The position numbers and the translations under genes are program-made. Source: Rhodococcus sp. 14-2470-1b (lineage in GTDB: Bacteria > Actinomycetota > Actinomycetes > Mycobacteriales > Mycobacteriaceae). Taken from it: 64,000 nt of DNA. The notes under the pieces were generated by a model. It saw only the letters and a list, made by a program, of their open reading frames with translations, ran no database searches and had not been told where the DNA came from. The stretch is taken from NCBI RefSeq assembly GCF_002259415.1, contig NZ_NPFY01000019.1, forward strand, positions 1 to 64,000, read 5' to 3'. This document shows, one piece after another, positions 1 to 64,000 of the stretch; within the stretch, counting starts at the first letter, position 1; each line of letters begins with the position of its first letter.

Positions 1-23
1 GGCCGGCCGGGGGTGGGCCGGGA

Positions 24-1208
24 TCAGCGCGCGAGACGGCCCGCAATCCATGGCATGACGTCGCCGTAGGCGATCAAACCGCCGGGGGCGTGGTTGACGC
101 CGGGCACCGGGACACGGGGGATCGGGTATTCGATGTAGGTGAGGTCGGTGAATCCGGCTGCTGTCCAACGATCTCGGAGTGTCCGACTCTGCTGGATCGG
201 TACGGTGTCGTCGGAGACGGACTGTGACAGCAGAACAGGGGCGCTCGGAATCCCGTATCCGACGGTGTTCGCGCGCATCAACGATGCTGCGGGCTCTTCG
301 GCGAGCCGTGTCGTGAGGGGGCGGCCGTCGGAGGTGAGGTCGGCCGACCGGAGAAGTCGGTTGGCGGCGATATCCGTCGAGCACCAGTTCTGTGATTGGT
401 CGAGGAGGGCCTGACCGTTCGAATTCAATTGTGAGCGGAGCTGTTCTGCGTGTTCAGGGTGTGCGTTGATCAGTCCTCCGACCGCGTAGAGCAGTGCAGG
501 TGCCAGCGGCGTGTTGTCGAGGTTGTCGATGTTGAGCGTCGGATCGGCCGGTGGCGCACCGACGTACGAGCCCCGGACGTCGAGTTCCGGCGCGTACGAC
601 GACGCCAGTTCTGCCGCGGCTCCCGCGGCGTGGCCGCCTTCGGAGTAGCCGAACAGGACGATAGGTGCGCCTGAGTCTGCGGCGCCGACCCGTGCGACGT
701 CCAGCAGGGCGTGAGCTGCGTCGACTCGTTCGAGGTAGGTGTGCCCGCCCGGGGTTCCGAGGCCCACGTAGTCGGTGGCGGCGACGGCGTATCCGGCGAG
801 GAGGAGCGGCAGGACAGCGGGGGAGGACCCGACGGTTCCCAGCACTGCCGAACCGGCGCATCGGTCGGCCATCCCGGATGTTCCCGGGGCGTAGGCGATC
901 ACGGGCCTCGGCCCTGGCCCCGGCCAGGGTGCGGTCGGTGTCATCGTGTATCCGGAGACCGCCGTCGGATGACCCTGAGTGTTCGTGGTGCGGTACAGAA
1001 TTCGGTCGATATCCAGGCCGAGTCCGTCGCCGAGCGGCGGTCCGACGCGGATCGATCGGACTACTTCGCCGTCTGCCCGCGTGGCGATGTCGGGAACGGG
1101 TGCGGAGTAGAAGTCGGTGAGTGGATCGGCCTGAGCGGGGGCCGCCCCCAACGAGGTCACGAGGAGGGCGATGAGCACCGTGCACCGGATTCGAGTCACA
1201 GCCGTCAC
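24..1208 (-). CDS. Secreted lipase/esterase, LIP family
   Basis: This is a predicted exported ester hydrolase of the secretory LIP (triacylglycerol lipase) family. Directly after the start are two Arg residues and a hydrophobic core ending in GAAPAQA, a good signal peptide with cleavage after AQA. The alpha/beta-hydrolase nucleophile is the Ser of GYSEGGHA (near residue 189). An Asp in SVSDDTVP and a His in VNHAPGG are the likely rest of the triad. I place the start at GTG 1208 (GTG 1199 is the alternative). An ATG at 1286 would add 26 residues before the signal peptide, and no clear ribosome site decides between them. The gene is divergent from the exporter gene at 1334. The natural substrate cannot be read from the sequence. 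Confidence 0.85.
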   Translation of the reverse strand: MTAVTRIRCTVLIALLVTSLGAAPAQADPLTDFYSAPVPDIATRADGEVVRSIRVGPPLGDGLGLDIDRILYRTTNTQGHPTAVSGYTMTPTAPWPGPGPRPVIAYAPGTSGMADRCAGSAVLGTVGSSPAVLPLLLAGYAVAATDYVGLGTPGGHTYLERVDAAHALLDVARVGAADSGAPIVLFGYSEGGHAAGAAAELASSYAPELDVRGSYVGAPPADPTLNIDNLDNTPLAPALLYAVGGLINAHPEHAEQLRSQLNSNGQALLDQSQNWCSTDIAANRLLRSADLTSDGRPLTTRLAEEPAASLMRANTVGYGIPSAPVLLSQSVSDDTVPIQQSRTLRDRWTAAGFTDLTYIEYPIPRVPVPGVNHAPGGLIAYGDVMPWIAGRLAR

Positions 1209-1333
1209 CGTAATGCGGACGGACCGAAGTCGCAGGCCAACGACGCGCCCATTCTTGCAAGCGAGAGGGGCGGCAGAACTTCGCACCCAACAGGTGAGGC
1301 GTACGCCATGGGCGATGCGTTTGACTGACGGGC

Positions 1334-2905
1334 GTGCCCCTCGACTCGAAGCCGGCCCGCGCCGGACTGGTGTTGTTCGTCCTGATCCTGGTCGCCGCCG
1401 TGGCGAACTTGAATCTTGCCGTTGCGAACGTGGCGTTGCCGGAGATCGGTCGGGACTTCGACGCGAGCCAGACGCAGCTCAACCTGATCGCCGTTGCCTA
1501 TTCGCTCGGGCTGGCGGCGTCGGTGCTGTATCTCGGCGCGCTCGGTGACCGCTACGGCCGCAAGATGCTTCTGGTGCTGGGCATGGCGTTGTCGGTGCCT
1601 GCCTGTGTGATCGCTGGATTCGCGCCGAACTTCGAGGTGCTCTTCGGCGCACGACTTCTGGGCGGCGTGTCGGCGGGCCTGGCCTATCCGACGACGCTGG
1701 CCTTGATCACGGCGTTGTGGTCGGGGCCGGCGCGGACCAAGGCCATTGCACTGTGGTCCGCACTGGGCGGTGCCCTGTCCGCACTGGGGCCGCTGCTGTC
1801 CGGGGCGCTGCTCGAGAAATTTCACTGGGGTGCAGTGTTTCTCGTGACGCTTCCGCTGGCCGGACTGGCGTTGGTGCTGGCTGCCGTGCTCGTACCGTCC
1901 CATGTCAACGAGACCACCGACCCGGTGGACAACCTCGGCGGCATGGTGTCCGTGGTGTTCATCGCGGCGCTCGTGCTGAGCATCAACTTCGCGCCGGTCG
2001 ACGGCAAAGGGACACTCGCGATCGGGCTAGGGGCGATAGCCCTGGCGGCGGGAGCGGTGTTCGTGCTGCGGCAGTCACGTGCCGAGTTCCCGCTGTACGA
2101 CCTGTCCATCGCTCGCCGCAAGACCTTCTGGGCGGCAGCGCTCGCGGGCATCATCGTCTTCGGATCGCTCATGGGGGTCATCTTCGTCGGGCAGCAATTC
2201 CTGCAGAACGTGCTCGAGTACTCCACTCTGCAAGCTGGGGCGTCGACGCTTCCCGCGGCTGCCGCCATGGTTCTCGTCGCACCCCAGTCGGCGAAGCTGG
2301 TCGAGTCGAAGGGGTCGAGGTTCACGCTGCTGCTCGGCTACCTGTTCATCGTTCTCGGTCTCGTCGTCGCGTGGGCGACGTGGAAGGAGAACGTCTCGTA
2401 CCTGTTCGTCGCGTTGAGCTACGTGATGCTCGGAATCGGCGTCGGGTTCGCCGGTACCCCGGCGTCGCGCTCGTTGACGGGGTCGGTGCCTGTCGATCGG
2501 GCAGGAATGGCGTCGGGAACGGCGGATCTGCAACGCGATCTGGGCGGCGCGATCATGCAGTCGACGCTCGGGGCCCTGCTGACGGCGGGCTATGCCGCGT
2601 CGTTGACGTCCGCGATCGCGAATTCGCCGCAGGCGAGCCAGGTAGGTAGCGAGACTCAGTCGATCCTGACGAAGTCCTTCTCGTCCGCGGCCGACATGGC
2701 CGAGCGGTATCCGCAGTACGGCGATCAGATCATCGACGCCGCGAGGCAAGCGTTTCTCGACGGTGACCAACGGTCGTATGCGGCTGCGATCGCGGTCGTG
2801 GTCGTCGGTGCCGTCCTCGTGTTCTTCGCCTTTCCTCGTCACGACGAGGAGAAAAAGCTTCTGGCTCACTATCATTCCCAGGACAGCGAGAGTCGGCAGG
2901 AATGA
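1334..2905 (+). CDS. MFS drug exporter, DHA2 (EmrB/QacA) family, 14 TM
   Basis: This is a 523-residue inner-membrane proton-coupled exporter. Its length and the repeated hydrophobic segments suit the 14-helix DHA2 family. The loop between helices 2 and 3 carries the MFS signature GALGDRYGRK near residue 70, and a glycine-rich motif C-like segment (LGGALSALGPLLSGAL) follows around residues 140-160. The C-terminus is short, charged and cytoplasmic. Translation starts at GTG 1334. The divergent lipase gene lies 125 bp away, so the two may share a control region. Substrates of this family are usually hydrophobic drugs or cations; nothing here narrows that down. Confidence 0.9.
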   Translation: MPLDSKPARAGLVLFVLILVAAVANLNLAVANVALPEIGRDFDASQTQLNLIAVAYSLGLAASVLYLGALGDRYGRKMLLVLGMALSVPACVIAGFAPNFEVLFGARLLGGVSAGLAYPTTLALITALWSGPARTKAIALWSALGGALSALGPLLSGALLEKFHWGAVFLVTLPLAGLALVLAAVLVPSHVNETTDPVDNLGGMVSVVFIAALVLSINFAPVDGKGTLAIGLGAIALAAGAVFVLRQSRAEFPLYDLSIARRKTFWAAALAGIIVFGSLMGVIFVGQQFLQNVLEYSTLQAGASTLPAAAAMVLVAPQSAKLVESKGSRFTLLLGYLFIVLGLVVAWATWKENVSYLFVALSYVMLGIGVGFAGTPASRSLTGSVPVDRAGMASGTADLQRDLGGAIMQSTLGALLTAGYAASLTSAIANSPQASQVGSETQSILTKSFSSAADMAERYPQYGDQIIDAARQAFLDGDQRSYAAAIAVVVVGAVLVFFAFPRHDEEKKLLAHYHSQDSESRQE

Positions 2906-2971
2906 ATCGCTAGCCTGGAAGCGTGCGGCCCTGCCGTCCGGCCGGGCGCATGTCGAGAGGAGTCAGACGCT

Positions 2972-3409
2972 ATGCCCACACGTACTTCGCGCACTGCATG
3001 GAACGGAACTCTGGAAGCCGGTTCGGGTCAGGTGGAGCTCACCAGTTCCGGTGCAGCAACGTTCGACGTCTCGTTTCCCAAGCGTGCTGCCGAGAACGCC
3101 GACGGCACAACCAGTCCGGAAGAGCTGATCGCTGCGGCGCACTCGTCGTGCTACGCAATGCAGCTGTCCGCCCTCATCGCGGAGGCGGGTGGCACGCCGC
3201 AGAGTCTCGAGGTCAAGGCCGAGGTCTCTCTCGGACCGGACAACCCAGGGTTCAAGCTGACGGGGATCGTGTTGACCGTTCGTGGTGAGGTCGACGGCCT
3301 CGACGCCGAGGGCTTCGCGAAGGCAGCGCAGGCCGCGAAGGAGACATGCCCGGTCAGCAAAGCTCTCACCGGTGTGGAGATCACCCTCGATGCGGCGCTC
3401 GAGTCCTGA
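2972..3409 (+). CDS. OsmC/Ohr-family peroxiredoxin
   Basis: This 145-residue cytoplasmic protein belongs to the OsmC superfamily, thiol peroxidases that reduce organic hydroperoxides. The two redox cysteines sit where expected: Cys60 in HSSCYAMQ and Cys126 in ETCPVSKAL. The segment TSPEELIAAAHSSC is the family hallmark. A good ribosome site (GAGAGGAG) precedes ATG 2972. The sequence looks closer to the OsmC/YhfA group than to the true Ohr group, so the substrate is inferred only. It stands alone, 66 bp after the exporter gene and 221 bp before the next gene. Confidence 0.88.
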   Translation: MPTRTSRTAWNGTLEAGSGQVELTSSGAATFDVSFPKRAAENADGTTSPEELIAAAHSSCYAMQLSALIAEAGGTPQSLEVKAEVSLGPDNPGFKLTGIVLTVRGEVDGLDAEGFAKAAQAAKETCPVSKALTGVEITLDAALES

Positions 3410-3630
3410 CGGCCGACTACAGAACGAAAACGGGCTGATCGCCCGAAATTGTGACCTGTCACTGCCGAAGTAAGGGAGGCTAGGTAACCTTCCAACCGTC
3501 GTGTCTGAGATCCTGGACAAGTCGAGCAATCCGACGGGCAAACGGCTTCGAATGTTGGTCGTACGCCTGACGCGATTCGAACAAACGGACACGACGGTGG
3601 TTGGGGACCCGGAAAGGACTCACTCGGGGC

Positions 3631-5973
3631 ATGAGGTGGTCGAGTTTCCTGTCGGTAGGGCTGGTGGGTACCGGCGTCTACCTGTGGCTGCCGAGCGGGT
3701 TGCCCAAGATCTTGGTCTACGCGCTGATCACCGCCGCCTGCGTCACATTGTTCGCTTGCGTCAACAAGCATCGGATCCTCGCCAATAGAACCACCTGGTT
3801 CTTCCTGCTCATGGGCCTCGTGGCGTGGGGTCTCGGCGACCTGATCACAGCGGTGTACTTGCTGGACGGCCATACCGTGCCGATGGTGTCGCCGGCCGAC
3901 GCTGCCTACCTCGTCGGACACGCGGCATTCATCGTCGGCGTACTGGCAATCCACGACGACACGGGCCACCGCGTTCTCCGGTTGGAGGATGCACTGGAGG
4001 GGCTGATCGTCGCCACCGGTGTGGGGCTGGCGGCGTGGATCTTCGTCGTCGGCAGCCGCCCCGACATTGCCCTCGGATTCGACGTTTTCGCCGAGTACTG
4101 GCCCGTGGTGGTCTACACGACCGCCGACGGGTTCGTCGTCTCGTTGCTCGTCATCCTGCTGTTGTCCAAGAGGGCGCGAACACTGCCGTTCGCGATGACG
4201 GCGGCGGGGTTCGGGACGTTCGCGGTGTCGGCCTGGATCAACTTCGTCGCCGTCGAGAGGTTCGAGTTCCGCGACACGAGCGTGGTCAGCGCGGGGTGGC
4301 TCATCGGGTACATCCTCCTCACATCGGCAGCGCTGTATCCGCCGCAGAGGCTCTGGACGGTGCCCGACGACCAACCGAGACGAGTCATCGAGCGCACACG
4401 TCTCGTCGGACTCAGCGCCGGAATCCTGATGTCGCCTGTGGTGATGGGCATCGAACTCGTGCGCGGTGTGCCGGTCTCCGAGTGGGGGTGGGTCGTGTTC
4501 GGCTCCTCGGTGCTCGCCGTCGTGCTGGTCGCGGCCCGCATGGCATGTTTCCTCGCGACGCTGCGCAGGCAGGCCGAAGCCTTGTCCATTGCCGCGGTGT
4601 CGGATCCAGTGACGGGGTTGGCCAACCGTCGCCACCTCGAAGAACTTCTCGACCGCTCACTCGCCGACGCCGGTACCTGCGGTGTCGTCGTGTTCGTCGT
4701 CGACATCGACCGCTTCGCTCAGATCAACGAGACCTTCGGCTATCCGGTCGGGGATCGCGTGCTCCGTGAGATCGGCCAGAGGTTGTCGGCGGCAGCGGCG
4801 AGCGATTCGGTCGTCGGGCGTCTCGGTGGCGATCAGTTCGTGGTGTCCATGGCCGCGGACCGGTTGGTCGTCTCCACCTCGGCGGCAGCGGATCATCTTC
4901 GCAGCGCAGTGAGCGAGACGATGTTCGTTCGCGACATCAACGTGGCTCTGGATGCGACGGTCGGCGTCGTCGAGTCCTCGAAGCTCGCCGTCGTCGACGC
5001 CGAGGCACTCCTCCAGCACGCCCACGTCGCGCTCACCTTCGCCAAGCACGGTCACGAACGCTCGTCGCTGTACAGCCCGGCGATGGACTCCGACCGCCAC
5101 GACCAGATGCGCCTGCTCGGGGAACTCGAAACCGCCATTCGCGAGCGCCAACTGCGGGTGTTCTTTCAGCCGTGCATGAATCTGAAGAACGGCCGGATCT
5201 CGGGAGTCGAAGCGCTACTGCGGTGGCAGCATCCGCGCGAGGGCCTCATTTCGCCCTGGTCGTTCCTCCCCGACGCGGAGCGCTCCGGCTTGCTGCCCTC
5301 GATCACCGCCTACGTCCTCGACGACGCGCTGGAATGCTGCAGCACCCTCCGCCGATCGCGGTCGGACTTCCGTGTGTCCGTCAACCTCTCGGTCCGCAAC
5401 CTGCTGGACGCCACTCTGGTGGAGAACGTGGCCACCGCCCTGCAGTCCCATGGGGTTCCTGCATCGGCGGTTCAGTTCGAGGTCACCGAGACCACGGCCA
5501 TGACCGACCCGCGTCGTTCCGTGGATTCGCTCATCGCTCTACGGGATCTGGGTGTCTCGCTCGCCATCGACGATTACGGAACCGGCTACAGCTCGCTGGC
5601 CTACCTGAGATCGTTGCCGGTCCAGACCCTCAAGATCGACAAATCGTTCGTCACGGCCATGAACAGTCAACCGACCAATGCGTCGATCGTGCGGTCGACC
5701 ATCGATCTCGGACGTAGCCTGGGAATGACCGTCGTCGCGGAGGGCGTCGAGGACGCCAAGACTCTCGACCGGCTGCGTGCACTCGGATGTGACGGAGCAC
5801 AAGGGTTCCACATCGGGCATCCGGTCCCCGAGGAAGAACTGGAGGCCTCGATCGAGCGCATCGAGCGTCTCGTCGAGGTCGGCCGACCGAGCTCCGAACC
5901 ACCACAGTCACGGCCCTCGCCATCGGCTTCTCGCGTTGCGAAAGCCATCGGATCGGCAGCGAATCGAAACTGA
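3631..5973 (+). CDS. Membrane GGDEF-EAL protein with degenerate GGDEF (probable c-di-GMP phosphodiesterase)
   Basis: The first ~310 residues are mostly hydrophobic (about eight to ten membrane helices), followed by a GGDEF domain and an EAL domain. The cyclase signature reads GGDQF at residues 399-403, replacing the metal-binding Glu, so synthesis is probably lost. The EAL side looks intact: EALLRW at 527, the Asn of SVNLS, FEVTET, DDYGTGYSS at 647, LKIDKSF and VVAEGVED. I infer that it hydrolyses c-di-GMP. I chose ATG 3631 over TTG 3601 because the paralogue at 36640-38907 begins at the equivalent residue (MKWWLF against MRWSSF). The PAS-GAF-GGDEF gene follows after 29 bp, so the two probably form an operon of opposing enzymes. 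Confidence 0.9.
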   Translation: MRWSSFLSVGLVGTGVYLWLPSGLPKILVYALITAACVTLFACVNKHRILANRTTWFFLLMGLVAWGLGDLITAVYLLDGHTVPMVSPADAAYLVGHAAFIVGVLAIHDDTGHRVLRLEDALEGLIVATGVGLAAWIFVVGSRPDIALGFDVFAEYWPVVVYTTADGFVVSLLVILLLSKRARTLPFAMTAAGFGTFAVSAWINFVAVERFEFRDTSVVSAGWLIGYILLTSAALYPPQRLWTVPDDQPRRVIERTRLVGLSAGILMSPVVMGIELVRGVPVSEWGWVVFGSSVLAVVLVAARMACFLATLRRQAEALSIAAVSDPVTGLANRRHLEELLDRSLADAGTCGVVVFVVDIDRFAQINETFGYPVGDRVLREIGQRLSAAAASDSVVGRLGGDQFVVSMAADRLVVSTSAAADHLRSAVSETMFVRDINVALDATVGVVESSKLAVVDAEALLQHAHVALTFAKHGHERSSLYSPAMDSDRHDQMRLLGELETAIRERQLRVFFQPCMNLKNGRISGVEALLRWQHPREGLISPWSFLPDAERSGLLPSITAYVLDDALECCSTLRRSRSDFRVSVNLSVRNLLDATLVENVATALQSHGVPASAVQFEVTETTAMTDPRRSVDSLIALRDLGVSLAIDDYGTGYSSLAYLRSLPVQTLKIDKSFVTAMNSQPTNASIVRSTIDLGRSLGMTVVAEGVEDAKTLDRLRALGCDGAQGFHIGHPVPEEELEASIERIERLVEVGRPSSEPPQSRPSPSASRVAKAIGSAANRN

Positions 5974-6002
5974 ACATCGAGGAGCCACAGGTCCCGGACT
6001 GG

Positions 6003-7421
6003 GTGGCCGAATTCGCCGCGATTGCCGAACGTTCGCCCGACGCGATGTACCTGCGGGGCGCGGACGGTGATGTGGCGTACGTCAATTCGGCCGGGTGGCA
6101 GCTCATCGGGGCGGGGTCGACCGGCGTCGAGTTCCGGGAAGCGCTGCGCGTCGCCGACGATGTGGACCCGGTCCTGCGGGCGATCGGTGCAGGTGGAGTC
6201 TGGACCGGAGACAGTGTCCTGCGGAACGTGAGTTCCGGCGCCGACATCCCGGTCTGGGTATCGGCGTTCGTCGTCACGGGGCGACATGCTCGCACGCCTG
6301 TCGTGGCTGTCGTCGCACGTGACCTCCGGGGACGGTTCGACGTCGAGTGCCGCCTTCGAGAAGCCGTCGCGGACGCCGCTGCCCATGCACGCGAGCAGCG
6401 GACCGTCGCAGACCTGAGTCGAACCGCGTTGACTGCCGGTCGGTCTCGTATTCTCGGCGAGGCGACCGACGCTGCCGCGGCGCTCGCGGGGATGGAATGC
6501 GCCGTCATTTTCGAGCCCAGCTCTCCGGATCGTTCCGAGTTGCTGGCTGTGTCCTACTCCGGTCCGAGCTCCCCTCCGGCCTCGATTCCGTTGTCCCGCT
6601 TGTCTCATGCGGGACTTGCCTTGCGCTCCGGCGTTCCGGTCACGTGCGCGGACCGGGACTCTGAAACCAGATTCCCGACGGATTTCATGGTGGCACGAGG
6701 TGTGTGCAGCGGTGCCGCCGTGATCATCGAAGGATCGGATGAGCCGTGGGGTGTGCTCGCGGTGTACAGCGCGGAGGCCGGGGATTTCAGCGACGGGGAG
6801 CTGGCCTACCTGCAGACGGTCGCGGGTGTGGTGTCCGCGGCCATGCGCAGGCAGGACCTGGAGACGGAACTGCGTCGTCGGATAGCGCACGATCCGTTGA
6901 CCGGTCTGGCGAACAGGGTGCTCGTGCGTCAGCGCATCGCAGACGTCCGGGTCAATGGAAATCCCTGTCCGATAGCGGTTCTGGTGGTCGATCTGGACAA
7001 TTTCAAGATGATCAACGACACCCTCGGTCATGCGGTCGGTGACCGAGCGCTCCAGTTCGTGGCGACTCTTCTCGCCGATGCCGTCGATCCGGGGGACACC
7101 GTGTCCAGGTTCGGCGGCGACGAGTTCGTCATCCTCCACCTGGGACCCGATCCTGTGGGTGTTGCGATGCGCATCCTCGAGGGACTCGCGGTGTCGTTCG
7201 GTATCGACGGCTTCGACATCACCGTCGCGGCCAGTATCGGCATCGCGGTGGACGAGAACTACACCGCCGACGCCGACGACCTGTTCCGGCGCGCCGACTC
7301 GGCGATGTACACCGCGAAGAAGTCACGAACGACCGGGTACGCGGTGCACGGGCAGTCGGACCCCCGGCACATCTCAGCGCTCGGGAGTCACGTCCAACAC
7401 GACCTCGAATTCGAGCAGTGA
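6003..7421 (+). CDS. PAS-GAF-GGDEF diguanylate cyclase
   Basis: This 472-residue protein has an N-terminal PAS-like region (IAERSPDAMYLRGADGDVAYVNSAG), a short helical linker, a GAF domain around residues 135-280, and a C-terminal GGDEF domain. The active site is intact: RFGGDEF, with GGDEF at residues 371-375, preceded by DLDNFKMINDTLGH and followed by ASIGIAV. The inhibitory RxxD site is absent (DPGD at the equivalent position), so product feedback may be weak. No membrane segment is seen, so it should be a cytoplasmic, ligand-sensing c-di-GMP synthase. Start GTG 6003 is the first standard codon; the frame is open further upstream into the previous gene. It probably shares a transcript with the membrane GGDEF-EAL gene. 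Confidence 0.88.
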   Translation: MAEFAAIAERSPDAMYLRGADGDVAYVNSAGWQLIGAGSTGVEFREALRVADDVDPVLRAIGAGGVWTGDSVLRNVSSGADIPVWVSAFVVTGRHARTPVVAVVARDLRGRFDVECRLREAVADAAAHAREQRTVADLSRTALTAGRSRILGEATDAAAALAGMECAVIFEPSSPDRSELLAVSYSGPSSPPASIPLSRLSHAGLALRSGVPVTCADRDSETRFPTDFMVARGVCSGAAVIIEGSDEPWGVLAVYSAEAGDFSDGELAYLQTVAGVVSAAMRRQDLETELRRRIAHDPLTGLANRVLVRQRIADVRVNGNPCPIAVLVVDLDNFKMINDTLGHAVGDRALQFVATLLADAVDPGDTVSRFGGDEFVILHLGPDPVGVAMRILEGLAVSFGIDGFDITVAASIGIAVDENYTADADDLFRRADSAMYTAKKSRTTGYAVHGQSDPRHISALGSHVQHDLEFEQ

Positions 7422-7682
7422 GGCACCCGAGGCGACCGGCTTCGCGCGTTCACCGGAATGAGCGGCCCTGGCAGGTCCCGACGCCCACTGCTGAAAGGCG
7501 TCTTCGGTCTCCCACTGCGTGACGACGAAGTAGCGGTCCTCGCCTTTGGTGGGACGGAGAAGTTGGAAGCCGAGGAAGCCGGGTGAACCCTCGACGGCGC
7601 CTGCTCGTGCAGCGAAGCGCTTCTCCAGCTCGGGGCCAGCGCCCTCGGGAACCTCGATTGCGTTGATCTTGACGACAGCCAT
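7374..7682 (-). CDS. mhuD: Heme-degrading monooxygenase MhuD
   Basis: This 102-residue dimeric ferredoxin-fold (ABM superfamily) enzyme opens the heme macrocycle to release iron; the M. tuberculosis enzyme yields mycobilin without CO. The sequence is very close to what I know of Rv3592, including the start VVKINAIEVP. The three functional residues fall at the same numbers: Asn7, Trp66 and heme-ligating His75. It overlaps the 3' end of the convergent diguanylate cyclase gene by 48 bp and is divergent from the hydrolase gene at 7719 across 36 bp. I see no clear IdeR box in that short gap. Confidence 0.95.
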   Translation of the reverse strand: MAVVKINAIEVPEGAGPELEKRFAARAGAVEGSPGFLGFQLLRPTKGEDRYFVVTQWETEDAFQQWASGPARAAHSGERAKPVASGASLLEFEVVLDVTPER

Positions 7683-7718
7683 GACGCCAGATTACCTGCG
7701 CGGCTACCATCGTCTTCG

Positions 7719-8456
7719 ATGCTGCACGACGAGGGTGGAGACGGCCCGCCGATACTGCTGCTGCACGGGCTCATGGGCAGCTCCGGGACATGGCGGCGCG
7801 CCCTTCCCTGGCTGCGCGCACTCGGCCATGTTCATACGTACGACGCTCCGGGGCACCGGCGTCCGCCGCCGTCGACGCCCACCACCGAAGCGTTCGTCGA
7901 GGATCTGGCCGCGCACGCCGAGACTCTGGGCGGGGCAGCGGTGATCGGCCACTCGATGGGCTCCCTGCACGGATGGTGCCTGGCCGCTGCCCGGCCGGAA
8001 CTGGTGACGGCTCTCGTGGTCGAGGACATCGCGCCGGACTTTCGTGGCAGGACGGCCGACGCCTGGGCCGCGATGATCAGGAACTGGCCGCAGCCGTTTC
8101 CGACGGAGGCCGCCGTCCTCGACTACTTCGGGGAGGTGGCGGGACGATACTTCCTGGATTCGTTCGCTCGGCGAGCCGACGGGTGGTACCTGCACGGTGA
8201 GGTAGCGACGTTCGAGGCCATCTCGTCGGAATGGGGAAGGCGGGACTTCTGGGCGGAGTGGGAAGCCGTCGACGTGCCGTCGTTGCTTCTCGAAGGTGAG
8301 TTCGGAATCACACCCGACGGGCAGATGGCCGAGATGCACGCGCGGAACCCGAAGTCCGAGTACGTATTCGTGCCCGGCGCGACGCACTTGATTCACGACG
8401 AGTCACCGCAGACCTACCAGGAGGCGGTGACGAGCTTCCTGACCGCACTACGATGA
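7719..8456 (+). CDS. Alpha/beta hydrolase (Rv3591c-type)
   Basis: This 245-residue cytoplasmic alpha/beta-hydrolase has an oxyanion-hole segment LLHGLMGSSGTW near residue 15, the nucleophile elbow GHSMGS around residue 80, and a C-terminal THLIHDE carrying the catalytic His. An acidic residue in EGEFG may complete the triad. No signal peptide is present. Its position beside mhuD and mutY matches Rv3591c in M. tuberculosis. The stop overlaps the next hydrolase start by 4 nt (ATGA), so the two are translationally coupled. The substrate is unknown. Confidence 0.85.
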   Translation: MLHDEGGDGPPILLLHGLMGSSGTWRRALPWLRALGHVHTYDAPGHRRPPPSTPTTEAFVEDLAAHAETLGGAAVIGHSMGSLHGWCLAAARPELVTALVVEDIAPDFRGRTADAWAAMIRNWPQPFPTEAAVLDYFGEVAGRYFLDSFARRADGWYLHGEVATFEAISSEWGRRDFWAEWEAVDVPSLLLEGEFGITPDGQMAEMHARNPKSEYVFVPGATHLIHDESPQTYQEAVTSFLTALR

Positions 8457-9268
8457 CGCGAATGTCGTCGGCGAAGCTCAACGGAATCGAAATCGACTAC
8501 GAGGTCACGGGCTCCGGCCCCCTCGTGGTCCTGGTGATGGGAACCGGCAGCCCGGGGCGAGTGTGGAAAGCGCATCAGGTGCCCGCGCTGGTGACGGCCG
8601 GCTTCCAGGTCGTCACGTTCGACAACCGGGGGATCTCGCCCACGTTCGAGGCAGGCCGGCCCATGATGCTCGACGATCTCGTCGCCGACACGGCGGCGCT
8701 GATCGAGCATCTCGGGGGCATGCGGGCACGCGTCGTCGGTACGTCGATGGGGGCGCGCGTGACACAGGAGCTCGCGCTCGCCCGCCCCGACCTGGTCTCC
8801 CACGCCGTGATGATGGCGACGTACGGGCGGTCGTCGACGATGCAGAAAGCGTGGTCGCAGGCGGAACGCGATCTGTACGACGCCGGGATCACGCTCCCTG
8901 CGTCCTACCGTGCGGCGATGACAGCGATGAACAACTTTTCTCCCGCAACCCTGCGGAACGAGCAAGCGATCGCGGATTGGCTTGCCGTGCTGGAATTCTC
9001 GGCAGGGCAGCCGACTGCGGGCCGACGCGCACAGATCGGGCTGGAGATGCGCGCGGGCACCGAGCGGCTGACGGCGTATCGCAAGATCACCGCGAGATCG
9101 ATGGTCATCGGATTCGCCGACGACCGACTGATCCCGGCACACCTCAGCCGTGAAGTGGCACAAGCAATTCCGGGAGCACGCTACGAGGAGATCCCGGACA
9201 CCGGGCATTTCGGCTACCTCGAACGGCCCGACGTCGTCAACGCGGTCCTCGCGGATTTCCTTCGCTGA
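8453..9268 (+). CDS. Alpha/beta hydrolase (enol-lactonase-like)
   Basis: This 271-residue hydrolase resembles the 3-oxoadipate enol-lactonase branch of the alpha/beta-hydrolases. Visible features are the oxyanion region VMGTGSPGRVW, the nucleophile elbow GTSMGARV, an Asp in FADDRLIP and the His of DTGHFGYLERP. The cap between the strands is helical. It starts in the stop codon of the upstream hydrolase; ATG 8462 is an alternative start. It ends immediately next to the convergent mutY stop with no intergenic base. The physiological substrate is unknown. Confidence 0.82.
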   Translation: MTRMSSAKLNGIEIDYEVTGSGPLVVLVMGTGSPGRVWKAHQVPALVTAGFQVVTFDNRGISPTFEAGRPMMLDDLVADTAALIEHLGGMRARVVGTSMGARVTQELALARPDLVSHAVMMATYGRSSTMQKAWSQAERDLYDAGITLPASYRAAMTAMNNFSPATLRNEQAIADWLAVLEFSAGQPTAGRRAQIGLEMRAGTERLTAYRKITARSMVIGFADDRLIPAHLSREVAQAIPGARYEEIPDTGHFGYLERPDVVNAVLADFLR

Positions 9269-10144
9269 TCAGCCTTCGCCCGCCAGACAGAACAGACCGG
9301 ACTCGGTCTGTTCGACCAGACCGTCGAGCAGCAACGAATCCAATGCCCTGTCGCGCTGACCGGGATCGGTGAGCCAGACGATGTCCAACTGCGCACGTTC
9401 CACCGGGCCGGAACTCTCCCGCAGCACGGCCATCAGTTTTCCGCGGACCTGTCGGTCCGTGCCCGCGAACTTCTGCACCTTCTTGGCCGGACCGGTGTAG
9501 GCCGGTCGTCCCGCGTCGATCCACGAACAATTCGGCAGTGGGCACAGCAGACAGGCTGGGTTCTTCGCCGTGCAGATCAGCGCGCCGAGTTCCATCAGCG
9601 CCGCCGAGTAACGCGCTGCGCGTGCCCTCGGCCGAGGGAGCAGGGCGTCGACATCCGCGAGATCACGCGTCGTCGACGGATTTCCCGGCTCCGCCTCGCC
9701 GTGCACAGCACGGGCGACGACACGACGAACGTTGGTGTCGACGACCGGGACTCGCTGGCCGTAGGCGAAACAGGCGACCGCACGTGCGGTGTACGCGCCG
9801 ATGCCGGGCAGCCCCAGGAGAGTGTCGACGTCGGCGGGCACTACGTCACCGTGCTCGGACGCCAGGACCGACGCGCACTCGTGCAACCGCAGCGCCCGAC
9901 GCGGATAGCCGAGCTTGCCCCAGGCCCGCAGAACCTCGGCTTGCGATGACGCCGCCATCTTCGACGGAACGGGCCACTTCCGAACCCATTCCTCCCAGAT
10001 CGGCGCGACTCGTGACACCGGAGTCTGTTGGAGCATGATCTCGCTCATCAGTATCTGCCAGGCAGTCACGCCGGGCCGACGCCACGGCAGATCCCGTTCC
10101 TCGGCATCGAACCAGTTCAGCAGCGCTGTCGTATCGATGGGCAC
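9269..10144 (-). CDS. mutY: A/G-specific adenine glycosylase MutY
   Basis: This base-excision repair enzyme removes adenine mispaired with 8-oxoguanine. The helix-hairpin-helix region is LLGLPGIGAYTARAV. Catalytic residues are Glu35 in SEIMLQQTP and Asp136 in VVDTNVRR, matching E. coli Glu37 and Asp138. The [4Fe-4S] ligands are spaced C-x6-C-x2-C-x4-C, one residue shorter in the last gap than in E. coli MutY. The 291-residue length reflects a short C-terminal region in place of the MutT-like recognition domain. In M. tuberculosis the gene also lies between this hydrolase and the carbonic anhydrase gene. Confidence 0.94.
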   Translation of the reverse strand: MPIDTTALLNWFDAEERDLPWRRPGVTAWQILMSEIMLQQTPVSRVAPIWEEWVRKWPVPSKMAASSQAEVLRAWGKLGYPRRALRLHECASVLASEHGDVVPADVDTLLGLPGIGAYTARAVACFAYGQRVPVVDTNVRRVVARAVHGEAEPGNPSTTRDLADVDALLPRPRARAARYSAALMELGALICTAKNPACLLCPLPNCSWIDAGRPAYTGPAKKVQKFAGTDRQVRGKLMAVLRESSGPVERAQLDIVWLTDPGQRDRALDSLLLDGLVEQTESGLFCLAGEG

Positions 10145-10247
10145 CTGTTCTCATCAGCCTTTCGTCCGCGCGACGGTCCGGTCGACGGACGGGCCGACGA
10201 GGGAACCTGACTCGCCGGTAGTCGGCGATCCATGCACAATGACGTAC

Positions 10248-10871
10248 ATGCCTGCCTCCAACCCAGCATCAGCATGGAAGTCTCTCAAAGAGGGTAACGA
10301 GCGTTTCGTCGCCGGCGCCCCCCTGCATCCCAGTCAGGGTATCGAGGACCGCACCCGACTCGCCGACGGTCAGAGCCCCCGCGCAATTCTGTTCGGCTGT
10401 GCGGACTCTCGCGTCGCCGCGGAAATCATCTTCGATCAGGGTCTCGGTGACATGTTCGTCGTCCGTACCGCTGGTCACACCGTCGACTCGTCGGTGCTCG
10501 GTTCGATCGAGTACGGCGTCGCAGTGCTCGGCGCGCACCTCATCGTCGTCCTCGGCCACGACAAGTGCGGCGCAGTCAGGGCCACCACCGACGCACTCGA
10601 TTCCGGTGACATCCCCGGCGGTTACATCCGCGACGTCGTCGAGCGCGTCACGCCGTCGGTCCTGTCGGCCAGGCGCGACGGATACACCGACGTCGACGAT
10701 TTCATGGCCCGCCACGTCGAGGAAACGGGCAATCTGCTCATGCAGCGGTCCCGAATCATCGCGGAAAAAGTCGAATCGGGCGAAGCCGCCATCGTCGGAC
10801 TGACCTACAAGTTGTCGGAGGGAAGTGCCCGCTTGCGGGAGGTCATCGGCGACATCGGCGAGAAGCCCTGA
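10248..10871 (+). CDS. canB: Beta-class carbonic anhydrase
   Basis: This zinc enzyme interconverts CO2 and bicarbonate in the cytoplasm. Zinc ligands are visible at Cys51, His104 and Cys107 (GCADSR and GHDKCG), with the catalytic dyad Asp53/Arg55. The sequence is close to M. tuberculosis CanB (Rv3588c) and has the same 207-residue length. The reading frame stays open far upstream, but ATG 10248 is preferred because the protein then begins MPASNPASAWKSLKEGNERF like its relatives; ATG 10239 is three codons earlier. It is divergent from mutY across 103 bp. Confidence 0.94.
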   Translation: MPASNPASAWKSLKEGNERFVAGAPLHPSQGIEDRTRLADGQSPRAILFGCADSRVAAEIIFDQGLGDMFVVRTAGHTVDSSVLGSIEYGVAVLGAHLIVVLGHDKCGAVRATTDALDSGDIPGGYIRDVVERVTPSVLSARRDGYTDVDDFMARHVEETGNLLMQRSRIIAEKVESGEAAIVGLTYKLSEGSARLREVIGDIGEKP

Positions 10872-10949
10872 CGGCAAATACCCAGGTCCGACGCGACACG
10901 CCGTATGTGCTTGCGGGATGGCTGAGCTACCGCCAATTACGGTAGTTCT

Positions 10950-11681
10950 GTGTTGCAACCAACCGGGCCGCTGCCTCCCGAAATCTATTGGCGTCGTCGC
11001 GCACTCGCCATCGGTGCCGCCGTCGTCGTGCTCGGTTTGATCGTGTGGTTCATCAGCTCGCTCGGTGGTGGTGACGACGATCAGCAGACCCAGCCTGCGG
11101 GTGTCGTGTCGAGCGCGAGCCCGTCGACCACGACCCCGTCGTCGACGAGCTCGCAGCAGCAGGCATCCGCTTCGGACGGCGGCTCGGGTGGTTCGGGTGG
11201 ATCCGGCGGCTCCGGCGGCGGCACTCCCGCGTCATCGGGCGCCTCGGGAACTTCCGCGGCTCCCGCGGCGGATCTCCCGGTCGCCGCCAATCAGTGCGCG
11301 GATCAGAGTCTCGCGATCAAGGCGACGCCGGACAAGGCGACGTACCGAATCGGCGAAGAGCCCGGATTCACCGTCGTCATCACCAACATCAGCTCGACGG
11401 AATGCCAACGCGACGTCGGTGCCGGTCTGCAGCAGGCCCTGGTGTTCACCCTCGACGATCAGCGAATCTGGTCCAACACTGACTGCTTTCCGGACGCCCA
11501 GTCGGATCTGCGGTCCTTCAAGCCGGGTGAGCAGGCAGGGTTCACGGTCAAGTGGTCGGGAACCAATTCGGTTCCCGGTTGCGGTGAGGAACGCGTCCCC
11601 GTCGGTGCCGGTTCCTACAAGGTGATCGCTCAGCTCGGTGAACTGCGCAGCTCGCCGGAGCCTTTCAACATCACCACGTAG
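10950..11681 (+). CDS. Membrane-anchored extracellular protein (Rv3587c-type)
   Basis: This 243-residue protein has one N-terminal membrane segment (residues ~18-37). A low-complexity Ser/Thr/Gly/Pro linker with four GGSGGS-like units follows at roughly residues 45-105. A C-terminal folded domain of ~135 residues carries four cysteines, probably two disulfides, in a beta-rich, Ig-like pattern. It is likely a cell-wall-side protein tethered to the membrane. The position between canB and disA is that of Rv3587c in M. tuberculosis. The start is GTG 10950, overlapping no neighbour. Its function is unknown. Confidence 0.8.
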   Translation: MLQPTGPLPPEIYWRRRALAIGAAVVVLGLIVWFISSLGGGDDDQQTQPAGVVSSASPSTTTPSSTSSQQQASASDGGSGGSGGSGGSGGGTPASSGASGTSAAPAADLPVAANQCADQSLAIKATPDKATYRIGEEPGFTVVITNISSTECQRDVGAGLQQALVFTLDDQRIWSNTDCFPDAQSDLRSFKPGEQAGFTVKWSGTNSVPGCGEERVPVGAGSYKVIAQLGELRSSPEPFNITT

Positions 11682-11684
11682 ACG

Positions 11685-12782
11685 TCAGTCGAACGGCCCG
11701 GCGATGGAGGATTCGGCCAGTCGCGACAGGCCTTCTCGAATGTGCCGGGCCCAGAGGCCACCGATGCCCTCGACCGATTGCAGGTCGGCGGCAGTGGCCG
11801 CGAGAAGCCCCTGCAGTGTGCCGAAGGATGCGACCAGGCGGTGGATCTGGCTGAACTGCAGACGCGGTACTCGCGTCAGCACTCGGTAGCCGCGCGGGCT
11901 CATCGGAGTGTCGAGGGCCTCTATCGTCGCGGGGTAGCCGAACGCACGCGCCAACGTCGTCAGGTCGAGAAGATCGACGTCGGTCAGCTTGTCCAGAGCG
12001 CCGAGAGCACGCTCGACAGCTGCCGTGCCTGCAGGTTCCGTGCCTGCCAGGTAGTCCCGAACGACGAGTTGACGGTCGATGTCGTTGTCTCCGAGCAGCT
12101 CTTCCAGCTGTAGGGCCAATTGCCTTCCGTCCGTGCCGAGTTCGAGAACGTTCTGTTCGATCTCCACCGATACGCGTCGCACCATCTCGAGCCTCTGTGC
12201 GACGGTCAACGCGTCCCGCAGCGTCACGAAATCCTCGATCTCGACTACCGACAGTTGCCGGGTGTTGTCGTCGAGACGTGCTTTGTAGCGTTCGAGTGTC
12301 GCGACGGCCTGGTTGGCGCGCGATTGAATTGTCGCGGAACCTTCGACGACATGCCGGATACCGGCGACGTAGACGCTGACGATGCTCATCGACTGGCTGA
12401 CGGAGACGACCGGGTAGCCGGTCTGCATCGCGGTTCGCTCCGCCGCGCGGTGCCGGGTACCGGATTCCACGGTCGGGATCTTGTGATCGGGGACCAGCTG
12501 AACGTTGGATCGTACGATCCGCTTACCGTCGGTGGACAACACGACGGCACCGTCCATCTTCGACAGTTCCCGCAGCCTCGTCGGCGCGAACTCGACGTCC
12601 AGTTCGAACCCGCCGTCGCAGATGGCTTCCACTTCGTCGTCGTACCCGAGCACGATCAGCCCGCCGGTACGGCCTCTCAGGATGCGTTCGAGCCCGTCAC
12701 GCAGCGCAGTGCCGGGGGCAAGGCGGGCAATGGTCTCCCGGAGCACGGGGGACGTCGGCTCGCCGCGTGTCGAGTCGGTCAT
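11685..12782 (-). CDS. disA: Diadenylate cyclase DisA
   Basis: This enzyme makes c-di-AMP from two ATP and scans DNA for branched structures. The N-terminal DAC domain carries the motifs MDGAVVLS (DGA) and GTRHRAAER (RHR). A helical spine follows, then a C-terminal helix-hairpin-helix DNA-binding region ([16 protein letters not shown]). It closely resembles mycobacterial DisA (Rv3586). I start at ATG 12782 because GAGGGG lies about 6 nt upstream; ATG 12788 and GTG/ATG 12812 are less well placed. radA lies upstream on the same strand across 116 bp, the usual actinobacterial radA-disA order. The tail end meets the convergent gene at 11681 with 3 bp between them. Confidence 0.95.
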
Positions 12783-12857
12783 GCTCATCCCCTCGTCGAT
12801 GTCGGCGTTCACGGATGCAGGGGTGATGCGTGTCCTGCAGGAAAGAGGTTACGGGAG

Positions 12858-12882
12858 CGGGAGTGGAGCCTGCGGAATGACC
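12858..12882 (-). repeat. Dispersed short repeat, copy A (upstream of disA)
   Basis: Read on the minus strand, this 25-nt element matches the two direct repeats at 34299-34324 and 34334-34359 except for one missing T and two or three substitutions. The shared core is GCAGGCTCC followed by ACTCC. It sits in the radA-disA gap, about 75 nt before the disA start. Its function is unknown. Confidence 0.55.
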
Positions 12883-12898
12883 CGAATTTGCGTGCCTA

Positions 12899-14308
12899 CT
12901 AGCGAGAGCGGGGACGGACGGAGGTCAGGGCGTCGGCGAGGTTGGTGACTGTTCTGACTTTCATTCCGGCGGGCATCGGGTCGTCGTGTGGAGGGGTGAT
13001 GGCGTGGGTGAAGCCGAGGCGTGCCGCTTCGGCGAGTCTTCGGCCGAGGCCGGACACGCGGCGGATCTCGCCTGCGAGGCCGACTTCGCCCAGGATCACG
13101 AGGCCGGGATCGAGTGGCACGTTGTTGACGCCGGACGCGACGGCGGCGGCCAGGGCCAGGTCCACGGCGGGTTCGGTGGTTTTCATGCCTCCGACCGTGG
13201 CGGCGTAGACCTCGCTCTTGGCGATCTTGAGGCCGCAGTGTTTCTCGAGGACCGCGAGGATCATTGCGACGCGGGCGGAGTCGAGGCCGCTGACGGCGCG
13301 TCTCGGTGACGGCATGTGGGTTTCGACGACGAGTGCCTGCAGTTCGGCGAGCAGGGGGCGCTTGCCGTCCATGGTGACGGTGACCGCCGTGCCTGCGACG
13401 GATTCCGTCCGGTGGTGCAGGAACAGCCCGGATGGGTCGGAGATGCCGACGATGCCCGTCTCGCGCAGTTCGAAGCAGCCGACCTCGTCGGATGCGCCGA
13501 ATCTGTTCTTGACGCCTCGGATCATCCGCAGGGTGGAGTGTTTGTCGCCTTCGAAGTGGAGGACGACGTCGACGAGGTGTTCGAGGGACCTCGGTCCTGC
13601 CACCGCGCCGTCCTTGGTGACGTGACCGATGAGCAGTACCGCGACTCCGGTCGTCTTGGCGAGCGAGGTCAATGCACTGGTGATGGCGCGTACCTGGGTG
13701 ACTCCGCCGATGACTCCGTCGACATCGGCGGCGAGCATCGTCTGCACCGAGTCGACGATGAGCAGGCTGGGTTTGACCTGCTCCACGTGCCCGAACACCG
13801 TGGCGAGGTCCGATTCGGCGGCGAGGAACACGCGTTCGTGGACAGCGCCGGTGCGATCGGCACGCAGACGTACCTGCCCGGCGGACTCCTCACCCGTCAC
13901 GTACAGGGCACGCCTGTCCTCACCCGTCCGTGCCCACCGATGCACGACCTCGAGAAGCAGCGTCGATTTTCCGACGCCCGGCTCGCCGGCGAGCAGTACG
14001 ACGGATCCGGGTACGAGCCCGCCCCCGAGAACCCGGTCGAACTCGCCGATGCCGGTGGAATTGGCCTGGGACGTCGTGCTGCTGATCTGGGTGATCGCGG
14101 CAGCGGGCGACGTCGGGATCATCGGCGCGAGCGTCGAGCGTGTGTTCCCGGCTCCGAGGCCGGACGCGCCTGCTCGGCTGGCGACGGGTGCGAGGACCGT
14201 GGCCTCGTCCATCGAACCCCAGCTACCGCACTCCGGGCAGCGCCCCACCCACTTGGCGACGGTGTGGTGACAGGCCGAACAGCGGTAGTTGGACTTCAGT
14301 TTGGCCAC
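12899..14308 (-). CDS. radA: DNA repair ATPase RadA
   Basis: RadA is a RecA-like ATPase that drives branch migration in recombination. The N-terminal zinc finger has Cys10, Cys13, Cys24 and Cys27. Walker A is GEPGVGKST at 118-126, the RadA-specific KNRFG motif is present near residue 275, and the C-terminal ~150 residues form the Lon-protease-like domain. The 469-residue length is normal for the family. It lies between the lpqE-like gene (44 bp upstream) and disA on the same strand, as in M. tuberculosis (Rv3584-Rv3586). Confidence 0.95.
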
Positions 14309-14352
14309 GGGAGAAGACTAGAGGTGACCACCGACATCGAATTCGTCGAAGA

Positions 14353-15063
14353 TCAGTTGTTGCCGTCCGCGCCTTCTTCGACCTGAGTCTCGACGACGCT
14401 CTGCTCCGCTTCCGCAGCTTCGCCGTGCAGCTCCGCCTCGACGGGGGACTTGTCGGAGACGTTGCGCTCGAGGACCTGACCGGCGTCGACCGGAACGAGA
14501 AGCTCCACGTCGCCCGCGTCTTCGAAGGTGAAGGTGATCGGAACGGTCAGGCCCGGGCGAACTTCCTCGCCGATGCCGTTGAGTTCGACGACGATGAACT
14601 GGAGCGGGATGTCGGGGTTGGTGGCCTCGTTGTCCACGGGCGTACCGGCGCCGAGTGCGGTCAGGGGCGCGATCTCGGTGCCACCCGGCTCTTCGCCGAC
14701 GGTGATCGACGACGCGGCGGTCGTGGAGATGCGCGTCAGTGTGTCTGCGTTTGCAGGGCTGTTGTTGACGGCGATGAAACCGAGCTCGACCTTGCCGCCT
14801 GCCTCGATCGAGTACTCCTCGGTCTGCGGGTAGACGACGTGGACGTTGCGCAGCGAGATGTCACCGATATCGGCGGAGTTCCCGTTGACGGCGGACACCT
14901 GCGTCGCCGTCTGCGAGATCTGGCCTGCGCCGCACGCGGACAGTGCAAGTACACCGCCGGCTGCGAGGGCGACAACGGCTGCCAGTCGCTTTCCGGGGCG
15001 TACCGCAGGCTCCAGGCTGGTACTGGTCTTCGGGTTCGCGGTCGCAGCAATGAACGCAGTCAC
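14353..15063 (-). CDS. lpqE: LpqE-like lipoprotein
   Basis: This 236-residue predicted lipoprotein has a hydrophobic segment AAVVALAAGGVLALSAC with the lipobox LSAC at about residue 44, preceded by an unusually long, partly charged N-region from the GTG start at 15063. The mature part resembles a beta-sandwich copper-chaperone-like fold (DISLRNVHVVYP; TRISTTAASS) and ends in an acidic low-complexity tail. Assignment to LpqE (Rv3584) rests on the lipobox, the size and the position directly before radA. Its biochemical role is not established. Confidence 0.8.
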   Translation of the reverse strand: MTAFIAATANPKTSTSLEPAVRPGKRLAAVVALAAGGVLALSACGAGQISQTATQVSAVNGNSADIGDISLRNVHVVYPQTEEYSIEAGGKVELGFIAVNNSPANADTLTRISTTAASSITVGEEPGGTEIAPLTALGAGTPVDNEATNPDIPLQFIVVELNGIGEEVRPGLTVPITFTFEDAGDVELLVPVDAGQVLERNVSDKSPVEAELHGEAAEAEQSVVETQVEEGADGNN

Positions 15064-15951
<888 letters not shown>

Positions 15952-15968
15952 TCGCCAGCGACATCACG

Positions 15969-16649
15969 GTGACAGGATCCACCACGGGTTCCGTCGTCGC
16001 ACTCGTTCCGGCGGCGGGGCAGGGCCTACGTCTACAACAGGGCCTGCCCAAAGCTTTCGTGACAGTGGGTGGCACCACACTTCTTCGACGTTCGGTCGAC
16101 GGCCTGATCGCATCAGGATCCGTCGACCGAATCGTCGTGATGGTGCCCGAAGAACTGGTCGAGCACACACGTGAACTGTTCGCGGACGTCACCGTGGTTG
16201 CCGGCGCAGCAGAACGCACCGACACCGTCGCCGTCGGACTGAAAGCCGCCGAGGGCGCGGACATCGTGCTCGTACACGACGCTGCCCGCGCACTGACCCC
16301 GCCGTCACTGATCGCACGCGTCGTCGCCGAGGTGCGAGCAGGCCGCGGCGCCGTCGTACCCGCACTTCCGGTAGCCGACACCATCAAGACCGTCGATCTC
16401 ATGGGCGCGGTTCTGGGTACCCCCGAGCGCAGCGGACTGCGCGCGATACAGACGCCACAGGGATTCCGTGCCGACATTCTGCGCCGCGCCTACGCCGAAT
16501 TCTCCGGCATCGCCACCGACGACGCAGGCTTGGTGGAACGTCTGGGCGACACCGTCCACACCATCGTCGGTGACGCTCTTGCATTCAAGATCACCACTCC
16601 GCACGACCTTCTTCTTGCGGAAGCCATCGTCGGGCGGGAGAACTCATGA
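15969..16649 (+). CDS. ispD: 2-C-methyl-D-erythritol 4-phosphate cytidylyltransferase IspD
   Basis: This enzyme couples CTP to MEP in the non-mevalonate isoprenoid pathway. The nucleotide-binding motif PAAGQGLRL is near residue 14. The VHDAAR motif, TPQGF and the C-terminal KITTPHDL are all present. The start is GTG 15969, and the length of 226 residues is typical. Its stop overlaps the ispF start by 4 nt (ATGA), placing two MEP steps in one coupled unit. Confidence 0.96.
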
Positions 16650-17110
16650 GAGTCGGGATAGGCACCGACGTCCACCCCATCGCGAAAGGCCGACCGTGCT
16701 GGCTGGCGGGCCTCGAGTTCGCCGATGCCGACGGTCTGGACGGGCACTCCGACGGTGACGTTGCTTCGCATGCGTTGTGCGATGCACTGCTGTCCGCAGC
16801 TGGACTCGGTGACCTGGGCTCGGTGTTCGGCACCGGCCGCCCGGAGTGGGACGGCGTCAGCGGAGCAGCGATGCTGACCGAGGTCCGACGCTTGCTGACG
16901 GAGAACGGATTCTCCATCGGTAACGCTGCCGTGCAGATCATCGGTAACAGGCCCAAGATCGGCCCTCGGCGGGTGGAGGCACAGGAAGTGTTGTCCGCGG
17001 TGCTCGGGGCACCCGTGTCGGTATCGGCGACCACCACCGACGGTTTGGGATTGACCGGTCGCGGCGAGGGAATTGCCGCCGTCGCGACAGCACTTGTCAT
17101 GAGCGAGTAA
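16646..17110 (+). CDS. ispF: 2-C-methyl-D-erythritol 2,4-cyclodiphosphate synthase IspF
   Basis: This trimeric metalloenzyme forms MEcPP from CDP-ME 2-phosphate. The metal ligands Asp8, His10 (GTDVHPI) and His42 (SHALCDALL) are in place, with HSDGDV just before them. The 154-residue length is standard. It begins inside the ispD stop codon. cysS starts 23 bp further on. Confidence 0.96.
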
Positions 17111-17133
17111 ATGCACCGGTAGGATTGCTGGTC

Positions 17134-18549
17134 GTGACCCTTCACCTGTACGACACCGAGACGAGGGCCCTGCGGGAATTCTCCCCCTTGGTCGCTGGCC
17201 ATGCTTCGGTGTACCTGTGCGGGGCAACGGTTCAGGGTGAACCACACATCGGCCACGTTCGTAGCGGCGTCGCGTTCGACGTCCTGCGTCGCTGGCTGTC
17301 GGCGCACGACTACGACGTCGCATTCATCCGCAACGTCACCGACATCGACGACAAAATCCTGAACAAGGCACGCGACGCGGGCCGTCCGTGGTGGGAGTGG
17401 GCCGCGACGTTCGAGCGGTCCTTCACGTGGGCGTACGACAAGCTGGGTGTGCTGCCGCCGTCGGCAGAGCCGCGCGCGACCGGGCACATCACGCAGATGA
17501 TCGAACTGATCGAGCGTCTGATCGCATCCGGTCACGCCTACGCCGCCGACGGTGACGTCTACTTCGACGTCGTCAGCTTCCCTGATTACGGTGCACTGTC
17601 CGGCCATAAGCTCGACGACGTCCATCAGGGCGAGAGCGTCGGTGCAGGCAAGCGGGATCCTCGCGATTTCACGCTGTGGAAGGCCGCGAAACCCGGTGAG
17701 CCGTCGTGGCCGACGCCGTGGGGTCGCGGTCGGCCCGGTTGGCACCTCGAATGCTCCGCGATGTGCGAGGCGTACCTCGGCTCCGACTTCGACATCCATT
17801 GTGGCGGACTGGATCTGGTGTTCCCGCACCACGAGAACGAGCGTGCCCAGAGCAAAGCGGCCGGTGACGGCTTCAGCCGGTACTGGCTGCACAACGGGTG
17901 GGTGACGATGGGCGGCGAGAAGATGTCCAAGTCGCTCGGCAACGTGCTGTCGGTACCCAACGTACTCAAAAATGTTCGGCCGCAAGAGCTTCGGTACTAC
18001 CTCGGCAGCGCGCACTACCGGTCGATGCTCGAGTATTCGGACAACGCATTGCAGACCGCAGCGGTCACGTACCGAGGCATCGAAGGGTTCGTCAAACGGA
18101 CTGTCGAACGCGCAGGCGATGTTCCGCTCGGAACGTGGACCGAGGACTTCGCCGCGGCATTGAACGACGACCTCGGAGTGCCCAAGGCTTTGGCCGCCGT
18201 CCATGCGACGGTCAAGGCAGGCAACAGCGCCCTCGAAAGCGGCGACCTCGTAGGCGCGGTCGAGCAGGCTTCGAAAGTGCGGGCCATGCTGTCGATCCTC
18301 GGCGTGGACCCGCTCGATGCACACTGGTCGTCGGAGGCAAGCGACAACGACGCGGTCGTCGGTGCGCTGGGTGTGCTCGTCGATGCAGAGTTGCAGCGAC
18401 GCGCGCAGGCGAAGATCGACAAGGACTGGCCGACGGCGGACGCGATACGCGACCGCCTCGCCAAGGCCGGGATAGATGTGACAGATACCCCGGGCGGGCC
18501 GGAATGGACCGTCGGGACAACGAGCAGTACCGACGAAGCAGGGCAGTGA
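17134..18549 (+). CDS. cysS: Cysteinyl-tRNA synthetase CysS
   Basis: This class I aminoacyl-tRNA synthetase charges tRNA-Cys. It carries the HIGH motif in PHIGHVRSG, the zinc-site segments LCGATVQG and [14 protein letters not shown], and the KMSKS motif. The 471 residues agree with family size. I choose GTG 17134, 9 nt after an AGGA ribosome site; TTG 17125 is in frame but weaker. Its stop overlaps the rlmB ATG by one base, in the conserved ispDF-cysS-rlmB order. Confidence 0.96.
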
Positions 18550-19538
18550 TGGCAGGCAATTCCAGTAGGCGCGGCGCAGTACGCAAGTCAGGCACCAAGA
18601 AGGGGCAGGTCGCCGGATCCGGTGGCAACCGTCGCCGGGGCCTCGAAGGGCGTGGCGCGACCCCTCCGGCCGAGGCCAGGACCAAGCATCCGGCGTCGCG
18701 CAGAGCGAAGCTCGCGGACAAGGCCGCCCAGAACAGCGGCGGCAGGAACGGTGGCGGTCGCCAGAGTGGTGGACGCGTTGCCAGCCGCAAGAACGACGAC
18801 GGACCCGAGGTCGTACTCGGCCGCAACCCCGTCGTCGAATGCCTCCGCGCCGGCGTCCCCGCCACAGCGCTGTGGGTGGCCGTCGGAACGGACAGCGACG
18901 AACGACTGAAGGAAAGCGTTCAGCGTGCGGCCGACGCCGGCATCTCCATTCTCGAGGTGCCGCGGTCGGACCTGGACAAACTGAGCGCCAACGGTCTACA
19001 TCAGGGCCTGGCCCTGCAGGTGCCGCCATACCGCTACGCGCACCCCGATGACCTCATCGGCAACGCTCGCGCTCAGCAGGAACCCGCACTGCTGGTTGCC
19101 CTCGACAACATCACCGACCCGCGAAACCTCGGTGCTGTCGTCCGGTCCGTCGCCGCGTTCGGAGGCCACGGCGTCGTCATTCCGCAGCGCCGAAGCGCAA
19201 GCGTGTCCGCCGTCGCGTGGCGCACCAGCGCCGGTGCCGCAGCCCGCCTGCCGGTCGCGCGCGCAACCAACCTGACGCGCACACTCAAGGACTGGCAGAC
19301 CAAGGGCGTCACCATCGTCGGCCTCGACGCCGAGGGTGACACCACGCTCGACAACTTCGACGCCAGCGGCCCCGTCGCCATCGTCGTCGGATCCGAGGGC
19401 AAGGGGCTGTCCCGTCTCGTTCGCGAGACGTGCGATTCCATCCTGTCCATCCCGATGGCCGGGCCGGTGGAGTCCTTGAATGCCTCCGTGGCGGCCGGAG
19501 TCGTGCTGGCCGACATCGCACGGCAGCGCAGGCTTTGA
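18549..19538 (+). CDS. rlmB: 23S rRNA (guanosine-2'-O-)-methyltransferase RlmB (SpoU/TrmH family)
   Basis: This SPOUT-class ribose methyltransferase has an N-terminal ~85-residue basic, Gly/Arg/Lys-rich tail, then an RNA-binding substrate domain ([15 protein letters not shown]). The catalytic domain carries the three knot motifs [24 protein letters not shown] and [12 protein letters not shown]. Start ATG 18549 overlaps the cysS stop; the frame is open much further upstream, but that part lies inside cysS. The position matches Rv3579c. Modification of 23S rRNA is inferred from the family; the exact nucleotide is not visible. Confidence 0.93.
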
Positions 19539-19560
19539 CCACACGGCTCTGAGCAGACTG

Positions 19561-19579
19561 GTAGGTTAGGCACACCTTA
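19561..19579 (+). promoter_or_regulatory. IdeR/DtxR iron box upstream of the siderophore-binding lipoprotein gene
   Basis: The 19-bp segment GTAGGTTAGGCACACCTTA matches the IdeR/DtxR consensus TWAGGTWAGSCTWACCTWA at 16 of 19 positions. It lies 15 nt before the start codon at 19595. This predicts repression by iron-loaded IdeR and expression under iron limitation. Confidence 0.8.
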
Positions 19580-19594
19580 GAGAGGGTGTGTCGA

Positions 19595-20596
19595 ATGATG
19601 TCGAAGAAGTCACGGCTGTTCGCCGGTGTCGCGACGGCCGGGCTGTTGCTCGGATCGGTCGCATGTTCGTCGGAGTCCGCTCCCGATGCGGCGGGCGACA
19701 CCAGATCCGTCGTCCACAAGCTGGGTACCACCGAGGTACCCGTGGACCCGGAGCGCATCGTCACCGTCGGGTACTCGGATCAAGACACTCTGCTCGCATT
19801 CGGTGAGGTCCCGGTCGGAGTCACCGACTGGTACGGCGACTATCCGGATGCGACGTGGCCGTGGGCGCAGGATGCCCTCGGCGACGCACACCCCGAGGTG
19901 TTGAACCGGGGCCAGTTCACCGGTGCAGCCAACATCGATTTCGAGGGCATAGCGAAGCTCGAACCGGACCTGATCATGGCGCAGTACATCGATGTGAGCA
20001 CCGACGCCTACGCCAGGCTTTCGGAGATCGCACCTACGGTGACGGGCTCGCCCGACTATCCGGATTTCGGTATGCCATGGCAGGAAAGCGTGCGTCTCGT
20101 CGGCGACACGCTGGGCGAGGCCGACAGAGCTGCTGAGCTCGTCACGAGCGTCGACGCCGAACTCAGCGAGCAGCGAGAGGCCCACCCCGAATTCGAAGGA
20201 AAGACGGTAGCGGTGGTCGAATCGGGTGAGCCTGGCTCGTTCTGGGTGCGGTCACCCAACGATCAGCGATCCCGCCTGCTCACCTCGCTCGGATTCGTCA
20301 TCCCGCAGCAGATCACAGACCTTGCAGGGGATCTGGATGCATTCGAGATCAGCACGGAACAACTCGGGATGCTCGACCTCGACGTCCTGGTGTGGAACAC
20401 CGGGAGCACCGAAGGCACGAGCGACCGGATCAGAGCGACACCCACCTATCAGGTGCTGAACGTGGCCAAGGACGGGCGGGACGTTTTCGTCGACGACCCC
20501 ATCGTCTCCGGCGCCCTCACGTGGGGCACCGTCCTCAGTCTTCCGTTCGCGATCGACGCGCTCGTCCCCGAGTTGGCGGCTGCAGCGTCGAAGTGA
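19595..20596 (+). CDS. Iron-siderophore-binding lipoprotein (FecB/FepB-like)
   Basis: This 333-residue periplasmic-binding-protein-type lipoprotein delivers ferric siderophores to an ABC importer. The signal peptide ends in the lipobox SVAC, and the mature protein shows class III binding-protein features (VPVDPERIVTVGYSDQDTLLAFG, LEPDLIMA, a long central helix, WGTVLSLPFAIDAL). I start at ATG 19595, about 8 nt after AGAGAGGG; GTG 19586 and ATG 19598 are alternatives. The IdeR box at 19561-19579 supports an iron role. No permease or ATPase gene is adjacent, so it must work with a transporter encoded elsewhere. Confidence 0.88.
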   Translation: MMSKKSRLFAGVATAGLLLGSVACSSESAPDAAGDTRSVVHKLGTTEVPVDPERIVTVGYSDQDTLLAFGEVPVGVTDWYGDYPDATWPWAQDALGDAHPEVLNRGQFTGAANIDFEGIAKLEPDLIMAQYIDVSTDAYARLSEIAPTVTGSPDYPDFGMPWQESVRLVGDTLGEADRAAELVTSVDAELSEQREAHPEFEGKTVAVVESGEPGSFWVRSPNDQRSRLLTSLGFVIPQQITDLAGDLDAFEISTEQLGMLDLDVLVWNTGSTEGTSDRIRATPTYQVLNVAKDGRDVFVDDPIVSGALTWGTVLSLPFAIDALVPELAAAASK

Positions 20597-20612
20597 TAGT
20601 CACGCCGAGCCT

Positions 20613-21458
20613 CTATCGAGAACTGAAGCGCACCGAGTCGCCCGGCCGTAGCTGCCCCAGCCGCGGAAGGTCGGCGTCGCGCACCACGCCGATCACCGGG
20701 TAACCCCCGGTGACGGGGTGGTCGGCCAGGAAGAGGACGGGTTTGCCGTCCGGTGGCACCTGCAGAGCCCCGATCACCATTCCCTCGCTGGGCAGTTCAG
20801 CGGAGTCGGTGCGTACCAGTGCGGTGTCGGCTTCGAGTCGTACGCCGACACGATCGGCGTCTGCGGTCACGGTCCACTGCTGCTCGAACAATACCGACGG
20901 ATTTTCGAACCAGTCCGCGCGTGGACCCGGTACGATCCCGATCGGCCCGGATGATCTGACTTGCGGCGCCAGTACTGTTGCCGGCCAATCGGATACGTCG
21001 TCGCCGATCGCCAGGATGGTGCCTGTCTCGATCGGCGGAGGTCCCAGGCCTGACATCGTGTCGGTCGAGCGGCTGCCGAGAACCTTCGGGACGTCGACGC
21101 CACCGCGCACGGCCAGGTAGGTCCGAAGCCCCGACGTCGGTGTGCCCAGGCTCAATTCGTCACCGTCGTTCAGAACGAGCGTGCACTCCATGCCGTCTGC
21201 GATGCCGCCGACCGTCACCGGGCACCCCGCACCGACGACGGCGACGACGACTTGTCCACGCGCCCGCACTCGGAGGCCGCCGAAGGTTGCTTCGAGGGTG
21301 GCGGCGTGGACGGTGTTTCCGACGAGGCGGTTTGCGGCGTCGTGTGCTGCCCGGTCGGCCGCGCCGGACCAGCCGACGCCCATTCCCGAATGCCCGGGCC
21401 GACCGCGATCTTGGACGGTGCACAGAGGACCCGGTGTGAGGACTTCGAGGGATGTCAC
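20613..21458 (-). CDS. pxpC: 5-oxoprolinase subunit C (biotin-dependent carboxyltransferase-like)
   Basis: This is the PxpC/KipA-type subunit of the ATP-dependent 5-oxoprolinase that recycles the damage product 5-oxoproline to glutamate. The opening LTPGPLCTVQDRGRPGHSGMGV and the distal GYPVIGVVRDADLPRLGQLRPGD are family hallmarks. Start GTG 21458 overlaps the pxpB stop by 4 nt, giving the coupled order pxpA-pxpB-pxpC on this strand. It converges on the iron-binding lipoprotein gene with a 16-bp gap. Confidence 0.9.
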   Translation of the reverse strand: MTSLEVLTPGPLCTVQDRGRPGHSGMGVGWSGAADRAAHDAANRLVGNTVHAATLEATFGGLRVRARGQVVVAVVGAGCPVTVGGIADGMECTLVLNDGDELSLGTPTSGLRTYLAVRGGVDVPKVLGSRSTDTMSGLGPPPIETGTILAIGDDVSDWPATVLAPQVRSSGPIGIVPGPRADWFENPSVLFEQQWTVTADADRVGVRLEADTALVRTDSAELPSEGMVIGALQVPPDGKPVLFLADHPVTGGYPVIGVVRDADLPRLGQLRPGDSVRFSSR

Positions 21459-22057
21459 CGTTGTTCGAACCGAACTGTGACGCCCGGCCGGAGCAATGCA
21501 GGTGGATCACGATCGACGTCCCACAGCACGGCGTCGGTTCGGCCGATCAACTGCCACCCGCCCGGCGAACTTCGTGGGTACACGCCGGAGAATTCACCGG
21601 CAAGTCCGACGGACCCGGCGGGCACCGTCGTACGCGGTGTGGTTCTCCGTGGCACGGTCAAGCGGTCGTCCTGACCGACCAGATAGCCGAATCCCGGTGC
21701 GAAACCGCCGAATGCGACCGTCCACGTCTGCTCGGTGTGAGCCTCGACGACCTCGGCGACCGTCAAGCCGGTGACCTCGGCGACGTCGCCCAAGTCCTCG
21801 CCGTCGTAGGTGACGGCTACCACGACGGTGTCGGTATCGTCCTCGATCTCCTGGGCGGATGGTTCTGTGCTGCGAACCCAGGTGAGTACGGCGTCTCGAT
21901 GTCCGTTGTGTCGGATCAGAACTGTGGTTGTTGCGGGAACGAGGTCTACCACCGAGTCGATCCGTGATGCGGCCAACGACCGATAGTTCGCCATGGCGTC
22001 GGCGAGATCTGTGTATTCGACGAGCACTGCCCGGTCCCCGGCATCGCGGACGATCAT
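21455..22057 (-). CDS. pxpB: 5-oxoprolinase subunit B
   Basis: This 200-residue KipI-like subunit of 5-oxoprolinase shows the cyclophilin-like family segment [13 protein letters not shown] with RLTVPRR, followed by [17 protein letters not shown]. It starts at ATG 22057, whose AT overlaps the pxpA stop (4-nt overlap). An ATG at 22153 in the same frame lies deep inside pxpA and would add 32 Arg-rich residues, so I reject it. It acts together with PxpA and PxpC in the cytoplasm. Confidence 0.9.
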
Positions 22058-22815
22058 CGGACGAACGCAGCGACGTCGATGTCGTTGTCGGACAGTATCT
22101 TCTGCACGGCTACCGTCATCTCGACGGCGCTGGGAGAGTCCCCGTGGACGCACACCGATTCCGCGTCGATCCGTACGGTGGACCCGTCGATCGCCTCGAC
22201 CGTGCCCTCCTGCACCAAGCGCAGCACTCGCCTCGCCACTTCGGTGGGATCGGACAGGACCGCACCGGCTTCTCGCCTCGACACCAGTTCTCCCGACGGT
22301 GTGTACGCGCGGTCCGCGAACGCCTCGCTCACCGTGCGAAGCCCGGCCTGGCTCGCCTCCTCGAGGAACATCGAACCGGGAAGCCCCAGAACCGGAAGCG
22401 CAGGATCGTAGGTGCGGACGGCATCGACGACGGCGCGCGCCTGCTCACGATGGCCGACGATCGCGTTGTACAGCGCACCGTGCGGCTTGACGTAGGAGAC
22501 AGCGGAACCCGCGGCACGAGCGAGACCGTCCAGGGCGCCGATCTGATACAGCACATCCGCGATCAGATCGGCCGGTTCCATGTCGACGAAACGCCTGCCG
22601 AAGCCGGCGAGGTCGCGATACCCGACCTGAGCGCCGATGCGTACTGCGTTGTCGACCGCGGCCCGGCACGTCGCCAGAATCGTCGTCGGGTCACCCGCAT
22701 GGAAACCACACGCGACGTTCGCGCTCGTGACGAGGGCCAGCATGGCGTCGTCGTCACCGAGCTTCCACGTGCCGAAGCTCTCGCCTAGGTCGGAATTCAA
22801 ATCGATGGAAGGCAT
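22054..22815 (-). CDS. pxpA: 5-oxoprolinase subunit A (LamB/YcsF family)
   Basis: This 253-residue LamB/YcsF-family subunit of 5-oxoprolinase opens [19 protein letters not shown], followed by [12 protein letters not shown] and [10 protein letters not shown], all diagnostic. I start at ATG 22815 because family proteins begin a few residues before [11 protein letters not shown] 22857 would add 14 unrelated residues. It is the first gene of pxpABC. A GTGACCGAACG-type repeat lies just upstream, at 22841-22860, where its promoter should be. Confidence 0.92.
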
Positions 22816-22840
22816 CGTGGACGATTCTATGCGGCCCGAG

Positions 22841-22860
22841 GTGACCGAACGGCACATTCG
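22841..22860 (+). repeat. GTGACCGAACG-family repeat, copy 1
   Basis: The segment begins GTGACCGAACGGCAC and continues ATTCG. It shares the GTGACCGAACG core with the inverted repeats at 33785-33823 and, more loosely, 60097-60115. It sits between pxpA (minus) and the 3' end of the zinc permease gene. A small stem (GGTTCA with TGAACC) follows at about 22868-22886 and could end zinc-operon transcription. Confidence 0.45.
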
Positions 22861-22888
22861 CTCCGAGGTTCAGGACCGGTGAACCGGA

Positions 22889-23764
22889 TCAGACGAGAAC
22901 GCGCCCCGAGTTCGACTTTCGACGAGAGCCGACAGCTCGGCAGACCAGGTAGATCACGAACGAGATGGTGGTGACGAACGTCGAGACGGGCACACCGGGA
23001 GCGAGCGACAGCAGGATTCCGCCGACGGCTGCGGTCTCGGCGAACAGGATCGACAGAATGGTCGCCTTCAGCGGGCTCGCCGTGACGCGGGCAGCAGCAG
23101 CGGCGGGCGTGATCAGCAACGACAACACCAGAAGTGCTCCGACGATCTGGACGCCGAGCGCACAGGCGACACCGACGAGCACCGCGAACACGACCGACAG
23201 TGCACGCACCGGGACGCCGCGAGCCAGGGCGACTTCCGGGTCGGTGCTGGCGAACAACAACGGGCGGTAGACGACGGCCAACACGATCAGCACGACGACC
23301 GCGCAGATCAGCAGCAACTGCAGGCCGCTCTGCCCGACGCCGACGATCTGGCCGATGAGGAGCGAGAAGCTGGTTCCGGTTCGTCCTGGGTAGAGCCAGA
23401 TGAAGAGAACCGACAATCCGAGACCGAAGGACATGATGACGCCGATGACGGAGTCGCGGTCGCGTGCCTTGGACCCCAGCAGCGCGAACATCACGGCGGC
23501 GACGACGGAACCCACGATGGCGCCGAGCCCGACGGTGATGCCCACCAGCAGTGCCGCCGATGCTCCCGTCAAGGACAGTTCACTCGAGCCGTGGACGGCG
23601 AACGCCCATTGCCTGCTGACGATGAGTGGTCCCAGTGCCCCGGCGAGAAGTCCGAGGATCGCGGCCGCGATGAGCGCCTGCTGGACGAAGTCGTACCCGA
23701 GCAAGTTGGCGGTGGAACTGAAATCGAGCATCTTCGAGAAGGCGTCGACGACTTTCTCGTTCAT
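22889..23764 (-). CDS. znuB: Zinc/metal ABC transporter permease (ZnuB-like)
   Basis: This 291-residue integral membrane permease of the ABC-3 family has about eight or nine helices. Family marks are LLGYDFVQQALIAAAILGLLAG at the start and GVQIVGALLVLSLLITPAAAA near the C-terminal third. The frame is open upstream to 24103, but ATG 23764, which overlaps the znuC stop by 4 nt, is the real start. It is the last gene of the znuA-znuC-znuB operon and ends in a short basic tail. Confidence 0.92.
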   Translation of the reverse strand: MNEKVVDAFSKMLDFSSTANLLGYDFVQQALIAAAILGLLAGALGPLIVSRQWAFAVHGSSELSLTGASAALLVGITVGLGAIVGSVVAAVMFALLGSKARDRDSVIGVIMSFGLGLSVLFIWLYPGRTGTSFSLLIGQIVGVGQSGLQLLLICAVVVLIVLAVVYRPLLFASTDPEVALARGVPVRALSVVFAVLVGVACALGVQIVGALLVLSLLITPAAAAARVTASPLKATILSILFAETAAVGGILLSLAPGVPVSTFVTTISFVIYLVCRAVGSRRKSNSGRVLV

Positions 23765-24582
23765 GAGACGTCCTCGGTCGGTGGGTGATGCGCACCTGCG
23801 GAGCCGAGTGCGTCGATGGAGTCTCCCGTTCCGACGACGACGAGGCGCCCGCGGACTCGCAGAACCTCGACCTCGGTGCCGTAGAGCTCGGAGAGAACGT
23901 CGGTGGTCATGACCGTCGACGGTGTTCCGATGCGGAATTTGCCGTCGACGATGTAGACGATCCTGTCGACGAGGGGAAGGATCGGATTGATCTCGTGGGT
24001 GACGAACAGGACGGCGGTGTCGTGCTCGCGGCGTCGGCGATCGATCAGCTCGGACACCAGGCGTTGGTTGGCGAGGTCGAGGCTGAGGAGCGGTTCGTCG
24101 CACAGCAGCACCGACGGATCGCCGACGAGTGCCTGGGCGATGCGGAGCCGTTGCTGCTCGCCACCGGACATCGTTCCGACGGGTGCTCCGGCGAACGCGT
24201 TCGCGTCGACCTGGTCGATGGCGGACTGGACGATTCGCTTGCGTTCACGCATTCCGCGAAAGCCGACGCCCCATCGATGCCCGTCCCATCCGAGCCCGAC
24301 GAGATCGCGTCCACGCAGCGGCAACCCGTCGTCGATGCTGCGTTGTTGTGGGACGTAGCCGACGCCGGACTGGCCCCGACGGACGGGTGACCCGCCGATC
24401 GTCGCGGTGCCCGACGACAGATGATTCTGACCGAGCAACACCTTGAGGAGCGAGGTTTTCCCCGACCCGTTGGGGCCGAGGATCGCGACGAATTCACCTG
24501 GCTCGACCTCGAGGTCGAGGTTCTGCCACAACGTGCGGTCGCCGAACGACAGCCCGGCGTCGCGCAGTTCTACAGCAGACAT
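23761..24582 (-). CDS. znuC: Zinc/metal ABC transporter ATP-binding protein (ZnuC-like)
   Basis: This 273-residue ATPase has Walker A GPNGSGKTS, the Q-loop YVPQQRS, the signature MSGGEQQRLRIAQ, Walker B VLLCDEPL and the H-loop VTHEINP. It energises import of zinc or a related divalent metal. I start at ATG 24582, preceded by GGAAAGC at about -9; the longer frame to 24672 adds 30 residues with no family match. The znuA stop is 38 bp upstream. Confidence 0.92.
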   Translation of the reverse strand: MSAVELRDAGLSFGDRTLWQNLDLEVEPGEFVAILGPNGSGKTSLLKVLLGQNHLSSGTATIGGSPVRRGQSGVGYVPQQRSIDDGLPLRGRDLVGLGWDGHRWGVGFRGMRERKRIVQSAIDQVDANAFAGAPVGTMSGGEQQRLRIAQALVGDPSVLLCDEPLLSLDLANQRLVSELIDRRRREHDTAVLFVTHEINPILPLVDRIVYIVDGKFRIGTPSTVMTTDVLSELYGTEVEVLRVRGRLVVVGTGDSIDALGSAGAHHPPTEDVS

Positions 24583-24620
24583 GGGGTACAGCTTTCCAGC
24601 ACCCGGGTGGTCAGGCCCAC

Positions 24621-25619
24621 TCAGGATGCACTGAGTGCGGCTTGCAGATCCTCGGCAGCTTTGGTCTGCCACTGGATGTATGTCTGGCCTTCCGGCAAGG
24701 TCTCGGTGACCTCGACGACAGGAATGTTCGCGGCCTCGGCCCTCGAGCGGATGTCCTGGGTGACTGCGTCCTGCGTCTGGATGTTGTAGATCAGAACGTC
24801 GACGCTGTTGGACGTGAAGAGATCACGTGTTGCGGCGATCGAGGCTGGGGACGGGTCGTTGCCCTCTTCGATGGCGTCCTTGAAGTCCGCGGGTGTGCGA
24901 TCGTCGAGGCCCGACTCCTCGACGAGGTAGTGCGCGATCGGCTCGGTCTGCGCGACAGGTGCATCGGGGTGATCGGCAGCGATCTTCGCGGTCACGTCGG
25001 TGATGGCGTGAACCTGATCGTGGAACGACTCGGCGTTCGCGGTGTACTGCGCAGCGTTGTCCGGATCCAGCTGTGCGAGCTTCTCGGCAATGGATTCTGC
25101 TGTGGCAGCGGCAACTTCGGCGTTGTACCAGACGTGCTCGTTGACCTCGCCGTGGCTGTGGCCGTGCTCGTCCTCGGTAGCAGCCTCTGCGGCGGCGGGC
25201 TCGTCCTCATGGGTGCCCTCGCCTTCGTGGCCGTGTTCTTCTCCGAGCAGGTCGAAGGCGTTGACGCTCGGGACGTCCTTGCCTTCGGAGGACAGGATGT
25301 CGTCGATGAATTCGTCGTATCCGCCGCCGTTGTAGACGACGAGGGAGGCCTCGGCGACCTTGGCTGCGTCACCGGGTGACGCCTCGTAGGAGTGCGGATC
25401 GGCCGACGGGTCCGCGATGATGGAGTCGACGGTGGCGAGGTCGCCTGCAACGGCTTCGGCGACACTGCCCCACACGTTGGTCGACGCCACGATGGTGACG
25501 GGGCCGTCGATCTCGGTGGCGGGAGCGGAGCCGGTGGACTCCGTGTCGGAGCTGCACGCGCTGAGCGCGAGGGCGGCTGCACAGGACAGACCGACGAGAG
25601 TAGTGGCGGTGCGACGCAT
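24621..25619 (-). CDS. znuA: Zinc ABC transporter substrate-binding lipoprotein (ZnuA/AdcA-like)
   Basis: This 332-residue cluster A-I metal-binding lipoprotein has lipobox LSAC at about residue 22 and the family segment ADPSADPHSYEASPGDAAKV. A loop rich in His, Glu and Asp at ~130-165 (EEHGHEGEGTHEDE and DEHGHSHGEVNEHVW) is typical of zinc rather than manganese binders. The ribosome site GAAGGAG is strong. A 13-bp perfect palindrome sits at 25659-25671, about 40 nt upstream, where a metal-responsive repressor could bind. Confidence 0.92.
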   Translation of the reverse strand: MRRTATTLVGLSCAAALALSACSSDTESTGSAPATEIDGPVTIVASTNVWGSVAEAVAGDLATVDSIIADPSADPHSYEASPGDAAKVAEASLVVYNGGGYDEFIDDILSSEGKDVPSVNAFDLLGEEHGHEGEGTHEDEPAAAEAATEDEHGHSHGEVNEHVWYNAEVAAATAESIAEKLAQLDPDNAAQYTANAESFHDQVHAITDVTAKIAADHPDAPVAQTEPIAHYLVEESGLDDRTPADFKDAIEEGNDPSPASIAATRDLFTSNSVDVLIYNIQTQDAVTQDIRSRAEAANIPVVEVTETLPEGQTYIQWQTKAAEDLQAALSAS

Positions 25620-25658
25620 GGGGCACTCCTTCGGAGTGGATAATCAGATGCAATTGGA

Positions 25659-25671
25659 AACGGTTACCGTT
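25659..25671. promoter_or_regulatory. Palindromic operator candidate upstream of znuA
   Basis: AACGGTTACCGTT is a perfect inverted repeat (6-1-6) in a locally AT-richer stretch, 40 nt upstream of znuA and 88 bp before the divergent lacI-type start. The position suits a repressor site for the zinc operon, perhaps Zur. It does not match the Zur sequences I know from mycobacteria (AATGA..TCATT type), so the regulator is open. The LacI-type protein encoded next door is another candidate. Confidence 0.5.
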
Positions 25672-25759
25672 GTATTCTAGCTTCGCGCACGTCAGCGGTG
25701 AAATCGGGCAAACACCGCCCGATTTTCTCTGTGACCCGGTATGCGACTAACGTCCGAGT

Positions 25760-26851
25760 ATGTCCAGGTCGAGGGAGCCGCGTCGCCCGGCCACACTGGC
25801 GTCCATCGCCGCAGAGTTGAAGGTCTCTCGCACCACGGTGTCGAACGCCTACAACCGCCCCGATCAACTGTCCCCTGAGCTGCGTGAACGCGTGCTGATG
25901 GCAGCCAAACGCCGCGGATACGCAGGACCTGATCCCGTCGCGCGGTCGCTGCGGACCAGAAAAGCCGGGGCCGTCGGTCTGGTGCTGACCGAAGCACTGA
26001 GCTACTCGTTTCGCGACCCGGCCGCCATGGCGTTCCTCGCCGGTCTCGCGGAATCGTGTGAAGCCGCCGGGCAGGGCCTGCTGCTGATCCCCGCAGGTCC
26101 GGACCGAGACGACACCGCCGCGGCGGCCGTGGTCCAACAAGCAGGAGTCGACGCGTTCGTCGTCTACTCCGTCGCCGACGACGACCCGTACCTCCTTGCC
26201 GTGCGCGAGCGGCACCTCCCCATCGTCATCTGCGACCAGCCGCGAGGCGTCCCCGAAGCCGCACTGGTCGCCATCGACGACCGCGCCGCGATGAAGCTCA
26301 TCGCCGAGCAAGTCATCGCCCTCGGGCACCGGCACATCGCAGTACTGTGCATGCGCCTGGGACGAGACCGGCGCGACGGCGTCGTACCCCCGGTGAGGTT
26401 GGCCAACAGTCACTTCCACGTCCAGCGTGAGCGCATCGCCGGGGTCCAGGACGCCATGCGAGAAGCAGGCCTCGACCCGGACGCGCTGACGGTCGTCGAA
26501 CGATTCGAACACACCCGACGGTCCGGTCACTCGGCGGCAGCTCAGGCGCTGCAGGCGAATCGAGACACCACCGCCCTGCTGTGCACCACCGACGTCCTCG
26601 CTCTCGGGGCGCTGAACTTCGCAAAGGTCACCGGCATCGACGTGCCCGGCGAACTCACCGTGACCGGATTCGACGGCGTCGAGGACGCCATTCGAGAGAA
26701 CGTGACGACGGTGCGTCAGGACGCCGAGGAGAAGGGTCGACGCGCAGGCACATTGCTGACGTCGACCGCGCGCTCCGGCGTCGTGACCGCCGAATTCCTG
26801 CCGACCGAATTGGTCAAGGGTCGTACCGCGGGCGCACCCCCCACCGCATGA
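25760..26851 (+). CDS. LacI-family transcriptional regulator (Rv3575c-type)
   Basis: This 363-residue LacI/GalR repressor has an N-terminal helix-turn-helix TLASIAAELKVSRTTVSNAYNRP, the hinge helix region (DPVARSLRTRKAGAVGL), and a periplasmic-binding-like effector domain ending near VRQDAEEKGRRAGTLL. Its place between the rlmB end of the conserved block and kstR is that of Rv3575c, and it neighbours the zinc operon by divergence (140 bp). The effector and targets are unknown. It converges on the TPP-GH15 gene with a 15-bp gap. Confidence 0.88.
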   Translation: MSRSREPRRPATLASIAAELKVSRTTVSNAYNRPDQLSPELRERVLMAAKRRGYAGPDPVARSLRTRKAGAVGLVLTEALSYSFRDPAAMAFLAGLAESCEAAGQGLLLIPAGPDRDDTAAAAVVQQAGVDAFVVYSVADDDPYLLAVRERHLPIVICDQPRGVPEAALVAIDDRAAMKLIAEQVIALGHRHIAVLCMRLGRDRRDGVVPPVRLANSHFHVQRERIAGVQDAMREAGLDPDALTVVERFEHTRRSGHSAAAQALQANRDTTALLCTTDVLALGALNFAKVTGIDVPGELTVTGFDGVEDAIRENVTTVRQDAEEKGRRAGTLLTSTARSGVVTAEFLPTELVKGRTAGAPPTA

Positions 26852-26866
26852 GCAGTGGGGGCGCGC

Positions 26867-29413
26867 TCAGCTCAGCAACGCCGCGCACCTGAGCAGTCCG
26901 AGGTGGCTGTAGGCCTGCGGGTGATTGCCCAGTGACCGCTCGGCGACCGGATCGTATTCCTCGCTGAGCAATCCGGTGGGTCCGGCGGCGCTGACCAGCT
27001 GAGCGAACAGCGCCTCCGCTTCGGCGCGCTGCCCGATCAGCAGGTAGGCCTCGACGAGCCAGGCCGCGCAGAGGTGGAAACCTCCTTCGCCGCCGGGTAG
27101 GCCGTCGTCGTGGTGGTAGCGGTACACGGTCGAGCCGCTACGCAGTTCGGCCTCGGTGGCGGTGACAGTCGCAGCGAACCGTGGGTCGGAGGGGTCGATA
27201 AGGCCGGACAACCCGATGTGCAGCGTGGCGGCGTCGAGGTCGGTGCCGTCGTACGCCGCGGTGTAGGACTGGACTTCGTCGTTCCATCCTTGCTCGAGAA
27301 CCTCGGCATGAATCGTCGAACGCAGTGTTTCCCAGGACGGTTCGGCGGGGCGGTCGAAGTTCGCGGCAAGAGTGAGCGCGCGATCCACCGTCAACCAGCC
27401 CATGACCTTGGAGTACACGTGGTGGCGAGGATTGCCGCGGATCTCCCAGATGCCGTGATCGGGTTCGGTCCATCGCCGCATCACGGCCTCGACCATCGAC
27501 CGGACCAGCGACCAATCGTCCTCGGACAGGGCCTCTTTCCCTTCCAGCCCTCTCGCCTGACGCGCGTGCGCAAGTGACGAGATGAGGTCGACGATCGGCC
27601 CGAACACGTCGAGCTGAACCTGCTGGTTCGCGGCGTTTCCGACGCGCACCGGCCGCGAACCTGCGTACCCGGGGAGTTCGTCGATGACGGCCTCCGGGGG
27701 AAGTCCCAGGCCCCAGATGGTGTACAGCGGATGCAGACGCTCCGGACCCGGAACCGATTGCAGCACACCGTGAATCCAGGACAGGTAGCTTTCCGCCTCT
27801 GCAGTGGAACCGACGTTGACCAGCGCCGACGCGGTGAGAGCGGCGTCGCGCAGCCAGCAGTAGCGGTAGTCCCAGTTCCTGACGCCGCCGATTTCCTCGG
27901 GCAGCGAGGTGGTCGCGGCCGCCATGATGGAACCCGACTCCGAGTGCACGAGACCTCGCAGTGTCAGAGCGGATCGCTTCATCAGGTCGCGTTTGAGGGG
28001 CGGAAGGGTCAATCCGTCGACCCAGTCCTTCCAGTAGGCCTCGGCCTGTCGGCGCCGCTCGACCTCGGGCACGTCGGACGGTCCCAGATCTTCTGTTCCC
28101 AAACGTAATTCGAGTACGACAGGCCCGTCGGACGGGTCCACCTCGGCATGAGCGGTCTGCTGGGTGCCGTCGGAGACGACGTTCCACCGCACTCCTGGGC
28201 TGCGCAACACCATCGGGTCGGCCGTGCCGTGAATGCGGAGGCCGTCGGTTTCGGGTTCGAGTTGCACTCGGACCTTGCCGAACTCGGGGCGAGGCGCAAA
28301 TGTGACGACCGCCGCGGCCTTTCCGGTGATCACGCGTGTCACGCACGTCTGGCCGGTGGGCACGTCGTGCGGAAGATAGTCGGTGACCTGAAGGCTCGAC
28401 CACTTGGTCTGCACGGTCATCGTGCCGTCGACGTACTGCTGGCTCAGCGGCAGAGCCGTACGCGTCGGGCCGACGCTGAAATGGCCCGCTTCGTCGCCGC
28501 CGAGAAGGTGCGCGAAGACGGCAGCGGCATCGGGCTCCGGGTGACACAGCCAGGTGAGATCCGCGTCGGGAGTCACCAGGGCGACGGAGTTGGGGCTGGC
28601 CAGCATCGTCAGTCGTTCGATCCTGGGCGCGTCGGCCCCGGAAAGCCACTGCCTGCGTTCCTCGAGCAAGAATGCCAAGGCCAGCGCGACTTGCTGCGTG
28701 GAGTCGATACGAAACTCGGCCCCGCTGTCACCGGTACCGACCTTGACGCCGATGTCCGGACCGTGGAGGCGCGCGAACGCCTTCTCGTCGGTGGTGTCGT
28801 CGCCGAAGAAGACGGCCGCAGTCGCGCCTTCCTGGTGGCGAAGAATGTCGAGAGCAACGCCCTTGTCGGTGACGATGACGGCAAGTTCGATGACCGACTT
28901 TCCCTCGGTGACCTGTACGCCTTCCCGAAGGGCGACACCCTCGCGGACGGCATTCAACGCCCGTTCGGCGTCGGTCGGTTCGGCGTTGCGTACGTGCAGC
29001 GCCGCGCTTGCGGGCTTCACCTCCACTCCCACGCCGGGGAACCTACTGGCGATCGACTCCATTTCGAGGGAGATGTCACCGAGCAGCTTCTTGGCCTTGT
29101 CGTCGATCGCGTGGATGAAACCGATGTCGAACTCACTGCCATGGCTCCCGACGAGCTGAACTTCGGCAGGCAACCGGGACAGCGTCGCCAGGTCACGCAG
29201 TGCACGGCCGGAGATGACCGCCGCGGTGGTCCCGGCGAGCGTCGCGAGCCCGCGCATGGCGCTGACGGCCTCCGCGTGCGGAAACGCCTTCAGCGGATCG
29301 GACACGATCGGAGCCATCGTGCCGTCGTAGTCCGAGGTGACGAGGAGGCGAGGGGTCCGGGCGACGCCGATGAGAGCGCGTCGGAGTTCCAGTGGCAGTT
29401 CCAGAGCAGTCAC
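26867..29413 (-). CDS. Fusion: trehalose-6-phosphate phosphatase (HAD) plus GH15 glucoamylase/trehalase
   Basis: This 848-residue two-enzyme protein starts with a TPP-type HAD phosphatase over residues ~1-250: motif I SDYDGTMAP (nucleophile Asp28, Asp30), ISGRALRDL, SHGSEFD and GDDTTDEKAF. The remainder is a GH15 family unit: a beta-sandwich from ~270, then an (alpha/alpha)6 barrel with RNWDYRYCWLRDA, NAANQQVQLDVFG, HGIWEIRGNPRHH and EGGFHLCAAW. Glu in WEIRG is a candidate acid; I cannot assign the base. GH15 relatives in mycobacteria include an alpha,alpha-trehalase, so the fusion may make trehalose from trehalose-6-P and then cleave it. No signal peptide is present. Confidence 0.88.
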   Translation of the reverse strand: MTALELPLELRRALIGVARTPRLLVTSDYDGTMAPIVSDPLKAFPHAEAVSAMRGLATLAGTTAAVISGRALRDLATLSRLPAEVQLVGSHGSEFDIGFIHAIDDKAKKLLGDISLEMESIASRFPGVGVEVKPASAALHVRNAEPTDAERALNAVREGVALREGVQVTEGKSVIELAVIVTDKGVALDILRHQEGATAAVFFGDDTTDEKAFARLHGPDIGVKVGTGDSGAEFRIDSTQQVALALAFLLEERRQWLSGADAPRIERLTMLASPNSVALVTPDADLTWLCHPEPDAAAVFAHLLGGDEAGHFSVGPTRTALPLSQQYVDGTMTVQTKWSSLQVTDYLPHDVPTGQTCVTRVITGKAAAVVTFAPRPEFGKVRVQLEPETDGLRIHGTADPMVLRSPGVRWNVVSDGTQQTAHAEVDPSDGPVVLELRLGTEDLGPSDVPEVERRRQAEAYWKDWVDGLTLPPLKRDLMKRSALTLRGLVHSESGSIMAAATTSLPEEIGGVRNWDYRYCWLRDAALTASALVNVGSTAEAESYLSWIHGVLQSVPGPERLHPLYTIWGLGLPPEAVIDELPGYAGSRPVRVGNAANQQVQLDVFGPIVDLISSLAHARQARGLEGKEALSEDDWSLVRSMVEAVMRRWTEPDHGIWEIRGNPRHHVYSKVMGWLTVDRALTLAANFDRPAEPSWETLRSTIHAEVLEQGWNDEVQSYTAAYDGTDLDAATLHIGLSGLIDPSDPRFAATVTATEAELRSGSTVYRYHHDDGLPGGEGGFHLCAAWLVEAYLLIGQRAEAEALFAQLVSAAGPTGLLSEEYDPVAERSLGNHPQAYSHLGLLRCAALLS

Positions 29414-29464
29414 TCGAATGAATCTATGCGATAGCCGCCGAAGCGGCTCACCGGTCCCCTCACG

Positions 29465-30124
29465 TCACATCGACGCTTCGGCGTTCCCGAGGAGCAGATC
29501 GACGGTCAATTCCAGCCTGGTTGCAACGTCGTTCGCCGACGATCGACGCGTCAGCCACGCCACGAGATTGGACAACCAGACGTCGCTGACGACACGAGCG
29601 ATGTTGAGCTGCAACTGCGTTGGCTCACCGTCGCTCATCGCCTCGGCGAACATGCGGTCCATCAGGCGACCCACATGATCGACCTCGGCGGCAGCGGAGG
29701 CGTCGGCGGACATGAAAGCTCGGGTCATGGCTTCGGTGAGCAACGGATCACGCTGCATCGCACGTGTGATCTGACTCAGGACCAGATGCATGCGTTCCCG
29801 CGGCGTCCGGCCGGACGGGAACGTGCGTTTCGCGGCGATCTTCTCGAACTCGCGGGCAAGCGCGGAGACGAGCAGGTGCACTTTCGACGGGAAGTAGCGG
29901 TACAACGTTCCGACAGCCACGTCGGCGCGTTCGGCGACCGCACGCATCTGCACTGCGTCGTACCCGCCCTTGGACGCCAGCGCGAGCGTCGAATCCAGAA
30001 TCCGTCTTCGGCGCTCTCGTTGCGCCTCGGAACCGAGGACCTCGTCCATCAGGGCGCCCGAGTGCCGCGACGATGCGTCGCCGCCCTGGTCGGTGCGTCG
30101 GGGTGTCGGCATCGCGTCACTCAC
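29465..30124 (-). CDS. kstR: TetR-family cholesterol-catabolism repressor KstR
   Basis: The region from LGSEAQRERRRRILD through VGTLYRYFPSKVHLLVSALAREF and DVWLSNLVAWLTRRSSANDV is nearly the sequence I know for KstR (Rv3574), the repressor of sterol-ring and side-chain degradation that is relieved by a cholesterol-derived CoA thioester. Start GTG 30124 overlaps the 3' end of the GntR-family gene by 8 nt; ATG 30112 or ATG 30049 (MDEVLGSEAQ) would better match the mycobacterial N-terminus. I see no sterol genes in the window, so its targets lie elsewhere. Position after the LacI-type gene follows the mycobacterial order, with the fusion gene inserted between. Confidence 0.92.
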   Translation of the reverse strand: MSDAMPTPRRTDQGGDASSRHSGALMDEVLGSEAQRERRRRILDSTLALASKGGYDAVQMRAVAERADVAVGTLYRYFPSKVHLLVSALAREFEKIAAKRTFPSGRTPRERMHLVLSQITRAMQRDPLLTEAMTRAFMSADASAAAEVDHVGRLMDRMFAEAMSDGEPTQLQLNIARVVSDVWLSNLVAWLTRRSSANDVATRLELTVDLLLGNAEASM

Positions 30125-30824
30125 CCCGAGTGGTCGCGGACATCGCGGCGGCGGACTCGGTCACGATCTCGAGCATGGCCTGTTCCGCGGCGGCCGCATC
30201 CCCGGCCTGGATCGACGACGCCACGACGCCGTGGAGACGAATCGCTTCGGGGTCGGCCTGGTGCGGCATCAACGCGTGCCGTGTCCGGCCGGCGAGTACC
30301 TCGACGACGATCTCCGACATCGAGCGCAACATCGGATTGCCCGAGGCCGCGAGCAACGTGCGGTGAAAATCGGAGTCGTGAGCGAGATAGGCGTCGGAAT
30401 TCGCGGCACGAGAAGTGGCCGACATGCCGATCACCGCCGCGGTCAACTGGCCGCACTGCTGCGGGGTCGCGCGATCGGCTGCCAGACGAGCGGCCAAAGG
30501 CTCTATCCCGGAACGAAGTTCACTGAGAACGATCAGCTGCTTCGCGCGGTCGGGGCCGGCCAGTTGCCACCGGATCACCAGTGGATCGAGGGAGTTCCAC
30601 GCCGTCGACTCCTGCACGGTGATGCCTACCTTGCGTCTGACGGTCAGGAGCCCGAGCGACTCCAGCACGCGGACGACCTCGCGCACCACGGTCCGCGAGA
30701 CCTCGAAGCGGGCAGCCACGTCGTCGGCGGAAATGCGGGTACCCGGGACGATGGTTCCGTCGACGATGTCGCGACCCAGTTTCTCCAGGACGGTGACGTG
30801 CAACTGCAAGGATTCGGCTACCAC
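30117..30824 (-). CDS. GntR-family (FadR subfamily) regulator, probable gluconate repressor
   Basis: This 235-residue protein has an N-terminal winged helix (GTRISADDVAARFEVSRTVVREVVRVLESLGLL) and an all-helical FCD effector domain with the metal-ligand pattern DSDFHRTLL plus two later His residues (RTRHALMPH, RLHGVV). This is the FadR/GntR arrangement used by gluconate and other sugar-acid regulators. Its neighbours across the hydrolase gene are a GntP permease and gluconokinase, and FadR-type half-sites (TnGTnnnACnA) occur upstream of the permease gene. I infer it represses that operon. Its stop overlaps the kstR start region. Confidence 0.87.
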   Translation of the reverse strand: MVAESLQLHVTVLEKLGRDIVDGTIVPGTRISADDVAARFEVSRTVVREVVRVLESLGLLTVRRKVGITVQESTAWNSLDPLVIRWQLAGPDRAKQLIVLSELRSGIEPLAARLAADRATPQQCGQLTAAVIGMSATSRAANSDAYLAHDSDFHRTLLAASGNPMLRSMSEIVVEVLAGRTRHALMPHQADPEAIRLHGVVASSIQAGDAAAAEQAMLEIVTESAAAMSATTRGE

Positions 30825-30891
30825 TTCTCGATCGTGCCACGTGTGCGCCGGGTTCTCTTCCCGCTACTGTGACGGGCGGGAGGGATGTTCA

Positions 30892-31764
30892 ATGACTGCA
30901 GACAGAGTCGACGTGCGGTTTCCGTCCGGGGGTATCGAGTGCGCCGCCTGGTTCTACCAGGGGTCTTCCGATGCGCCGGTGGTGGTCATGGGGCACGGCC
31001 TCGGCGGCGTCAAGGAGATGAGACTCGACGCCTTCGCGGAGAAGTTCGTGGCCCAGGGATATTCGTGTTTGGTGTTCGACTACCGGCACTTCGGCGGCAG
31101 CGACGGCGAACCGCGTCAGCTACTCGACATCGACGAGCAGTTGGAAGATTGGGCCGCCGCCATCGCGTTCGCCCGCACCCGGGCAGAGAAGATCGTGCTC
31201 TGGGGCACGTCGTTCGGCGGCGGGCACGTGATCGTCGCGGCGGCGCGGGACGGTCACGTCGATGCGGTGATCTCCCAGTGCCCCTTCACCGACGGCATTG
31301 CATCGGCGCTTGCGACGAATCCACTGGTCGCGGTGCGTGTTACTGCTCGCGCTCTGCGCGACAAGCTCGGTTCTGCGCTCGGCCGAGCACCCCGAACGAT
31401 CCCGCTCGCCGGCAAGCCCGGCTCGACGGCGCTGATGTCGTCCGAGGATGCGCTCGACGGTTACCTGGCGCTCCTTCCCCGTGGAGCGTCGTTCAGGAAC
31501 GAGGTTCTCGCCAGAGTCGGGCTGGACATCCCGCTGCGACGGCCGGGTCGGCATGCGTCGAACGTGACGTGCCCGATCCTGTTCACGGTGTGCGAGACGG
31601 ACACCGTCGCCCCGGCGAAGGCAACCCTCCGCCACGCTGCACGCGCGCCGCGCGGTGAGGTCATGAGCTATCCCGACGGGCACTTCGCCATCTATGTCGG
31701 GGACGCCTTCGAGCGTGTTGTCGCGGATCAGGTCGCGTTTCTGCAGCGAGTGGTGCCGGTGTAG
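30892..31764 (+). CDS. Alpha/beta hydrolase of the gluconate cluster
   Basis: This 290-residue cytoplasmic alpha/beta hydrolase has the oxyanion HG in GHGLGGVKEMRL, the nucleophile elbow WGTSFGGGH, an acidic residue in CETDTVAP and His in YPDGHFAIY. A ~60-residue insertion after the strand carrying the nucleophile forms a cap. Start ATG 30892 follows GGGAGGGA; the frame is open far upstream through the divergent regulator gene but lacks support there. It lies between the GntR-type regulator gene (divergent) and the gntP-like gene. A lactone or ester of a sugar acid would be a natural guess, but nothing in the sequence proves it. Confidence 0.82.
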   Translation: MTADRVDVRFPSGGIECAAWFYQGSSDAPVVVMGHGLGGVKEMRLDAFAEKFVAQGYSCLVFDYRHFGGSDGEPRQLLDIDEQLEDWAAAIAFARTRAEKIVLWGTSFGGGHVIVAAARDGHVDAVISQCPFTDGIASALATNPLVAVRVTARALRDKLGSALGRAPRTIPLAGKPGSTALMSSEDALDGYLALLPRGASFRNEVLARVGLDIPLRRPGRHASNVTCPILFTVCETDTVAPAKATLRHAARAPRGEVMSYPDGHFAIYVGDAFERVVADQVAFLQRVVPV

Positions 31765-31766
31765 CT

Positions 31767-31782
31767 ATTTGTAGTACGAAAT
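31767..31782. promoter_or_regulatory. FadR/GntR-type operator, copy 1
   Basis: The segment ATTTGTAGTACGAAAT contains TTGTAGTACGA, an exact fit to the TnGTnnnACnA pattern bound by FadR-subfamily GntR proteins, and its ends are symmetric (ATTT/AAAT). It lies about 92 nt upstream of the gluconate permease start. The GntR-type regulator encoded at 30117-30824 is the obvious candidate to bind it. Confidence 0.6.
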
Positions 31783-31800
31783 GAACTGACCTCTTGCCAT

Positions 31801-31811
31801 TCGTCGTACTT
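31801..31811. promoter_or_regulatory. FadR/GntR-type operator, copy 2 (imperfect)
   Basis: TCGTCGTACTT matches TnGTnnnACnA except for the last base. It lies 32 bp (about three helical turns) from copy 1, so two dimers could bind the same face of the DNA in front of the permease gene. Confidence 0.45.
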
Positions 31812-31873
31812 TTGGGCATAGTGAGCCGAGTCACCTCGCGGGGGAGGTGTCGACCACCTCACCGAAAAGGTAA

Positions 31874-33256
31874 ATGCCCATGCTCACGACACTCGCCCAG
31901 GCCGCCGACGGCGCCACCGCGTCGGACGCTCGACTCATCCTGTCTGCGATCGTCGGCGTCGCGGTCATCATCGGTCTCATCACCTGGCTGAAACTCCACC
32001 CGTTCGTCTCCCTGACCATCGGAGCCGTCGGAGTCGGCATCGCCGCCGGACTCGGTGCAGCCGATTCGGTGGCGGCCTTCGTCGAAGGCTTCGGATCGAC
32101 GATGGGCAGCGTCGGCATCCTCATCGGATTCGGCGCGATGTTCGGCAAACTGCTCGCCGATTCCGGCGGAGCGGACCGAGTGGTCGACACACTCGTCGGG
32201 AAATCCTCGCCCGCGCTCCTTCCCTGGACGATGGCGCTCGTCGGCGCCGTGATCGGGCTACCGATGTTCTTCGAGATCGGCCTCGTCCTGCTGATGCCGG
32301 TGATCATCCTGGTGGCCAGGCGGTCCGGTCAGCCCCTGATTCGAATCGCCATCCCGACGCTGGCAGGACTGTCCGCGATGCACGGTCTGGTGCCGCCGCA
32401 CCCGGGCCCGCTCGTCGCCGTCTCCGCTTTGGACGCCAACCTCGGACTCACGCTCGGTCTCGGAGTGATCGTCGCGATCCCGACGGTCGTCGTCGCCGGA
32501 CCGCTGTTCGGCAAGCTCGCGTCCAAGTGGGTGGACGTTCCGGTTCCCGCCCTGTTCGAGACCTCGGAGGACGAGGAATCGCGCCGACGCCCGACGTTCG
32601 CGGCGACCTTGGCTGCGATCCTCCTCCCGGTGGTCCTCATGCTCGGCAAGGCTGCGGCCGACGTCATTGCCGCAGAATCGAGTTCACCTCTGAAGGGCCT
32701 GCTCGACTTCCTCGGCACCCCCGTGGTCGCGTTGGGGATCGCAGTCCTCGCCGGCATCTTCCTCCTCGGCCGCGGAGGTGGAATGGACCGTCCGGCGATC
32801 GCGAAATCCCTCGAGAGCTCGCTGCCACCGATCGCCGGAATCCTTCTGATCGTCGGTGCCGGAGGCGGTTTCAAGCAAGTACTCATCGACACAGGAATCG
32901 CCGACGTCATCGCCGACGCCATCAAATCCAGCAGCCTGCCCGTTCTCTTCCTCGCCTGGTTGGTCGCGGTGCTGATTCGCGTCGCGACAGGCTCGGCGAC
33001 CGTGGCCACGGTGACCGCGTCGGGAATCCTGGCTCCTGTTGCAGCAGAACTGTCCTCGACGCACGTCTCCTTGATGGTCCTGGCGATCGGCGCAGGTTCA
33101 CTCTTCCTGTCGCACGTCAACGACGCCGGATTCTGGTTGGTGAAGGAGTACCTGGGTACCTCCGTCGTGCAGAATCTGAAGACATGGAGTGTGATGGAGT
33201 GCGTGATCTCGGTGACAGGCCTGGCCGGTGTGCTGGCGTTGAGCGTGGTGATCTGA
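31874..33256 (+). CDS. gntP: Gluconate permease, GntP family
   Basis: This 460-residue integral membrane proton symporter for gluconate or a related sugar acid has around 12-14 hydrophobic segments. Family marks are MPMFFEIGLVLLMPVIILVA, GLSAMHGLVPPHPGPL and, near the end, ATGSATVATVTASGILAP followed by FLSHVNDAGFWLVKEYLG. It starts at ATG 31874 (ATG 31880 also possible). The gluconokinase gene follows after one base, so import and phosphorylation are co-expressed. Confidence 0.92.
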   Translation: MPMLTTLAQAADGATASDARLILSAIVGVAVIIGLITWLKLHPFVSLTIGAVGVGIAAGLGAADSVAAFVEGFGSTMGSVGILIGFGAMFGKLLADSGGADRVVDTLVGKSSPALLPWTMALVGAVIGLPMFFEIGLVLLMPVIILVARRSGQPLIRIAIPTLAGLSAMHGLVPPHPGPLVAVSALDANLGLTLGLGVIVAIPTVVVAGPLFGKLASKWVDVPVPALFETSEDEESRRRPTFAATLAAILLPVVLMLGKAAADVIAAESSSPLKGLLDFLGTPVVALGIAVLAGIFLLGRGGGMDRPAIAKSLESSLPPIAGILLIVGAGGGFKQVLIDTGIADVIADAIKSSSLPVLFLAWLVAVLIRVATGSATVATVTASGILAPVAAELSSTHVSLMVLAIGAGSLFLSHVNDAGFWLVKEYLGTSVVQNLKTWSVMECVISVTGLAGVLALSVVI

Positions 33257-33257
33257 C

Positions 33258-33782
33258 ATGACAACACACCCGGTGCTGGTGATCATGGGCGTATCCGGAT
33301 CCGGAAAGTCCACCGTCGCAGGCATTCTCGCCGGAGCGCTCAAATGGGACCTGCAAGAGGGCGACGACCTTCACCCCGACGCCAACGTCGCCAAGATGGC
33401 CTCGGGCCACCCGCTCACCGACGAGGACCGATGGCCATGGCTCGAGACCATCGCGGACTGGATTCGGGCGCACACAGAAGCGGGTGAGGCGGGGATCGTC
33501 ACGTGCTCGGCACTCAAACGCAGCTACCGTGACGTCCTGCGGAAAGGTTCGGAGGGCAAAGTCGTCTTCGTCCACCTCGCAGGCTCCCGCGAACGTATCA
33601 GCGGCAGACTCAACGCGCGCATGAACCACTTCATGCCCAGCGGGCTCCTCGACACCCAGATGTCGACCCTCGAGCCCATCGATCCCGACGAACCCGCCAT
33701 CGTCATCGACGTCGGTCCACCACCCGCAGACATCGCGGCCTCCATCATCGCCGAGCTCGAGACCTATCTTCGGACCGAATGA
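33258..33782 (+). CDS. gntK: Gluconokinase
   Basis: This 174-residue P-loop kinase phosphorylates gluconate to 6-phosphogluconate for the pentose phosphate or Entner-Doudoroff route. Walker A is MGVSGSGKST, followed by the family segments QEGDDLHPDANVAKM, PLTDEDRWPWL and TCSALKRSYRDVLR. It is the last gene of the gntP-gntK unit and ends in front of an inverted-repeat element at 33785-33823. Confidence 0.95.
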   Translation: MTTHPVLVIMGVSGSGKSTVAGILAGALKWDLQEGDDLHPDANVAKMASGHPLTDEDRWPWLETIADWIRAHTEAGEAGIVTCSALKRSYRDVLRKGSEGKVVFVHLAGSRERISGRLNARMNHFMPSGLLDTQMSTLEPIDPDEPAIVIDVGPPPADIAASIIAELETYLRTE

Positions 33783-33784
33783 AC

Positions 33785-33823
33785 CGTTCGGTCACTCCAA
33801 GTGACCGAACGTCACGTTCGGTC
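33785..33823. repeat. GTGACCGAACG-family inverted repeats with two overlapping hairpins after gntK
   Basis: CGTTCGGTCACT at 33785-33796 pairs perfectly with 33800-33811 around a 3-nt loop. The right arm can instead pair with CGTTCGGTC at 33815-33823 (9-bp arms, 3-nt loop). The two hairpins exclude each other. There is no T-tract, so a simple intrinsic terminator is not certain. The element is 2 nt after the gntK stop and shares its core with 22841-22860. Confidence 0.65.
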
Positions 33824-33914
33824 CGGCGGAGGGGCGAGTTATGAAGCAGCGGTGCTGGTTTTTAAGCATACGAATGAACGACTTTCTTGCCAAAAATATG
33901 GTGAATGCGAGAAA

Positions 33915-33928
33915 GTGAACTAGTTCAC
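33915..33928. promoter_or_regulatory. 14-bp perfect palindrome upstream of the WhiB3-like gene
   Basis: GTGAACTAGTTCAC is fully self-complementary and sits 66 nt before the WhiB-family start, in the most AT-rich stretch of the window (about 33840-33930). The position suits an operator or upstream activator site. The binding protein is not identifiable from the sequence. Confidence 0.45.
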
Positions 33929-33993
33929 GACTACATCATCCGCGCGGACAGGTCACGAGCCTCACCGCACGAGCATCCGAAGAGGAGACCCCG

Positions 33994-34296
33994 ATGGTGA
34001 GAGGTGCGCCGTCCAGGCCGGTGGAGTTGCCGGTGCCAACCGCCGACGTGTGGGACTGGCAGCTGCACGGTCGCTGTCGTGGGTACGACTCGTCGGTGTT
34101 CTACCACCCCGAGGGTGAACGGGGACGCGCCCGCGCGCAACGCGAGCGCAAGGCAAAGGACATCTGCTCCACGTGTCCGGTCCTGCTCCGATGCCGCACG
34201 CACGCGCTGTCGGTGAACGAACCGTACGGAGTGTGGGGCGGAATGTCCGCGCACGATCGCGCCGACTACTACCGCGCCGAAGCACGCTTCGCCTGA
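33994..34296 (+). CDS. WhiB-family [4Fe-4S] regulator, WhiB3-like
   Basis: This 100-residue redox-sensing transcription factor has cluster ligands Cys28, Cys58, Cys61 and Cys67 (C-x29-C-x2-C-x5-C), the beta-turn GVWGG at 79-83, and then a short basic tail. The segments VWDWQLHGRCRG, FYHPEGERGRARAQRE and SVNEPYGVWGG are close to mycobacterial WhiB3, which senses redox state and NO and binds the main sigma factor. It is shorter at the C-terminus than WhiB3, so it may be a paralogue. GAAGAGGAG precedes ATG 33994. The gene stands alone. Confidence 0.9.
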   Translation: MVRGAPSRPVELPVPTADVWDWQLHGRCRGYDSSVFYHPEGERGRARAQRERKAKDICSTCPVLLRCRTHALSVNEPYGVWGGMSAHDRADYYRAEARFA

Positions 34297-34298
34297 AG

Positions 34299-34359
34299 GG
34301 TCGTTCCTGCAGGCTCCGCTCCTGACCTGATCTGGTCGTTCCTGCAGGCTCCACTCCTG
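34299..34359 (+). repeat. Pair of 26-bp direct repeats after the WhiB3-like gene
   Basis: Copies at 34299-34324 and 34334-34359 differ at one base (G or A before CTCCTG) and repeat with a 35-bp period. Each contains the palindrome CCTGCAGG and the core GCAGGCTCC. An inverted, slightly degenerate copy lies in front of disA (12858-12882). The pair begins 3 nt after the WhiB-family stop. No T-tract follows. Confidence 0.6.
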
Positions 34360-34378
34360 GTGGCCTAGTCTCACCGAC

Positions 34379-34729
34379 GTGGATCGAACTCCGTTGCCGC
34401 CTCGTGTGAAGGGGTGGGATGTCGCCGTCTCGGTGACCGCTCTTGTGTTCACCGTGATGCTCGGCGGGCTGGCGTTGCTCGTCGGGGTGTTCTCGTTGGC
34501 GTTTCTCGATCACTGTCCTCCGGAGACGTGCAGCGTCGACGGGGCAGTCACCGCGGTCGGAGTTGCTCTCGGGGCGGCGGGACTCGTCGGCGTCGTGGGC
34601 GTGGTGACGACTCTCGTTCGCCTGGCTCGCCGACGCACTGCATGGCCGTTCGCCATCGGCACCCTCGTCATGTGCATGCTCACCTGCATGGCGGGCGTCG
34701 TGGGATACGCAGCGGCCGTCGGAGCCTGA
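34379..34729 (+). CDS. Small hypothetical membrane protein
   Basis: I do not recognise this 116-residue protein. It has three likely membrane helices (about residues 13-43, 55-78 and 90-113), a Pro/Arg-rich cytoplasmic start, a short outside loop with two cysteines (HCPPETC) that could form a disulfide, and a basic loop RLARRRTAW. Start GTG 34379 lies shortly after the direct-repeat pair, with no clear ribosome site. Hydrophobicity and regular third-base GC suggest it is real. Confidence 0.6.
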   Translation: MDRTPLPPRVKGWDVAVSVTALVFTVMLGGLALLVGVFSLAFLDHCPPETCSVDGAVTAVGVALGAAGLVGVVGVVTTLVRLARRRTAWPFAIGTLVMCMLTCMAGVVGYAAAVGA

Positions 34730-34772
34730 CGATCGGCGTTTCTGTCGGTGGGCCGGTGCAGTATGTCGAGTC

Positions 34773-35432
34773 ATGAACAAGGTTCTGCGGGCGACGCTGG
34801 CAAGTGCAGTCGTCATCACCACCGTCATCGGTATCGCGTCGTTCGTTCTCAGTTTCGCTGCGCTGTGGGACCTGGCGACCATGGCGGGTGTGCCCCGGAG
34901 CCTGTCCTGGCTGTGGCCAGTCATCGTGGACGGCACCATTCTGCAGGCCACCATCTCAGTGATTGCTCTCGCGCAGTTCGAGGATCAACGCAGTGGTCGA
35001 CGCTTCTTCTGGGCGGTGTTGGTCACGGCCGCTCTCGTCAGCATCGGAGCAAACGCCATGCACGCCTTCATTTCCGGCGCAGGCACATTGCATCCGGCGC
35101 TGTCTGCGACCATCGCCACCGTCGCGCCGGTCAGCCTGCTCGCCGCCACCCACGGCCTCGGCATTCTGGTCAGGGTCCCGTCGGGCACCGTGGTAACGGT
35201 CGACGAGATTCCCGCCGCCCACACGCACGAGCACGTCGAGACAAGTGCCGACATCGAAGAACCCCGCGAGATCACCCGGCGCGCTGATCCGATCGTCGAG
35301 CCCCTGCCGTCCGTCCATCCCACGCAACGAGTTCAGTCGGAGGGTTCAGACGTCGATCCGCTCGTCGACGTGGACCGATGGGTACTCGACGACGACCGTG
35401 TCGAGGATCTTTACCCGGTCGATGCACCCTGA
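34773..35432 (+). CDS. DUF2637-family membrane protein
   Basis: This 219-residue protein has four membrane helices in the first ~130 residues, in the DUF2637 pattern (FVLSFAALWDLATMAGVP, WLWPVIVDGTILQAT, HPALSATIATVAPVSLLAATHGLG). An acidic, disordered cytoplasmic tail of ~85 residues ends in RWVLDDDRVEDLYPVDAP. DUF2637 proteins occur on actinobacterial plasmids and integrative elements as well as on chromosomes. I see no transfer genes nearby. Its function is unknown. Confidence 0.75.
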   Translation: MNKVLRATLASAVVITTVIGIASFVLSFAALWDLATMAGVPRSLSWLWPVIVDGTILQATISVIALAQFEDQRSGRRFFWAVLVTAALVSIGANAMHAFISGAGTLHPALSATIATVAPVSLLAATHGLGILVRVPSGTVVTVDEIPAAHTHEHVETSADIEEPREITRRADPIVEPLPSVHPTQRVQSEGSDVDPLVDVDRWVLDDDRVEDLYPVDAP

Positions 35433-35490
35433 GCAGGCACGAGGCAATGAGCACCGATGGACCGGCGCAGTCCGTGGCACCATCGAGAAG

Positions 35491-35988
35491 ATGACCGACG
35501 TGACGCCGCTACAGCCAGGCCCCGGGCAGGAGTCGGTGTGGGACTACCCTCGCCCTCCGCGTCTGGAGCATTCGAACCGATTGATCACCGTCAGGTTCGG
35601 GGGGATCCTCGTCGCCGAGACCAGGGAGGCGTGGAGAGTCCTCGAAACGAGCCATCCGCCGACGTGGTATATCCCGCGCGACGACGTCGCCGCAGATGCC
35701 CTGAGGCCGTCGGCGGCACGGTCCACCCACTGCGAGTGGAAGGGCGCGGCAACGTACTGGGATGTCGTCTGCGGTGGCGCGGTGAGCGAAGGCGCGGCGT
35801 GGAGTTACGAGACTCCGACGGAACAATTTCTGCCCATCACAGGGCATCTCGCGTTCTCACCCAGTCGCTTGGAATGTGAGGTCGACGGTGAACGCGCCAC
35901 CCCGCAGGAAGGTGGATTCTACGAAGGCTGGATCACCAGCGACGTTGTCGGCCCGTTCAAAGGCATCCCCGGCAGCTGGGGTTGGTGA
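35491..35988 (+). CDS. DUF427-family protein
   Basis: This 165-residue soluble protein has the DUF427 core: VRFGGILVAETREAWRVLETSHPPTWYIPRDDV, then STHCEWKGAATYWDV and AFSPSRLECEVDG. It is a small beta-rich fold of unknown biochemical role, widespread in actinobacteria. ATG 35491 is chosen because homology begins shortly after it; the upstream open frame overlaps the DUF2637 gene. It converges on bluB with a one-base gap. Confidence 0.82.
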   Translation: MTDVTPLQPGPGQESVWDYPRPPRLEHSNRLITVRFGGILVAETREAWRVLETSHPPTWYIPRDDVAADALRPSAARSTHCEWKGAATYWDVVCGGAVSEGAAWSYETPTEQFLPITGHLAFSPSRLECEVDGERATPQEGGFYEGWITSDVVGPFKGIPGSWGW

Positions 35989-35989
35989 A

Positions 35990-36643
35990 CTACTGCTGCC
36001 GGAACCGCTCGTGGTGAACGGCGTCGGACAGGGGACGGCGATTGCGCCAGCCGAAGCGTTCCAGGTCAGGGACCTCCTGGAATTCGGTGACCGGTCCCAC
36101 GCACAGCCACGCTATGGGCCTCACCGGGGACGGTATGTCGAGTAGTTCGGTGAGGAACTGCTCCTGGTAGAACGAGACCCAGCCGACCCCGATCCTCTCC
36201 GAAACTGCAGCGAGCCACAGGTTCTGGATAGCGAGTACCGCGGAGAACAATCCGGTGTCGTCGACGGTTGCGCGGCCGAGTATGTGCGTGCCGCCGCGCT
36301 CCGGGTCGTAGGTGACGACGACGCCGGTGCGGCTCGATTCGATTCCCTCGATACGGATCGGGTCGAACGTCGCGCGCCTGTCCGCAGGCAGGGAGTCGGC
36401 GAACGCCACCCGTTCGTCGGCGACGTGCTTCGCGAAGGCGGCAAGAGTGTCCGGGGACTGCACGACGACGAAATCCCACGGCTGAGTGTTGCCCACACTG
36501 GGCGCGTGGTGTGCGGCGTCGAGAATTCGGTGAAGCATGGCGTCGTCGATGCACGTCCCGTCGAACTCGGCGCGTACGTCACGCCTCGACCGGATGGCCG
36601 TGTGAACGGACATGTGTTCGCCGGCGCCGTTGCCGAAAGTCAT
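35990..36643 (-). CDS. bluB: 5,6-dimethylbenzimidazole synthase BluB
   Basis: This flavin-destroying member of the nitroreductase fold fragments reduced FMN to 5,6-dimethylbenzimidazole, the lower ligand of cobalamin. The marks are AIRSRRDVRAEF, AAHHAPSVGNTQPWDFVV, VVVTYDPERGGTHILGR, LAIQNLWLAAVSERIGVGWVS and ELERFGWR-like PDLERFGWRNRRPL. ATG 36643 overlaps the stop of the upstream GGDEF-EAL gene by 4 nt, so translation is coupled; ATG 36613 is an internal alternative. No other cobalamin gene is nearby. Confidence 0.88.
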   Translation of the reverse strand: MTFGNGAGEHMSVHTAIRSRRDVRAEFDGTCIDDAMLHRILDAAHHAPSVGNTQPWDFVVVQSPDTLAAFAKHVADERVAFADSLPADRRATFDPIRIEGIESSRTGVVVTYDPERGGTHILGRATVDDTGLFSAVLAIQNLWLAAVSERIGVGWVSFYQEQFLTELLDIPSPVRPIAWLCVGPVTEFQEVPDLERFGWRNRRPLSDAVHHERFRQQ

Positions 36644-38907
36644 GATGTCTGCACCTCTCCACTCAGTCTCGCATCGATCGCTGCGACAGCCGCGGGTATG
36701 TCGGCGGCCGGCACGGGACGGCCCAGATGGAAACCTTGAGCGTGGTCGCAGCGAAGGTCCTTCAACGCCAGGAGCGTCTGCTCGTTCTCGACGCCCTCGG
36801 CTACGACGGTGAGCCCGAGTGTCCGGGCGAGGTCGATCGTGGAGCGGACGATCACCTGGTGTGCGACGACCGATGTCATGTCGGCGACGAAGACCTTGTC
36901 GATTTTCAATTGCTGTACGGGCAGAGTCTGCAGGTACGCGAGCGAACTGTACCCGGTGCCGTAGTCGTCGATGACGAGCGTGACGCCGAGATCACGCAGC
37001 TTGTTCAGGGTTTCGATGGCCCCGGGCGGGTCCGTCATCGACGACGTTTCGGTGATCTCGATCGCGAGTGTCGACGGATCGAGGTGCGAGGTGTTCAGTA
37101 CTCGCGCAACCTGCTCGACGAGTGTGGTGTCCAACAGGTTTCGGGTCGAAATGTTGACCGAGACGGTCAGGTCGATGCCGTCTTCGCTCCATGCTTGCCG
37201 TTGTGTGGCGACCTCGGTGAGCACGTAGTCGAGTAGCGGTCTGATCAGGCCGGTGCGCTCCGCCACGGGAAGGAATGCCGCGGGTTCGACGAGGCCGCGT
37301 TCCGGATGGTTCCACCGCAGGAGGGCTTCGACGCCGATCGCCCTCATCGTCTTCAGGTCGACCTGCACTTGGTAGTAGATAGCGAGGTGTCGTTGCTCGA
37401 TAGCGTTTCCCAGCTCGCTGAGCAGTGACAGCTGGGCTCTGTTGTCGCGATCCATCGAACCGTCGTACACGGCAATACGTGGTTGCACTGTTTTTGCGTA
37501 TTGTGTTGCGCGATAGGCCTGTTTGGCCAGTCCTTCGGTGGTGGCCGACGTCTCGGATCGAGTCCTGTTCGCGGACAGGGCAATGCCGATGCTGACTTCC
37601 ACGAGCAGTGTGGCCGGGCCGACGGTAACGGGCTGATTCAGTGACGCATGCAGGCGCCCTGCGACATTGACGGCGTCCGACCGTTCGGCGTGGAGGACCA
37701 CGGCGAACTCGTCTGCCCCGACTCGACCGATCACGCCGACTCGACCGATCGAAGCGCCGAGCCGTAGTGCAACCGCGCGCAACACGTCGTCACCGATACC
37801 GTGGCCGAAGGTGTCGTTGATCTCGTGAAACCGGTCGACGTCGATGATCAGGAACGCCAATGGCGTGTCGCGGCGACTGTCGTGGGACATCCATTTCTCG
37901 ACGCCGATGCGGTTGGACAAGCCCGTGAGTTGGTCTGTTTCGGCCACACCGCGCAGTGCGCGCGTCTGTCGTGCCAGGAGCAGGAGCAGCTCGGACACGC
38001 GGATGAACACGAGGACGACGAGAACGGTGGCGCATGCCACCACGCCCCAGCCCCATTCCGCCACCGGCTCGCCGCGGATCAAGAGGATGGCCATGGCCGC
38101 GGGGGCGGTGAGAGTAGCGGCAGTGACGACCACGACGGTGGGGAAGCTGAACGAGGCAGCCGCTGTGTCCGCCGGGCCTCGCCGCGGCTTCGGCGACGCG
38201 AGAGTGCACACCGACGGGTGCAGGGCGGCCGTTCCGACCAGGAGGTAGAAGGCGAGATACCCGGCGTCGGTCACGCTCGTACCGATTCCGACGAACGAAG
38301 TGGAGGTCGCTTCGGCGGCGAGATCGGCTGCTAGGACCACGACTACGGCGACGGTGAGCAGACGATAGGACACGCTCCGCCATTGCGGTGCGCCGACGAA
38401 GTGAACGAGCAGACCGAGCAGGTACACATCCATCGCCGGATAGGCGACGGCCAGCACTCCTTCGGCGGTGGACACGTCGACCGAATCGGGACGTACGACG
38501 AACACCCACAGCAGCAGACCGAACGCGATCATCACGATGGCACTGTTGGCCACGTGACCGAGTTGGCCTCGCCGCCAGCCCCGGTGGACCAGAAGGTAGA
38601 GCCCCGATGCGAGAACGGGGTATCCGGCGAGGTAGATGATGTCGACGACGGTGATGGCGGGTGGCGAGTCCGCCGTCGCCAGAACGAACGCCGTCGCGTC
38701 ACCCAGGGCCCAGAGTCCGCTCCCGATCGCGATCAGAATCCACCCGGACATCGATGCAGGCCGGTTCACCGCAACGCCGACGACGACTGCGGCGACGGAC
38801 GCGACAGAGACGGCCACGAAGAGCGTGTTCGAGGGAGCGCCAGTCGGCATCGACAGGTACACGGCGCAGGCGGTGATGCCGAACGCGGGGAACAGCCACC
38901 ATTTCAC
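36640..38907 (-). CDS. Membrane GGDEF-EAL protein, second paralogue (GADEF)
   Basis: This is a paralogue of the protein at 3631-5973, with the same layout: ~310 residues of membrane helices, GGDEF, then EAL. The cyclase motif is GADEF at residues 397-401, with the second Gly replaced, so cyclase activity is doubtful. The EAL set is complete: EALLRW at 527, SVNIS, IEITET, DDYGTGYSS at 647, QLKIDKVF and VVAEGVEN. The EAL and DDY positions are identical to those of the paralogue, consistent with duplication. It is 25 residues shorter, lacking the Ser/Pro-rich tail. It is coupled to bluB downstream. Confidence 0.9.
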   Translation of the reverse strand: MKWWLFPAFGITACAVYLSMPTGAPSNTLFVAVSVASVAAVVVGVAVNRPASMSGWILIAIGSGLWALGDATAFVLATADSPPAITVVDIIYLAGYPVLASGLYLLVHRGWRRGQLGHVANSAIVMIAFGLLLWVFVVRPDSVDVSTAEGVLAVAYPAMDVYLLGLLVHFVGAPQWRSVSYRLLTVAVVVVLAADLAAEATSTSFVGIGTSVTDAGYLAFYLLVGTAALHPSVCTLASPKPRRGPADTAAASFSFPTVVVVTAATLTAPAAMAILLIRGEPVAEWGWGVVACATVLVVLVFIRVSELLLLLARQTRALRGVAETDQLTGLSNRIGVEKWMSHDSRRDTPLAFLIIDVDRFHEINDTFGHGIGDDVLRAVALRLGASIGRVGVIGRVGADEFAVVLHAERSDAVNVAGRLHASLNQPVTVGPATLLVEVSIGIALSANRTRSETSATTEGLAKQAYRATQYAKTVQPRIAVYDGSMDRDNRAQLSLLSELGNAIEQRHLAIYYQVQVDLKTMRAIGVEALLRWNHPERGLVEPAAFLPVAERTGLIRPLLDYVLTEVATQRQAWSEDGIDLTVSVNISTRNLLDTTLVEQVARVLNTSHLDPSTLAIEITETSSMTDPPGAIETLNKLRDLGVTLVIDDYGTGYSSLAYLQTLPVQQLKIDKVFVADMTSVVAHQVIVRSTIDLARTLGLTVVAEGVENEQTLLALKDLRCDHAQGFHLGRPVPAADIPAAVAAIDARLSGEVQTS

Positions 38908-39019
38908 CAGGGTGCGTCCTTCCCTGCGTCCTGTACCTGCGCTCGGCCGATGTGATCCACTCTAGGGGAGCCGGTGCTCGTCGTAGGTGAACACCGGCAA
39001 CTACAGGGCGATCGTTTTG

Positions 39020-39038
39020 CTAGGTAAGCCTTAGCTGG
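39020..39038 (+). promoter_or_regulatory. IdeR/DtxR iron box upstream of the second siderophore-binding lipoprotein gene
   Basis: CTAGGTAAGCCTTAGCTGG matches the IdeR/DtxR consensus at 15 of 19 positions, with a perfect first half (TAGGTAAGCCT). It ends 15 nt before GTG 39054, the same distance as the box at 19561 has from its own gene. It may also influence the divergent GGDEF-EAL gene, whose start is 113 bp away. Confidence 0.78.
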
Positions 39039-39053
39039 GTTACTTTTGCTTGC

Positions 39054-40007
39054 GTGTTCAACAAAGCTATCGTTCGCGCCACCTCCGCTGTGGCAGTACT
39101 CGCCCTCGCCGCCGGTTGCTCGTCCAATTCGGGAGACGAACCGCAATCCACTGAATCCTGGAATTACACAACTGCATTCGGCAATACCGTGACGACCGAC
39201 GCGCACCCCGACACGATCGTCGTCGACGCGTACAGCGCTGCCGCACTGTGGGACTACGGCATCCGCCCGGACGGTGTGTTCGGATTCGGACTGGCCGACG
39301 GATCCGCGCTCGGCACTGCCGAAGCCGATCGAATGACCGTCATCGGCACCGACTCGGTGTTCGACACCGAAGCCGCCGCGGCACTCGATCCCGACGTGAT
39401 CATCGGGTACGCGAAGGAGGCTGCACCGCAGTCCTGGACGTGGTGGGACGCCTCGCAGGCCGAGCAGATCGCTGCTGTGGCGCCGTTTCTCGGAGTCGAC
39501 GTCAGCCTGTCGATCGACGAGTCGCTCGAACAGTACCGATCCATCGCGGAGGCCCTGGGAGCCGACGTCGACAACCCCGACATCGCTGCTGACCGTGAAG
39601 ACTTCGAAGCGGCGAAGCAGCGGGTGAAGGACGCAGTCGCGAACAAGCCCGGACTGACGGTCATGCCACTGAACGTCGACACCGACGGTATCTACATCGG
39701 CACCGAGAACCTCGTCGTACTGAAACTGCTGCGTGAGCTCGGCTTGACCCTCGCCGGTCCGGAAGCGGACGGCCCATGGTCGACGGTGAGCTGGGAAAAC
39801 GTGCCTCAGTACCCGGCCGATATCGTCCTCGAATACCCGGCGAGCAAACCCATCCTCGCCGACTCCGCGATTTACCGATCTCTGCCCGCCGTAGCGGGAG
39901 GCCAGGTCCTCGACTGGGACGACAAGCGCCCCAACACCTACGCCGAGTACGCCGACTGGCTCGGGCAGCTGGCGGACACCATCGAGAGCGCGAACAAGCT
40001 CACCTGA
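39054..40007 (+). CDS. Iron-siderophore-binding lipoprotein
   Basis: This 317-residue lipoprotein has signal LAAGC and a class III binding-protein layout: TIVVDAYSAAALWDYGIRPDGVFGF, ALDPDVIIGYA, a central helix, and a C-terminal TYAEYADWLGQLADTIESAN. It resembles actinobacterial siderophore binders more than vitamin B12 binders. The IdeR box just upstream supports iron uptake. As with the gene at 19595, no permease or ATPase gene is adjacent. Start GTG 39054 is the only one that keeps the signal peptide intact. Confidence 0.86.
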   Translation: MFNKAIVRATSAVAVLALAAGCSSNSGDEPQSTESWNYTTAFGNTVTTDAHPDTIVVDAYSAAALWDYGIRPDGVFGFGLADGSALGTAEADRMTVIGTDSVFDTEAAAALDPDVIIGYAKEAAPQSWTWWDASQAEQIAAVAPFLGVDVSLSIDESLEQYRSIAEALGADVDNPDIAADREDFEAAKQRVKDAVANKPGLTVMPLNVDTDGIYIGTENLVVLKLLRELGLTLAGPEADGPWSTVSWENVPQYPADIVLEYPASKPILADSAIYRSLPAVAGGQVLDWDDKRPNTYAEYADWLGQLADTIESANKLT

Positions 40008-40064
40008 ACCCGCGGAAGCAAAACCCATGGCGTCGGCGACGCGCTCGGATTACCGTCACATCCT

Positions 40065-40598
40065 GTGATCACGTTTCGGCGCGTCGTCGACGCGGATTTT
40101 CCGCTGATCGGGCAGTGGCTGTCGCAGCCGCACGTCGCACGCTGGTGGAACCAAGAGTCCACCGCCGAGGCAGTGAAACGAGATTTCGGTCCCGTCGCGC
40201 GCGGCGAGGAACCCGCTCAGGACCTGCTGGCCTTCGAGGACGGCAAGCCGTTCGCCCTCGTCCAGCGATGCAGGTGGGCCGACTACCCCGAGGACCTCGC
40301 TGCGATTGCCGCGTACATCGACATGCCCGCCGAGGCCGCCACGATCGACTACCTGATCGGTGAGGCATCCGAGATCCACCGTGGCCGCGGAACACGATTG
40401 ATCGCAGCGTTCGCGGAGGACACCTTCCGGGCCTATCCGTCGTCGGACAGCATCATCGTTCCGGTCGTCGCGGGCAACCGTCAGTCGTGGCGGGCGTTGG
40501 AGAAAGCCGGGTTTCGGCGCATCGGCGAAGCCGAGCTCGAAGCGGACAATCCGATCGACCCACCGCTGCACTACGTGCAGCGCCTGGACCGCGTCTGA
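40065..40598 (+). CDS. GNAT acetyltransferase, AAC(6')-like
   Basis: This 177-residue acetyl-CoA-dependent N-acetyltransferase resembles the aminoglycoside 6'-N-acetyltransferase branch: WLSQPHVARWWNQES, IDYLIGEASEIHRGRGTRLI (the acetyl-CoA loop) and NRQSWRALEKAGFRRIGE. The same fold also acetylates siderophore precursors, and the gene follows an iron-regulated lipoprotein gene by 57 bp, so both roles are possible. It starts at GTG 40065. Antibiotic resistance should not be assumed from the sequence. Confidence 0.8.
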   Translation: MITFRRVVDADFPLIGQWLSQPHVARWWNQESTAEAVKRDFGPVARGEEPAQDLLAFEDGKPFALVQRCRWADYPEDLAAIAAYIDMPAEAATIDYLIGEASEIHRGRGTRLIAAFAEDTFRAYPSSDSIIVPVVAGNRQSWRALEKAGFRRIGEAELEADNPIDPPLHYVQRLDRV

Positions 40599-40629
40599 CG
40601 GACACCGAGGGCGGGAGCACAATCTCCTC

Positions 40630-42495
40630 ATGGAGATTGCTGTCCTGCTCGTCGTGCTCGCGATCGGCGTCCTCGCCGTCGCGGCACTCGCCGAACGACT
40701 CGACGTCCCGGCGCCGCTGCTGCTGATTCTGGTGGGTGCCGCGGCGTCGTACGTTCCCGGCGTCCCCGAGATCCATCTCGAACCGGAGGTGGTCCTTCTC
40801 GGCCTGCTGCCGCCACTGCTGTACGCCACGGCAATTCAATCGTCATTGGTCGACTTCAATGCCAACCGACGGTCGATTCTGCTGCTGTCGATCGTTCTGG
40901 TGATCGCGACGACGTTCGGCATCGGTGCCGTCGTACATGCGCTTCTCCCGGGCATCTCGTGGCCGGCGGCGTTGGCGATCGGGGCCGTCGTCGCACCTCC
41001 GGACGCCGTCGCGGCCACCGCGATCGGCCGCCGCATCGGACTGCCTCGTCGAGTCGTCACCATCCTCGAAGGAGAGTCTCTGCTCAACGACGCCACCGCG
41101 TTGGTCGCGCTGAGCACGGCGATCTTCGCCCTCGGGCATTCGGTTCACGTCGGTCAGGTCGGACTGGACTTCCTCGTGGCTGCAGGTGGGGGCGTTGCCA
41201 TCGGTCTGGTGACCTTCCTGGTCGTCGCGAAACTGCGTCGGCGATTGACCAATCCTGTTCTCGACACCGCCATTTCGTTCATCGTCCCGTTCGCCGCGTA
41301 CCTTCTCGCCGAGGAGGTGCACGCGTCGGGTGTGCTCGCCGTCGTCGTCGCGGGGCTTCTGCTGGGGCACAAGGCGCCCATTCTGCAGTCCGCGCAGTCG
41401 CGGATCGCCGAGCGAATCAACTGGCGAACCATCGCCTACATCCTCGAGAACGCCGTCTTCCTGTTGATCGGTCTGCAGGCGTCGTGGCTGCTCCGCGACG
41501 TCGGGACCAGTGCGTTGCCCGCCACGACCATCGTCGCCGTCTGCGCCGCGACACTCGTCGGCGTCATCGCGATTCGTATGGTGTGGGTGTTCGTCGCGCG
41601 CTTCGCGTTGATTCACCCCGGCGCCGACGCGTCGACCGGTGTGGTCCCGTCCTGGCGCTACACGCTCCTGATCGGGTGGGCCGGGATGCGCGGAGTGGTG
41701 ACGCTGGCCGCCGCGTTCGTGATCCCCTTGGGGACGGAGTACCGCGAAATTCTGCTGCTGATCGCCTTCACCGTGGTCGCAGGAACCCTGTTCGTGCAGG
41801 GCCTCACGTTGCCTGTCCTCGCACGCCTGTTGAAGGTGCCGTCGCCGGACCCGATGGACGACGCGTTGGCGCGAGCGACCCTGCTGCAGCAGGCGTCGAA
41901 GGCCGGGGAGAAGGCACTGGACGAGCTCGAGTACGACGATCCGCACGGAGTGGAAGCCCTGGTCCGCCAGCGCGTCGAGCAGCGGAATTTCTCGGCGTGG
42001 GAACGGCTCGGTACCACCGCCGAACAGGAGACCCCGAGCGAGCTGTACGCGCGGGTCCGTCTGACGATGATCGAGGCCGAGCGTGCCCGGATCCTGGAGA
42101 TCAGAAGCACCGGCACCGTCCCGTCCGAGGTGGTCGGCGAGGTTCTCGCCATGCTCGACGTCGAGGAGTCGATGATCGACATCGCAAGCGAGGACCGTAG
42201 CGAGATCAAGGTGTCCAATGCGCGGCGCGTCCACCCCGGGTCCGGGTGCGAGGAACTGGACCGATACCCGGTGGCGGAGAACCTGTCCGACGGTACGTGC
42301 CATGAATGCATCCGCGAGGGGACGGAATGGGTCGCCCTGCGGCAGTGCCTCGAATGCGGCAACGTCGCCTGCTGCGACTCGTCGCCCAAACGACACGCAA
42401 CGGCCCACTTCCACGCCACGACGCACCCCGTCATGGAGTCCGCCGAACCCGGTGAGAACTGGCGCTGGTGCTACATCCACCACGTCACTGCCTGA
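40630..42495 (+). CDS. Na+/H+ antiporter (CPA1) with C-terminal UBP-type zinc finger
   Basis: This 621-residue protein has about 12 membrane helices over residues 1-400 with CPA1 marks: LLPPLLYATAIQ, VVAPPDAVAATAIGRR, EGESLLNDATALV and WAGMRGVVTLAAA. A helical cytoplasmic region follows (~410-530). The last ~85 residues form a zinc finger of the ubiquitin-protease (UBP) type, with CHEC, QCLECGNVACCDSS and a series of His (RHATAHFHATTHP) ending in WRWCYIHH. The antiporter should exchange Na+ or K+ for H+; the finger may bind a ligand or partner. The next gene, dinB, lies 35 bp downstream. Confidence 0.9.
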   Translation: MEIAVLLVVLAIGVLAVAALAERLDVPAPLLLILVGAAASYVPGVPEIHLEPEVVLLGLLPPLLYATAIQSSLVDFNANRRSILLLSIVLVIATTFGIGAVVHALLPGISWPAALAIGAVVAPPDAVAATAIGRRIGLPRRVVTILEGESLLNDATALVALSTAIFALGHSVHVGQVGLDFLVAAGGGVAIGLVTFLVVAKLRRRLTNPVLDTAISFIVPFAAYLLAEEVHASGVLAVVVAGLLLGHKAPILQSAQSRIAERINWRTIAYILENAVFLLIGLQASWLLRDVGTSALPATTIVAVCAATLVGVIAIRMVWVFVARFALIHPGADASTGVVPSWRYTLLIGWAGMRGVVTLAAAFVIPLGTEYREILLLIAFTVVAGTLFVQGLTLPVLARLLKVPSPDPMDDALARATLLQQASKAGEKALDELEYDDPHGVEALVRQRVEQRNFSAWERLGTTAEQETPSELYARVRLTMIEAERARILEIRSTGTVPSEVVGEVLAMLDVEESMIDIASEDRSEIKVSNARRVHPGSGCEELDRYPVAENLSDGTCHECIREGTEWVALRQCLECGNVACCDSSPKRHATAHFHATTHPVMESAEPGENWRWCYIHHVTA

Positions 42496-42523
42496 GAAAG
42501 TTCGTACCTGTCGGACCGTCGTG

Positions 42524-42537
42524 CGAACATATGTTCG
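42524..42537. promoter_or_regulatory. LexA (SOS) box at the dinB start
   Basis: CGAACATATGTTCG is a perfect palindrome of the actinobacterial SOS form CGAAC-N4-GTTCG. It overlaps the ATG at 42531. TATGTT at 42530-42535 inside the box also fits a -10 (TAnnnT), so bound LexA would block transcription of dinB directly. Confidence 0.8.
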
Positions 42538-43739
42538 TGATCATGCATGCCGATCTCGACTCGTTCTACGCGTCGGTCGAGCAGAGGGACGACCCGCGCC
42601 TGAGGGGAAGACCAGTCCTCGTGGGCGGCGGTGTCGTGCTCGCGGCAAGCTACGAGGCGAAGGCCTTCGGAGTGCGTACCCCCATGAGCGGGTCGCAGGC
42701 ACGCGCATTGTGCCGCGACGCCGTCGTCGTTCCTCCCAGGATGGACGCCTACATCGAGGCGAGCAAGGCCGTCTTCGAGATCTTCCGCGACACCACCCCG
42801 CTCGTCGAGGGGATCTCGGTGGACGAGGCGTTCCTCGACGTCACCGGTCTGGGAAAGATCCGCGGCACTCCGGTGCAGGTGGCCCAGCGGCTCAGACGCG
42901 AGGTCAAGGAGAAGGTCGGGCTGCCCATCACGGTCGGCATCGCGAGCACCAAGTTCCTCGCGAAGGTCGCCAGTGCAGTCGGCAAGCCCGACGGCCTCCT
43001 GCTCGTCGAGCCGGGCCGTGAGCTCGAGTTCCTGCATCCACTGAAGATCGAGCGGTTGTGGGGCGTGGGGAAGGTGACCGCAGAGAAGCTGCACGCCTTC
43101 GACATCGTCACCGTCGGTGACATCGCCGCGCAGTCGGAGGCGTCGATCGTCTCGATTCTGGGGAAGGGCGCCGGGCATCACCTGTACTCGTTGGCCAACA
43201 ACCGCGATCCCCGACGCGTGCAGACCTACCGCGGACGCAGCTCGATCGGCGCCCAGCACGCACTCGGGCGTGGCCCCACATCACCGAAGGACGTCGAGGC
43301 GTCGCTCATCGCTCTGGTGGACCGCGTGACGCAGCGTATGCGTGCCGCCGAGCGAACGGGCCGTACGGTCGTCCTTCGGCTTCGGTTCGCGGACTTCACC
43401 AAGATCACGCGCTCGCACACACTGAACCGGGCAACAGCGGACACTCGGGACATTCTCGATGCCGCCCTCGCGTTGCTGCGTGACGCTGCGCCGCTGATCG
43501 CGGATCAGGGCATTACGCTGGTCGGGGTGACCGTCGCCAACATCGAGCGCACCGGTGCCGAGCAGCTCGAGCTGCAGTTCGATGCGGCACCGCGCAGCGG
43601 GGTACAGGACGCACCGAGCGCCTCGGCGTTGGATATCGCTCTCGACGGTGTGCACAGCAAATTCGGGAAGAAGGCGCTGACCAGAGGGGTATTGCTGGGC
43701 CGTGACTCCGGACTGTCCGTGCCGCTACTTCCGGATTGA
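42531..43739 (+). CDS. dinB: DNA polymerase IV (DinB, Y family)
   Basis: This 402-residue translesion polymerase shows MHADLDSFYASVEQ (catalytic Asp and steric gate), VLAASYEAKAFGV, the SVDEAFLDV catalytic acidic pair, a helix-hairpin-helix at LWGVGKVTAEKL, and a little-finger domain. ATG 42531 leaves five residues before HADLD, as in other DinB proteins, but it lies within the LexA box; ATG 42543 is the alternative if the transcript is leaderless from the -10 inside the box. A clear beta-clamp-binding tail is not obvious. It overlaps the convergent P450 gene by 15 nt. Confidence 0.92.
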   Translation: MFVIMHADLDSFYASVEQRDDPRLRGRPVLVGGGVVLAASYEAKAFGVRTPMSGSQARALCRDAVVVPPRMDAYIEASKAVFEIFRDTTPLVEGISVDEAFLDVTGLGKIRGTPVQVAQRLRREVKEKVGLPITVGIASTKFLAKVASAVGKPDGLLLVEPGRELEFLHPLKIERLWGVGKVTAEKLHAFDIVTVGDIAAQSEASIVSILGKGAGHHLYSLANNRDPRRVQTYRGRSSIGAQHALGRGPTSPKDVEASLIALVDRVTQRMRAAERTGRTVVLRLRFADFTKITRSHTLNRATADTRDILDAALALLRDAAPLIADQGITLVGVTVANIERTGAEQLELQFDAAPRSGVQDAPSASALDIALDGVHSKFGKKALTRGVLLGRDSGLSVPLLPD

Positions 43740-45119
43740 CACCGTCAGCCGGAAGTCCTTCGGCATCAGCGTCAGCCGCTCCTCGACCTTCAGGCGATAC
43801 GCCGGATCTGCGTGAAAATCGAACTGCTGCAGCAACGTTCCGAGTACCAGGACGGCCTCGTGAATGGCGAATTGCCTGCCGATGCAGGCGCGTTCGCCGG
43901 TGCCCCAGGGCTTGTAGACGTGGCCCGGACGTGAGCGCACCTCGGCCGAGACGAAGCGGTCGGGATCGAACACCTCGGGGTTCTCACCCCAGACTGGGTC
44001 GCGATGCAACCCGGGAATCAGCACGAACGCCCAATCGCCCTTCTTCATCTCGTGCACGCCGCCGATGACGGTGTCCTCCCTGGCCTCTCGCGCGAATGCA
44101 GGCGCCGTCGGCCACAACCGCAAGGTCTCGTCCAGTACTCGCCGGACGTAGCGCAGCTTGGGTACCTGCTCGAACGACGGTGCTTCACCGCCCCAGACTT
44201 CGTCGACCTCCGCGCGTGCGGCGTCCAGTACGTGCGGATTGTTCGCGAGGTAGTAGAGGGCGAACGACAATGCCCCCGAGGTGGTCTCGTGGCCTGCGAT
44301 CAGAAAGGTCAGTATCTGCTGGCGAATGTTCACTTCGCTCAGCGCATTCGGGTTCCCGGAATCCCGCGCGGCGTCCAGCATGATCTCGAGCAGATCTGCA
44401 TGGGCGCCCGGGTCGGAACGTTCGTCGCGGCGGGTGCGCACGATGTCGTCGAGGACCTGTTCGAGGTAACGCTGATTCGCGAGGTTGCGCCGGTCGGCTT
44501 TCTTGAAGACGAGGTTCGCCAACCAGGGGATGGGAACGATCTCGCGACGCTGATTGTGCGAGAGCACGCCGACCATCGCGTCGACGAATGGGTGGGGCTT
44601 GCTTCGGCTGAAGGAATCGAAACCGTAGCTGAACCCGGTGCGTCCGATGGTGTCCAGCGTCAGCTTCGTCATGTCCGAGGAGACGTCGACGGAGGTCTGC
44701 GAACGCCAGTGTGCCGCAAGCTCGGACGCAACGGCGAGCATGATGTCGTGGTATCCGCGCATGGCGCTCTGAGCGAACGCGGGGCGCAGGAGGTCGTGTG
44801 CCTTCTGCCAGTTCGGTTCGTGAGAATAGGCAGTGAACAGTCCGTCACCGCCGACTGATCTGAGACCTTCGATCGCGGGGGACACGTGCTTGACGAATCT
44901 GGACTCGTCGCACAGTTCCCCCGCGAGGTCGGCGCCGGAGACGAGCACGTAGCGGCGACCGAGGACGACCCGCTCGAAGATCGGGCCGAGCCGTGCGGCG
45001 AGTGCCATCGAGTCCTGGACCGGCCTCGACGCGTGGGCGCCGACGACGTCGCCCAGGACGGGCAGGCGTCGGGGCGGGTGGGGGAGCGCTGCGCTGCGTA
45101 CTCCGACGTCGACGACCAT
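43725..45119 (-). CDS. Cytochrome P450, CYP102-like heme domain without reductase
   Basis: This 464-residue P450 strongly resembles the heme domain of CYP102A1 (P450 BM3), a fatty-acid hydroxylase: GDGLFTAYSHEPNWQKAH, DMTKLTLDTIGRTGFSYGF, the I-helix FLIAGHETTSG, ETLR at 331-334 and the heme loop PWGTGERACIG with Cys412. CYP102A proteins carry a fused diflavin reductase; here the reading frame stops just after the heme domain, so external redox partners are needed. Trp405 stands where BM3 has Phe393. Divergent from a TetR-type gene, reminiscent of the BM3 regulator arrangement. Fatty-acid oxidation is inferred. Confidence 0.9.
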   Translation of the reverse strand: MVVDVGVRSAALPHPPRRLPVLGDVVGAHASRPVQDSMALAARLGPIFERVVLGRRYVLVSGADLAGELCDESRFVKHVSPAIEGLRSVGGDGLFTAYSHEPNWQKAHDLLRPAFAQSAMRGYHDIMLAVASELAAHWRSQTSVDVSSDMTKLTLDTIGRTGFSYGFDSFSRSKPHPFVDAMVGVLSHNQRREIVPIPWLANLVFKKADRRNLANQRYLEQVLDDIVRTRRDERSDPGAHADLLEIMLDAARDSGNPNALSEVNIRQQILTFLIAGHETTSGALSFALYYLANNPHVLDAARAEVDEVWGGEAPSFEQVPKLRYVRRVLDETLRLWPTAPAFAREAREDTVIGGVHEMKKGDWAFVLIPGLHRDPVWGENPEVFDPDRFVSAEVRSRPGHVYKPWGTGERACIGRQFAIHEAVLVLGTLLQQFDFHADPAYRLKVEERLTLMPKDFRLTVSIRK

Positions 45120-45133
45120 GTGCGACCTCTTCG

Positions 45134-45183
45134 CTCGTTACTGAACTCGGATACAACAGTGAACGTACTCGCTACTGAACTCG
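45134..45183. promoter_or_regulatory. Direct repeats in the P450-TetR divergent promoter
   Basis: Two 16-bp copies, CTCGTTACTGAACTCG at 45134-45149 and CTCGCTACTGAACTCG at 45168-45183, differ at one base and are 34 bp apart. They occupy most of the 82-bp gap between the P450 gene and the TetR-type gene, so they are good candidates for the operator of the TetR-type protein controlling both genes. Confidence 0.55.
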
Positions 45184-45201
45184 TGTCAAGTAGCATCCTG
45201 G

Positions 45202-45780
45202 GTGATGAACGGCGTTCGAAAACGACTCTCCCCTGACCTGCGGCGCGCGCAACTACTCGACATCGGGTCGAAGCTGTTCGCCGACAGGCCCTACGACGAG
45301 GTGTGGATCGAGGAGGTCGCCGACCTCGCCGGAGTGTCCCGGGGCCTGATGTACCACTACTTCGCGTCGAAGCGAGATTTCTTCGCGGAGATCTTGAAGG
45401 TCGAGTCCGCGCGCATCCTCGACACGACCGCGCCGGACACGTCACTGCCGGTGGCGGATCAGGTCGCGGCCGGCCTCGACGCCTACATTCGCTACACCGT
45501 CGAGCACGAACACGGCGTCCGGGCCATCAACCGCGGTGCCATGCTGGGCGACGCGGAAATCCAGGCCATCCTCGCCGACGAACTGGAAGTGCAGCAGCAG
45601 CGGATTCTGGCCGCGCTGCCCGCCGAGATTCGCGAGGACGAGATCACCCGGACGGCACTGCGTGGTTGGGTGTCGTTCGTGCGTGCGGTCTGCATGGACT
45701 GGCTCGATCGCCGATCCATCAGCGAGGACGAGGTCAAGGCGCTGTGCCTGCGTGCACTCGACGGGCTGCTCAGGACGTGA
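45202..45780 (+). CDS. TetR-family regulator divergent from the P450 gene
   Basis: This 192-residue TetR-type repressor has a DNA-binding domain with RRAQLLDIGSKLFADRPYDEVWIEEVADLAGVSRGLMYHYFASKRDFF. The helical C-terminal domain, probably sensing a small hydrophobic ligand, contains many charged residues. It likely controls the adjacent P450 gene and itself through the direct repeats between them. Start GTG 45202 or ATG 45205; neither has a strong ribosome site. Confidence 0.88.
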   Translation: MMNGVRKRLSPDLRRAQLLDIGSKLFADRPYDEVWIEEVADLAGVSRGLMYHYFASKRDFFAEILKVESARILDTTAPDTSLPVADQVAAGLDAYIRYTVEHEHGVRAINRGAMLGDAEIQAILADELEVQQQRILAALPAEIREDEITRTALRGWVSFVRAVCMDWLDRRSISEDEVKALCLRALDGLLRT

Positions 45781-45810
45781 AGACCGGCGGAAAAGTCTAT
45801 CGTGGCTGGT

Positions 45811-46086
45811 ATGTGCCGAAACATCACCACCCTGCGCGGGCTGGAACCGCACGCGACGGACGAGGAGATCGAGGCTGCGGCCCGGCAGTACGTCCGTAAG
45901 GTCAGTGGCGTTCAGAAAACGTCCGACGCCACCCGCGATGCATTCGAGCTCGCAGTTGCCGAGGTCACCGCGACCACTCACAGACTGCTCGACGCGCTTC
46001 CCGAGCGTCGCCAGCCGCCACCGACGGTTCCGCCGCTGCGTCGCCCGGAAGTTCAGGCGCGGATCGCAGCGAAAGCCGCCGGCTGA
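45811..46086 (+). CDS. DUF2277-family protein
   Basis: This 91-residue small soluble helical protein has the DUF2277 signature MCRNITTLRGLEPHATDEEIEAAARQYVRKVSG. Members nearly always begin MCRNI, so I use ATG 45811 rather than GTG 45802. It has a Pro/Arg-rich C-terminus. Function unknown. It follows the TetR-type gene by 30 bp and converges on the mraY-like gene with a 6-bp gap. Confidence 0.85.
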   Translation: MCRNITTLRGLEPHATDEEIEAAARQYVRKVSGVQKTSDATRDAFELAVAEVTATTHRLLDALPERRQPPPTVPPLRRPEVQARIAAKAAG

Positions 46087-46092
46087 TCGATA

Positions 46093-47169
46093 TCAGCCGA
46101 CCGCCGAGAGGTACTCGCTGTAGAACAGACCCATACCGAGTGCCGAGGCGATGGCTGCCATCAACCACAGCCGGATGATGACGGTGGTCTCCGGCCAACT
46201 CGCGAGCTCGAAGTGATGATGGATCGGTGCCATACGGAAGACCCGAACACCGTTGGTGCGGAAGATCGCGACCTGGATGACGACGGACGCAGCCTCGACA
46301 ACGAACAACGCGCCGATCGCAACGGCGAGCAGCTCGGTCTTGGTGACCACGGACAGACCCGCGAGCAGACCGCCGAGAGCGAGCGATCCCGTGTCACCCA
46401 TGAAGATCTTCGCGGGCGCGGCGTTCCACCACAGGAAGCCGATGCACGCACCGGCCGCGGCGGCACAGACGATCGCGAGATCGAGAGGATCCCGCACGTC
46501 GTAACACCCGACGCGTGGGTCGGTGCTGCAGGACTGCCGGTACTGCCAGAACGTGACGACGGTGTAGGCCCCCAGGGCCAGCGCCATCGATCCCGCGGCG
46601 AGGCCGTCGAGCCCGTCGGTCAGATTCACCGCATTCGACCAGGCCACGACCAGGACACAAATGAAGCCGACGAACAACAGGGTCGGCATGTACACGATGG
46701 CGAAGTCGCGGACATAGGACAGGTTTCGGCTGCCGGGCGTCACTGCGTTGCTGTCCGGAAAGCGAAGGACGAGAAGCGCGAACACGACCGCAGCGCCGAT
46801 CTGGCCGACGTACTTGGCGCGCGCGGTGAGTCCGAGGTTCCTCTTGTTTCGTAGGCTCGTGTAGTCGTCGACGAAACCGACGATGCCGAGGGCCGTCGTC
46901 AGACCCAGGACGAGCAAGGCCGACGCCGAAGGGCCCCCGCCGTCGTATGCGATGCCGACCACGTGCGCCCCGCCGTATCCGACCCACAGCGCGACGAGGA
47001 TCGCGACGCCGCCCATCGTCGGTGTTCCGCGCTTCGACTGATGGCTCGCCGGTCCTTCCAGCCGAATCTCTTGGCCGAAGCCCTGCTTCGAGAAATTCCG
47101 GATCAGCATCGGGGTGAGCAGAATCGACACCGCGAGAGCTGTTCCTCCCGCGAAGAGAATCAAGATCAC
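46093..47169 (-). CDS. mraY: MraY-type phospho-N-acetylmuramoyl-pentapeptide transferase, outside the dcw cluster
   Basis: This 358-residue, ~10-helix membrane enzyme transfers phospho-MurNAc-pentapeptide to undecaprenyl phosphate (lipid I synthesis). All signatures are there: [16 protein letters not shown], the Asp pair in [16 protein letters not shown] (101-102), [10 protein letters not shown] (182-191), [11 protein letters not shown] and APIHHHFEL. The start is GTG 47169. None of murE, murF, murD, ftsW or murG is adjacent; instead it follows an EspR-like gene by 55 bp on the same strand. It is therefore either a second MraY or a relocated one; only the rest of the genome can decide. Confidence 0.93.
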
Positions 47170-47224
47170 CGCGTGTCATCCCCCTGATCGTCTGGCTGCA
47201 GTTACTGCCCGGTTATCGGCCGAG

Positions 47225-47644
47225 TCAACGCGTGCTGTCCGGAGGAATCTCCGGAAGCCCCTCACTGGCACGCAATTTTTCGGCCATCGAGCTCAGTAGA
47301 TTCTGTGACTCCTCGGACAGATCGAACGCACGCGCCGACAGACGCTTGAGGCCATAGCCTTCGAGCTGAGTCACCAACTCGAGGTCGTGATCGATCTTGC
47401 GCGCGTAGATGTCGTTGAAGAAGTAATCCGGCTTCACCTTGAAGAACCGGGCGAGTGCAGCAACGGTGTCGTTCGACGGATTCGTCCGCTGACCGGAACG
47501 CAGCTGCGAGATGTACGGCTTGGAGATCTGGTGGCCGTGCTCGGCGAGCGCATCGGCGACTTCTGCATTGGTGTGGGGCTTACGGCCAGGTGGATGCACC
47601 GTGTTGAACAGACTGTTCAACCGTGCCGCGAAGTCTGCAGGCAT
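47225..47644 (-). CDS. espR: EspR-like nucleoid-associated regulator (XRE-type helix-turn-helix)
   Basis: This 139-residue protein closely follows mycobacterial EspR (Rv3849): ADFAARLNSLFNTVHPPGRKPHTNAEV, the helix-turn-helix with ISKPYISQLRSGQRTNPS, ALARFFKVKPDYFFND, and a C-terminal dimerisation helix pair with ARAFDLSEESQNLLSSM. EspR binds many sites and loops DNA; in pathogenic mycobacteria it activates the ESX-1 accessory genes. Here it lies just upstream of the mraY-like gene, probably in one transcript. A GC-rich hairpin (47675-47699) stands in its leader. Confidence 0.88.
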   Translation of the reverse strand: MPADFAARLNSLFNTVHPPGRKPHTNAEVADALAEHGHQISKPYISQLRSGQRTNPSNDTVAALARFFKVKPDYFFNDIYARKIDHDLELVTQLEGYGLKRLSARAFDLSEESQNLLSSMAEKLRASEGLPEIPPDSTR

Positions 47645-47674
47645 CGGGATCTACTCTCACCCTTCTCGGTATGA

Positions 47675-47699
47675 CCGGGCCGTCTTCGACGCGGCCCGG
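47675..47699. terminator. GC-rich hairpin between the flavohemoglobin gene and espR
   Basis: CCGGGCCG at 47675-47682 pairs with CGGCCCGG at 47692-47699 around a 9-nt loop. It could stop read-through from the flavohemoglobin gene or shape the espR leader. No T-tract follows on the minus strand. Confidence 0.4.
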
Positions 47700-47892
47700 A
47701 AACGATAACGAGTAGGTAACCACATTCCAGGCCGACTGGCTGTTTCGGCGCGACGAACGGTAGAACGTGTTGCTTTCGGATCGGACGACCGGAGAAATGC
47801 GGAGCCCGGCGCGGCCCCGCCATCGACCACGTCATTCGAACGATCGACGAGGCACGGGTTCGAGCGCAGGCCGTTTGCCGAGCGTTAACTGC

Positions 47893-49056
47893 TCACAGCG
47901 GATCGTGCTGCACGTGTTCCATCGGGGTGCCGACCTTCCGCAATGCGTAGAGCGTCGTCCGCACCATCGACGGCGAACCACAAATCTGGATCTGCCTGTC
48001 CGCCCACGAGCCGAACTGCGTGACGACCTTCCCGATGGACCCGTGCAGCCGATGATGCATGCCCCACGGCAGTTCCGGCGTCGGACCGGAATGCCACCAC
48101 GGATTCTCGTCCTCCTCGGTCACCGGAACCACCGTCAACCACGGGTTGGACAGCGACAGCTGCCACAGGGTCTCGGCGTCGTACAGATCCCGGGGATACG
48201 TGCCCCCGACGAACAGGTGCACTCGCGGGTTGTGGCTGCGTCGAGCCATGTCCATCACCTGAGCACGGAGCGGCGCCAGGCCGGTGCCGCCTGCGATCAT
48301 CAGCACGTCCTCGGCGATTCCTCGGTCGATCTGCAATCCACCCAAGGGAGGGCTGACGGCCCATCGATCGCCGACGACCGACTCGGTCACCATGGCGGGG
48401 GACACCCAACCGCCGGACACCCGCCGAACGTGAAACTCGATCTCGCCCTGCGGATTACACGGAATTGCCGGCGACAGGTACCGCCAGAGTTTGGGGCGTT
48501 GCGGAATCTGCACGCTCACGTACTGACCCGGGTAGTAGTGAATGCCCTCGTCCAGTTGGAGGCGAATGATCGCCAGATCGTCGAGCACCCGTTGATGCTC
48601 GACGATCGTGGCGCCCCAGTACGGGGGCAATTCGTCCGAGTCCGCTGCAACGGCCATGTTGTCGGTGACGAGCGCTAGCGTCCGATGCCAGGCGTCCTCG
48701 ACTTCGTCCGTCCACACCTCGTTGCCGACGAAGTTGCGGAACGCCGAGATCAGGGCCGAGGCACCGGCTCGGAAGTGGGTGCCGTCGACGCCGTGCTTGC
48801 GGTGGTCTCGGCCAAGTTGCTGGAGGAACGACTCGACGCGCTCGTTCTTGTCGAGATTGTCGAAGATGTAGGCCAGCGCACGGACGAAATGGTCGCGTTG
48901 CTGGTCCATCGACGCCGGAAAGAACGCCCGGAACTCCGGATGGTCGACGAACAGCTGGGCGTAGAAGGACCGTGCGAGAAGTGCCGGACCGTTCTCAGCG
49001 GCCAGAACGGACTTGAAACCGGCACGAACCAGGGAGATCGCCCGTGCATCGAGCAT
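47893..49056 (-). CDS. Flavohemoglobin-like protein (type II, Rv0385-type)
   Basis: This 387-residue protein has an N-terminal globin domain with proximal His85 (LGRDHRKHGV) and a Tyr at position 32 (FYAQLF). A ferredoxin-reductase-like half follows: FAD segment LWRYLSPA, a pyridine-nucleotide motif IAGGTGLAPLRAQ, and a C-terminal QICGSPSMV. The linker and FAD motif differ from classical NO dioxygenases (no RQYS), as in the mycobacterial type II group next to clpB, for which D-lactate oxidation has been reported. Divergent from clpB with 178 bp shared control DNA, as in M. tuberculosis. Confidence 0.88.
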   Translation of the reverse strand: MLDARAISLVRAGFKSVLAAENGPALLARSFYAQLFVDHPEFRAFFPASMDQQRDHFVRALAYIFDNLDKNERVESFLQQLGRDHRKHGVDGTHFRAGASALISAFRNFVGNEVWTDEVEDAWHRTLALVTDNMAVAADSDELPPYWGATIVEHQRVLDDLAIIRLQLDEGIHYYPGQYVSVQIPQRPKLWRYLSPAIPCNPQGEIEFHVRRVSGGWVSPAMVTESVVGDRWAVSPPLGGLQIDRGIAEDVLMIAGGTGLAPLRAQVMDMARRSHNPRVHLFVGGTYPRDLYDAETLWQLSLSNPWLTVVPVTEEDENPWWHSGPTPELPWGMHHRLHGSIGKVVTQFGSWADRQIQICGSPSMVRTTLYALRKVGTPMEHVQHDPL

Positions 49057-49155
49057 CGATCAACCTCCGCCGCAGCTAGACGGTTCCAAAGTAGACCGCC
49101 CGAGGGTATCCCGATTACACACCACTGGCCACAGAAGAAAACTGAGAAAATCAGA

Positions 49156-49176
49156 CTTGAGCGGAACAGACTCAAG
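49156..49176. promoter_or_regulatory. HspR operator (HAIR element) upstream of clpB
   Basis: CTTGAGC-N7-ACTCAAG matches the HAIR consensus CTTGAGT-N7-ACTCAAG with one mismatch. It lies 58 nt before the clpB start, between it and the divergent flavohemoglobin gene. This predicts repression by HspR (with DnaK) and release on heat shock. Confidence 0.85.
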
Positions 49177-49188
49177 TCTTGGTACGTT
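49163..49188 (+). promoter_or_regulatory. Candidate SigH/SigE-type promoter of clpB
   Basis: GGAACA at 49163-49168 and CGTT at 49185-49188 are 16 bp apart, the arrangement used by the stress sigma factors SigH and SigE (GGAAC and GTT). The -35 lies inside the spacer of the HAIR element, so HspR binding would directly block it. In M. tuberculosis clpB is under both SigH and HspR. Confidence 0.55.
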
Positions 49189-49234
49189 GTACCCACCGAC
49201 ATCAAATTTTCTCCCAGCAGAAAGCAGGTGACCG

Positions 49235-51781
49235 GTGGACAGTTTCACCCCCACCACGAAAACGCAGGCCGCACTCAGTGCCGCTCTGCAGGCCGCATCC
49301 GCGGCCGGAAACCCGGACATCCGTCCGGCCCATTTGTTGGTGGCGTTGCTCGATCAGACCGACGGCATCGCCTCCCCCCTGTTGAAGGCTGTCGGCGTCG
49401 ATCCTGCGACGGTGCGCGGTGAAGCTCGCACCCTGGTCGATCGACTCCCGTCGGCAACCGGATCGACAACGACTCCGCAACTCGGTCGCGAAGCGCTGGC
49501 GGCCATCACGGCTGCGCAGAACCTCGCTACCGAACTCGACGACGAGTACGTCTCCACCGAGCACCTCATGGTCGGACTCGCGACGGGTGACAGCGACGTC
49601 GCCAAGCTCCTGACCGGCCACGGCGCCGGACCCAACGAGCTGCGCGACGCCTTCCAGACTGTCCGCGGCAGCGCGCGCGTCACCAGCGCCGATCCCGAGA
49701 GCACCTACCAGGCGCTCGAGAAGTACAGCACCGACCTGACCGCCCGGGCCCGCGAAGGTCAGCTCGATCCGGTCATCGGCCGCGACACCGAAATTCGTCG
49801 CGTCGTCCAGGTACTGTCCCGTCGCACCAAGAACAACCCGGTTCTCATCGGTGAGCCCGGCGTCGGCAAGACCGCCATCGTCGAAGGTCTCGCGCAGCGC
49901 ATCATCGCCGGCGACGTGCCGGAAAGCTTGCGCGGTAAGACCGTCGTCTCGCTCGACCTCGGCTCGATGGTCGCCGGTGCGAAGTATCGCGGTGAATTCG
50001 AGGAGCGGCTCAAGGCCGTGCTCGACGACATCAAGAACTCGGCCGGGCAGGTCATCACCTTCATCGACGAGCTCCACACCATCGTCGGAGCTGGCGCGAC
50101 CGGTGAGTCCGCGATGGACGCGGGCAACATGATCAAACCGATGCTCGCGCGCGGTGAACTGCGGCTCGTCGGTGCGACCACGTTGGAGGAGTACCGCAAG
50201 TACATCGAGAAGGACGCAGCGCTCGAGCGTCGATTCCAGCAGGTCTACGTCGGCGAACCGTCCGTCGAGGACACCGTCGGCATCCTGCGTGGGCTCAAGG
50301 AGCGCTACGAGGTGCACCACGGTGTGCGCATCACGGACTCCGCACTCGTCTCCGCCGCCACACTGTCCGACCGCTACATCACGTCGAGGTTCCTGCCGGA
50401 CAAGGCAATCGACCTGGTCGACGAGGCCGCGTCGCGTCTCCGCATGGAGATCGACTCGCGTCCCGTCGAAATCGACGAGGTCGAACGAGCCGTCCGGCGA
50501 CTCGAGATCGAGGAGATGGCGCTCGAGAAGGAGACCGACGATGCGTCGAAGGCTCGTCTCGAGAAGCTGCGCGCGGAACTGGCCGACGGCCAGGAAAAGC
50601 TCAACCAGTTGAGCACCCGCTGGCAGAACGAGAAGAACGCCATCGATTCGGTTCGCGTCCTCAAAGAAGAACTCGAGAACCTGCGCGGTGAATCCGAGCG
50701 TGCCGAACGCGACGGAGATCTGGGAAAGGCAGCCGAACTTCGGTACGGCCGCATCCCGACGCTCGAGAAGGAGCTTGCCGAGAAGACACAGGCAACTCCG
50801 GCGCAGGACGACGTCATGCTCAAGGAAGAGGTCGGTCCGGACGATGTCGCCGACGTCGTCGCAGCCTGGACCGGCATTCCTGCAGGCCGCATGCTCGAGG
50901 GCGAAACCGCGAAGCTGCTGCGGATGGAAGACGAGTTGGGCAAGCGCGTCGTCGGGCAGAAGGACGCCGTGCAAGCGGTGTCCGACGCCGTCCGTCGTGC
51001 TCGCGCCGGCGTCGCCGATCCGAACCGTCCGACGGGCTCGTTCCTGTTCCTCGGTCCGACCGGTGTCGGCAAGACCGAACTCGCGAAAGCGTTGGCGGAC
51101 TTCCTGTTCGACGACGAGCGCGCCATGGTCCGCATCGACATGAGCGAGTACAGCGAGAAGCACGCCGTAGCTCGACTCGTCGGCGCGCCTCCCGGCTACG
51201 TCGGCTACGAGGCAGGCGGTCAACTCACCGAAGCCGTCCGCAGGCGTCCGTACAGCGTGATTCTGTTCGACGAGGTCGAGAAGGCTCACCCCGATGTCTT
51301 CGACATCCTGTTGGCCGTGCTCGACGAAGGCAGGCTGACCGACGGGCAGGGACGCACGGTCGACTTCAGGAACACCATCTTGATCCTGACGTCGAACCTC
51401 GGTGCCGGGGGATCGAAGGACCACGTCATGGATGCGGTCAGGCGCGCGTTCAAACCGGAGTTCGTCAACCGCCTCGACGACGTGGTGGTGTTCGACTCGC
51501 TCTCCGAGGATCAGCTGGAATCGATCGTCGACATCCAGCTCGGCTTCCTGGCCCGCAGGCTCGCAGCTCGCAGGCTCACGCTCGATGTGACCTCGCCGGC
51601 GAAGCTGTGGCTGGCAGCTCGGGGCTACGACCCGTTGTACGGCGCTCGTCCGCTGCGCAGGCTGATCCAGCAGGCCATCGGTGATCAGTTGGCCAAGCTG
51701 CTGCTCGCAGGAGATGTCCGCGACGGCGACGTCGTGCCGGTGAACGTATCGGCAGACGGCGACGCACTGGTCCTGGGTTAG
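49235..51781 (+). CDS. clpB: ATP-dependent disaggregase ClpB
   Basis: This 848-residue Hsp100 chaperone works with DnaK to rescue aggregated proteins. It has the N-terminal repeat domain (to ~145), first AAA module with GEPGVGKT, the coiled-coil middle domain (~400-530), and second AAA module with GPTGVGKT and a C-terminal small domain ([16 protein letters not shown]). GTG 49235 follows an AGCAGGTGA site. A HAIR element and a SigH-like promoter lie upstream, and a long perfect hairpin follows the stop. Confidence 0.97.
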
Positions 51782-51793
51782 ACCGAGTATTTC

Positions 51794-51849
51794 GCTCCAC
51801 TCTTGCGCGATATTTGCGGGATTCCGTGAATATCGCGCAAGAGTGGAGC
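51794..51849. terminator. Long perfect inverted repeat after clpB
   Basis: Two 21-bp arms, 51794-51814 and 51829-51849, are perfectly complementary around a 14-nt loop, starting 12 nt after the clpB stop. The strength suits a terminator, but there is no T-tract, and the arm end (GCTCCACTCTTGCGCG) resembles the ends of the repeats at 34299-34359. It may therefore be a dispersed palindromic element. Confidence 0.7.
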
Positions 51850-51905
51850 TCTGTGCACGCCTGGACGTTCGTCACCCGCGAGGTGCCGGACGTACCCTCG
51901 GTGTC

Positions 51906-52748
51906 ATGAGTCATCCGGACGGTCAGCGCGCGAGAGTGGAGCCCGCGGAAGGACCCCACGACCGGCCGTGGGAAGACGGCACCGCGAATCCGCCTCCGGA
52001 TCGTCCCGAATCCGATTACGTCGCCGACGGCTGGCAGGCATATCCGGACACCCAGCCGTACCCGGATTCCCAGCCCTATCAGCAGGCACAGCCCTATCCA
52101 CAGGCGCAGCCCTACCAGGACCAGCCGACGCAGCAGTACGGATATCCCCAGCAGTACTCGCCGCAGCAGCAGTACCCAGCCCAGCAGCCCAACCCGACCC
52201 AGGTGTTTCCGGCGTACGACCCGAGGCAACACCAGGCTCCGCCCGAGTACGGCGAGTATCAGGCTCCGCCCGAGCCGAAGGGGCCGCGGCGGTGGATGTT
52301 CGCGCTCGTCGCCCTGGCCGCGCTGGCGGTCGTCGTGCTGGCAGGAATTCTCGTGTTGACCAATCAACGATCCGACACCGACGACGTCGCGGTTCGGCCA
52401 CCGACCAGCCTGGCCCCGATCCCCACGCTCCCACCGAGCCAGGCGCCCCTCGCGCCACCGTCGGCTCCCGGTGGACTCGTCCCGGGAGGTATCCCGGAAA
52501 TTCTGGGGAACTCCGGCGCGGCGATCGGAAACATCACCGCCATCGACGGTCCGACTCTGACGATCCAGGGCATCGACGGCGCCCCCGTCACGGTTCTCGT
52601 CACCCCGCAGACGCAGGTCCTGTCCCTGTCCGGCTTCGACGCCTCCTCGCTGAAGGTCGGGTCGCTCGTCGTCGTGAACGGCAGCCCCATGGAGAACGGT
52701 GCCATCACGGCGGACATCATCGTGGAAACCCCCGACCTGGGCGGGTGA
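51906..52748 (+). CDS. Pro/Gln/Tyr-rich single-pass membrane protein with DUF5666-like domain
   Basis: This 280-residue protein has a disordered N-terminal ~125 residues rich in Pro, Gln and Tyr with repeated PYP/QPY units. One membrane helix follows (~residues 128-150), then a Pro-rich linker and a ~90-residue beta domain (IGNITAIDGPTLTIQGIDG ... LKVGSLVVVNG) typical of DUF5666-like OB folds. The tail faces the cytoplasm, the domain the outside. ATG 51906 is preferred over the open frame starting at 51843 in the hairpin arm. Function unknown. Confidence 0.7.
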   Translation: MSHPDGQRARVEPAEGPHDRPWEDGTANPPPDRPESDYVADGWQAYPDTQPYPDSQPYQQAQPYPQAQPYQDQPTQQYGYPQQYSPQQQYPAQQPNPTQVFPAYDPRQHQAPPEYGEYQAPPEPKGPRRWMFALVALAALAVVVLAGILVLTNQRSDTDDVAVRPPTSLAPIPTLPPSQAPLAPPSAPGGLVPGGIPEILGNSGAAIGNITAIDGPTLTIQGIDGAPVTVLVTPQTQVLSLSGFDASSLKVGSLVVVNGSPMENGAITADIIVETPDLGG

Positions 52749-52792
52749 GCCATCACGAGGCCGAACCGCTGGACGCTATAAGCTGACCCTCG

Positions 52793-53665
52793 ATGACGGC
52801 TATGTGGTTCGGACTTGCAGCGATCGCCCTCCTGGGTGCGGTCGCCCTTCTGTACATCGACCGTTCGCGCCGGGACCAGGTAGGCCGGGTACGGCAGATG
52901 TGGGCCAAGGCGCAGGGATACACGTACGAGGCGTCCGACGACGACATCGTGTTGCAGTTCCGTCGTGCTGCACTCGCCAAGCCCGAGCAGACCACTGCGG
53001 TGGACCTCGTGAGCGGAGTCCGACGCGGCGAGAAGTTCGTACTGTTCGACGTCGAGGAAACGTCGACGATTGTTGCAGTTCAACGACCCGTCGGATCCGA
53101 CGTGGACATCGACCTTCGGTTGAAGTCGACGCCGCCCCCTCGCGACTCGGACATGGAGCTGCTTGGATCGATCGGCCCCCGTGTCGTGTTCGCGACGAAC
53201 GTCGAAGTGGCGCGGCGCGTGTGCGATCAACGCATGGCTGCGTTCACCGAATCCGTTCCGGCCGGCCTGAACCTGCTGTGGAGCGAGAACGACTGGACAC
53301 TCGGATCGTTGCCGCTCGGCAGCACCGGACGCGACTGGGATGCCGCCATCGACGCCGTGGCACGACTGTCCGGGATGCTGCATGTACTACCGCCGGTCAA
53401 CAACCGACGTCCATCCGGTCCCGCTCGAACCAGCCCTCCGCAGCGCAGTCGACCCGAAACCACCGTCGGGCGCCAAAGCCCAGAACCCAGGCAGAGCCCA
53501 GAACCCCGCCAAAATCCAGAACCCCGGCAGGCGCGCCCCGAGGTGCGGCGTCCCGAGCCGAGGCCGCCGCTGCGTTCCGGTCCCGTGATCCAACCGTCGG
53601 GACCCCGGCCACCGAGCCGACCGACGCCCATCACCCGCGACTCGGACCGCCGCCGCCAGGACTGA
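52793..53665 (+). CDS. Membrane-anchored protein of unknown function (Rv0383c-like position)
   Basis: This 290-residue protein begins with a membrane helix (residues ~4-22), continues with a ~185-residue mixed alpha/beta domain (QMWAKAQGYTYE, KFVLFDVEET, GPRVVFATNVEVARRV), and ends in ~85 Pro/Arg-rich residues that include three RQxPEP-like repeats. Position between clpB and pyrE and length match Rv0383c of M. tuberculosis. Function is unknown. The repetitive end may be prone to length variation. Confidence 0.7.
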   Translation: MTAMWFGLAAIALLGAVALLYIDRSRRDQVGRVRQMWAKAQGYTYEASDDDIVLQFRRAALAKPEQTTAVDLVSGVRRGEKFVLFDVEETSTIVAVQRPVGSDVDIDLRLKSTPPPRDSDMELLGSIGPRVVFATNVEVARRVCDQRMAAFTESVPAGLNLLWSENDWTLGSLPLGSTGRDWDAAIDAVARLSGMLHVLPPVNNRRPSGPARTSPPQRSRPETTVGRQSPEPRQSPEPRQNPEPRQARPEVRRPEPRPPLRSGPVIQPSGPRPPSRPTPITRDSDRRRQD

Positions 53666-53734
53666 TCCGCAGGACCGGACATTCGGCGGTGTGGGACTCC
53701 ACAACACGTCGATCGCACCGTAGCCTTCAGTTTC

Positions 53735-54547
53735 ATGACCGCCGAACCGATCGAACCAGCGTCCCCCCTCACCGTGCGCCCGGTTGCCCTCGTCACCGGA
53801 CCGACGTCCGGTCTCGGCGCAGGATTCGCCACTCACCTCGCTGCTCGCGGCTACGACCTCGTGCTCGTTGCCAGGAACGAGGTGGGGCTGCGTTCGCTCG
53901 CGGACGACCTGCGCGTCCGCTTCGGAGCCGACTCGGAGATCATCCCGGCGGATCTGGCCACCCAGGCGGGACGGGACGTCGTCGCCGAGCGGCTGAGCCG
54001 GGGCGTCGAATTTCTCGTCAACAACGCAGGTTTCGGAACTTCGGGTGAGTTCTGGACAGCGGAACCCGAGCTGTTGCAGGCGCAGCTCGACGTCAACGTC
54101 ACCGCGGTGATGCAGTTGACCCGCGCAGCGCTGCCGTCGATGGTTGCTGCCGCGAAAGGCACCGTGGTCAACGTGGCGAGTGTTGCGGGCATTCTGTCCG
54201 GCCGCGGATCGACGTACTCCGCGTCCAAGGCGTACGTCATCTCGTTCTCCGAAGGACTGTCCGGTGGCCTCGCCGGCACAGGCGTCCAGGTGCAGGCACT
54301 GTGCCCCGGGTTCGTGCGCACCGAGTTCCACCAGCGCGCGGGCATCGAGATGTCCAGCATCCCGAAGTTCATGTGGCTGAACGTGGAACAGGTCGTGCGT
54401 GAATCCATGCGTGATCTGGGCAAGGGCAAAGTCATCAGTGTGCCGGGCGCGCAGTACAAGGTCCTGACGGCGCTCGGCACCAAGGTCCCCAAGAGTGCTG
54501 TGCGGAAGCTGACGAATCTGGTCGGTCGAGGTCGCGGCCGAACATAG
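53735..54547 (+). CDS. Short-chain dehydrogenase/reductase
   Basis: This 270-residue classical SDR has the cofactor motif TGPTSGLGAGF near residue 21, NNAGFG, a Ser in NVASVAG, and the catalytic YSASK. An Arg at RNEVGL after the second strand suggests NADP preference. A C-terminal basic tail (RKLTNLVGRGRGR) may touch membrane lipids. The substrate is unknown. It is the third plus-strand gene between clpB and pyrE. Confidence 0.88.
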   Translation: MTAEPIEPASPLTVRPVALVTGPTSGLGAGFATHLAARGYDLVLVARNEVGLRSLADDLRVRFGADSEIIPADLATQAGRDVVAERLSRGVEFLVNNAGFGTSGEFWTAEPELLQAQLDVNVTAVMQLTRAALPSMVAAAKGTVVNVASVAGILSGRGSTYSASKAYVISFSEGLSGGLAGTGVQVQALCPGFVRTEFHQRAGIEMSSIPKFMWLNVEQVVRESMRDLGKGKVISVPGAQYKVLTALGTKVPKSAVRKLTNLVGRGRGRT

Positions 54548-54562
54548 GCGACTTCGGCGCGT

Positions 54563-55183
54563 ATGGGCGAGCCTCCGAGCGCGATTCGAGTATCACCGTT
54601 AAATTCAGACCTTGTGACTGTTTTCGTGATCGTGGCGATCCTCGTACTTGCAGTTCTCGCCTACGCGGCGAGCGTCGAGCGTCGGGTACGGCGTTATCGG
54701 TCGAACACGGCCGCGAGCAGGCAGCTGGTGACCGTGGAGCTCGAGCGTCGCTACGTTCAGCTGGAGCCGTTCATCGCGGCCGTCGAATCGTCCGGCCTGG
54801 ACCAGGATCTGGTTCGTCAGCTCGTCGGCGCGAGGTCGTGGTCCAAGGCGGTACGAGACAAGAACCTCGGTCTTCAGGCACAGGCAGCCGCCGAGAACGC
54901 GCTGTCGGCGGCGGTGCACGCAGTGCTGTCCGAGTCCGACACCCACCCCAAGTTGCGATCCAACTGGGCTTTCCAAGGCCCCGCCGGCGACCTGGAAACA
55001 ACGGAGAAGCGCATCGCCGGCGCAGTGCGCGTCTACAACGACAATGCGTACGCGTTGGCGCAGCTGCGTAGTTCGTTCGCGACCAAGCCCATGGCCACGG
55101 TACTGAAGGTGGTTCCGCCCGAGCCGTTCGTCGAGCACGTCGACCTCGTCGCCGACGAAAAGCCGGAGGACGTGCCCGCCTGA
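54563..55183 (+). CDS. LemA-family protein
   Basis: This 206-residue protein has an N-terminal membrane helix (~residues 18-38) and a long-helix domain of the LemA type: ELERRYVQLEPFIAAVESSG, LRSNWAFQGPAGDLETTEKRIAGAVRVYNDNAYAL. LemA proteins face outward, and their role is poorly known. ATG 54563 lies 15 bp after the SDR stop. The acidic C-terminus is not part of the domain. Confidence 0.8.
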   Translation: MGEPPSAIRVSPLNSDLVTVFVIVAILVLAVLAYAASVERRVRRYRSNTAASRQLVTVELERRYVQLEPFIAAVESSGLDQDLVRQLVGARSWSKAVRDKNLGLQAQAAAENALSAAVHAVLSESDTHPKLRSNWAFQGPAGDLETTEKRIAGAVRVYNDNAYALAQLRSSFATKPMATVLKVVPPEPFVEHVDLVADEKPEDVPA

Positions 55184-55240
55184 GCCTGTGGGATTCCGGC
55201 CGGTAGATTCATCGACTGAATCGACCGAAGGGAACCTCAC

Positions 55241-55780
55241 ATGGCCGACAGTGCCCAGCGTGCCGAACTGGCCGAGCTGGTTCGTGAACTGGCCGTAGTC
55301 CACGGCAAGGTGACGTTGTCATCCGGCAAGGAAGCCGATTACTACGTCGACCTCAGACGCGCAACGCTGCATCACCGCGCGAGCGCGTTGATCGGAACGC
55401 TGATGCGCGAATTGGTGGCCGACTGGGACTTCGACTCCGTCGGCGGCCTGACGATGGGAGCCGATCCCGTCGCGTTGTCCATCGTCCACGCGGAAGGCCG
55501 CCCGATCGACGGCTTCGTCGTACGCAAGGCCGCGAAGGCGCACGGTATGCAGCGTCAGATCGAAGGACCCGACATCGTCGGCAAGCGGGTGTTGGTCGTG
55601 GAGGACACGACCACGACCGGGAACTCACCGCTGACTGCGGTGAAGGCGCTCCGCGACGCGGGAGCAGTCGTCGTCGGAGTTGCGACGGTAGTCGACCGGG
55701 CAACCGGAGCCGACGACGTCATCGCTGCCGAGGGGCTCGAATACCGCTCGCTGCTCGGCTTGGCCGATCTGGGTCTGTAG
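55241..55780 (+). CDS. pyrE: Orotate phosphoribosyltransferase PyrE
   Basis: This enzyme converts orotate and PRPP to OMP in pyrimidine synthesis. The PRPP motif VLVVEDTTTTGNS is clear, as are KVTLSSGKEADYYVDLR and the catalytic-loop region VRKAAKAHGMQRQIEG. The 179 residues are standard. CGAAGGGAA precedes ATG 55241. It is the last gene of the clpB-side block (Rv0382c in M. tuberculosis), followed by a strong hairpin. Confidence 0.95.
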   Translation: MADSAQRAELAELVRELAVVHGKVTLSSGKEADYYVDLRRATLHHRASALIGTLMRELVADWDFDSVGGLTMGADPVALSIVHAEGRPIDGFVVRKAAKAHGMQRQIEGPDIVGKRVLVVEDTTTTGNSPLTAVKALRDAGAVVVGVATVVDRATGADDVIAAEGLEYRSLLGLADLGL

Positions 55781-55791
55781 CAGCTTCGCCG

Positions 55792-55839
55792 CTGGTGGTG
55801 TGGTTAGGCGCCCCAGGGGGCACCCAACCACACCACCAG
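55792..55839. terminator. Hairpin between pyrE and the EthD gene
   Basis: CTGGTGGTGTGGTT at 55792-55805 pairs with AACCACACCACCAG at 55826-55839, and inner bases extend the stem with two mismatches. It lies between convergent genes and probably ends transcription both ways. Confidence 0.7.
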
Positions 55840-55851
55840 GCGCGGAGCGCC

Positions 55852-56157
55852 TCAGGCCACCTCGACCTCATGCATATCCATGACGAAGCCCGCTCCGGCG
55901 AAGTTGGGCATGTCGTCGGCACCGGCCTTGCCCTCCTCGGATCCGAGGGCTGCAATGGCGTCGTCCTTGGACGGGAAGTTCAGGTTGCCGACGACGAAGT
56001 GTGCAGGCTGGGATCCGTCCAGTGTTTCTGACACACCCCACTCGAACGAGATGATGCCGGGCATCTTCGCGGTCAGTGGCGCATGCACGCTTCGGTAGTG
56101 TGCCAAGAACGCATCGGGGTTCTCGGGGTGGTTGTAGGCGATGCTGATGCGAAACAT
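55852..56157 (-). CDS. EthD-domain small protein of the monooxygenase operon
   Basis: This 101-residue dimeric ferredoxin-fold protein has the EthD pattern: MFRISIAYNHPENPDAFLAH YRSVHAPLTAKMPG is split here as the N-terminal strand, helix and YxxxHxPL motif, with AHFVVGNLNFPSKDDAIAAL later. Related proteins accompany oxygenases and are often needed for turnover, though their chemistry is unclear. ATG 56157 has a good site (AGAAGGAG); a longer frame to 56436 lies inside the monooxygenase gene. It is the third gene of the esterase-monooxygenase-EthD operon. Confidence 0.85.
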   Translation of the reverse strand: MFRISIAYNHPENPDAFLAHYRSVHAPLTAKMPGIISFEWGVSETLDGSQPAHFVVGNLNFPSKDDAIAALGSEEGKAGADDMPNFAGAGFVMDMHEVEVA

Positions 56158-56168
56158 TCGAGCTCCTT

Positions 56169-57770
56169 CTAGTGGGTGATCGTGAAGCCTTCGTAACCCT
56201 TGGATGCGACGTCGTCGCAGATGTCGCGGTAGACGTTGAGTCCGCCGACGTAGGACATGATCATGCGAGGTTTGCCTGGGATGTTGGCGCCGGTGTACCA
56301 GGAGTTGCCCTCGGGGTAAAGCGTGGTGTCGGCGAGTTCGATTGCTTGCGTGGTCCATTCCTTTGCTGCGGTCTCGTCGGCCTCGAATGTCCTGGCGCCG
56401 ATCGACTCCAGATGTGCGACGGTGTCCGCTGTCCACTCGACGTGCTGTTCGATGGCGCAGACCACGTTGGTCAACACGTTGGGGCTACCGGGGCCGGTCA
56501 AGGTGAACAGATTGGGGAACTCGTCGACGGCGATACCCAGATATGTGGTGGGACCGTCGGTCCACTTGTCCTGCAGTGACTTCCCGTTGCGTCCACGGAT
56601 GTCGATCTTCAGCAGGGGGCCGGTGATGGCGTCGAAACCGGTGGCGAAGACTATGACGTCGAGCGGGTATTCGTCGTGGGCGGTCTTCAACCCGGTCGGA
56701 GTCAATCCTTCGATCGGCGCATCCTTCACGCTCACGAGCGATACGTTGTCGCGATTATAGGTCTGAAAGTAGTTGGTATCGAGTGTGATTCGCTTGGCCC
56801 CCAAGGGATGCTCGCGAGGTGAGAGTGCCTCGGCAAGTTCAGGGTCCTCGACGACGGATCGGATCTTGCCGCGGAAGAACTCGGCGATGGTGTCGTTGGC
56901 CTGCCGATTGCTGAGCAGGTCCGGGTAGGCAGCGATGAGATCGATGGCCCGATGGCGACTCCATCGTTCCTCGAACACCGCCAATCGCTCTTCCTCGGAG
57001 TGGTCGAATGTGTTGACTGACAATGTGTCCACGGGCTGGCCGCCCCCGGACGCCTTCGATGCGACCTTGAAGTTCTCGATGTCGGCTCGAAAGGACTGCT
57101 TCTCGTCCTCGGTCAATGGGCGATTGCCGCAGTCGAGGCTGAAGGCAGGTGTGCGCTGGAAAACCGTCAGATGTTCGGCCTGCTCGGCGATCTTCGGGAT
57201 CACCTGAACACCAGAAGATCCGGTGCCGATGACGCCGACCCGTTTGCCGGTGAAGTCGAACCCGTCGCGCGGCCACGCGCTGGTATGGATCGTCTCGCCC
57301 TCGTAGGCGTCGAGACCCGCGAAGTCGGGTGTCGATGACGTCGAGAGGCATCCCGCGGCGGTGATCAGGTACTTGGCGGTGACGTATTCACCGGCGTCGG
57401 TGCCGACCGTCCACCGTAACGCCTCCTCGTCCCAGACCGCTGATTCGACACGTACTCCGAAACGAAAGTGCTTCTTGACATCGAGTTTCTCGGCGACGAA
57501 GTCGATGTAACGCAGGATCTCCGGCTGAGCAGGATAGCGTTCTGTCCACTCCCACTCGTCGATGATGTCCTGGGAGAACGTGAACGCGTATTCCATGCTG
57601 ATGCAGTCGCATCGTGCGCCGGGATACGTGTTCCAGAACCACGTACCACCGACGGTTTCTGCGGCCTCGTATCCACGGACCGACAGGCCGAGAGACTTGA
57701 GCTTGTGCGTCATGTAGACGCCGGAGAAGCCGGCGCCGATGACGACGGCATCGAAATCGCTTGTGCTCAC
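56169..57770 (-). CDS. Type I Baeyer-Villiger monooxygenase (flavin, NADPH)
   Basis: This 533-residue flavoenzyme inserts oxygen beside a ketone to give an ester or lactone. FAD motif GAGFSG at 12-17; second fingerprint GGTWFWNTYPGARCD at 41-55; main fingerprint YEGETIHTSAW at 156-166 (Tyr where the consensus has Phe); NADP motif GTGSSG at 182-187; late ATGFDAITG. It is closest in feel to cyclohexanone/monoterpene-ketone monooxygenases. It lies between an HSL esterase gene (12 bp upstream) and an EthD gene, so the ester or lactone made can be hydrolysed by its neighbour. Confidence 0.92.
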   Translation of the reverse strand: MSTSDFDAVVIGAGFSGVYMTHKLKSLGLSVRGYEAAETVGGTWFWNTYPGARCDCISMEYAFTFSQDIIDEWEWTERYPAQPEILRYIDFVAEKLDVKKHFRFGVRVESAVWDEEALRWTVGTDAGEYVTAKYLITAAGCLSTSSTPDFAGLDAYEGETIHTSAWPRDGFDFTGKRVGVIGTGSSGVQVIPKIAEQAEHLTVFQRTPAFSLDCGNRPLTEDEKQSFRADIENFKVASKASGGGQPVDTLSVNTFDHSEEERLAVFEERWSRHRAIDLIAAYPDLLSNRQANDTIAEFFRGKIRSVVEDPELAEALSPREHPLGAKRITLDTNYFQTYNRDNVSLVSVKDAPIEGLTPTGLKTAHDEYPLDVIVFATGFDAITGPLLKIDIRGRNGKSLQDKWTDGPTTYLGIAVDEFPNLFTLTGPGSPNVLTNVVCAIEQHVEWTADTVAHLESIGARTFEADETAAKEWTTQAIELADTTLYPEGNSWYTGANIPGKPRMIMSYVGGLNVYRDICDDVASKGYEGFTITH

Positions 57771-57782
57771 GGAACACTCCTT

Positions 57783-58712
57783 TCAGGCGACAACGGATGT
57801 GAGATGGGCGCGAACGGATTCGCCGACGTACGCGATACCGGCGTCGGCTCCGGGGAGGATGTTGACGAACTGGAAGAAGCCATGCATCTGTCCGTCGAAC
57901 ACTCTCACCTCCACGGGCACGCCCGCGGCGGTGAGTTTCTCGGCATAGGCCTGACCTTCGTCGCGTAGAACATCGTGTTCGGCCAGCAACACCACTGCTG
58001 GTGCCACTCCTGACAGGTCCTCTGCGTGCAAGGGTGACACGTCCCAGTTGCGGCGTACTCCGGCATCGGGTGTGTAGAGATCCCAGAACCAGATCATCGA
58101 CGTCTTGTCGAGCATCAACTGGTTGGCGGGGTCGGCGTACGAGCTGTTGTCGAAATCGTGGTCGGTGACGGGGTAGACCAACACCTGTAGCGAGACGGCC
58201 GGGCCGTTCTCTCGCACTGCTCGCTGCGCGACGACGGCTGCAAGGTTGCCGCCGGAACTGTCGCCGCCGACCAGTAGCGGCAACGCAGAATCGGAGCGAG
58301 AAGCGGTCCACTGCAGAACATCCCATGCGTCGTCGGCTGCAGTCGGGTAGATGTTTTCGGGAGCGAGTCGGTAGTCGGGAAGCACTACGGTGCACCCGGT
58401 CTCGACCGCGAGGCGTCTGGCAAGTGTGTCGAACTGATCCGGTGTGCCGACGACCCAGCCACCGCCATGGAAGTAGACGAACACCCCGCGTGGGCTGTCG
58501 TCAGGTGTCAGGACGCGAACCGGAATTGCATGTCCATCCGCCGCCTCCACCGTCAGGTTCTCGACCGACGCCATCTCGGGCCCTGGACCGTAGAGGTCGA
58601 TGAATGTGTCGTTCATCGAGCGGACCTCGTCGGGGGTCATCTCGTGGAGCGCTTTACCGCCTCCTTCGGCGGCTTGGGCGAGGAACGCGGCGGTGGCGTC
58701 GTCGAGTGCCAT
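57783..58712 (-). CDS. HSL-family esterase/lactone hydrolase
   Basis: This 309-residue alpha/beta hydrolase of the hormone-sensitive-lipase group has the oxyanion motif YFHGGGWVVG, nucleophile GGDSSGGN, Asp in LLAEHDVLRDE and His in GQMHGFFQF. ATG 58712 follows GAAGGAG at about -8; ATG 58751 lacks such a site. It is the first gene of the operon with the Baeyer-Villiger enzyme, and would open the ester or lactone formed, as the epsilon-lactone hydrolase does in rhodococcal monoterpene degradation. No signal peptide. Confidence 0.9.
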   Translation of the reverse strand: MALDDATAAFLAQAAEGGGKALHEMTPDEVRSMNDTFIDLYGPGPEMASVENLTVEAADGHAIPVRVLTPDDSPRGVFVYFHGGGWVVGTPDQFDTLARRLAVETGCTVVLPDYRLAPENIYPTAADDAWDVLQWTASRSDSALPLLVGGDSSGGNLAAVVAQRAVRENGPAVSLQVLVYPVTDHDFDNSSYADPANQLMLDKTSMIWFWDLYTPDAGVRRNWDVSPLHAEDLSGVAPAVVLLAEHDVLRDEGQAYAEKLTAAGVPVEVRVFDGQMHGFFQFVNILPGADAGIAYVGESVRAHLTSVVA

Positions 58713-58852
58713 GACAGGACTCCTTCGGAGTGTTCTAATTACGGACGGCATCCGTTCAGGTGATACACCTCACTCTAAACGCTGATAATCATTCGCCGCA
58801 ACCATCTGTTGTCACGGCTTTTTCTGCTGCGACTTTGTCCTCAAATGTGATC

Positions 58853-58881
58853 TGGACAACTGGACGTTTTGGTTCTACTGT
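58853..58881 (+). promoter_or_regulatory. SigA-type promoter of the ABC transporter operon
   Basis: TGGACA at 58853-58858 and TACTGT at 58876-58881 are 17 bp apart, close to TTGACA and TAnnnT. The predicted leader is ~45 nt, ending in the strong site AGGAGGAG before ATG 58932. The 219-bp region is shared with the divergent esterase operon. Confidence 0.6.
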
Positions 58882-58931
58882 GACAGCGATCACGAGTTCA
58901 TGCGCATCATTGCCATGAAATAGGAGGAGCC

Positions 58932-60095
58932 ATGAAGTTCACCACGGGTCCCGGCAGGCTGGTCCTGTTCGGGCTGACCGGAGCCATGCTGTCGATGGCA
59001 GCATGTAGTGGGTCAGGCCCATCCGGTGCAACAGCCTCGGGGGAGATGCCCGCCGAGATCACCGTGCTCTCCACGACGGACAAGACCGGAACGCTCGCGT
59101 ACGTCGGAGGTTCCCAGCTCGAAGGTATCGAACTCGCCGTCCAAGAGATCAACGAGCAGAAGTTCCTCGGCGACTCCACGCTGAAGCTCGACAGTCGCGA
59201 CACCGCAGGCGACGCCCAGACAGCCGCGAGTCAGGTGACCGAAGGGATTGCGAACCCGAACGTCGCCGCCATCCTCGGCACCGTGTCCGGTGCGCAGTCC
59301 GTGGCGGTGGCGCCGATAGCAGAGTCGTCGAAGACTCCTGTCGTGTTCACCCAGTCCGGTAGTGCCGGTGTCGTCATCGGCGACTACACGTTCCGATCGA
59401 CCGCACCCCAGGAGACATACTTCCCCAAGGCGATCGATCATCTGAAGACCCTCGGCGCCAAGCGAATCAGCGTGCTCTACAACGCAGGCCAGCCGACACT
59501 GGCGGAGATCGCCGAGAATCAACTCCCCGCGTTGCAGGAGAGTGAGGATCTCGAGATCCTCTCGAGCACCAGCGTGCAGTCGACCACCCAGGACTTCGCG
59601 TCGACCATCACCAAGATCGTCGGCGAAAAGCCGGATGCCGTGGTGTTCCTCCTCGTCGGTGCGCAGAATTCCACCGCGATGTCGCAGCTGCGCCAAGCAG
59701 GCTTCGACGGCCCAGCCGTCGGAAATCCCGCCGCAGGCGCCGGAAACCTCGCGCCCGCAGGGCCTGCAGGCGCGGGAATGTTCTGGGCGACGGACTTCAA
59801 CTACCTTCAGACCGCACCGTCTTCGGTCTCCTTCGTCGAGGCTTACAACGCCAAATACGGCAAGAACCCGCTCAACTACGCAGCCGAAGGCTACGACGCG
59901 GCATGGATGATCGCCAGGGCCATCAAGGAATCGGGCGGCGCCTCGCGTGAGGACATCAAGAACGGTCTCGACGCCGTGGCCACGGCCGGATTCGACGGCG
60001 CCGTCGGACCGGTGACGTTCGAAGGCAACGACCAGCGAGTGGCGGGAGTTGTCGTCGAGTGGGACGGGACCGCAGAAGGGTTGCTGGCGGAATGA
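58932..60095 (+). CDS. ABC transporter substrate-binding lipoprotein (branched-chain amino acid type)
   Basis: This 387-residue type I periplasmic-binding lipoprotein has lipobox SMAAC at about residue 25, then the Leu/Ile/Val-binding fold: GGSQLEGIELAVQEINE, AAILGTVSGAQSVAVAPIAES, VVFTQSGSAG and NYAAEGYDAAWMIARAI. Family members also bind aromatic acids, amides and other carboxylates. Linkage to a monooxygenase operon and an SDR suggests the ligand is a catabolic substrate rather than an amino acid. First gene of a five-gene transporter set. Confidence 0.9.
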   Translation: MKFTTGPGRLVLFGLTGAMLSMAACSGSGPSGATASGEMPAEITVLSTTDKTGTLAYVGGSQLEGIELAVQEINEQKFLGDSTLKLDSRDTAGDAQTAASQVTEGIANPNVAAILGTVSGAQSVAVAPIAESSKTPVVFTQSGSAGVVIGDYTFRSTAPQETYFPKAIDHLKTLGAKRISVLYNAGQPTLAEIAENQLPALQESEDLEILSSTSVQSTTQDFASTITKIVGEKPDAVVFLLVGAQNSTAMSQLRQAGFDGPAVGNPAAGAGNLAPAGPAGAGMFWATDFNYLQTAPSSVSFVEAYNAKYGKNPLNYAAEGYDAAWMIARAIKESGGASREDIKNGLDAVATAGFDGAVGPVTFEGNDQRVAGVVVEWDGTAEGLLAE

Positions 60096-60096
60096 C

Positions 60097-60115
60097 GGTC
60101 ACCGAACGTTCACGG
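60097..60115 (+). repeat. GTGACCGAACG-family repeat, copy 3 (degenerate)
   Basis: GGTCACCGAACGTTCACGG, 1 nt after the stop of the binding-protein gene, keeps the CGAACG centre and imperfect symmetry of the family. It may attenuate transcription between the highly expressed binding-protein gene and its permease genes. Weak match. Confidence 0.35.
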
Positions 60116-60133
60116 AAGAGGTGATCTGAAACC

Positions 60134-61024
60134 ATGGGCCAGACACTCATCGATGCGGCGATACTCGGATCGATCTACGTACTGTTCTGTCTCGGCATGT
60201 CCCTCGTGTGGGGCACCGTCGGCATCCTCAACTTCGCGCACGGCGCGATCTTCATGTTCGCGGGGTTCGTCGGATACCTGGTGGTCAAGGACCAACAGCT
60301 GCCGATGATCGGCGTCATTGCGGTGTCGGTGTTCGTGGGTGCGTTGTTGTCCACAGCCATCGAAGTGCTTGCTTTCCAACCGATTCTGCGGAGGGCAAAG
60401 ACTCATCGGATCGCAGAGCTGCAAATTCTGATCGGCGGCATCGGCGTTGCTGCCATCCCGCTCGCGATCGCCCAGTACGTCACCAAGTCCGAACCGTTCG
60501 GATTCTCCAACAGTTCGTATGCAGTGAAGGTGTTCTCGCTCTTCGGTCTTCGCATCTCGAACACCGGTTTGATCATCGTGCTGTCCGCCGTGATTCTCAC
60601 GGTCGGGATGGCGATATGGCTGCGCAAGTCCATGGCAGGACTTGCGCTCCGTGCCATCGGTGTCGATGCCGAAACGGCAGCGTTGATGGGAGTCGACCGT
60701 CGAAAGCTCTCCCTGTCCACAATGGCCTTTGCCGGTGGTCTTGCCGGTCTCGCGGGCGCCTTGCTCACGTTCAATCTCGGCGCCATCACTCCGGAAAGCG
60801 GTGAGACACTGCTGATCAAGGCATTTGCGGTCATCATCCTCGGTGGCGTCGGGAGCACGGCCGGTGTCGCTGCCGGCGCCTACATTCTGGCGTTGTCGGA
60901 GACTCTGGTGTTGCGATTCACCGGTGGTGGCTGGGTCGACGCCGTGTGCTTCGGCATGATCTTCCTCGTCCTGCTGCTTCGCCCGCAGGGTCTCTTCGGC
61001 CGCAAGGAGGTGCGAAGGGTATGA
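60134..61024 (+). CDS. ABC transporter permease, LivH-like
   Basis: This 296-residue permease has ~8 helices and the LivH pattern: LGSIYVLFCLGMSLVWGTVGILNFAHGAIFMFAG at the start, the cytoplasmic coupling region ALRAIGVDAETAALMGVDRRKL, and GGVGSTAGVAAGAYILALSE. It starts 38 bp after the binding-protein gene and overlaps the next permease gene by 4 nt. Confidence 0.92.
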   Translation: MGQTLIDAAILGSIYVLFCLGMSLVWGTVGILNFAHGAIFMFAGFVGYLVVKDQQLPMIGVIAVSVFVGALLSTAIEVLAFQPILRRAKTHRIAELQILIGGIGVAAIPLAIAQYVTKSEPFGFSNSSYAVKVFSLFGLRISNTGLIIVLSAVILTVGMAIWLRKSMAGLALRAIGVDAETAALMGVDRRKLSLSTMAFAGGLAGLAGALLTFNLGAITPESGETLLIKAFAVIILGGVGSTAGVAAGAYILALSETLVLRFTGGGWVDAVCFGMIFLVLLLRPQGLFGRKEVRRV

Positions 61025-61953
61025 GTCAGTTCTATTTCACGCATATCGTTCTGTTCCAGAGCACGTTCACCGTTCTTCTTCTGGCTCTGAGCATCCAGGT
61101 CCAGCTTCGCATGGGCGTGTTCTCGTTCGCAGGCGCCGGGTTCTACGGTCTCGGTTCCTACGGCGCCGCGATCTTCGTGATCCGGTACGGGTTCAGCTCG
61201 TTCGCCGCGATTGCTGCCATCATGATCGTCTGCGGAGTGATCGGGTTTCTGCTGGCATTGCTGGTTCAGCGTCTCAACGGTCTCTACCTGGCGATGGCCA
61301 CGGTCTCCTTCGATCTGATCATCACGGTCGTCGCGCACAACGGTGGCTCGCTCACCGGCGCGTCGGTCGGACTGTTCGGCGCACTGGCGTTCCCCCAGTT
61401 GACCATCGGGCACATCATCGCGATCACGGTGCTCGTCGTCGCGCTTCTGGCGCTGAGCGAACGAGGTCGTCTCGGTCGTAGAATCGACGCGGTCCGTGAA
61501 GATCCGGAATTGGCCGCATCCATGGGTGTCAACGTTTCTCGCTATCGAATCAGCTCCTTCGTGATCAGTGGATTGATCGGCGCACTTGGTGGCGCGATCA
61601 ACGTATTACTGCGCACGACCGTGGCGCCGGAGAGCATCGGATTCCCCTTGGTGGTTCTCGGGTTGACGATCATCATCGTCGGCGGCGGGCGCTCGTGGCT
61701 CGGCATCGTCCTCGGCGCGATCATCTTCACATGGCTGCCGTACTACCTCGAGATCGTCGGGCAGTACCAGGCCATCGTCTACGGCATCATCGTCGCGATC
61801 GCTGCCGTCTACGTACCGGGCGGGATCTACGGAACCGCCCTTGATCTGGTTCGGAAGTCCAAGGCCAAAAGACTCGCAGGGGTTGCTCGTAAGAAGGAAC
61901 CCGACGACACGGTCGAGGAACTCGCTCTAGCCGAGATAGGGGATAAACCGTGA
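61021..61953 (+). CDS. ABC transporter permease, LivM-like
   Basis: This 310-residue permease has LivM marks: LRMGVFSFAGAGFYGLGSYGAAI, GLYLAMATVSFDLIITVV, the coupling segment IDAVREDPELAASMGVN, and IIIVGGGRSWLGIVLGA. It ends in a charged ~35-residue tail. ATG 61021 overlaps the LivH-like stop; the frame is open into that gene, but the earlier ATG at 60946 is inside it. Its stop overlaps the ATPase GTG by 4 nt. Confidence 0.92.
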   Translation: MSQFYFTHIVLFQSTFTVLLLALSIQVQLRMGVFSFAGAGFYGLGSYGAAIFVIRYGFSSFAAIAAIMIVCGVIGFLLALLVQRLNGLYLAMATVSFDLIITVVAHNGGSLTGASVGLFGALAFPQLTIGHIIAITVLVVALLALSERGRLGRRIDAVREDPELAASMGVNVSRYRISSFVISGLIGALGGAINVLLRTTVAPESIGFPLVVLGLTIIIVGGGRSWLGIVLGAIIFTWLPYYLEIVGQYQAIVYGIIVAIAAVYVPGGIYGTALDLVRKSKAKRLAGVARKKEPDDTVEELALAEIGDKP

Positions 61954-62777
61954 CTACCGACGCAGTGTCACGAGAGACTGTCGCTCGCCACGCCACAACC
62001 GAGGTGGTGCTCGGAATAGACGACGTCGCAGTCCACTACGGCGGCATCAAGGCTGTCGACGGTATTTCCTTCGACATCACCCGAGGAAAGATATTCGGCA
62101 TCCTCGGACCGAACGGATCCGGCAAGAGCACCCTGTTGGCGGCGATCACTCGATTGACGCCCCTGACACGCGGTGCCTTGACGTTCGAAGGCGAACCGTT
62201 TGCGAAGGTGTCTTCGCAGAAGGTCGCCAAGCTCGGCATTGCCCGCACATTTCAGACGGTACGACTACTGCCGGACCTGACCGTTCGCGAGAACGTCGCT
62301 CTGGGGGCGGACCTCGGCTCCGAGGAAGGTGGCCTTCGCGAGTTGTTGCTCGGGCGCAAGGCCTTGCTGAAGCGCTCGAAAGATGCGGTCGCGGAGGCGC
62401 TGGAGCGGACTGGGCTCTCGGGCTTGGAGGACATCAGGCCAGGGGAGCTGTCCTATGGGTTGCAGCGCCGGGTGGAGATCGCCCGCGCAATTGCCATGTC
62501 GCCCACACTTCTTCTGCTCGATGAGCCGACAGCGGGCATGAACAAGACCGAACGCGAGGATGTATCGGAGCTGTTGAAGAAGTTGCGCGAAGAAGGCCTG
62601 ACGCAACTTCTCGTCGAACACGACGTGCAGATGATGGTCGATACCTGCGACACGCTGATCGCAATGAATTTCGGCGTACTGATCGCGCAAGGGAAGCCGC
62701 AGGACGTCGTGCGCGAACCAAGTGTTCAGGAAGCCTATCTCGGGAAGCGAGGAGCGCAGGATGCTCGAAGTCAGTGA
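61950..62777 (+). CDS. ABC transporter ATP-binding protein, LivG-like
   Basis: This 275-residue ATPase has Walker A GPNGSGKST, signature LSYGLQRRVEIARAI (LSYGL instead of LSGGQ, common in LivG), Walker B LLLLDEPTAGM and H-loop VEHDVQMM. LivG-specific features are ARTFQTVRLLPDLTVRENV. An N-terminal extension of ~20 residues follows GTG 61950. It pairs with the LivF-like ATPase encoded next. Confidence 0.92.
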   Translation: MTTDAVSRETVARHATTEVVLGIDDVAVHYGGIKAVDGISFDITRGKIFGILGPNGSGKSTLLAAITRLTPLTRGALTFEGEPFAKVSSQKVAKLGIARTFQTVRLLPDLTVRENVALGADLGSEEGGLRELLLGRKALLKRSKDAVAEALERTGLSGLEDIRPGELSYGLQRRVEIARAIAMSPTLLLLDEPTAGMNKTEREDVSELLKKLREEGLTQLLVEHDVQMMVDTCDTLIAMNFGVLIAQGKPQDVVREPSVQEAYLGKRGAQDARSQ

Positions 62778-63477
62778 CCTCCACGTCCAGTACGGCAAGG
62801 TCAGCGCGGTCACGAACATCGGCCTGACGGTCGAACCCGGCCGAATTACGCTGGTTCTCGGGGCGAACGGAGCAGGTAAGAGTACGACGCTGCGAACCAT
62901 CGCCGGCTTGGTGGAACCGACGTCGGGCACCATCGTTCTCGATGATGTTTCCCTCGTCGGAGTCAAGGCCCACAAAGTGGTGCGACGCGGAATCTCACTC
63001 GTACCGGAGGGTCGTCAAGTCTTCGCGTCGTTGTCCGTGGCGGAGAACCTGCGTATCGGTGGATACACCTCGACCAGGGAGAAGCGCGAGAAGAACACCG
63101 AACTCGCGTATGAACTGTTTCCGATTCTTCGTGAGCGAAAGGACGGGCCTGCAGGACTGTTGAGCGGTGGTGAGCAGCAGATGCTTGCCTTCGGACGTGG
63201 ACTGATGTCCGATCCGAAGTACATCATGATGGACGAGCCGTCGATGGGTCTTGCGCCCGCCGTGGTCGACACCGTCATGGCAAGTGTCCGCGAGATCGCC
63301 GACCGCGGGCTCGGTGTGCTGATGGTCGAGCAGAACGCCGAAGCGGGGCTCAGGGTTGCCGACGATGTCGTCGTGGTCAATCGTGGCGACTCCGTGTACT
63401 CCGGTGGTGCCGAGGAAGCCCGCTCGCACTCCTCGGTGGTGCTGGCGTTCCTGGGTGAAGCGGCTTTGGGCGCATGA
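62761..63477 (+). CDS. ABC transporter ATP-binding protein, LivF-like
   Basis: This 238-residue ATPase has Walker A GANGAGKST, the LivF segment ISLVPEGRQVFASLSVAENL, signature LSGGEQQMLAFGRGLM, Walker B IMMDEPSMGLAP and VEQNAEAGLRVAD. ATG 62761 lies within the 3' end of the LivG-like gene (17-nt overlap). The stop overlaps the SDR start by 4 nt, tying the dehydrogenase to the transporter transcript. Confidence 0.92.
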   Translation: MLEVSDLHVQYGKVSAVTNIGLTVEPGRITLVLGANGAGKSTTLRTIAGLVEPTSGTIVLDDVSLVGVKAHKVVRRGISLVPEGRQVFASLSVAENLRIGGYTSTREKREKNTELAYELFPILRERKDGPAGLLSGGEQQMLAFGRGLMSDPKYIMMDEPSMGLAPAVVDTVMASVREIADRGLGVLMVEQNAEAGLRVADDVVVVNRGDSVYSGGAEEARSHSSVVLAFLGEAALGA

Positions 63478-64000
63478 GCAGGTTCAGCGGCAAAGTAGTC
63501 CTCATCACCGGTGCTGCCCGCGGACAAGGTCGTAACCACGCACTGCGTTTCGCCGCCGAAGGCGCCGACATCATCGCAGTGGACGCATGCGAGGACGTCG
63601 ACACCGTCGGATACGACCTTGCGACGGAGGACGACCTGGCGGAGACGGTGCGGGCGGTCGAGAAGCTCGACCGTCGGATCGTGGCGTCGAAGACGAATGT
63701 CCGCGACCTCGAGGCGCTACGTGCAGCCGTCGATTCCGCAGTAGGCGAACTCGGCCGACTCGACGTAGTGGTAGCCAATGCGGGAATTGCGGGTAGCGGT
63801 GTGACGCACGAGTTGTCCGCCGAGAATTGGCACAACATGATCGACACCAACCTGACCGGCGTGTGGAACACGACGACGGTCGCCACTCCGCACATCCTGA
63901 AAGGCGGCGAGGGCGGTTCGATGGTGCTCATCAGCTCCGTCGCGGGAACGAAAGGTCTGCCGTACAACGCCCATTACACCGCAGCCAAGCACGGTGTCCT
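63474..64000 (+). CDS. Mycofactocin-type short-chain dehydrogenase, truncated by the window end
   Basis: The first 175 residues are visible; the gene runs off the window. It has TGAARGQGRNHALRFAAEGA, then DIIAVDACEDVDTVGYDL, the ~15-residue insertion DLAETVRAVEKLDRRIVASK, VVANAGIAGSG, SSVAGTKG and the start of the active-site YTAAK. The GQGR and ADIIAVD segments are typical of the SDR family coupled to the redox cofactor mycofactocin, which includes carveol dehydrogenase. ATG 63474 overlaps the LivF-like stop. It probably oxidises an alcohol taken up by the transporter. Confidence 0.88.
   Translation, partial: MSRFSGKVVLITGAARGQGRNHALRFAAEGADIIAVDACEDVDTVGYDLATEDDLAETVRAVEKLDRRIVASKTNVRDLEALRAAVDSAVGELGRLDVVVANAGIAGSGVTHELSAENWHNMIDTNLTGVWNTTTVATPHILKGGEGGSMVLISSVAGTKGLPYNAHYTAAKHGV

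Follow-up and report, generated by a model that had tools for sequence, protein, structure and literature searches.

The window analysed comprised 64,000 nucleotides from Rhodococcus sp. 14-2470-1b, with the genes of interest at its right end. The pyrE gene (55241-55780, plus strand; TIGR00336, 117.6 bits, cut-off 106.8), found in 37 of 37 congeneric genomes, is the left flank of a catabolic island and lies outside it. Three genes follow on the minus strand: an EthD-domain protein of 101 aa (55852-56157; TIGR02118, 77.5 bits, cut-off 30.5), a type I Baeyer-Villiger monooxygenase (BVMO) of 533 aa with a GTG start (56169-57770), assigned from solved relatives and motifs, and an HSL-family alpha/beta hydrolase, the esterase (57783-58751, with a start at 58751 or 58712; PF07859, 235 bits). 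Intergenic gaps in this operon are 11 and 12 bases. Beyond an intergenic divergent promoter region (58752-58931), the plus strand encodes a binding lipoprotein, SBP1 (58932-60095; PF13458, 165 bits), a LivH-type permease (60134-61024; PF02653, 124 bits), a LivM-type permease (61021-61953; PF02653, 109 bits for the ORF taken from 60946), a LivG-type ATPase (61950-62777; PF00005, 118 bits, and PF12399), a LivF-type ATPase (62761-63477; PF00005, 96 bits for the ORF taken from 62722), and a mycofactocin-family SDR (63474-64000, continuing to contig position 64304). All named genes are open reading frames, the SDR gene being truncated by the window end. The layout described in the initial annotation, an EthD-BVMO-esterase group divergent from a Liv-type importer whose LivF gene overlaps the SDR gene, was confirmed, and the overlap is 4 bases. 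No tRNA was found in positions 48000-64000, around the left end of the island, no RNA family reached its gathering score in the window, and the divergent promoter region contained no palindromes whose half-sites span 7-9 bases.

The eight or nine genes initially taken for the whole cluster are only the edge of a catabolic island of approximately 53 kb adjoining pyrE. The island, recognized by SBP1 and a paralogue 31-44 kb away, was present in seven of 37 congeneric genomes, and its genes between SBP1 and the paralogue are collinear among carriers. The gene order EthD-BVMO-esterase/SBP-LivHMGF, EthD gene included, was retained in all seven carriers, suggesting that the arrangement reflects more than chance; the SDR directly follows LivF in six of the seven (the exception being G007). 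Three relatives lack the island at the pyrE site, and the flanks are 82 bases apart in G010 versus 52.3 kb apart in G027. The island is probably a mobile block. A search of 72,556 plasmid records yielded no match to SBP1 at E 1e-40. Outside the genus, 14 of 16 binding-protein homologues are surrounded by this cluster in rearranged form, suggesting that the cluster behaves as one unit; at six of the 16 places no BVMO of at least 48% identity was present in the stretch examined. A common operator was also considered and dropped. No palindrome recurred in two island promoter regions, and three other patterns revealed nothing common to them. The sole enriched pattern, TGKTNNNACMA with one mismatch (5 sites versus 0.94 expected, three of the five in one region), was a degenerate pattern picked after a palindrome had been seen.

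The importer encodes a substrate-binding protein, two permeases, and two ATPases, all from Liv Pfam families and in one operon, consistent with a Liv-type system. The lipobox Cys of SBP1 is nearly invariant in 27 homologues. In amino acid binding proteins, an acidic residue meets the amino group of the ligand. SBP1 has Gln at this position (Glu in 3td9 and 4gnr, Asp in 4nqr), and a non-acidic residue replaces the acidic one in 31 of 31 SBPs, which argues for a ligand other than an amino acid. A standard importer of branched-chain amino acids, adjoining unrelated oxidative genes only by chance, would agree with the Liv-type Pfam families of all components and with the annotation of several of the nearest solved binding proteins as amino acid binders. 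However, such an importer is most improbable here: 14 of the 16 outside homologues remain in the same catabolic cluster despite changed gene order, the LivF and SDR genes overlap, and every Liv or Urt NCBIfam model scored under its cut-off. Amino acid import was set aside on the cluster context and the lost acidic residue, and the importer looks like a dedicated component of the degradation cluster. By title and abstract opening, no publication retrieved in a literature search described a Liv-type importer paired with a BVMO.

Beyond the window, the island carries a P450, two aldehyde dehydrogenases, an NDMA-dependent alcohol dehydrogenase, an LLM gene, and, at its right end, an SMP-30 lactonase gene. 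It had been suggested that acyl-CoA steps be sought past position 64000, and both CoA ligases and beta-oxidation genes are indeed located there. Whichever terpenoid is degraded, a Liv-type importer, a P450, and CoA ligases, usually with a BVMO-esterase pair, have stayed together in different families despite changes in gene order, which suggests a catabolic unit that recurs. The island lyase and hydratase are nearest to beta-methylmalyl/citramalyl-CoA enzymes, suggesting methyl-branched fragments; their target may be a piece of the ring instead of the side chain. The MaoC80 protein (125 bits) and CitE-type lyase (129 bits) match the models for RipB/Ich and RipC/Ccl of itaconate degradation, although far under the curated cut-offs (340 and 375 bits). 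On plasmid pmega_1 of R. ruber MSA14 (337-362 kb), a CoA ester lyase 46% identical to that of the island is likewise adjoined by MaoC, an ABC importer, a mycofactocin SDR, EthD, LLM, and an NTF2-type protein, but the importer is of a different type and no BVMO is annotated in that interval. Homologues of ACAD78 on R. ruber and Polaromonas sp. JS666 plasmids (52-61% identical) belong to other acyl-CoA clusters, as does a homologue of the lyase in R. opacus DSM 44186.

Type I BVMOs are recognized by two Rossmann motifs and the fingerprint FxGxxxHTxxWP. The island BVMO contains the Rossmann motifs GAGFSG and GTGSSG and the fingerprint YEGETIHTSAWP, with Tyr at the first fingerprint position where the nine other relatives compared have Phe. 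Its best solved relatives are steroid monooxygenase (618-621 bits) and phenylacetone monooxygenase (589 bits), ahead of the best cyclohexanone enzyme (495 bits), and by bit score it would be placed in the steroid/phenylacetone monooxygenase group. Both 4aos and 1w4x share its two Rossmann motifs, fingerprint, and GPGSP..L.N loop, yet only 268 of 529 residues (50.7%) are identical to steroid monooxygenase 4aos, and the genomic context is not one of steroid degradation. Steroid and phenylacetone monooxygenases convert methyl ketones into acetate esters, and a methyl ketone is likewise the predicted substrate of the island enzyme. In an order-wide search at E 1e-190, the BVMO was matched in six of 397 genomes, four of them outside the genus, where the matches lie in other gene surroundings. 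In Saccharopolyspora (L034) and G. rhizosphera (L037), a BVMO-esterase pair is located next to or close by a homologue of ALDH108620, in keeping with methyl-ketone chemistry. BVMOs at the corresponding slot in other hosts belong to at least three other clades, and with cluster BVMOs spread over at least four clades overall, the enzyme was rejected as a strict pathway marker.

The similarity to steroid monooxygenase raises a steroid side chain scheme, in which the BVMO would convert progesterone to testosterone acetate, the esterase would free testosterone, and the SDR would oxidize it. The best solved relative of the island P450 is a CYP125 ancestor, and a BVMO and LLM enzymes are reported to work in this manner in Caenibius tardaugens (PMC12239570). 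The pdc progesterone cluster of that organism shares BVMO and LLM genes and an acetate ester product with the island but is small and serves a steroid (PMC12239570), whereas the island is far larger and its source genome lacks KshA. KshA (PF19298) had no match in the source genome (G000) and was missing from four of the seven carriers in all, being present in G007, G027, and G032; conversely, 11 of 14 genus genomes with KshA lack the island. Furthermore, the island LLM protein matches F420-dependent subfamilies, below cut-off. The steroid scheme is thus very unlikely, and a steroid role for the BVMO was set aside for want of a KshA match in the source genome.

HSL/GDXG-type esterases have an HGGGW oxyanion motif and a GDSxGG nucleophile motif. 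The esterase encodes HGGGW and GDSSGG, consistent with this type, while no NCBIfam HSL model exceeded its cut-off (best LipP1, 303 versus 350). Judged on its sequence, it may either open a lactone or cleave an acetate ester. The initial assignment of the SDR to the mycofactocin type was upheld by the score of the whole gene (TIGR03971, 395.4 bits, cut-off 300) and by the presence of the maturase MftC in the genome (645 bits, cut-off 265). In the initial annotation, these enzymes were assembled into a carveol/menthol lactone scheme. The degradation cluster with importer, SDR, BVMO, and HSL-type hydrolase stood, but the lactone scheme was not supported, given the BVMO scores above. In that scheme the SDR would oxidize a cyclic alcohol to a cyclic ketone, the BVMO would form a lactone, and the esterase or SMP-30 lactonase would open it, as in the limonene/carveol pathway steps given for R. 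erythropolis DCL14 (PMC4097962) or in cineole or cyclohexanol degradation. All the enzyme types are present, alcohol and aldehyde dehydrogenases and the SMP-30 lactonase included, the second-best solved relative of the P450 is P450cin (189 bits), and TIGR03971 is described as taking in carveol dehydrogenase (PMC3023750). The DCL14 pathway was likened to the island by chemical roles alone (mycofactocin-family SDR, BVMO, and hydrolase), and the carveol/limonene steps seen in that publication include no importer and no such CoA ligases, CoA transferases, or lyase (PMC4097962), whereas the island adds a P450, an importer, and several CoA ligases and transferases. With OTEMO and the cyclohexanone enzymes also more distant from the BVMO than methyl-ketone enzymes are, lactone formation appears rather unlikely.

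Taken from the observed island, its gene families, its conservation, and its presence in the presumed P1Y genome, we infer the following reactions and substrate. The probable substrate of the island pathway is a terpenoid-like alicyclic compound with methyl branches. This compound or its acid would enter through the Liv-type importer, which has two binding proteins, and side-chain carbons would be removed as CoA thioesters. At the methyl ketone stage, the BVMO would insert oxygen to form an acetate ester. The esterase would split this ester into acetate and an alcohol; an enol acetate would give an aldehyde instead of the alcohol. Alcohol and aldehyde dehydrogenases would then yield an acid, the substrate for the next CoA ligase, and the ring would be finished by the P450, mycofactocin-linked dehydrogenases, and the methyl-dicarboxyl-CoA hydratase/lyase pair. 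Observations that weigh against this proposal include the variety of BVMO clades filling the slot in other hosts, the outside places with no such BVMO, and the lactonase at the right end, which allows a lactone step.

The leading candidate substrate would be abscisic acid, for which the mechanisms of microbial catabolism were termed unknown in 2019 (PMC6460035). Rhodococcus sp. P1Y is reported to degrade abscisic acid by way of dehydrovomifoliol, a methyl ketone, which it converts further to rhodococcal acid; this last conversion was proposed to require a BVMO (PMC7996341, PMC9599779). A transcriptome of P1Y is mentioned there as unpublished (PMC9599779). Genome G027, presumed to be that of P1Y, carries the island; against this identity, only three SSU rRNA genes were found in it, where the 12 rRNA genes published for P1Y suggest four. 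The BVMO, esterase, and aldehyde dehydrogenase families fit the step from dehydrovomifoliol to rhodococcal acid, so that, if G027 is P1Y, the degrader has the island and the gene set fits both metabolites. The passages seen in the P1Y papers assign no gene, the link to the island being our own (PMC7996341, PMC9599779), and no gene for abscisic acid catabolism was assigned among the literature matches listed, as judged from titles, abstract openings, and some passages. In the abscisic acid reading, the importer would take up the hormone, CoA-dependent enzymes would trim its side chain to dehydrovomifoliol, the BVMO and esterase would turn this into an aldehyde and acetate, the aldehyde dehydrogenase would produce rhodococcal acid, and the remaining genes would degrade the trimethylcyclohexenone ring. 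Further points count against it. With a base rate of seven carriers in 37 genomes, P1Y might carry the island for another reason, and P1Y has a second BVMO of the same group (49% identical) off the island, approximately 1.5 kb from a KshA-type gene.

It is therefore a tenable but still tentative view that the island is a bacterial abscisic acid catabolic cluster, mobile within the Rhodococcus fascians/kyotonensis group and with shuffled relatives in other actinobacterial families. An island apparently present in the best-studied abscisic acid degrader, with enzymes fitting two of its metabolites, would represent a testable candidate for that pathway.

All genes named in the initial annotation were recovered at their positions by gene calling and profile matches. 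The minus strand carries an HSL-type esterase (57783-58712 or 57783-58751, motifs HGGGW and GDSSGG), a type I Baeyer-Villiger monooxygenase (BVMO, 56169-57770) and an EthD protein (55852-56157), separated by gaps of 12 and 11 bases, respectively. A plus-strand Liv-type importer operon begins approximately 180-220 bases from the esterase and encodes, in order, a binding lipoprotein (SBP1, 58932-60095), two permeases and two ATPases. LivF overlaps by 4 bases a plus-strand SDR gene, which is cut by the window end and runs to contig position 64304. The assignment of this SDR to the mycofactocin type was upheld, with the entire gene scoring 395.4 bits against TIGR03971 (cut-off 300) and MftC encoded in the genome. 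Both TIGR03971, which takes in the carveol dehydrogenase of R. erythropolis DCL14, and TIGR03989 are linked to mycofactocin (available portion of PMC3023750). The initial annotation had read these genes as a carveol-like pathway for cyclic alcohols or ketones; the conserved catabolic gene set is real, but the genes described are only the edge of a larger island, itself real, conserved and catabolic.

The window comprises the first 64 kb of a contig of 353,628 bases. Genes were called with our own script up to 140 kb, and most were annotated over 55-119.6 kb. Nearly every annotated gene from EthD up to the end of an aldehyde dehydrogenase gene at 110077 encodes a degradation enzyme, a transporter or a regulator. 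Enzymes include three CoA ligases (two FadD-type, one PaaK-like) and three CoA transferases, three acyl-CoA dehydrogenases, several hydratases of the MaoC type, two thiolase-type proteins and one CitE-type lyase. Further enzymes are several SDRs, one of which, at 96515, is a second member of TIGR03971 (419 bits); an alcohol dehydrogenase of the NDMA-dependent family TIGR03989 (515 bits, cut-off 440); two aldehyde dehydrogenases; one luciferase-like oxidoreductase (LLM); and a P450 with a ferredoxin reductase. No ferredoxin gene was recognized adjoining this P450. Five SnoaL-like proteins are also encoded. Besides Liv, two MFS transporters and one TRAP transporter are encoded, together with a second binding protein paralogous to SBP1 and regulators of the GntR and TetR types. 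The complete TRAP transporter (DctP, DctM, DctQ) forms a cassette with the PaaK-like ligase and MaoC-type genes at 64474-70748. An SMP-30-type lactonase starts at 110132, directly after the aldehyde dehydrogenase, and was also present in five further carriers of the island, the remaining one (G011) having been read less far. Together with an SDR and a further P450, this lactonase shares the stretch 110132-114697 with an additional BVMO (49% identity to that of the window); in carrier G007, too, a second BVMO is encoded close to the right end of the island.

Within the genus, SBP1 was found in 7 of 37 genomes (E 1e-20), each of which also encodes a second paralogue at a distance of 31-44 kb, and the genes between the two were collinear in all seven over the stretch read (40 kb for G011). 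The other carriers are R. kyotonense KB10, Rhodococcus sp. H36-A4, AW25M09, IEGM 1381 and 14-1411-2a, and G027, presumed to be Rhodococcus sp. P1Y. The SDR behind LivF was present in six carriers, while all three TRAP genes and the TetR-to-MFS block (83.4-90.6 kb) were each present in three; one TRAP gene also occurs in G033. In the single-contig genome G027 the flanks of the island lie 52.3 kb apart, and the same flanks are 82 bases apart in the non-carrier G010. The distance from pyrE to fba was 10.5, 12.1 and 11.6 kb in the non-carriers G010, G004 and G024, and 62.8, 60.4 and 71.5 kb in the carriers G027, G026 and G007. In G007, approximately 2.7 kb of flank separates pyrE from EthD, and therefore a different insertion point or later history is indicated. 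The pyrE protein closest to that of the window (98%) belongs to the non-carrier G004, so the distribution of the island is patchy. G+C content was 62.7% for the island versus 65.4% for window positions 1-55780. The usual right flank is not regained by the window's own contig up to 200 kb and fba, the neighbour of the island elsewhere, sits on another contig (C40:12301-13338; the island is on C48), which points to a rearrangement or an assembly break.

Beyond the genus, the order was searched for SBP homologues (397 genomes, E 1e-60). Of the 17 genomes with matches, 15 lie outside the genus and hold 16 places, around which 60 kb (15 places) or 32 kb (the last) was compared. Identity cut-offs were 48% in general, 40% for the SBPs, the SDR behind LivF, SnoaL93 and g95662, and 45% for EthD. 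LivF was present at all 16 places and LivH, LivM and LivG at 15, followed by the ligases FadD76 and FadD94, ACAD78, the CitE-type lyase, MaoC80 and thiolase 72 (14 each); the P450, ECH104, ACAD92 and CaiB82 (13 each); the NDMA-dependent alcohol dehydrogenase and ALDH108620 (12 each); the esterase (11); the BVMO and EthD (10 each); LLM and the SDR behind LivF (7 each); and the GntR regulator and ferredoxin reductase (6 each). SDR74, SnoaL97 and MFS101 were found at none of the 16 places at the 48% cut-off. The cluster is lacking at two places, both in genome G122. In eight control regions, seven of 20 kb and one of 55 kb and thus mostly shorter than the test regions, only the BVMO (four loci picked for it) and one SDR passed the cut-offs. 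Gene order varies between groups, suggesting that the set is held together by selection.

The lyase was detected in 39 of 401 family genomes (E 1e-80); nine genomes outside the genus encode it with at least 71% identity, among them R. ruber NBRC 15591 and Gordonia hydrophobica NBRC 16057. Within 20-40 kb around the lyase in these nine, FadD76 was found in nine, ACAD78 in eight, a BVMO (at least 42%) in four and Liv genes in two; further along, the G. hydrophobica contig encodes a BVMO (66%) as well as Liv genes accompanied by two SBP-like matches. Lyase homologues outside the island in ten congeneric genomes (E 1e-30) did not exceed 36%. A related-looking cluster with a CoA ester lyase, MaoC, a different ABC importer, a mycofactocin SDR, EthD and LLM was observed on R. 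ruber MSA14 plasmid pmega_1.

Among solved structures, the four closest to SBP1 (82-98 bits) carry annotations as binding proteins for branched-chain amino acids or of the HAAT family. At a column occupied by Glu, Glu and Asp in 3td9, 4gnr and 4nqr, an acidic residue that we take to hold the ligand amino group, SBP1 has Gln, as do 28 of 31 aligned sequences; the remaining three have Ala, Ser and Pro. This replacement fits a ligand lacking an amino group and does not pinpoint the ligand itself.

Citrate lyase beta, malyl/beta-methylmalyl-CoA lyase and CLYBL are the nearest relatives of the CitE-type lyase, and beta-methylmalyl-CoA dehydratase is that of MaoC80; both island proteins also match RipC/RipB of itaconate degradation, far below cut-off. 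Enzymes of these kinds act on methyl-branched dicarboxyl-CoA compounds, and in the island the pair may complete the breakdown of a methyl-branched ring fragment or cleave a 3-methyl side chain. The best solved relatives of the P450 were a CYP125 ancestor (205 bits) and P450cin (189 bits). Those of the BVMO were steroid monooxygenase (618-621 bits), phenylacetone monooxygenase (589), cyclohexanone enzymes (495) and OTEMO (472), with 268 of 529 residues identical to 4aos. Phenylacetone monooxygenase converts phenylacetone into benzyl acetate. Steroid monooxygenase converts progesterone into testosterone acetate (available portion of PMC12239570).

In a tree of 50 BVMOs, that of the window grouped with six other congeneric ones and those of R. 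ruber, R. aetherivorans and G. hydrophobica (support 1.0). Elsewhere, the cluster slot holds BVMOs of at least three other clades, differing between hosts (G082, G277, G063 and G218 versus G181, G210, G357, G326, G287 and G349; 60-kb neighbourhoods). The esterase (57-60%) and aldehyde dehydrogenase (70-76%) of those hosts stay nearer to those of the window than does the BVMO. Given this variety of BVMO clades, hosts may differ in the compounds that the pathway degrades, or the slot may be easily refilled.

G027 is one contig of 5,868,661 bases with 62.9% G+C over the 100 kb measured, and the P1Y chromosome is a single circle of 5,868,661 bp with 63.19% G+C (PMC6460035); three SSU rRNA genes were found versus the four suggested by the 12 rRNA genes of P1Y, which counts against their identity. 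P1Y converts abscisic acid via the methyl ketone dehydrovomifoliol into rhodococcal acid, and for the second step the available portion of PMC9599779 proposes a BVMO with acetate release, the enzymes still to be worked out. With the island enzymes, the BVMO would convert the enone into an enol acetate, from which the esterase would release acetate and an aldehyde, the latter being oxidized to rhodococcal acid by ALDH108620. An ALDH108620 homologue lies beside or near a BVMO-esterase pair also in Saccharopolyspora and G. rhizosphera. The presence of the island in P1Y could be coincidence given the base rate of 7 in 37. G027 encodes two BVMOs of this group (E 1e-60), one of them in the island; the second is approximately 1.5 kb from a KshA-type gene (C1:1719746-1723476), perhaps a steroid locus. 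Among the papers listed in literature searches, judged mostly on titles and opening lines of abstracts, none assigns abscisic acid catabolic genes, the R. globerulus AX7B paper included.

KshA was not found in four of the seven carriers, the genome studied here among them, so steroids are disfavoured as the substrate, though still conceivable for G007, G027 and G032, where KshA is present. The island probably serves the degradation of a methyl-branched alicyclic terpenoid, for which abscisic acid would be the best single candidate.
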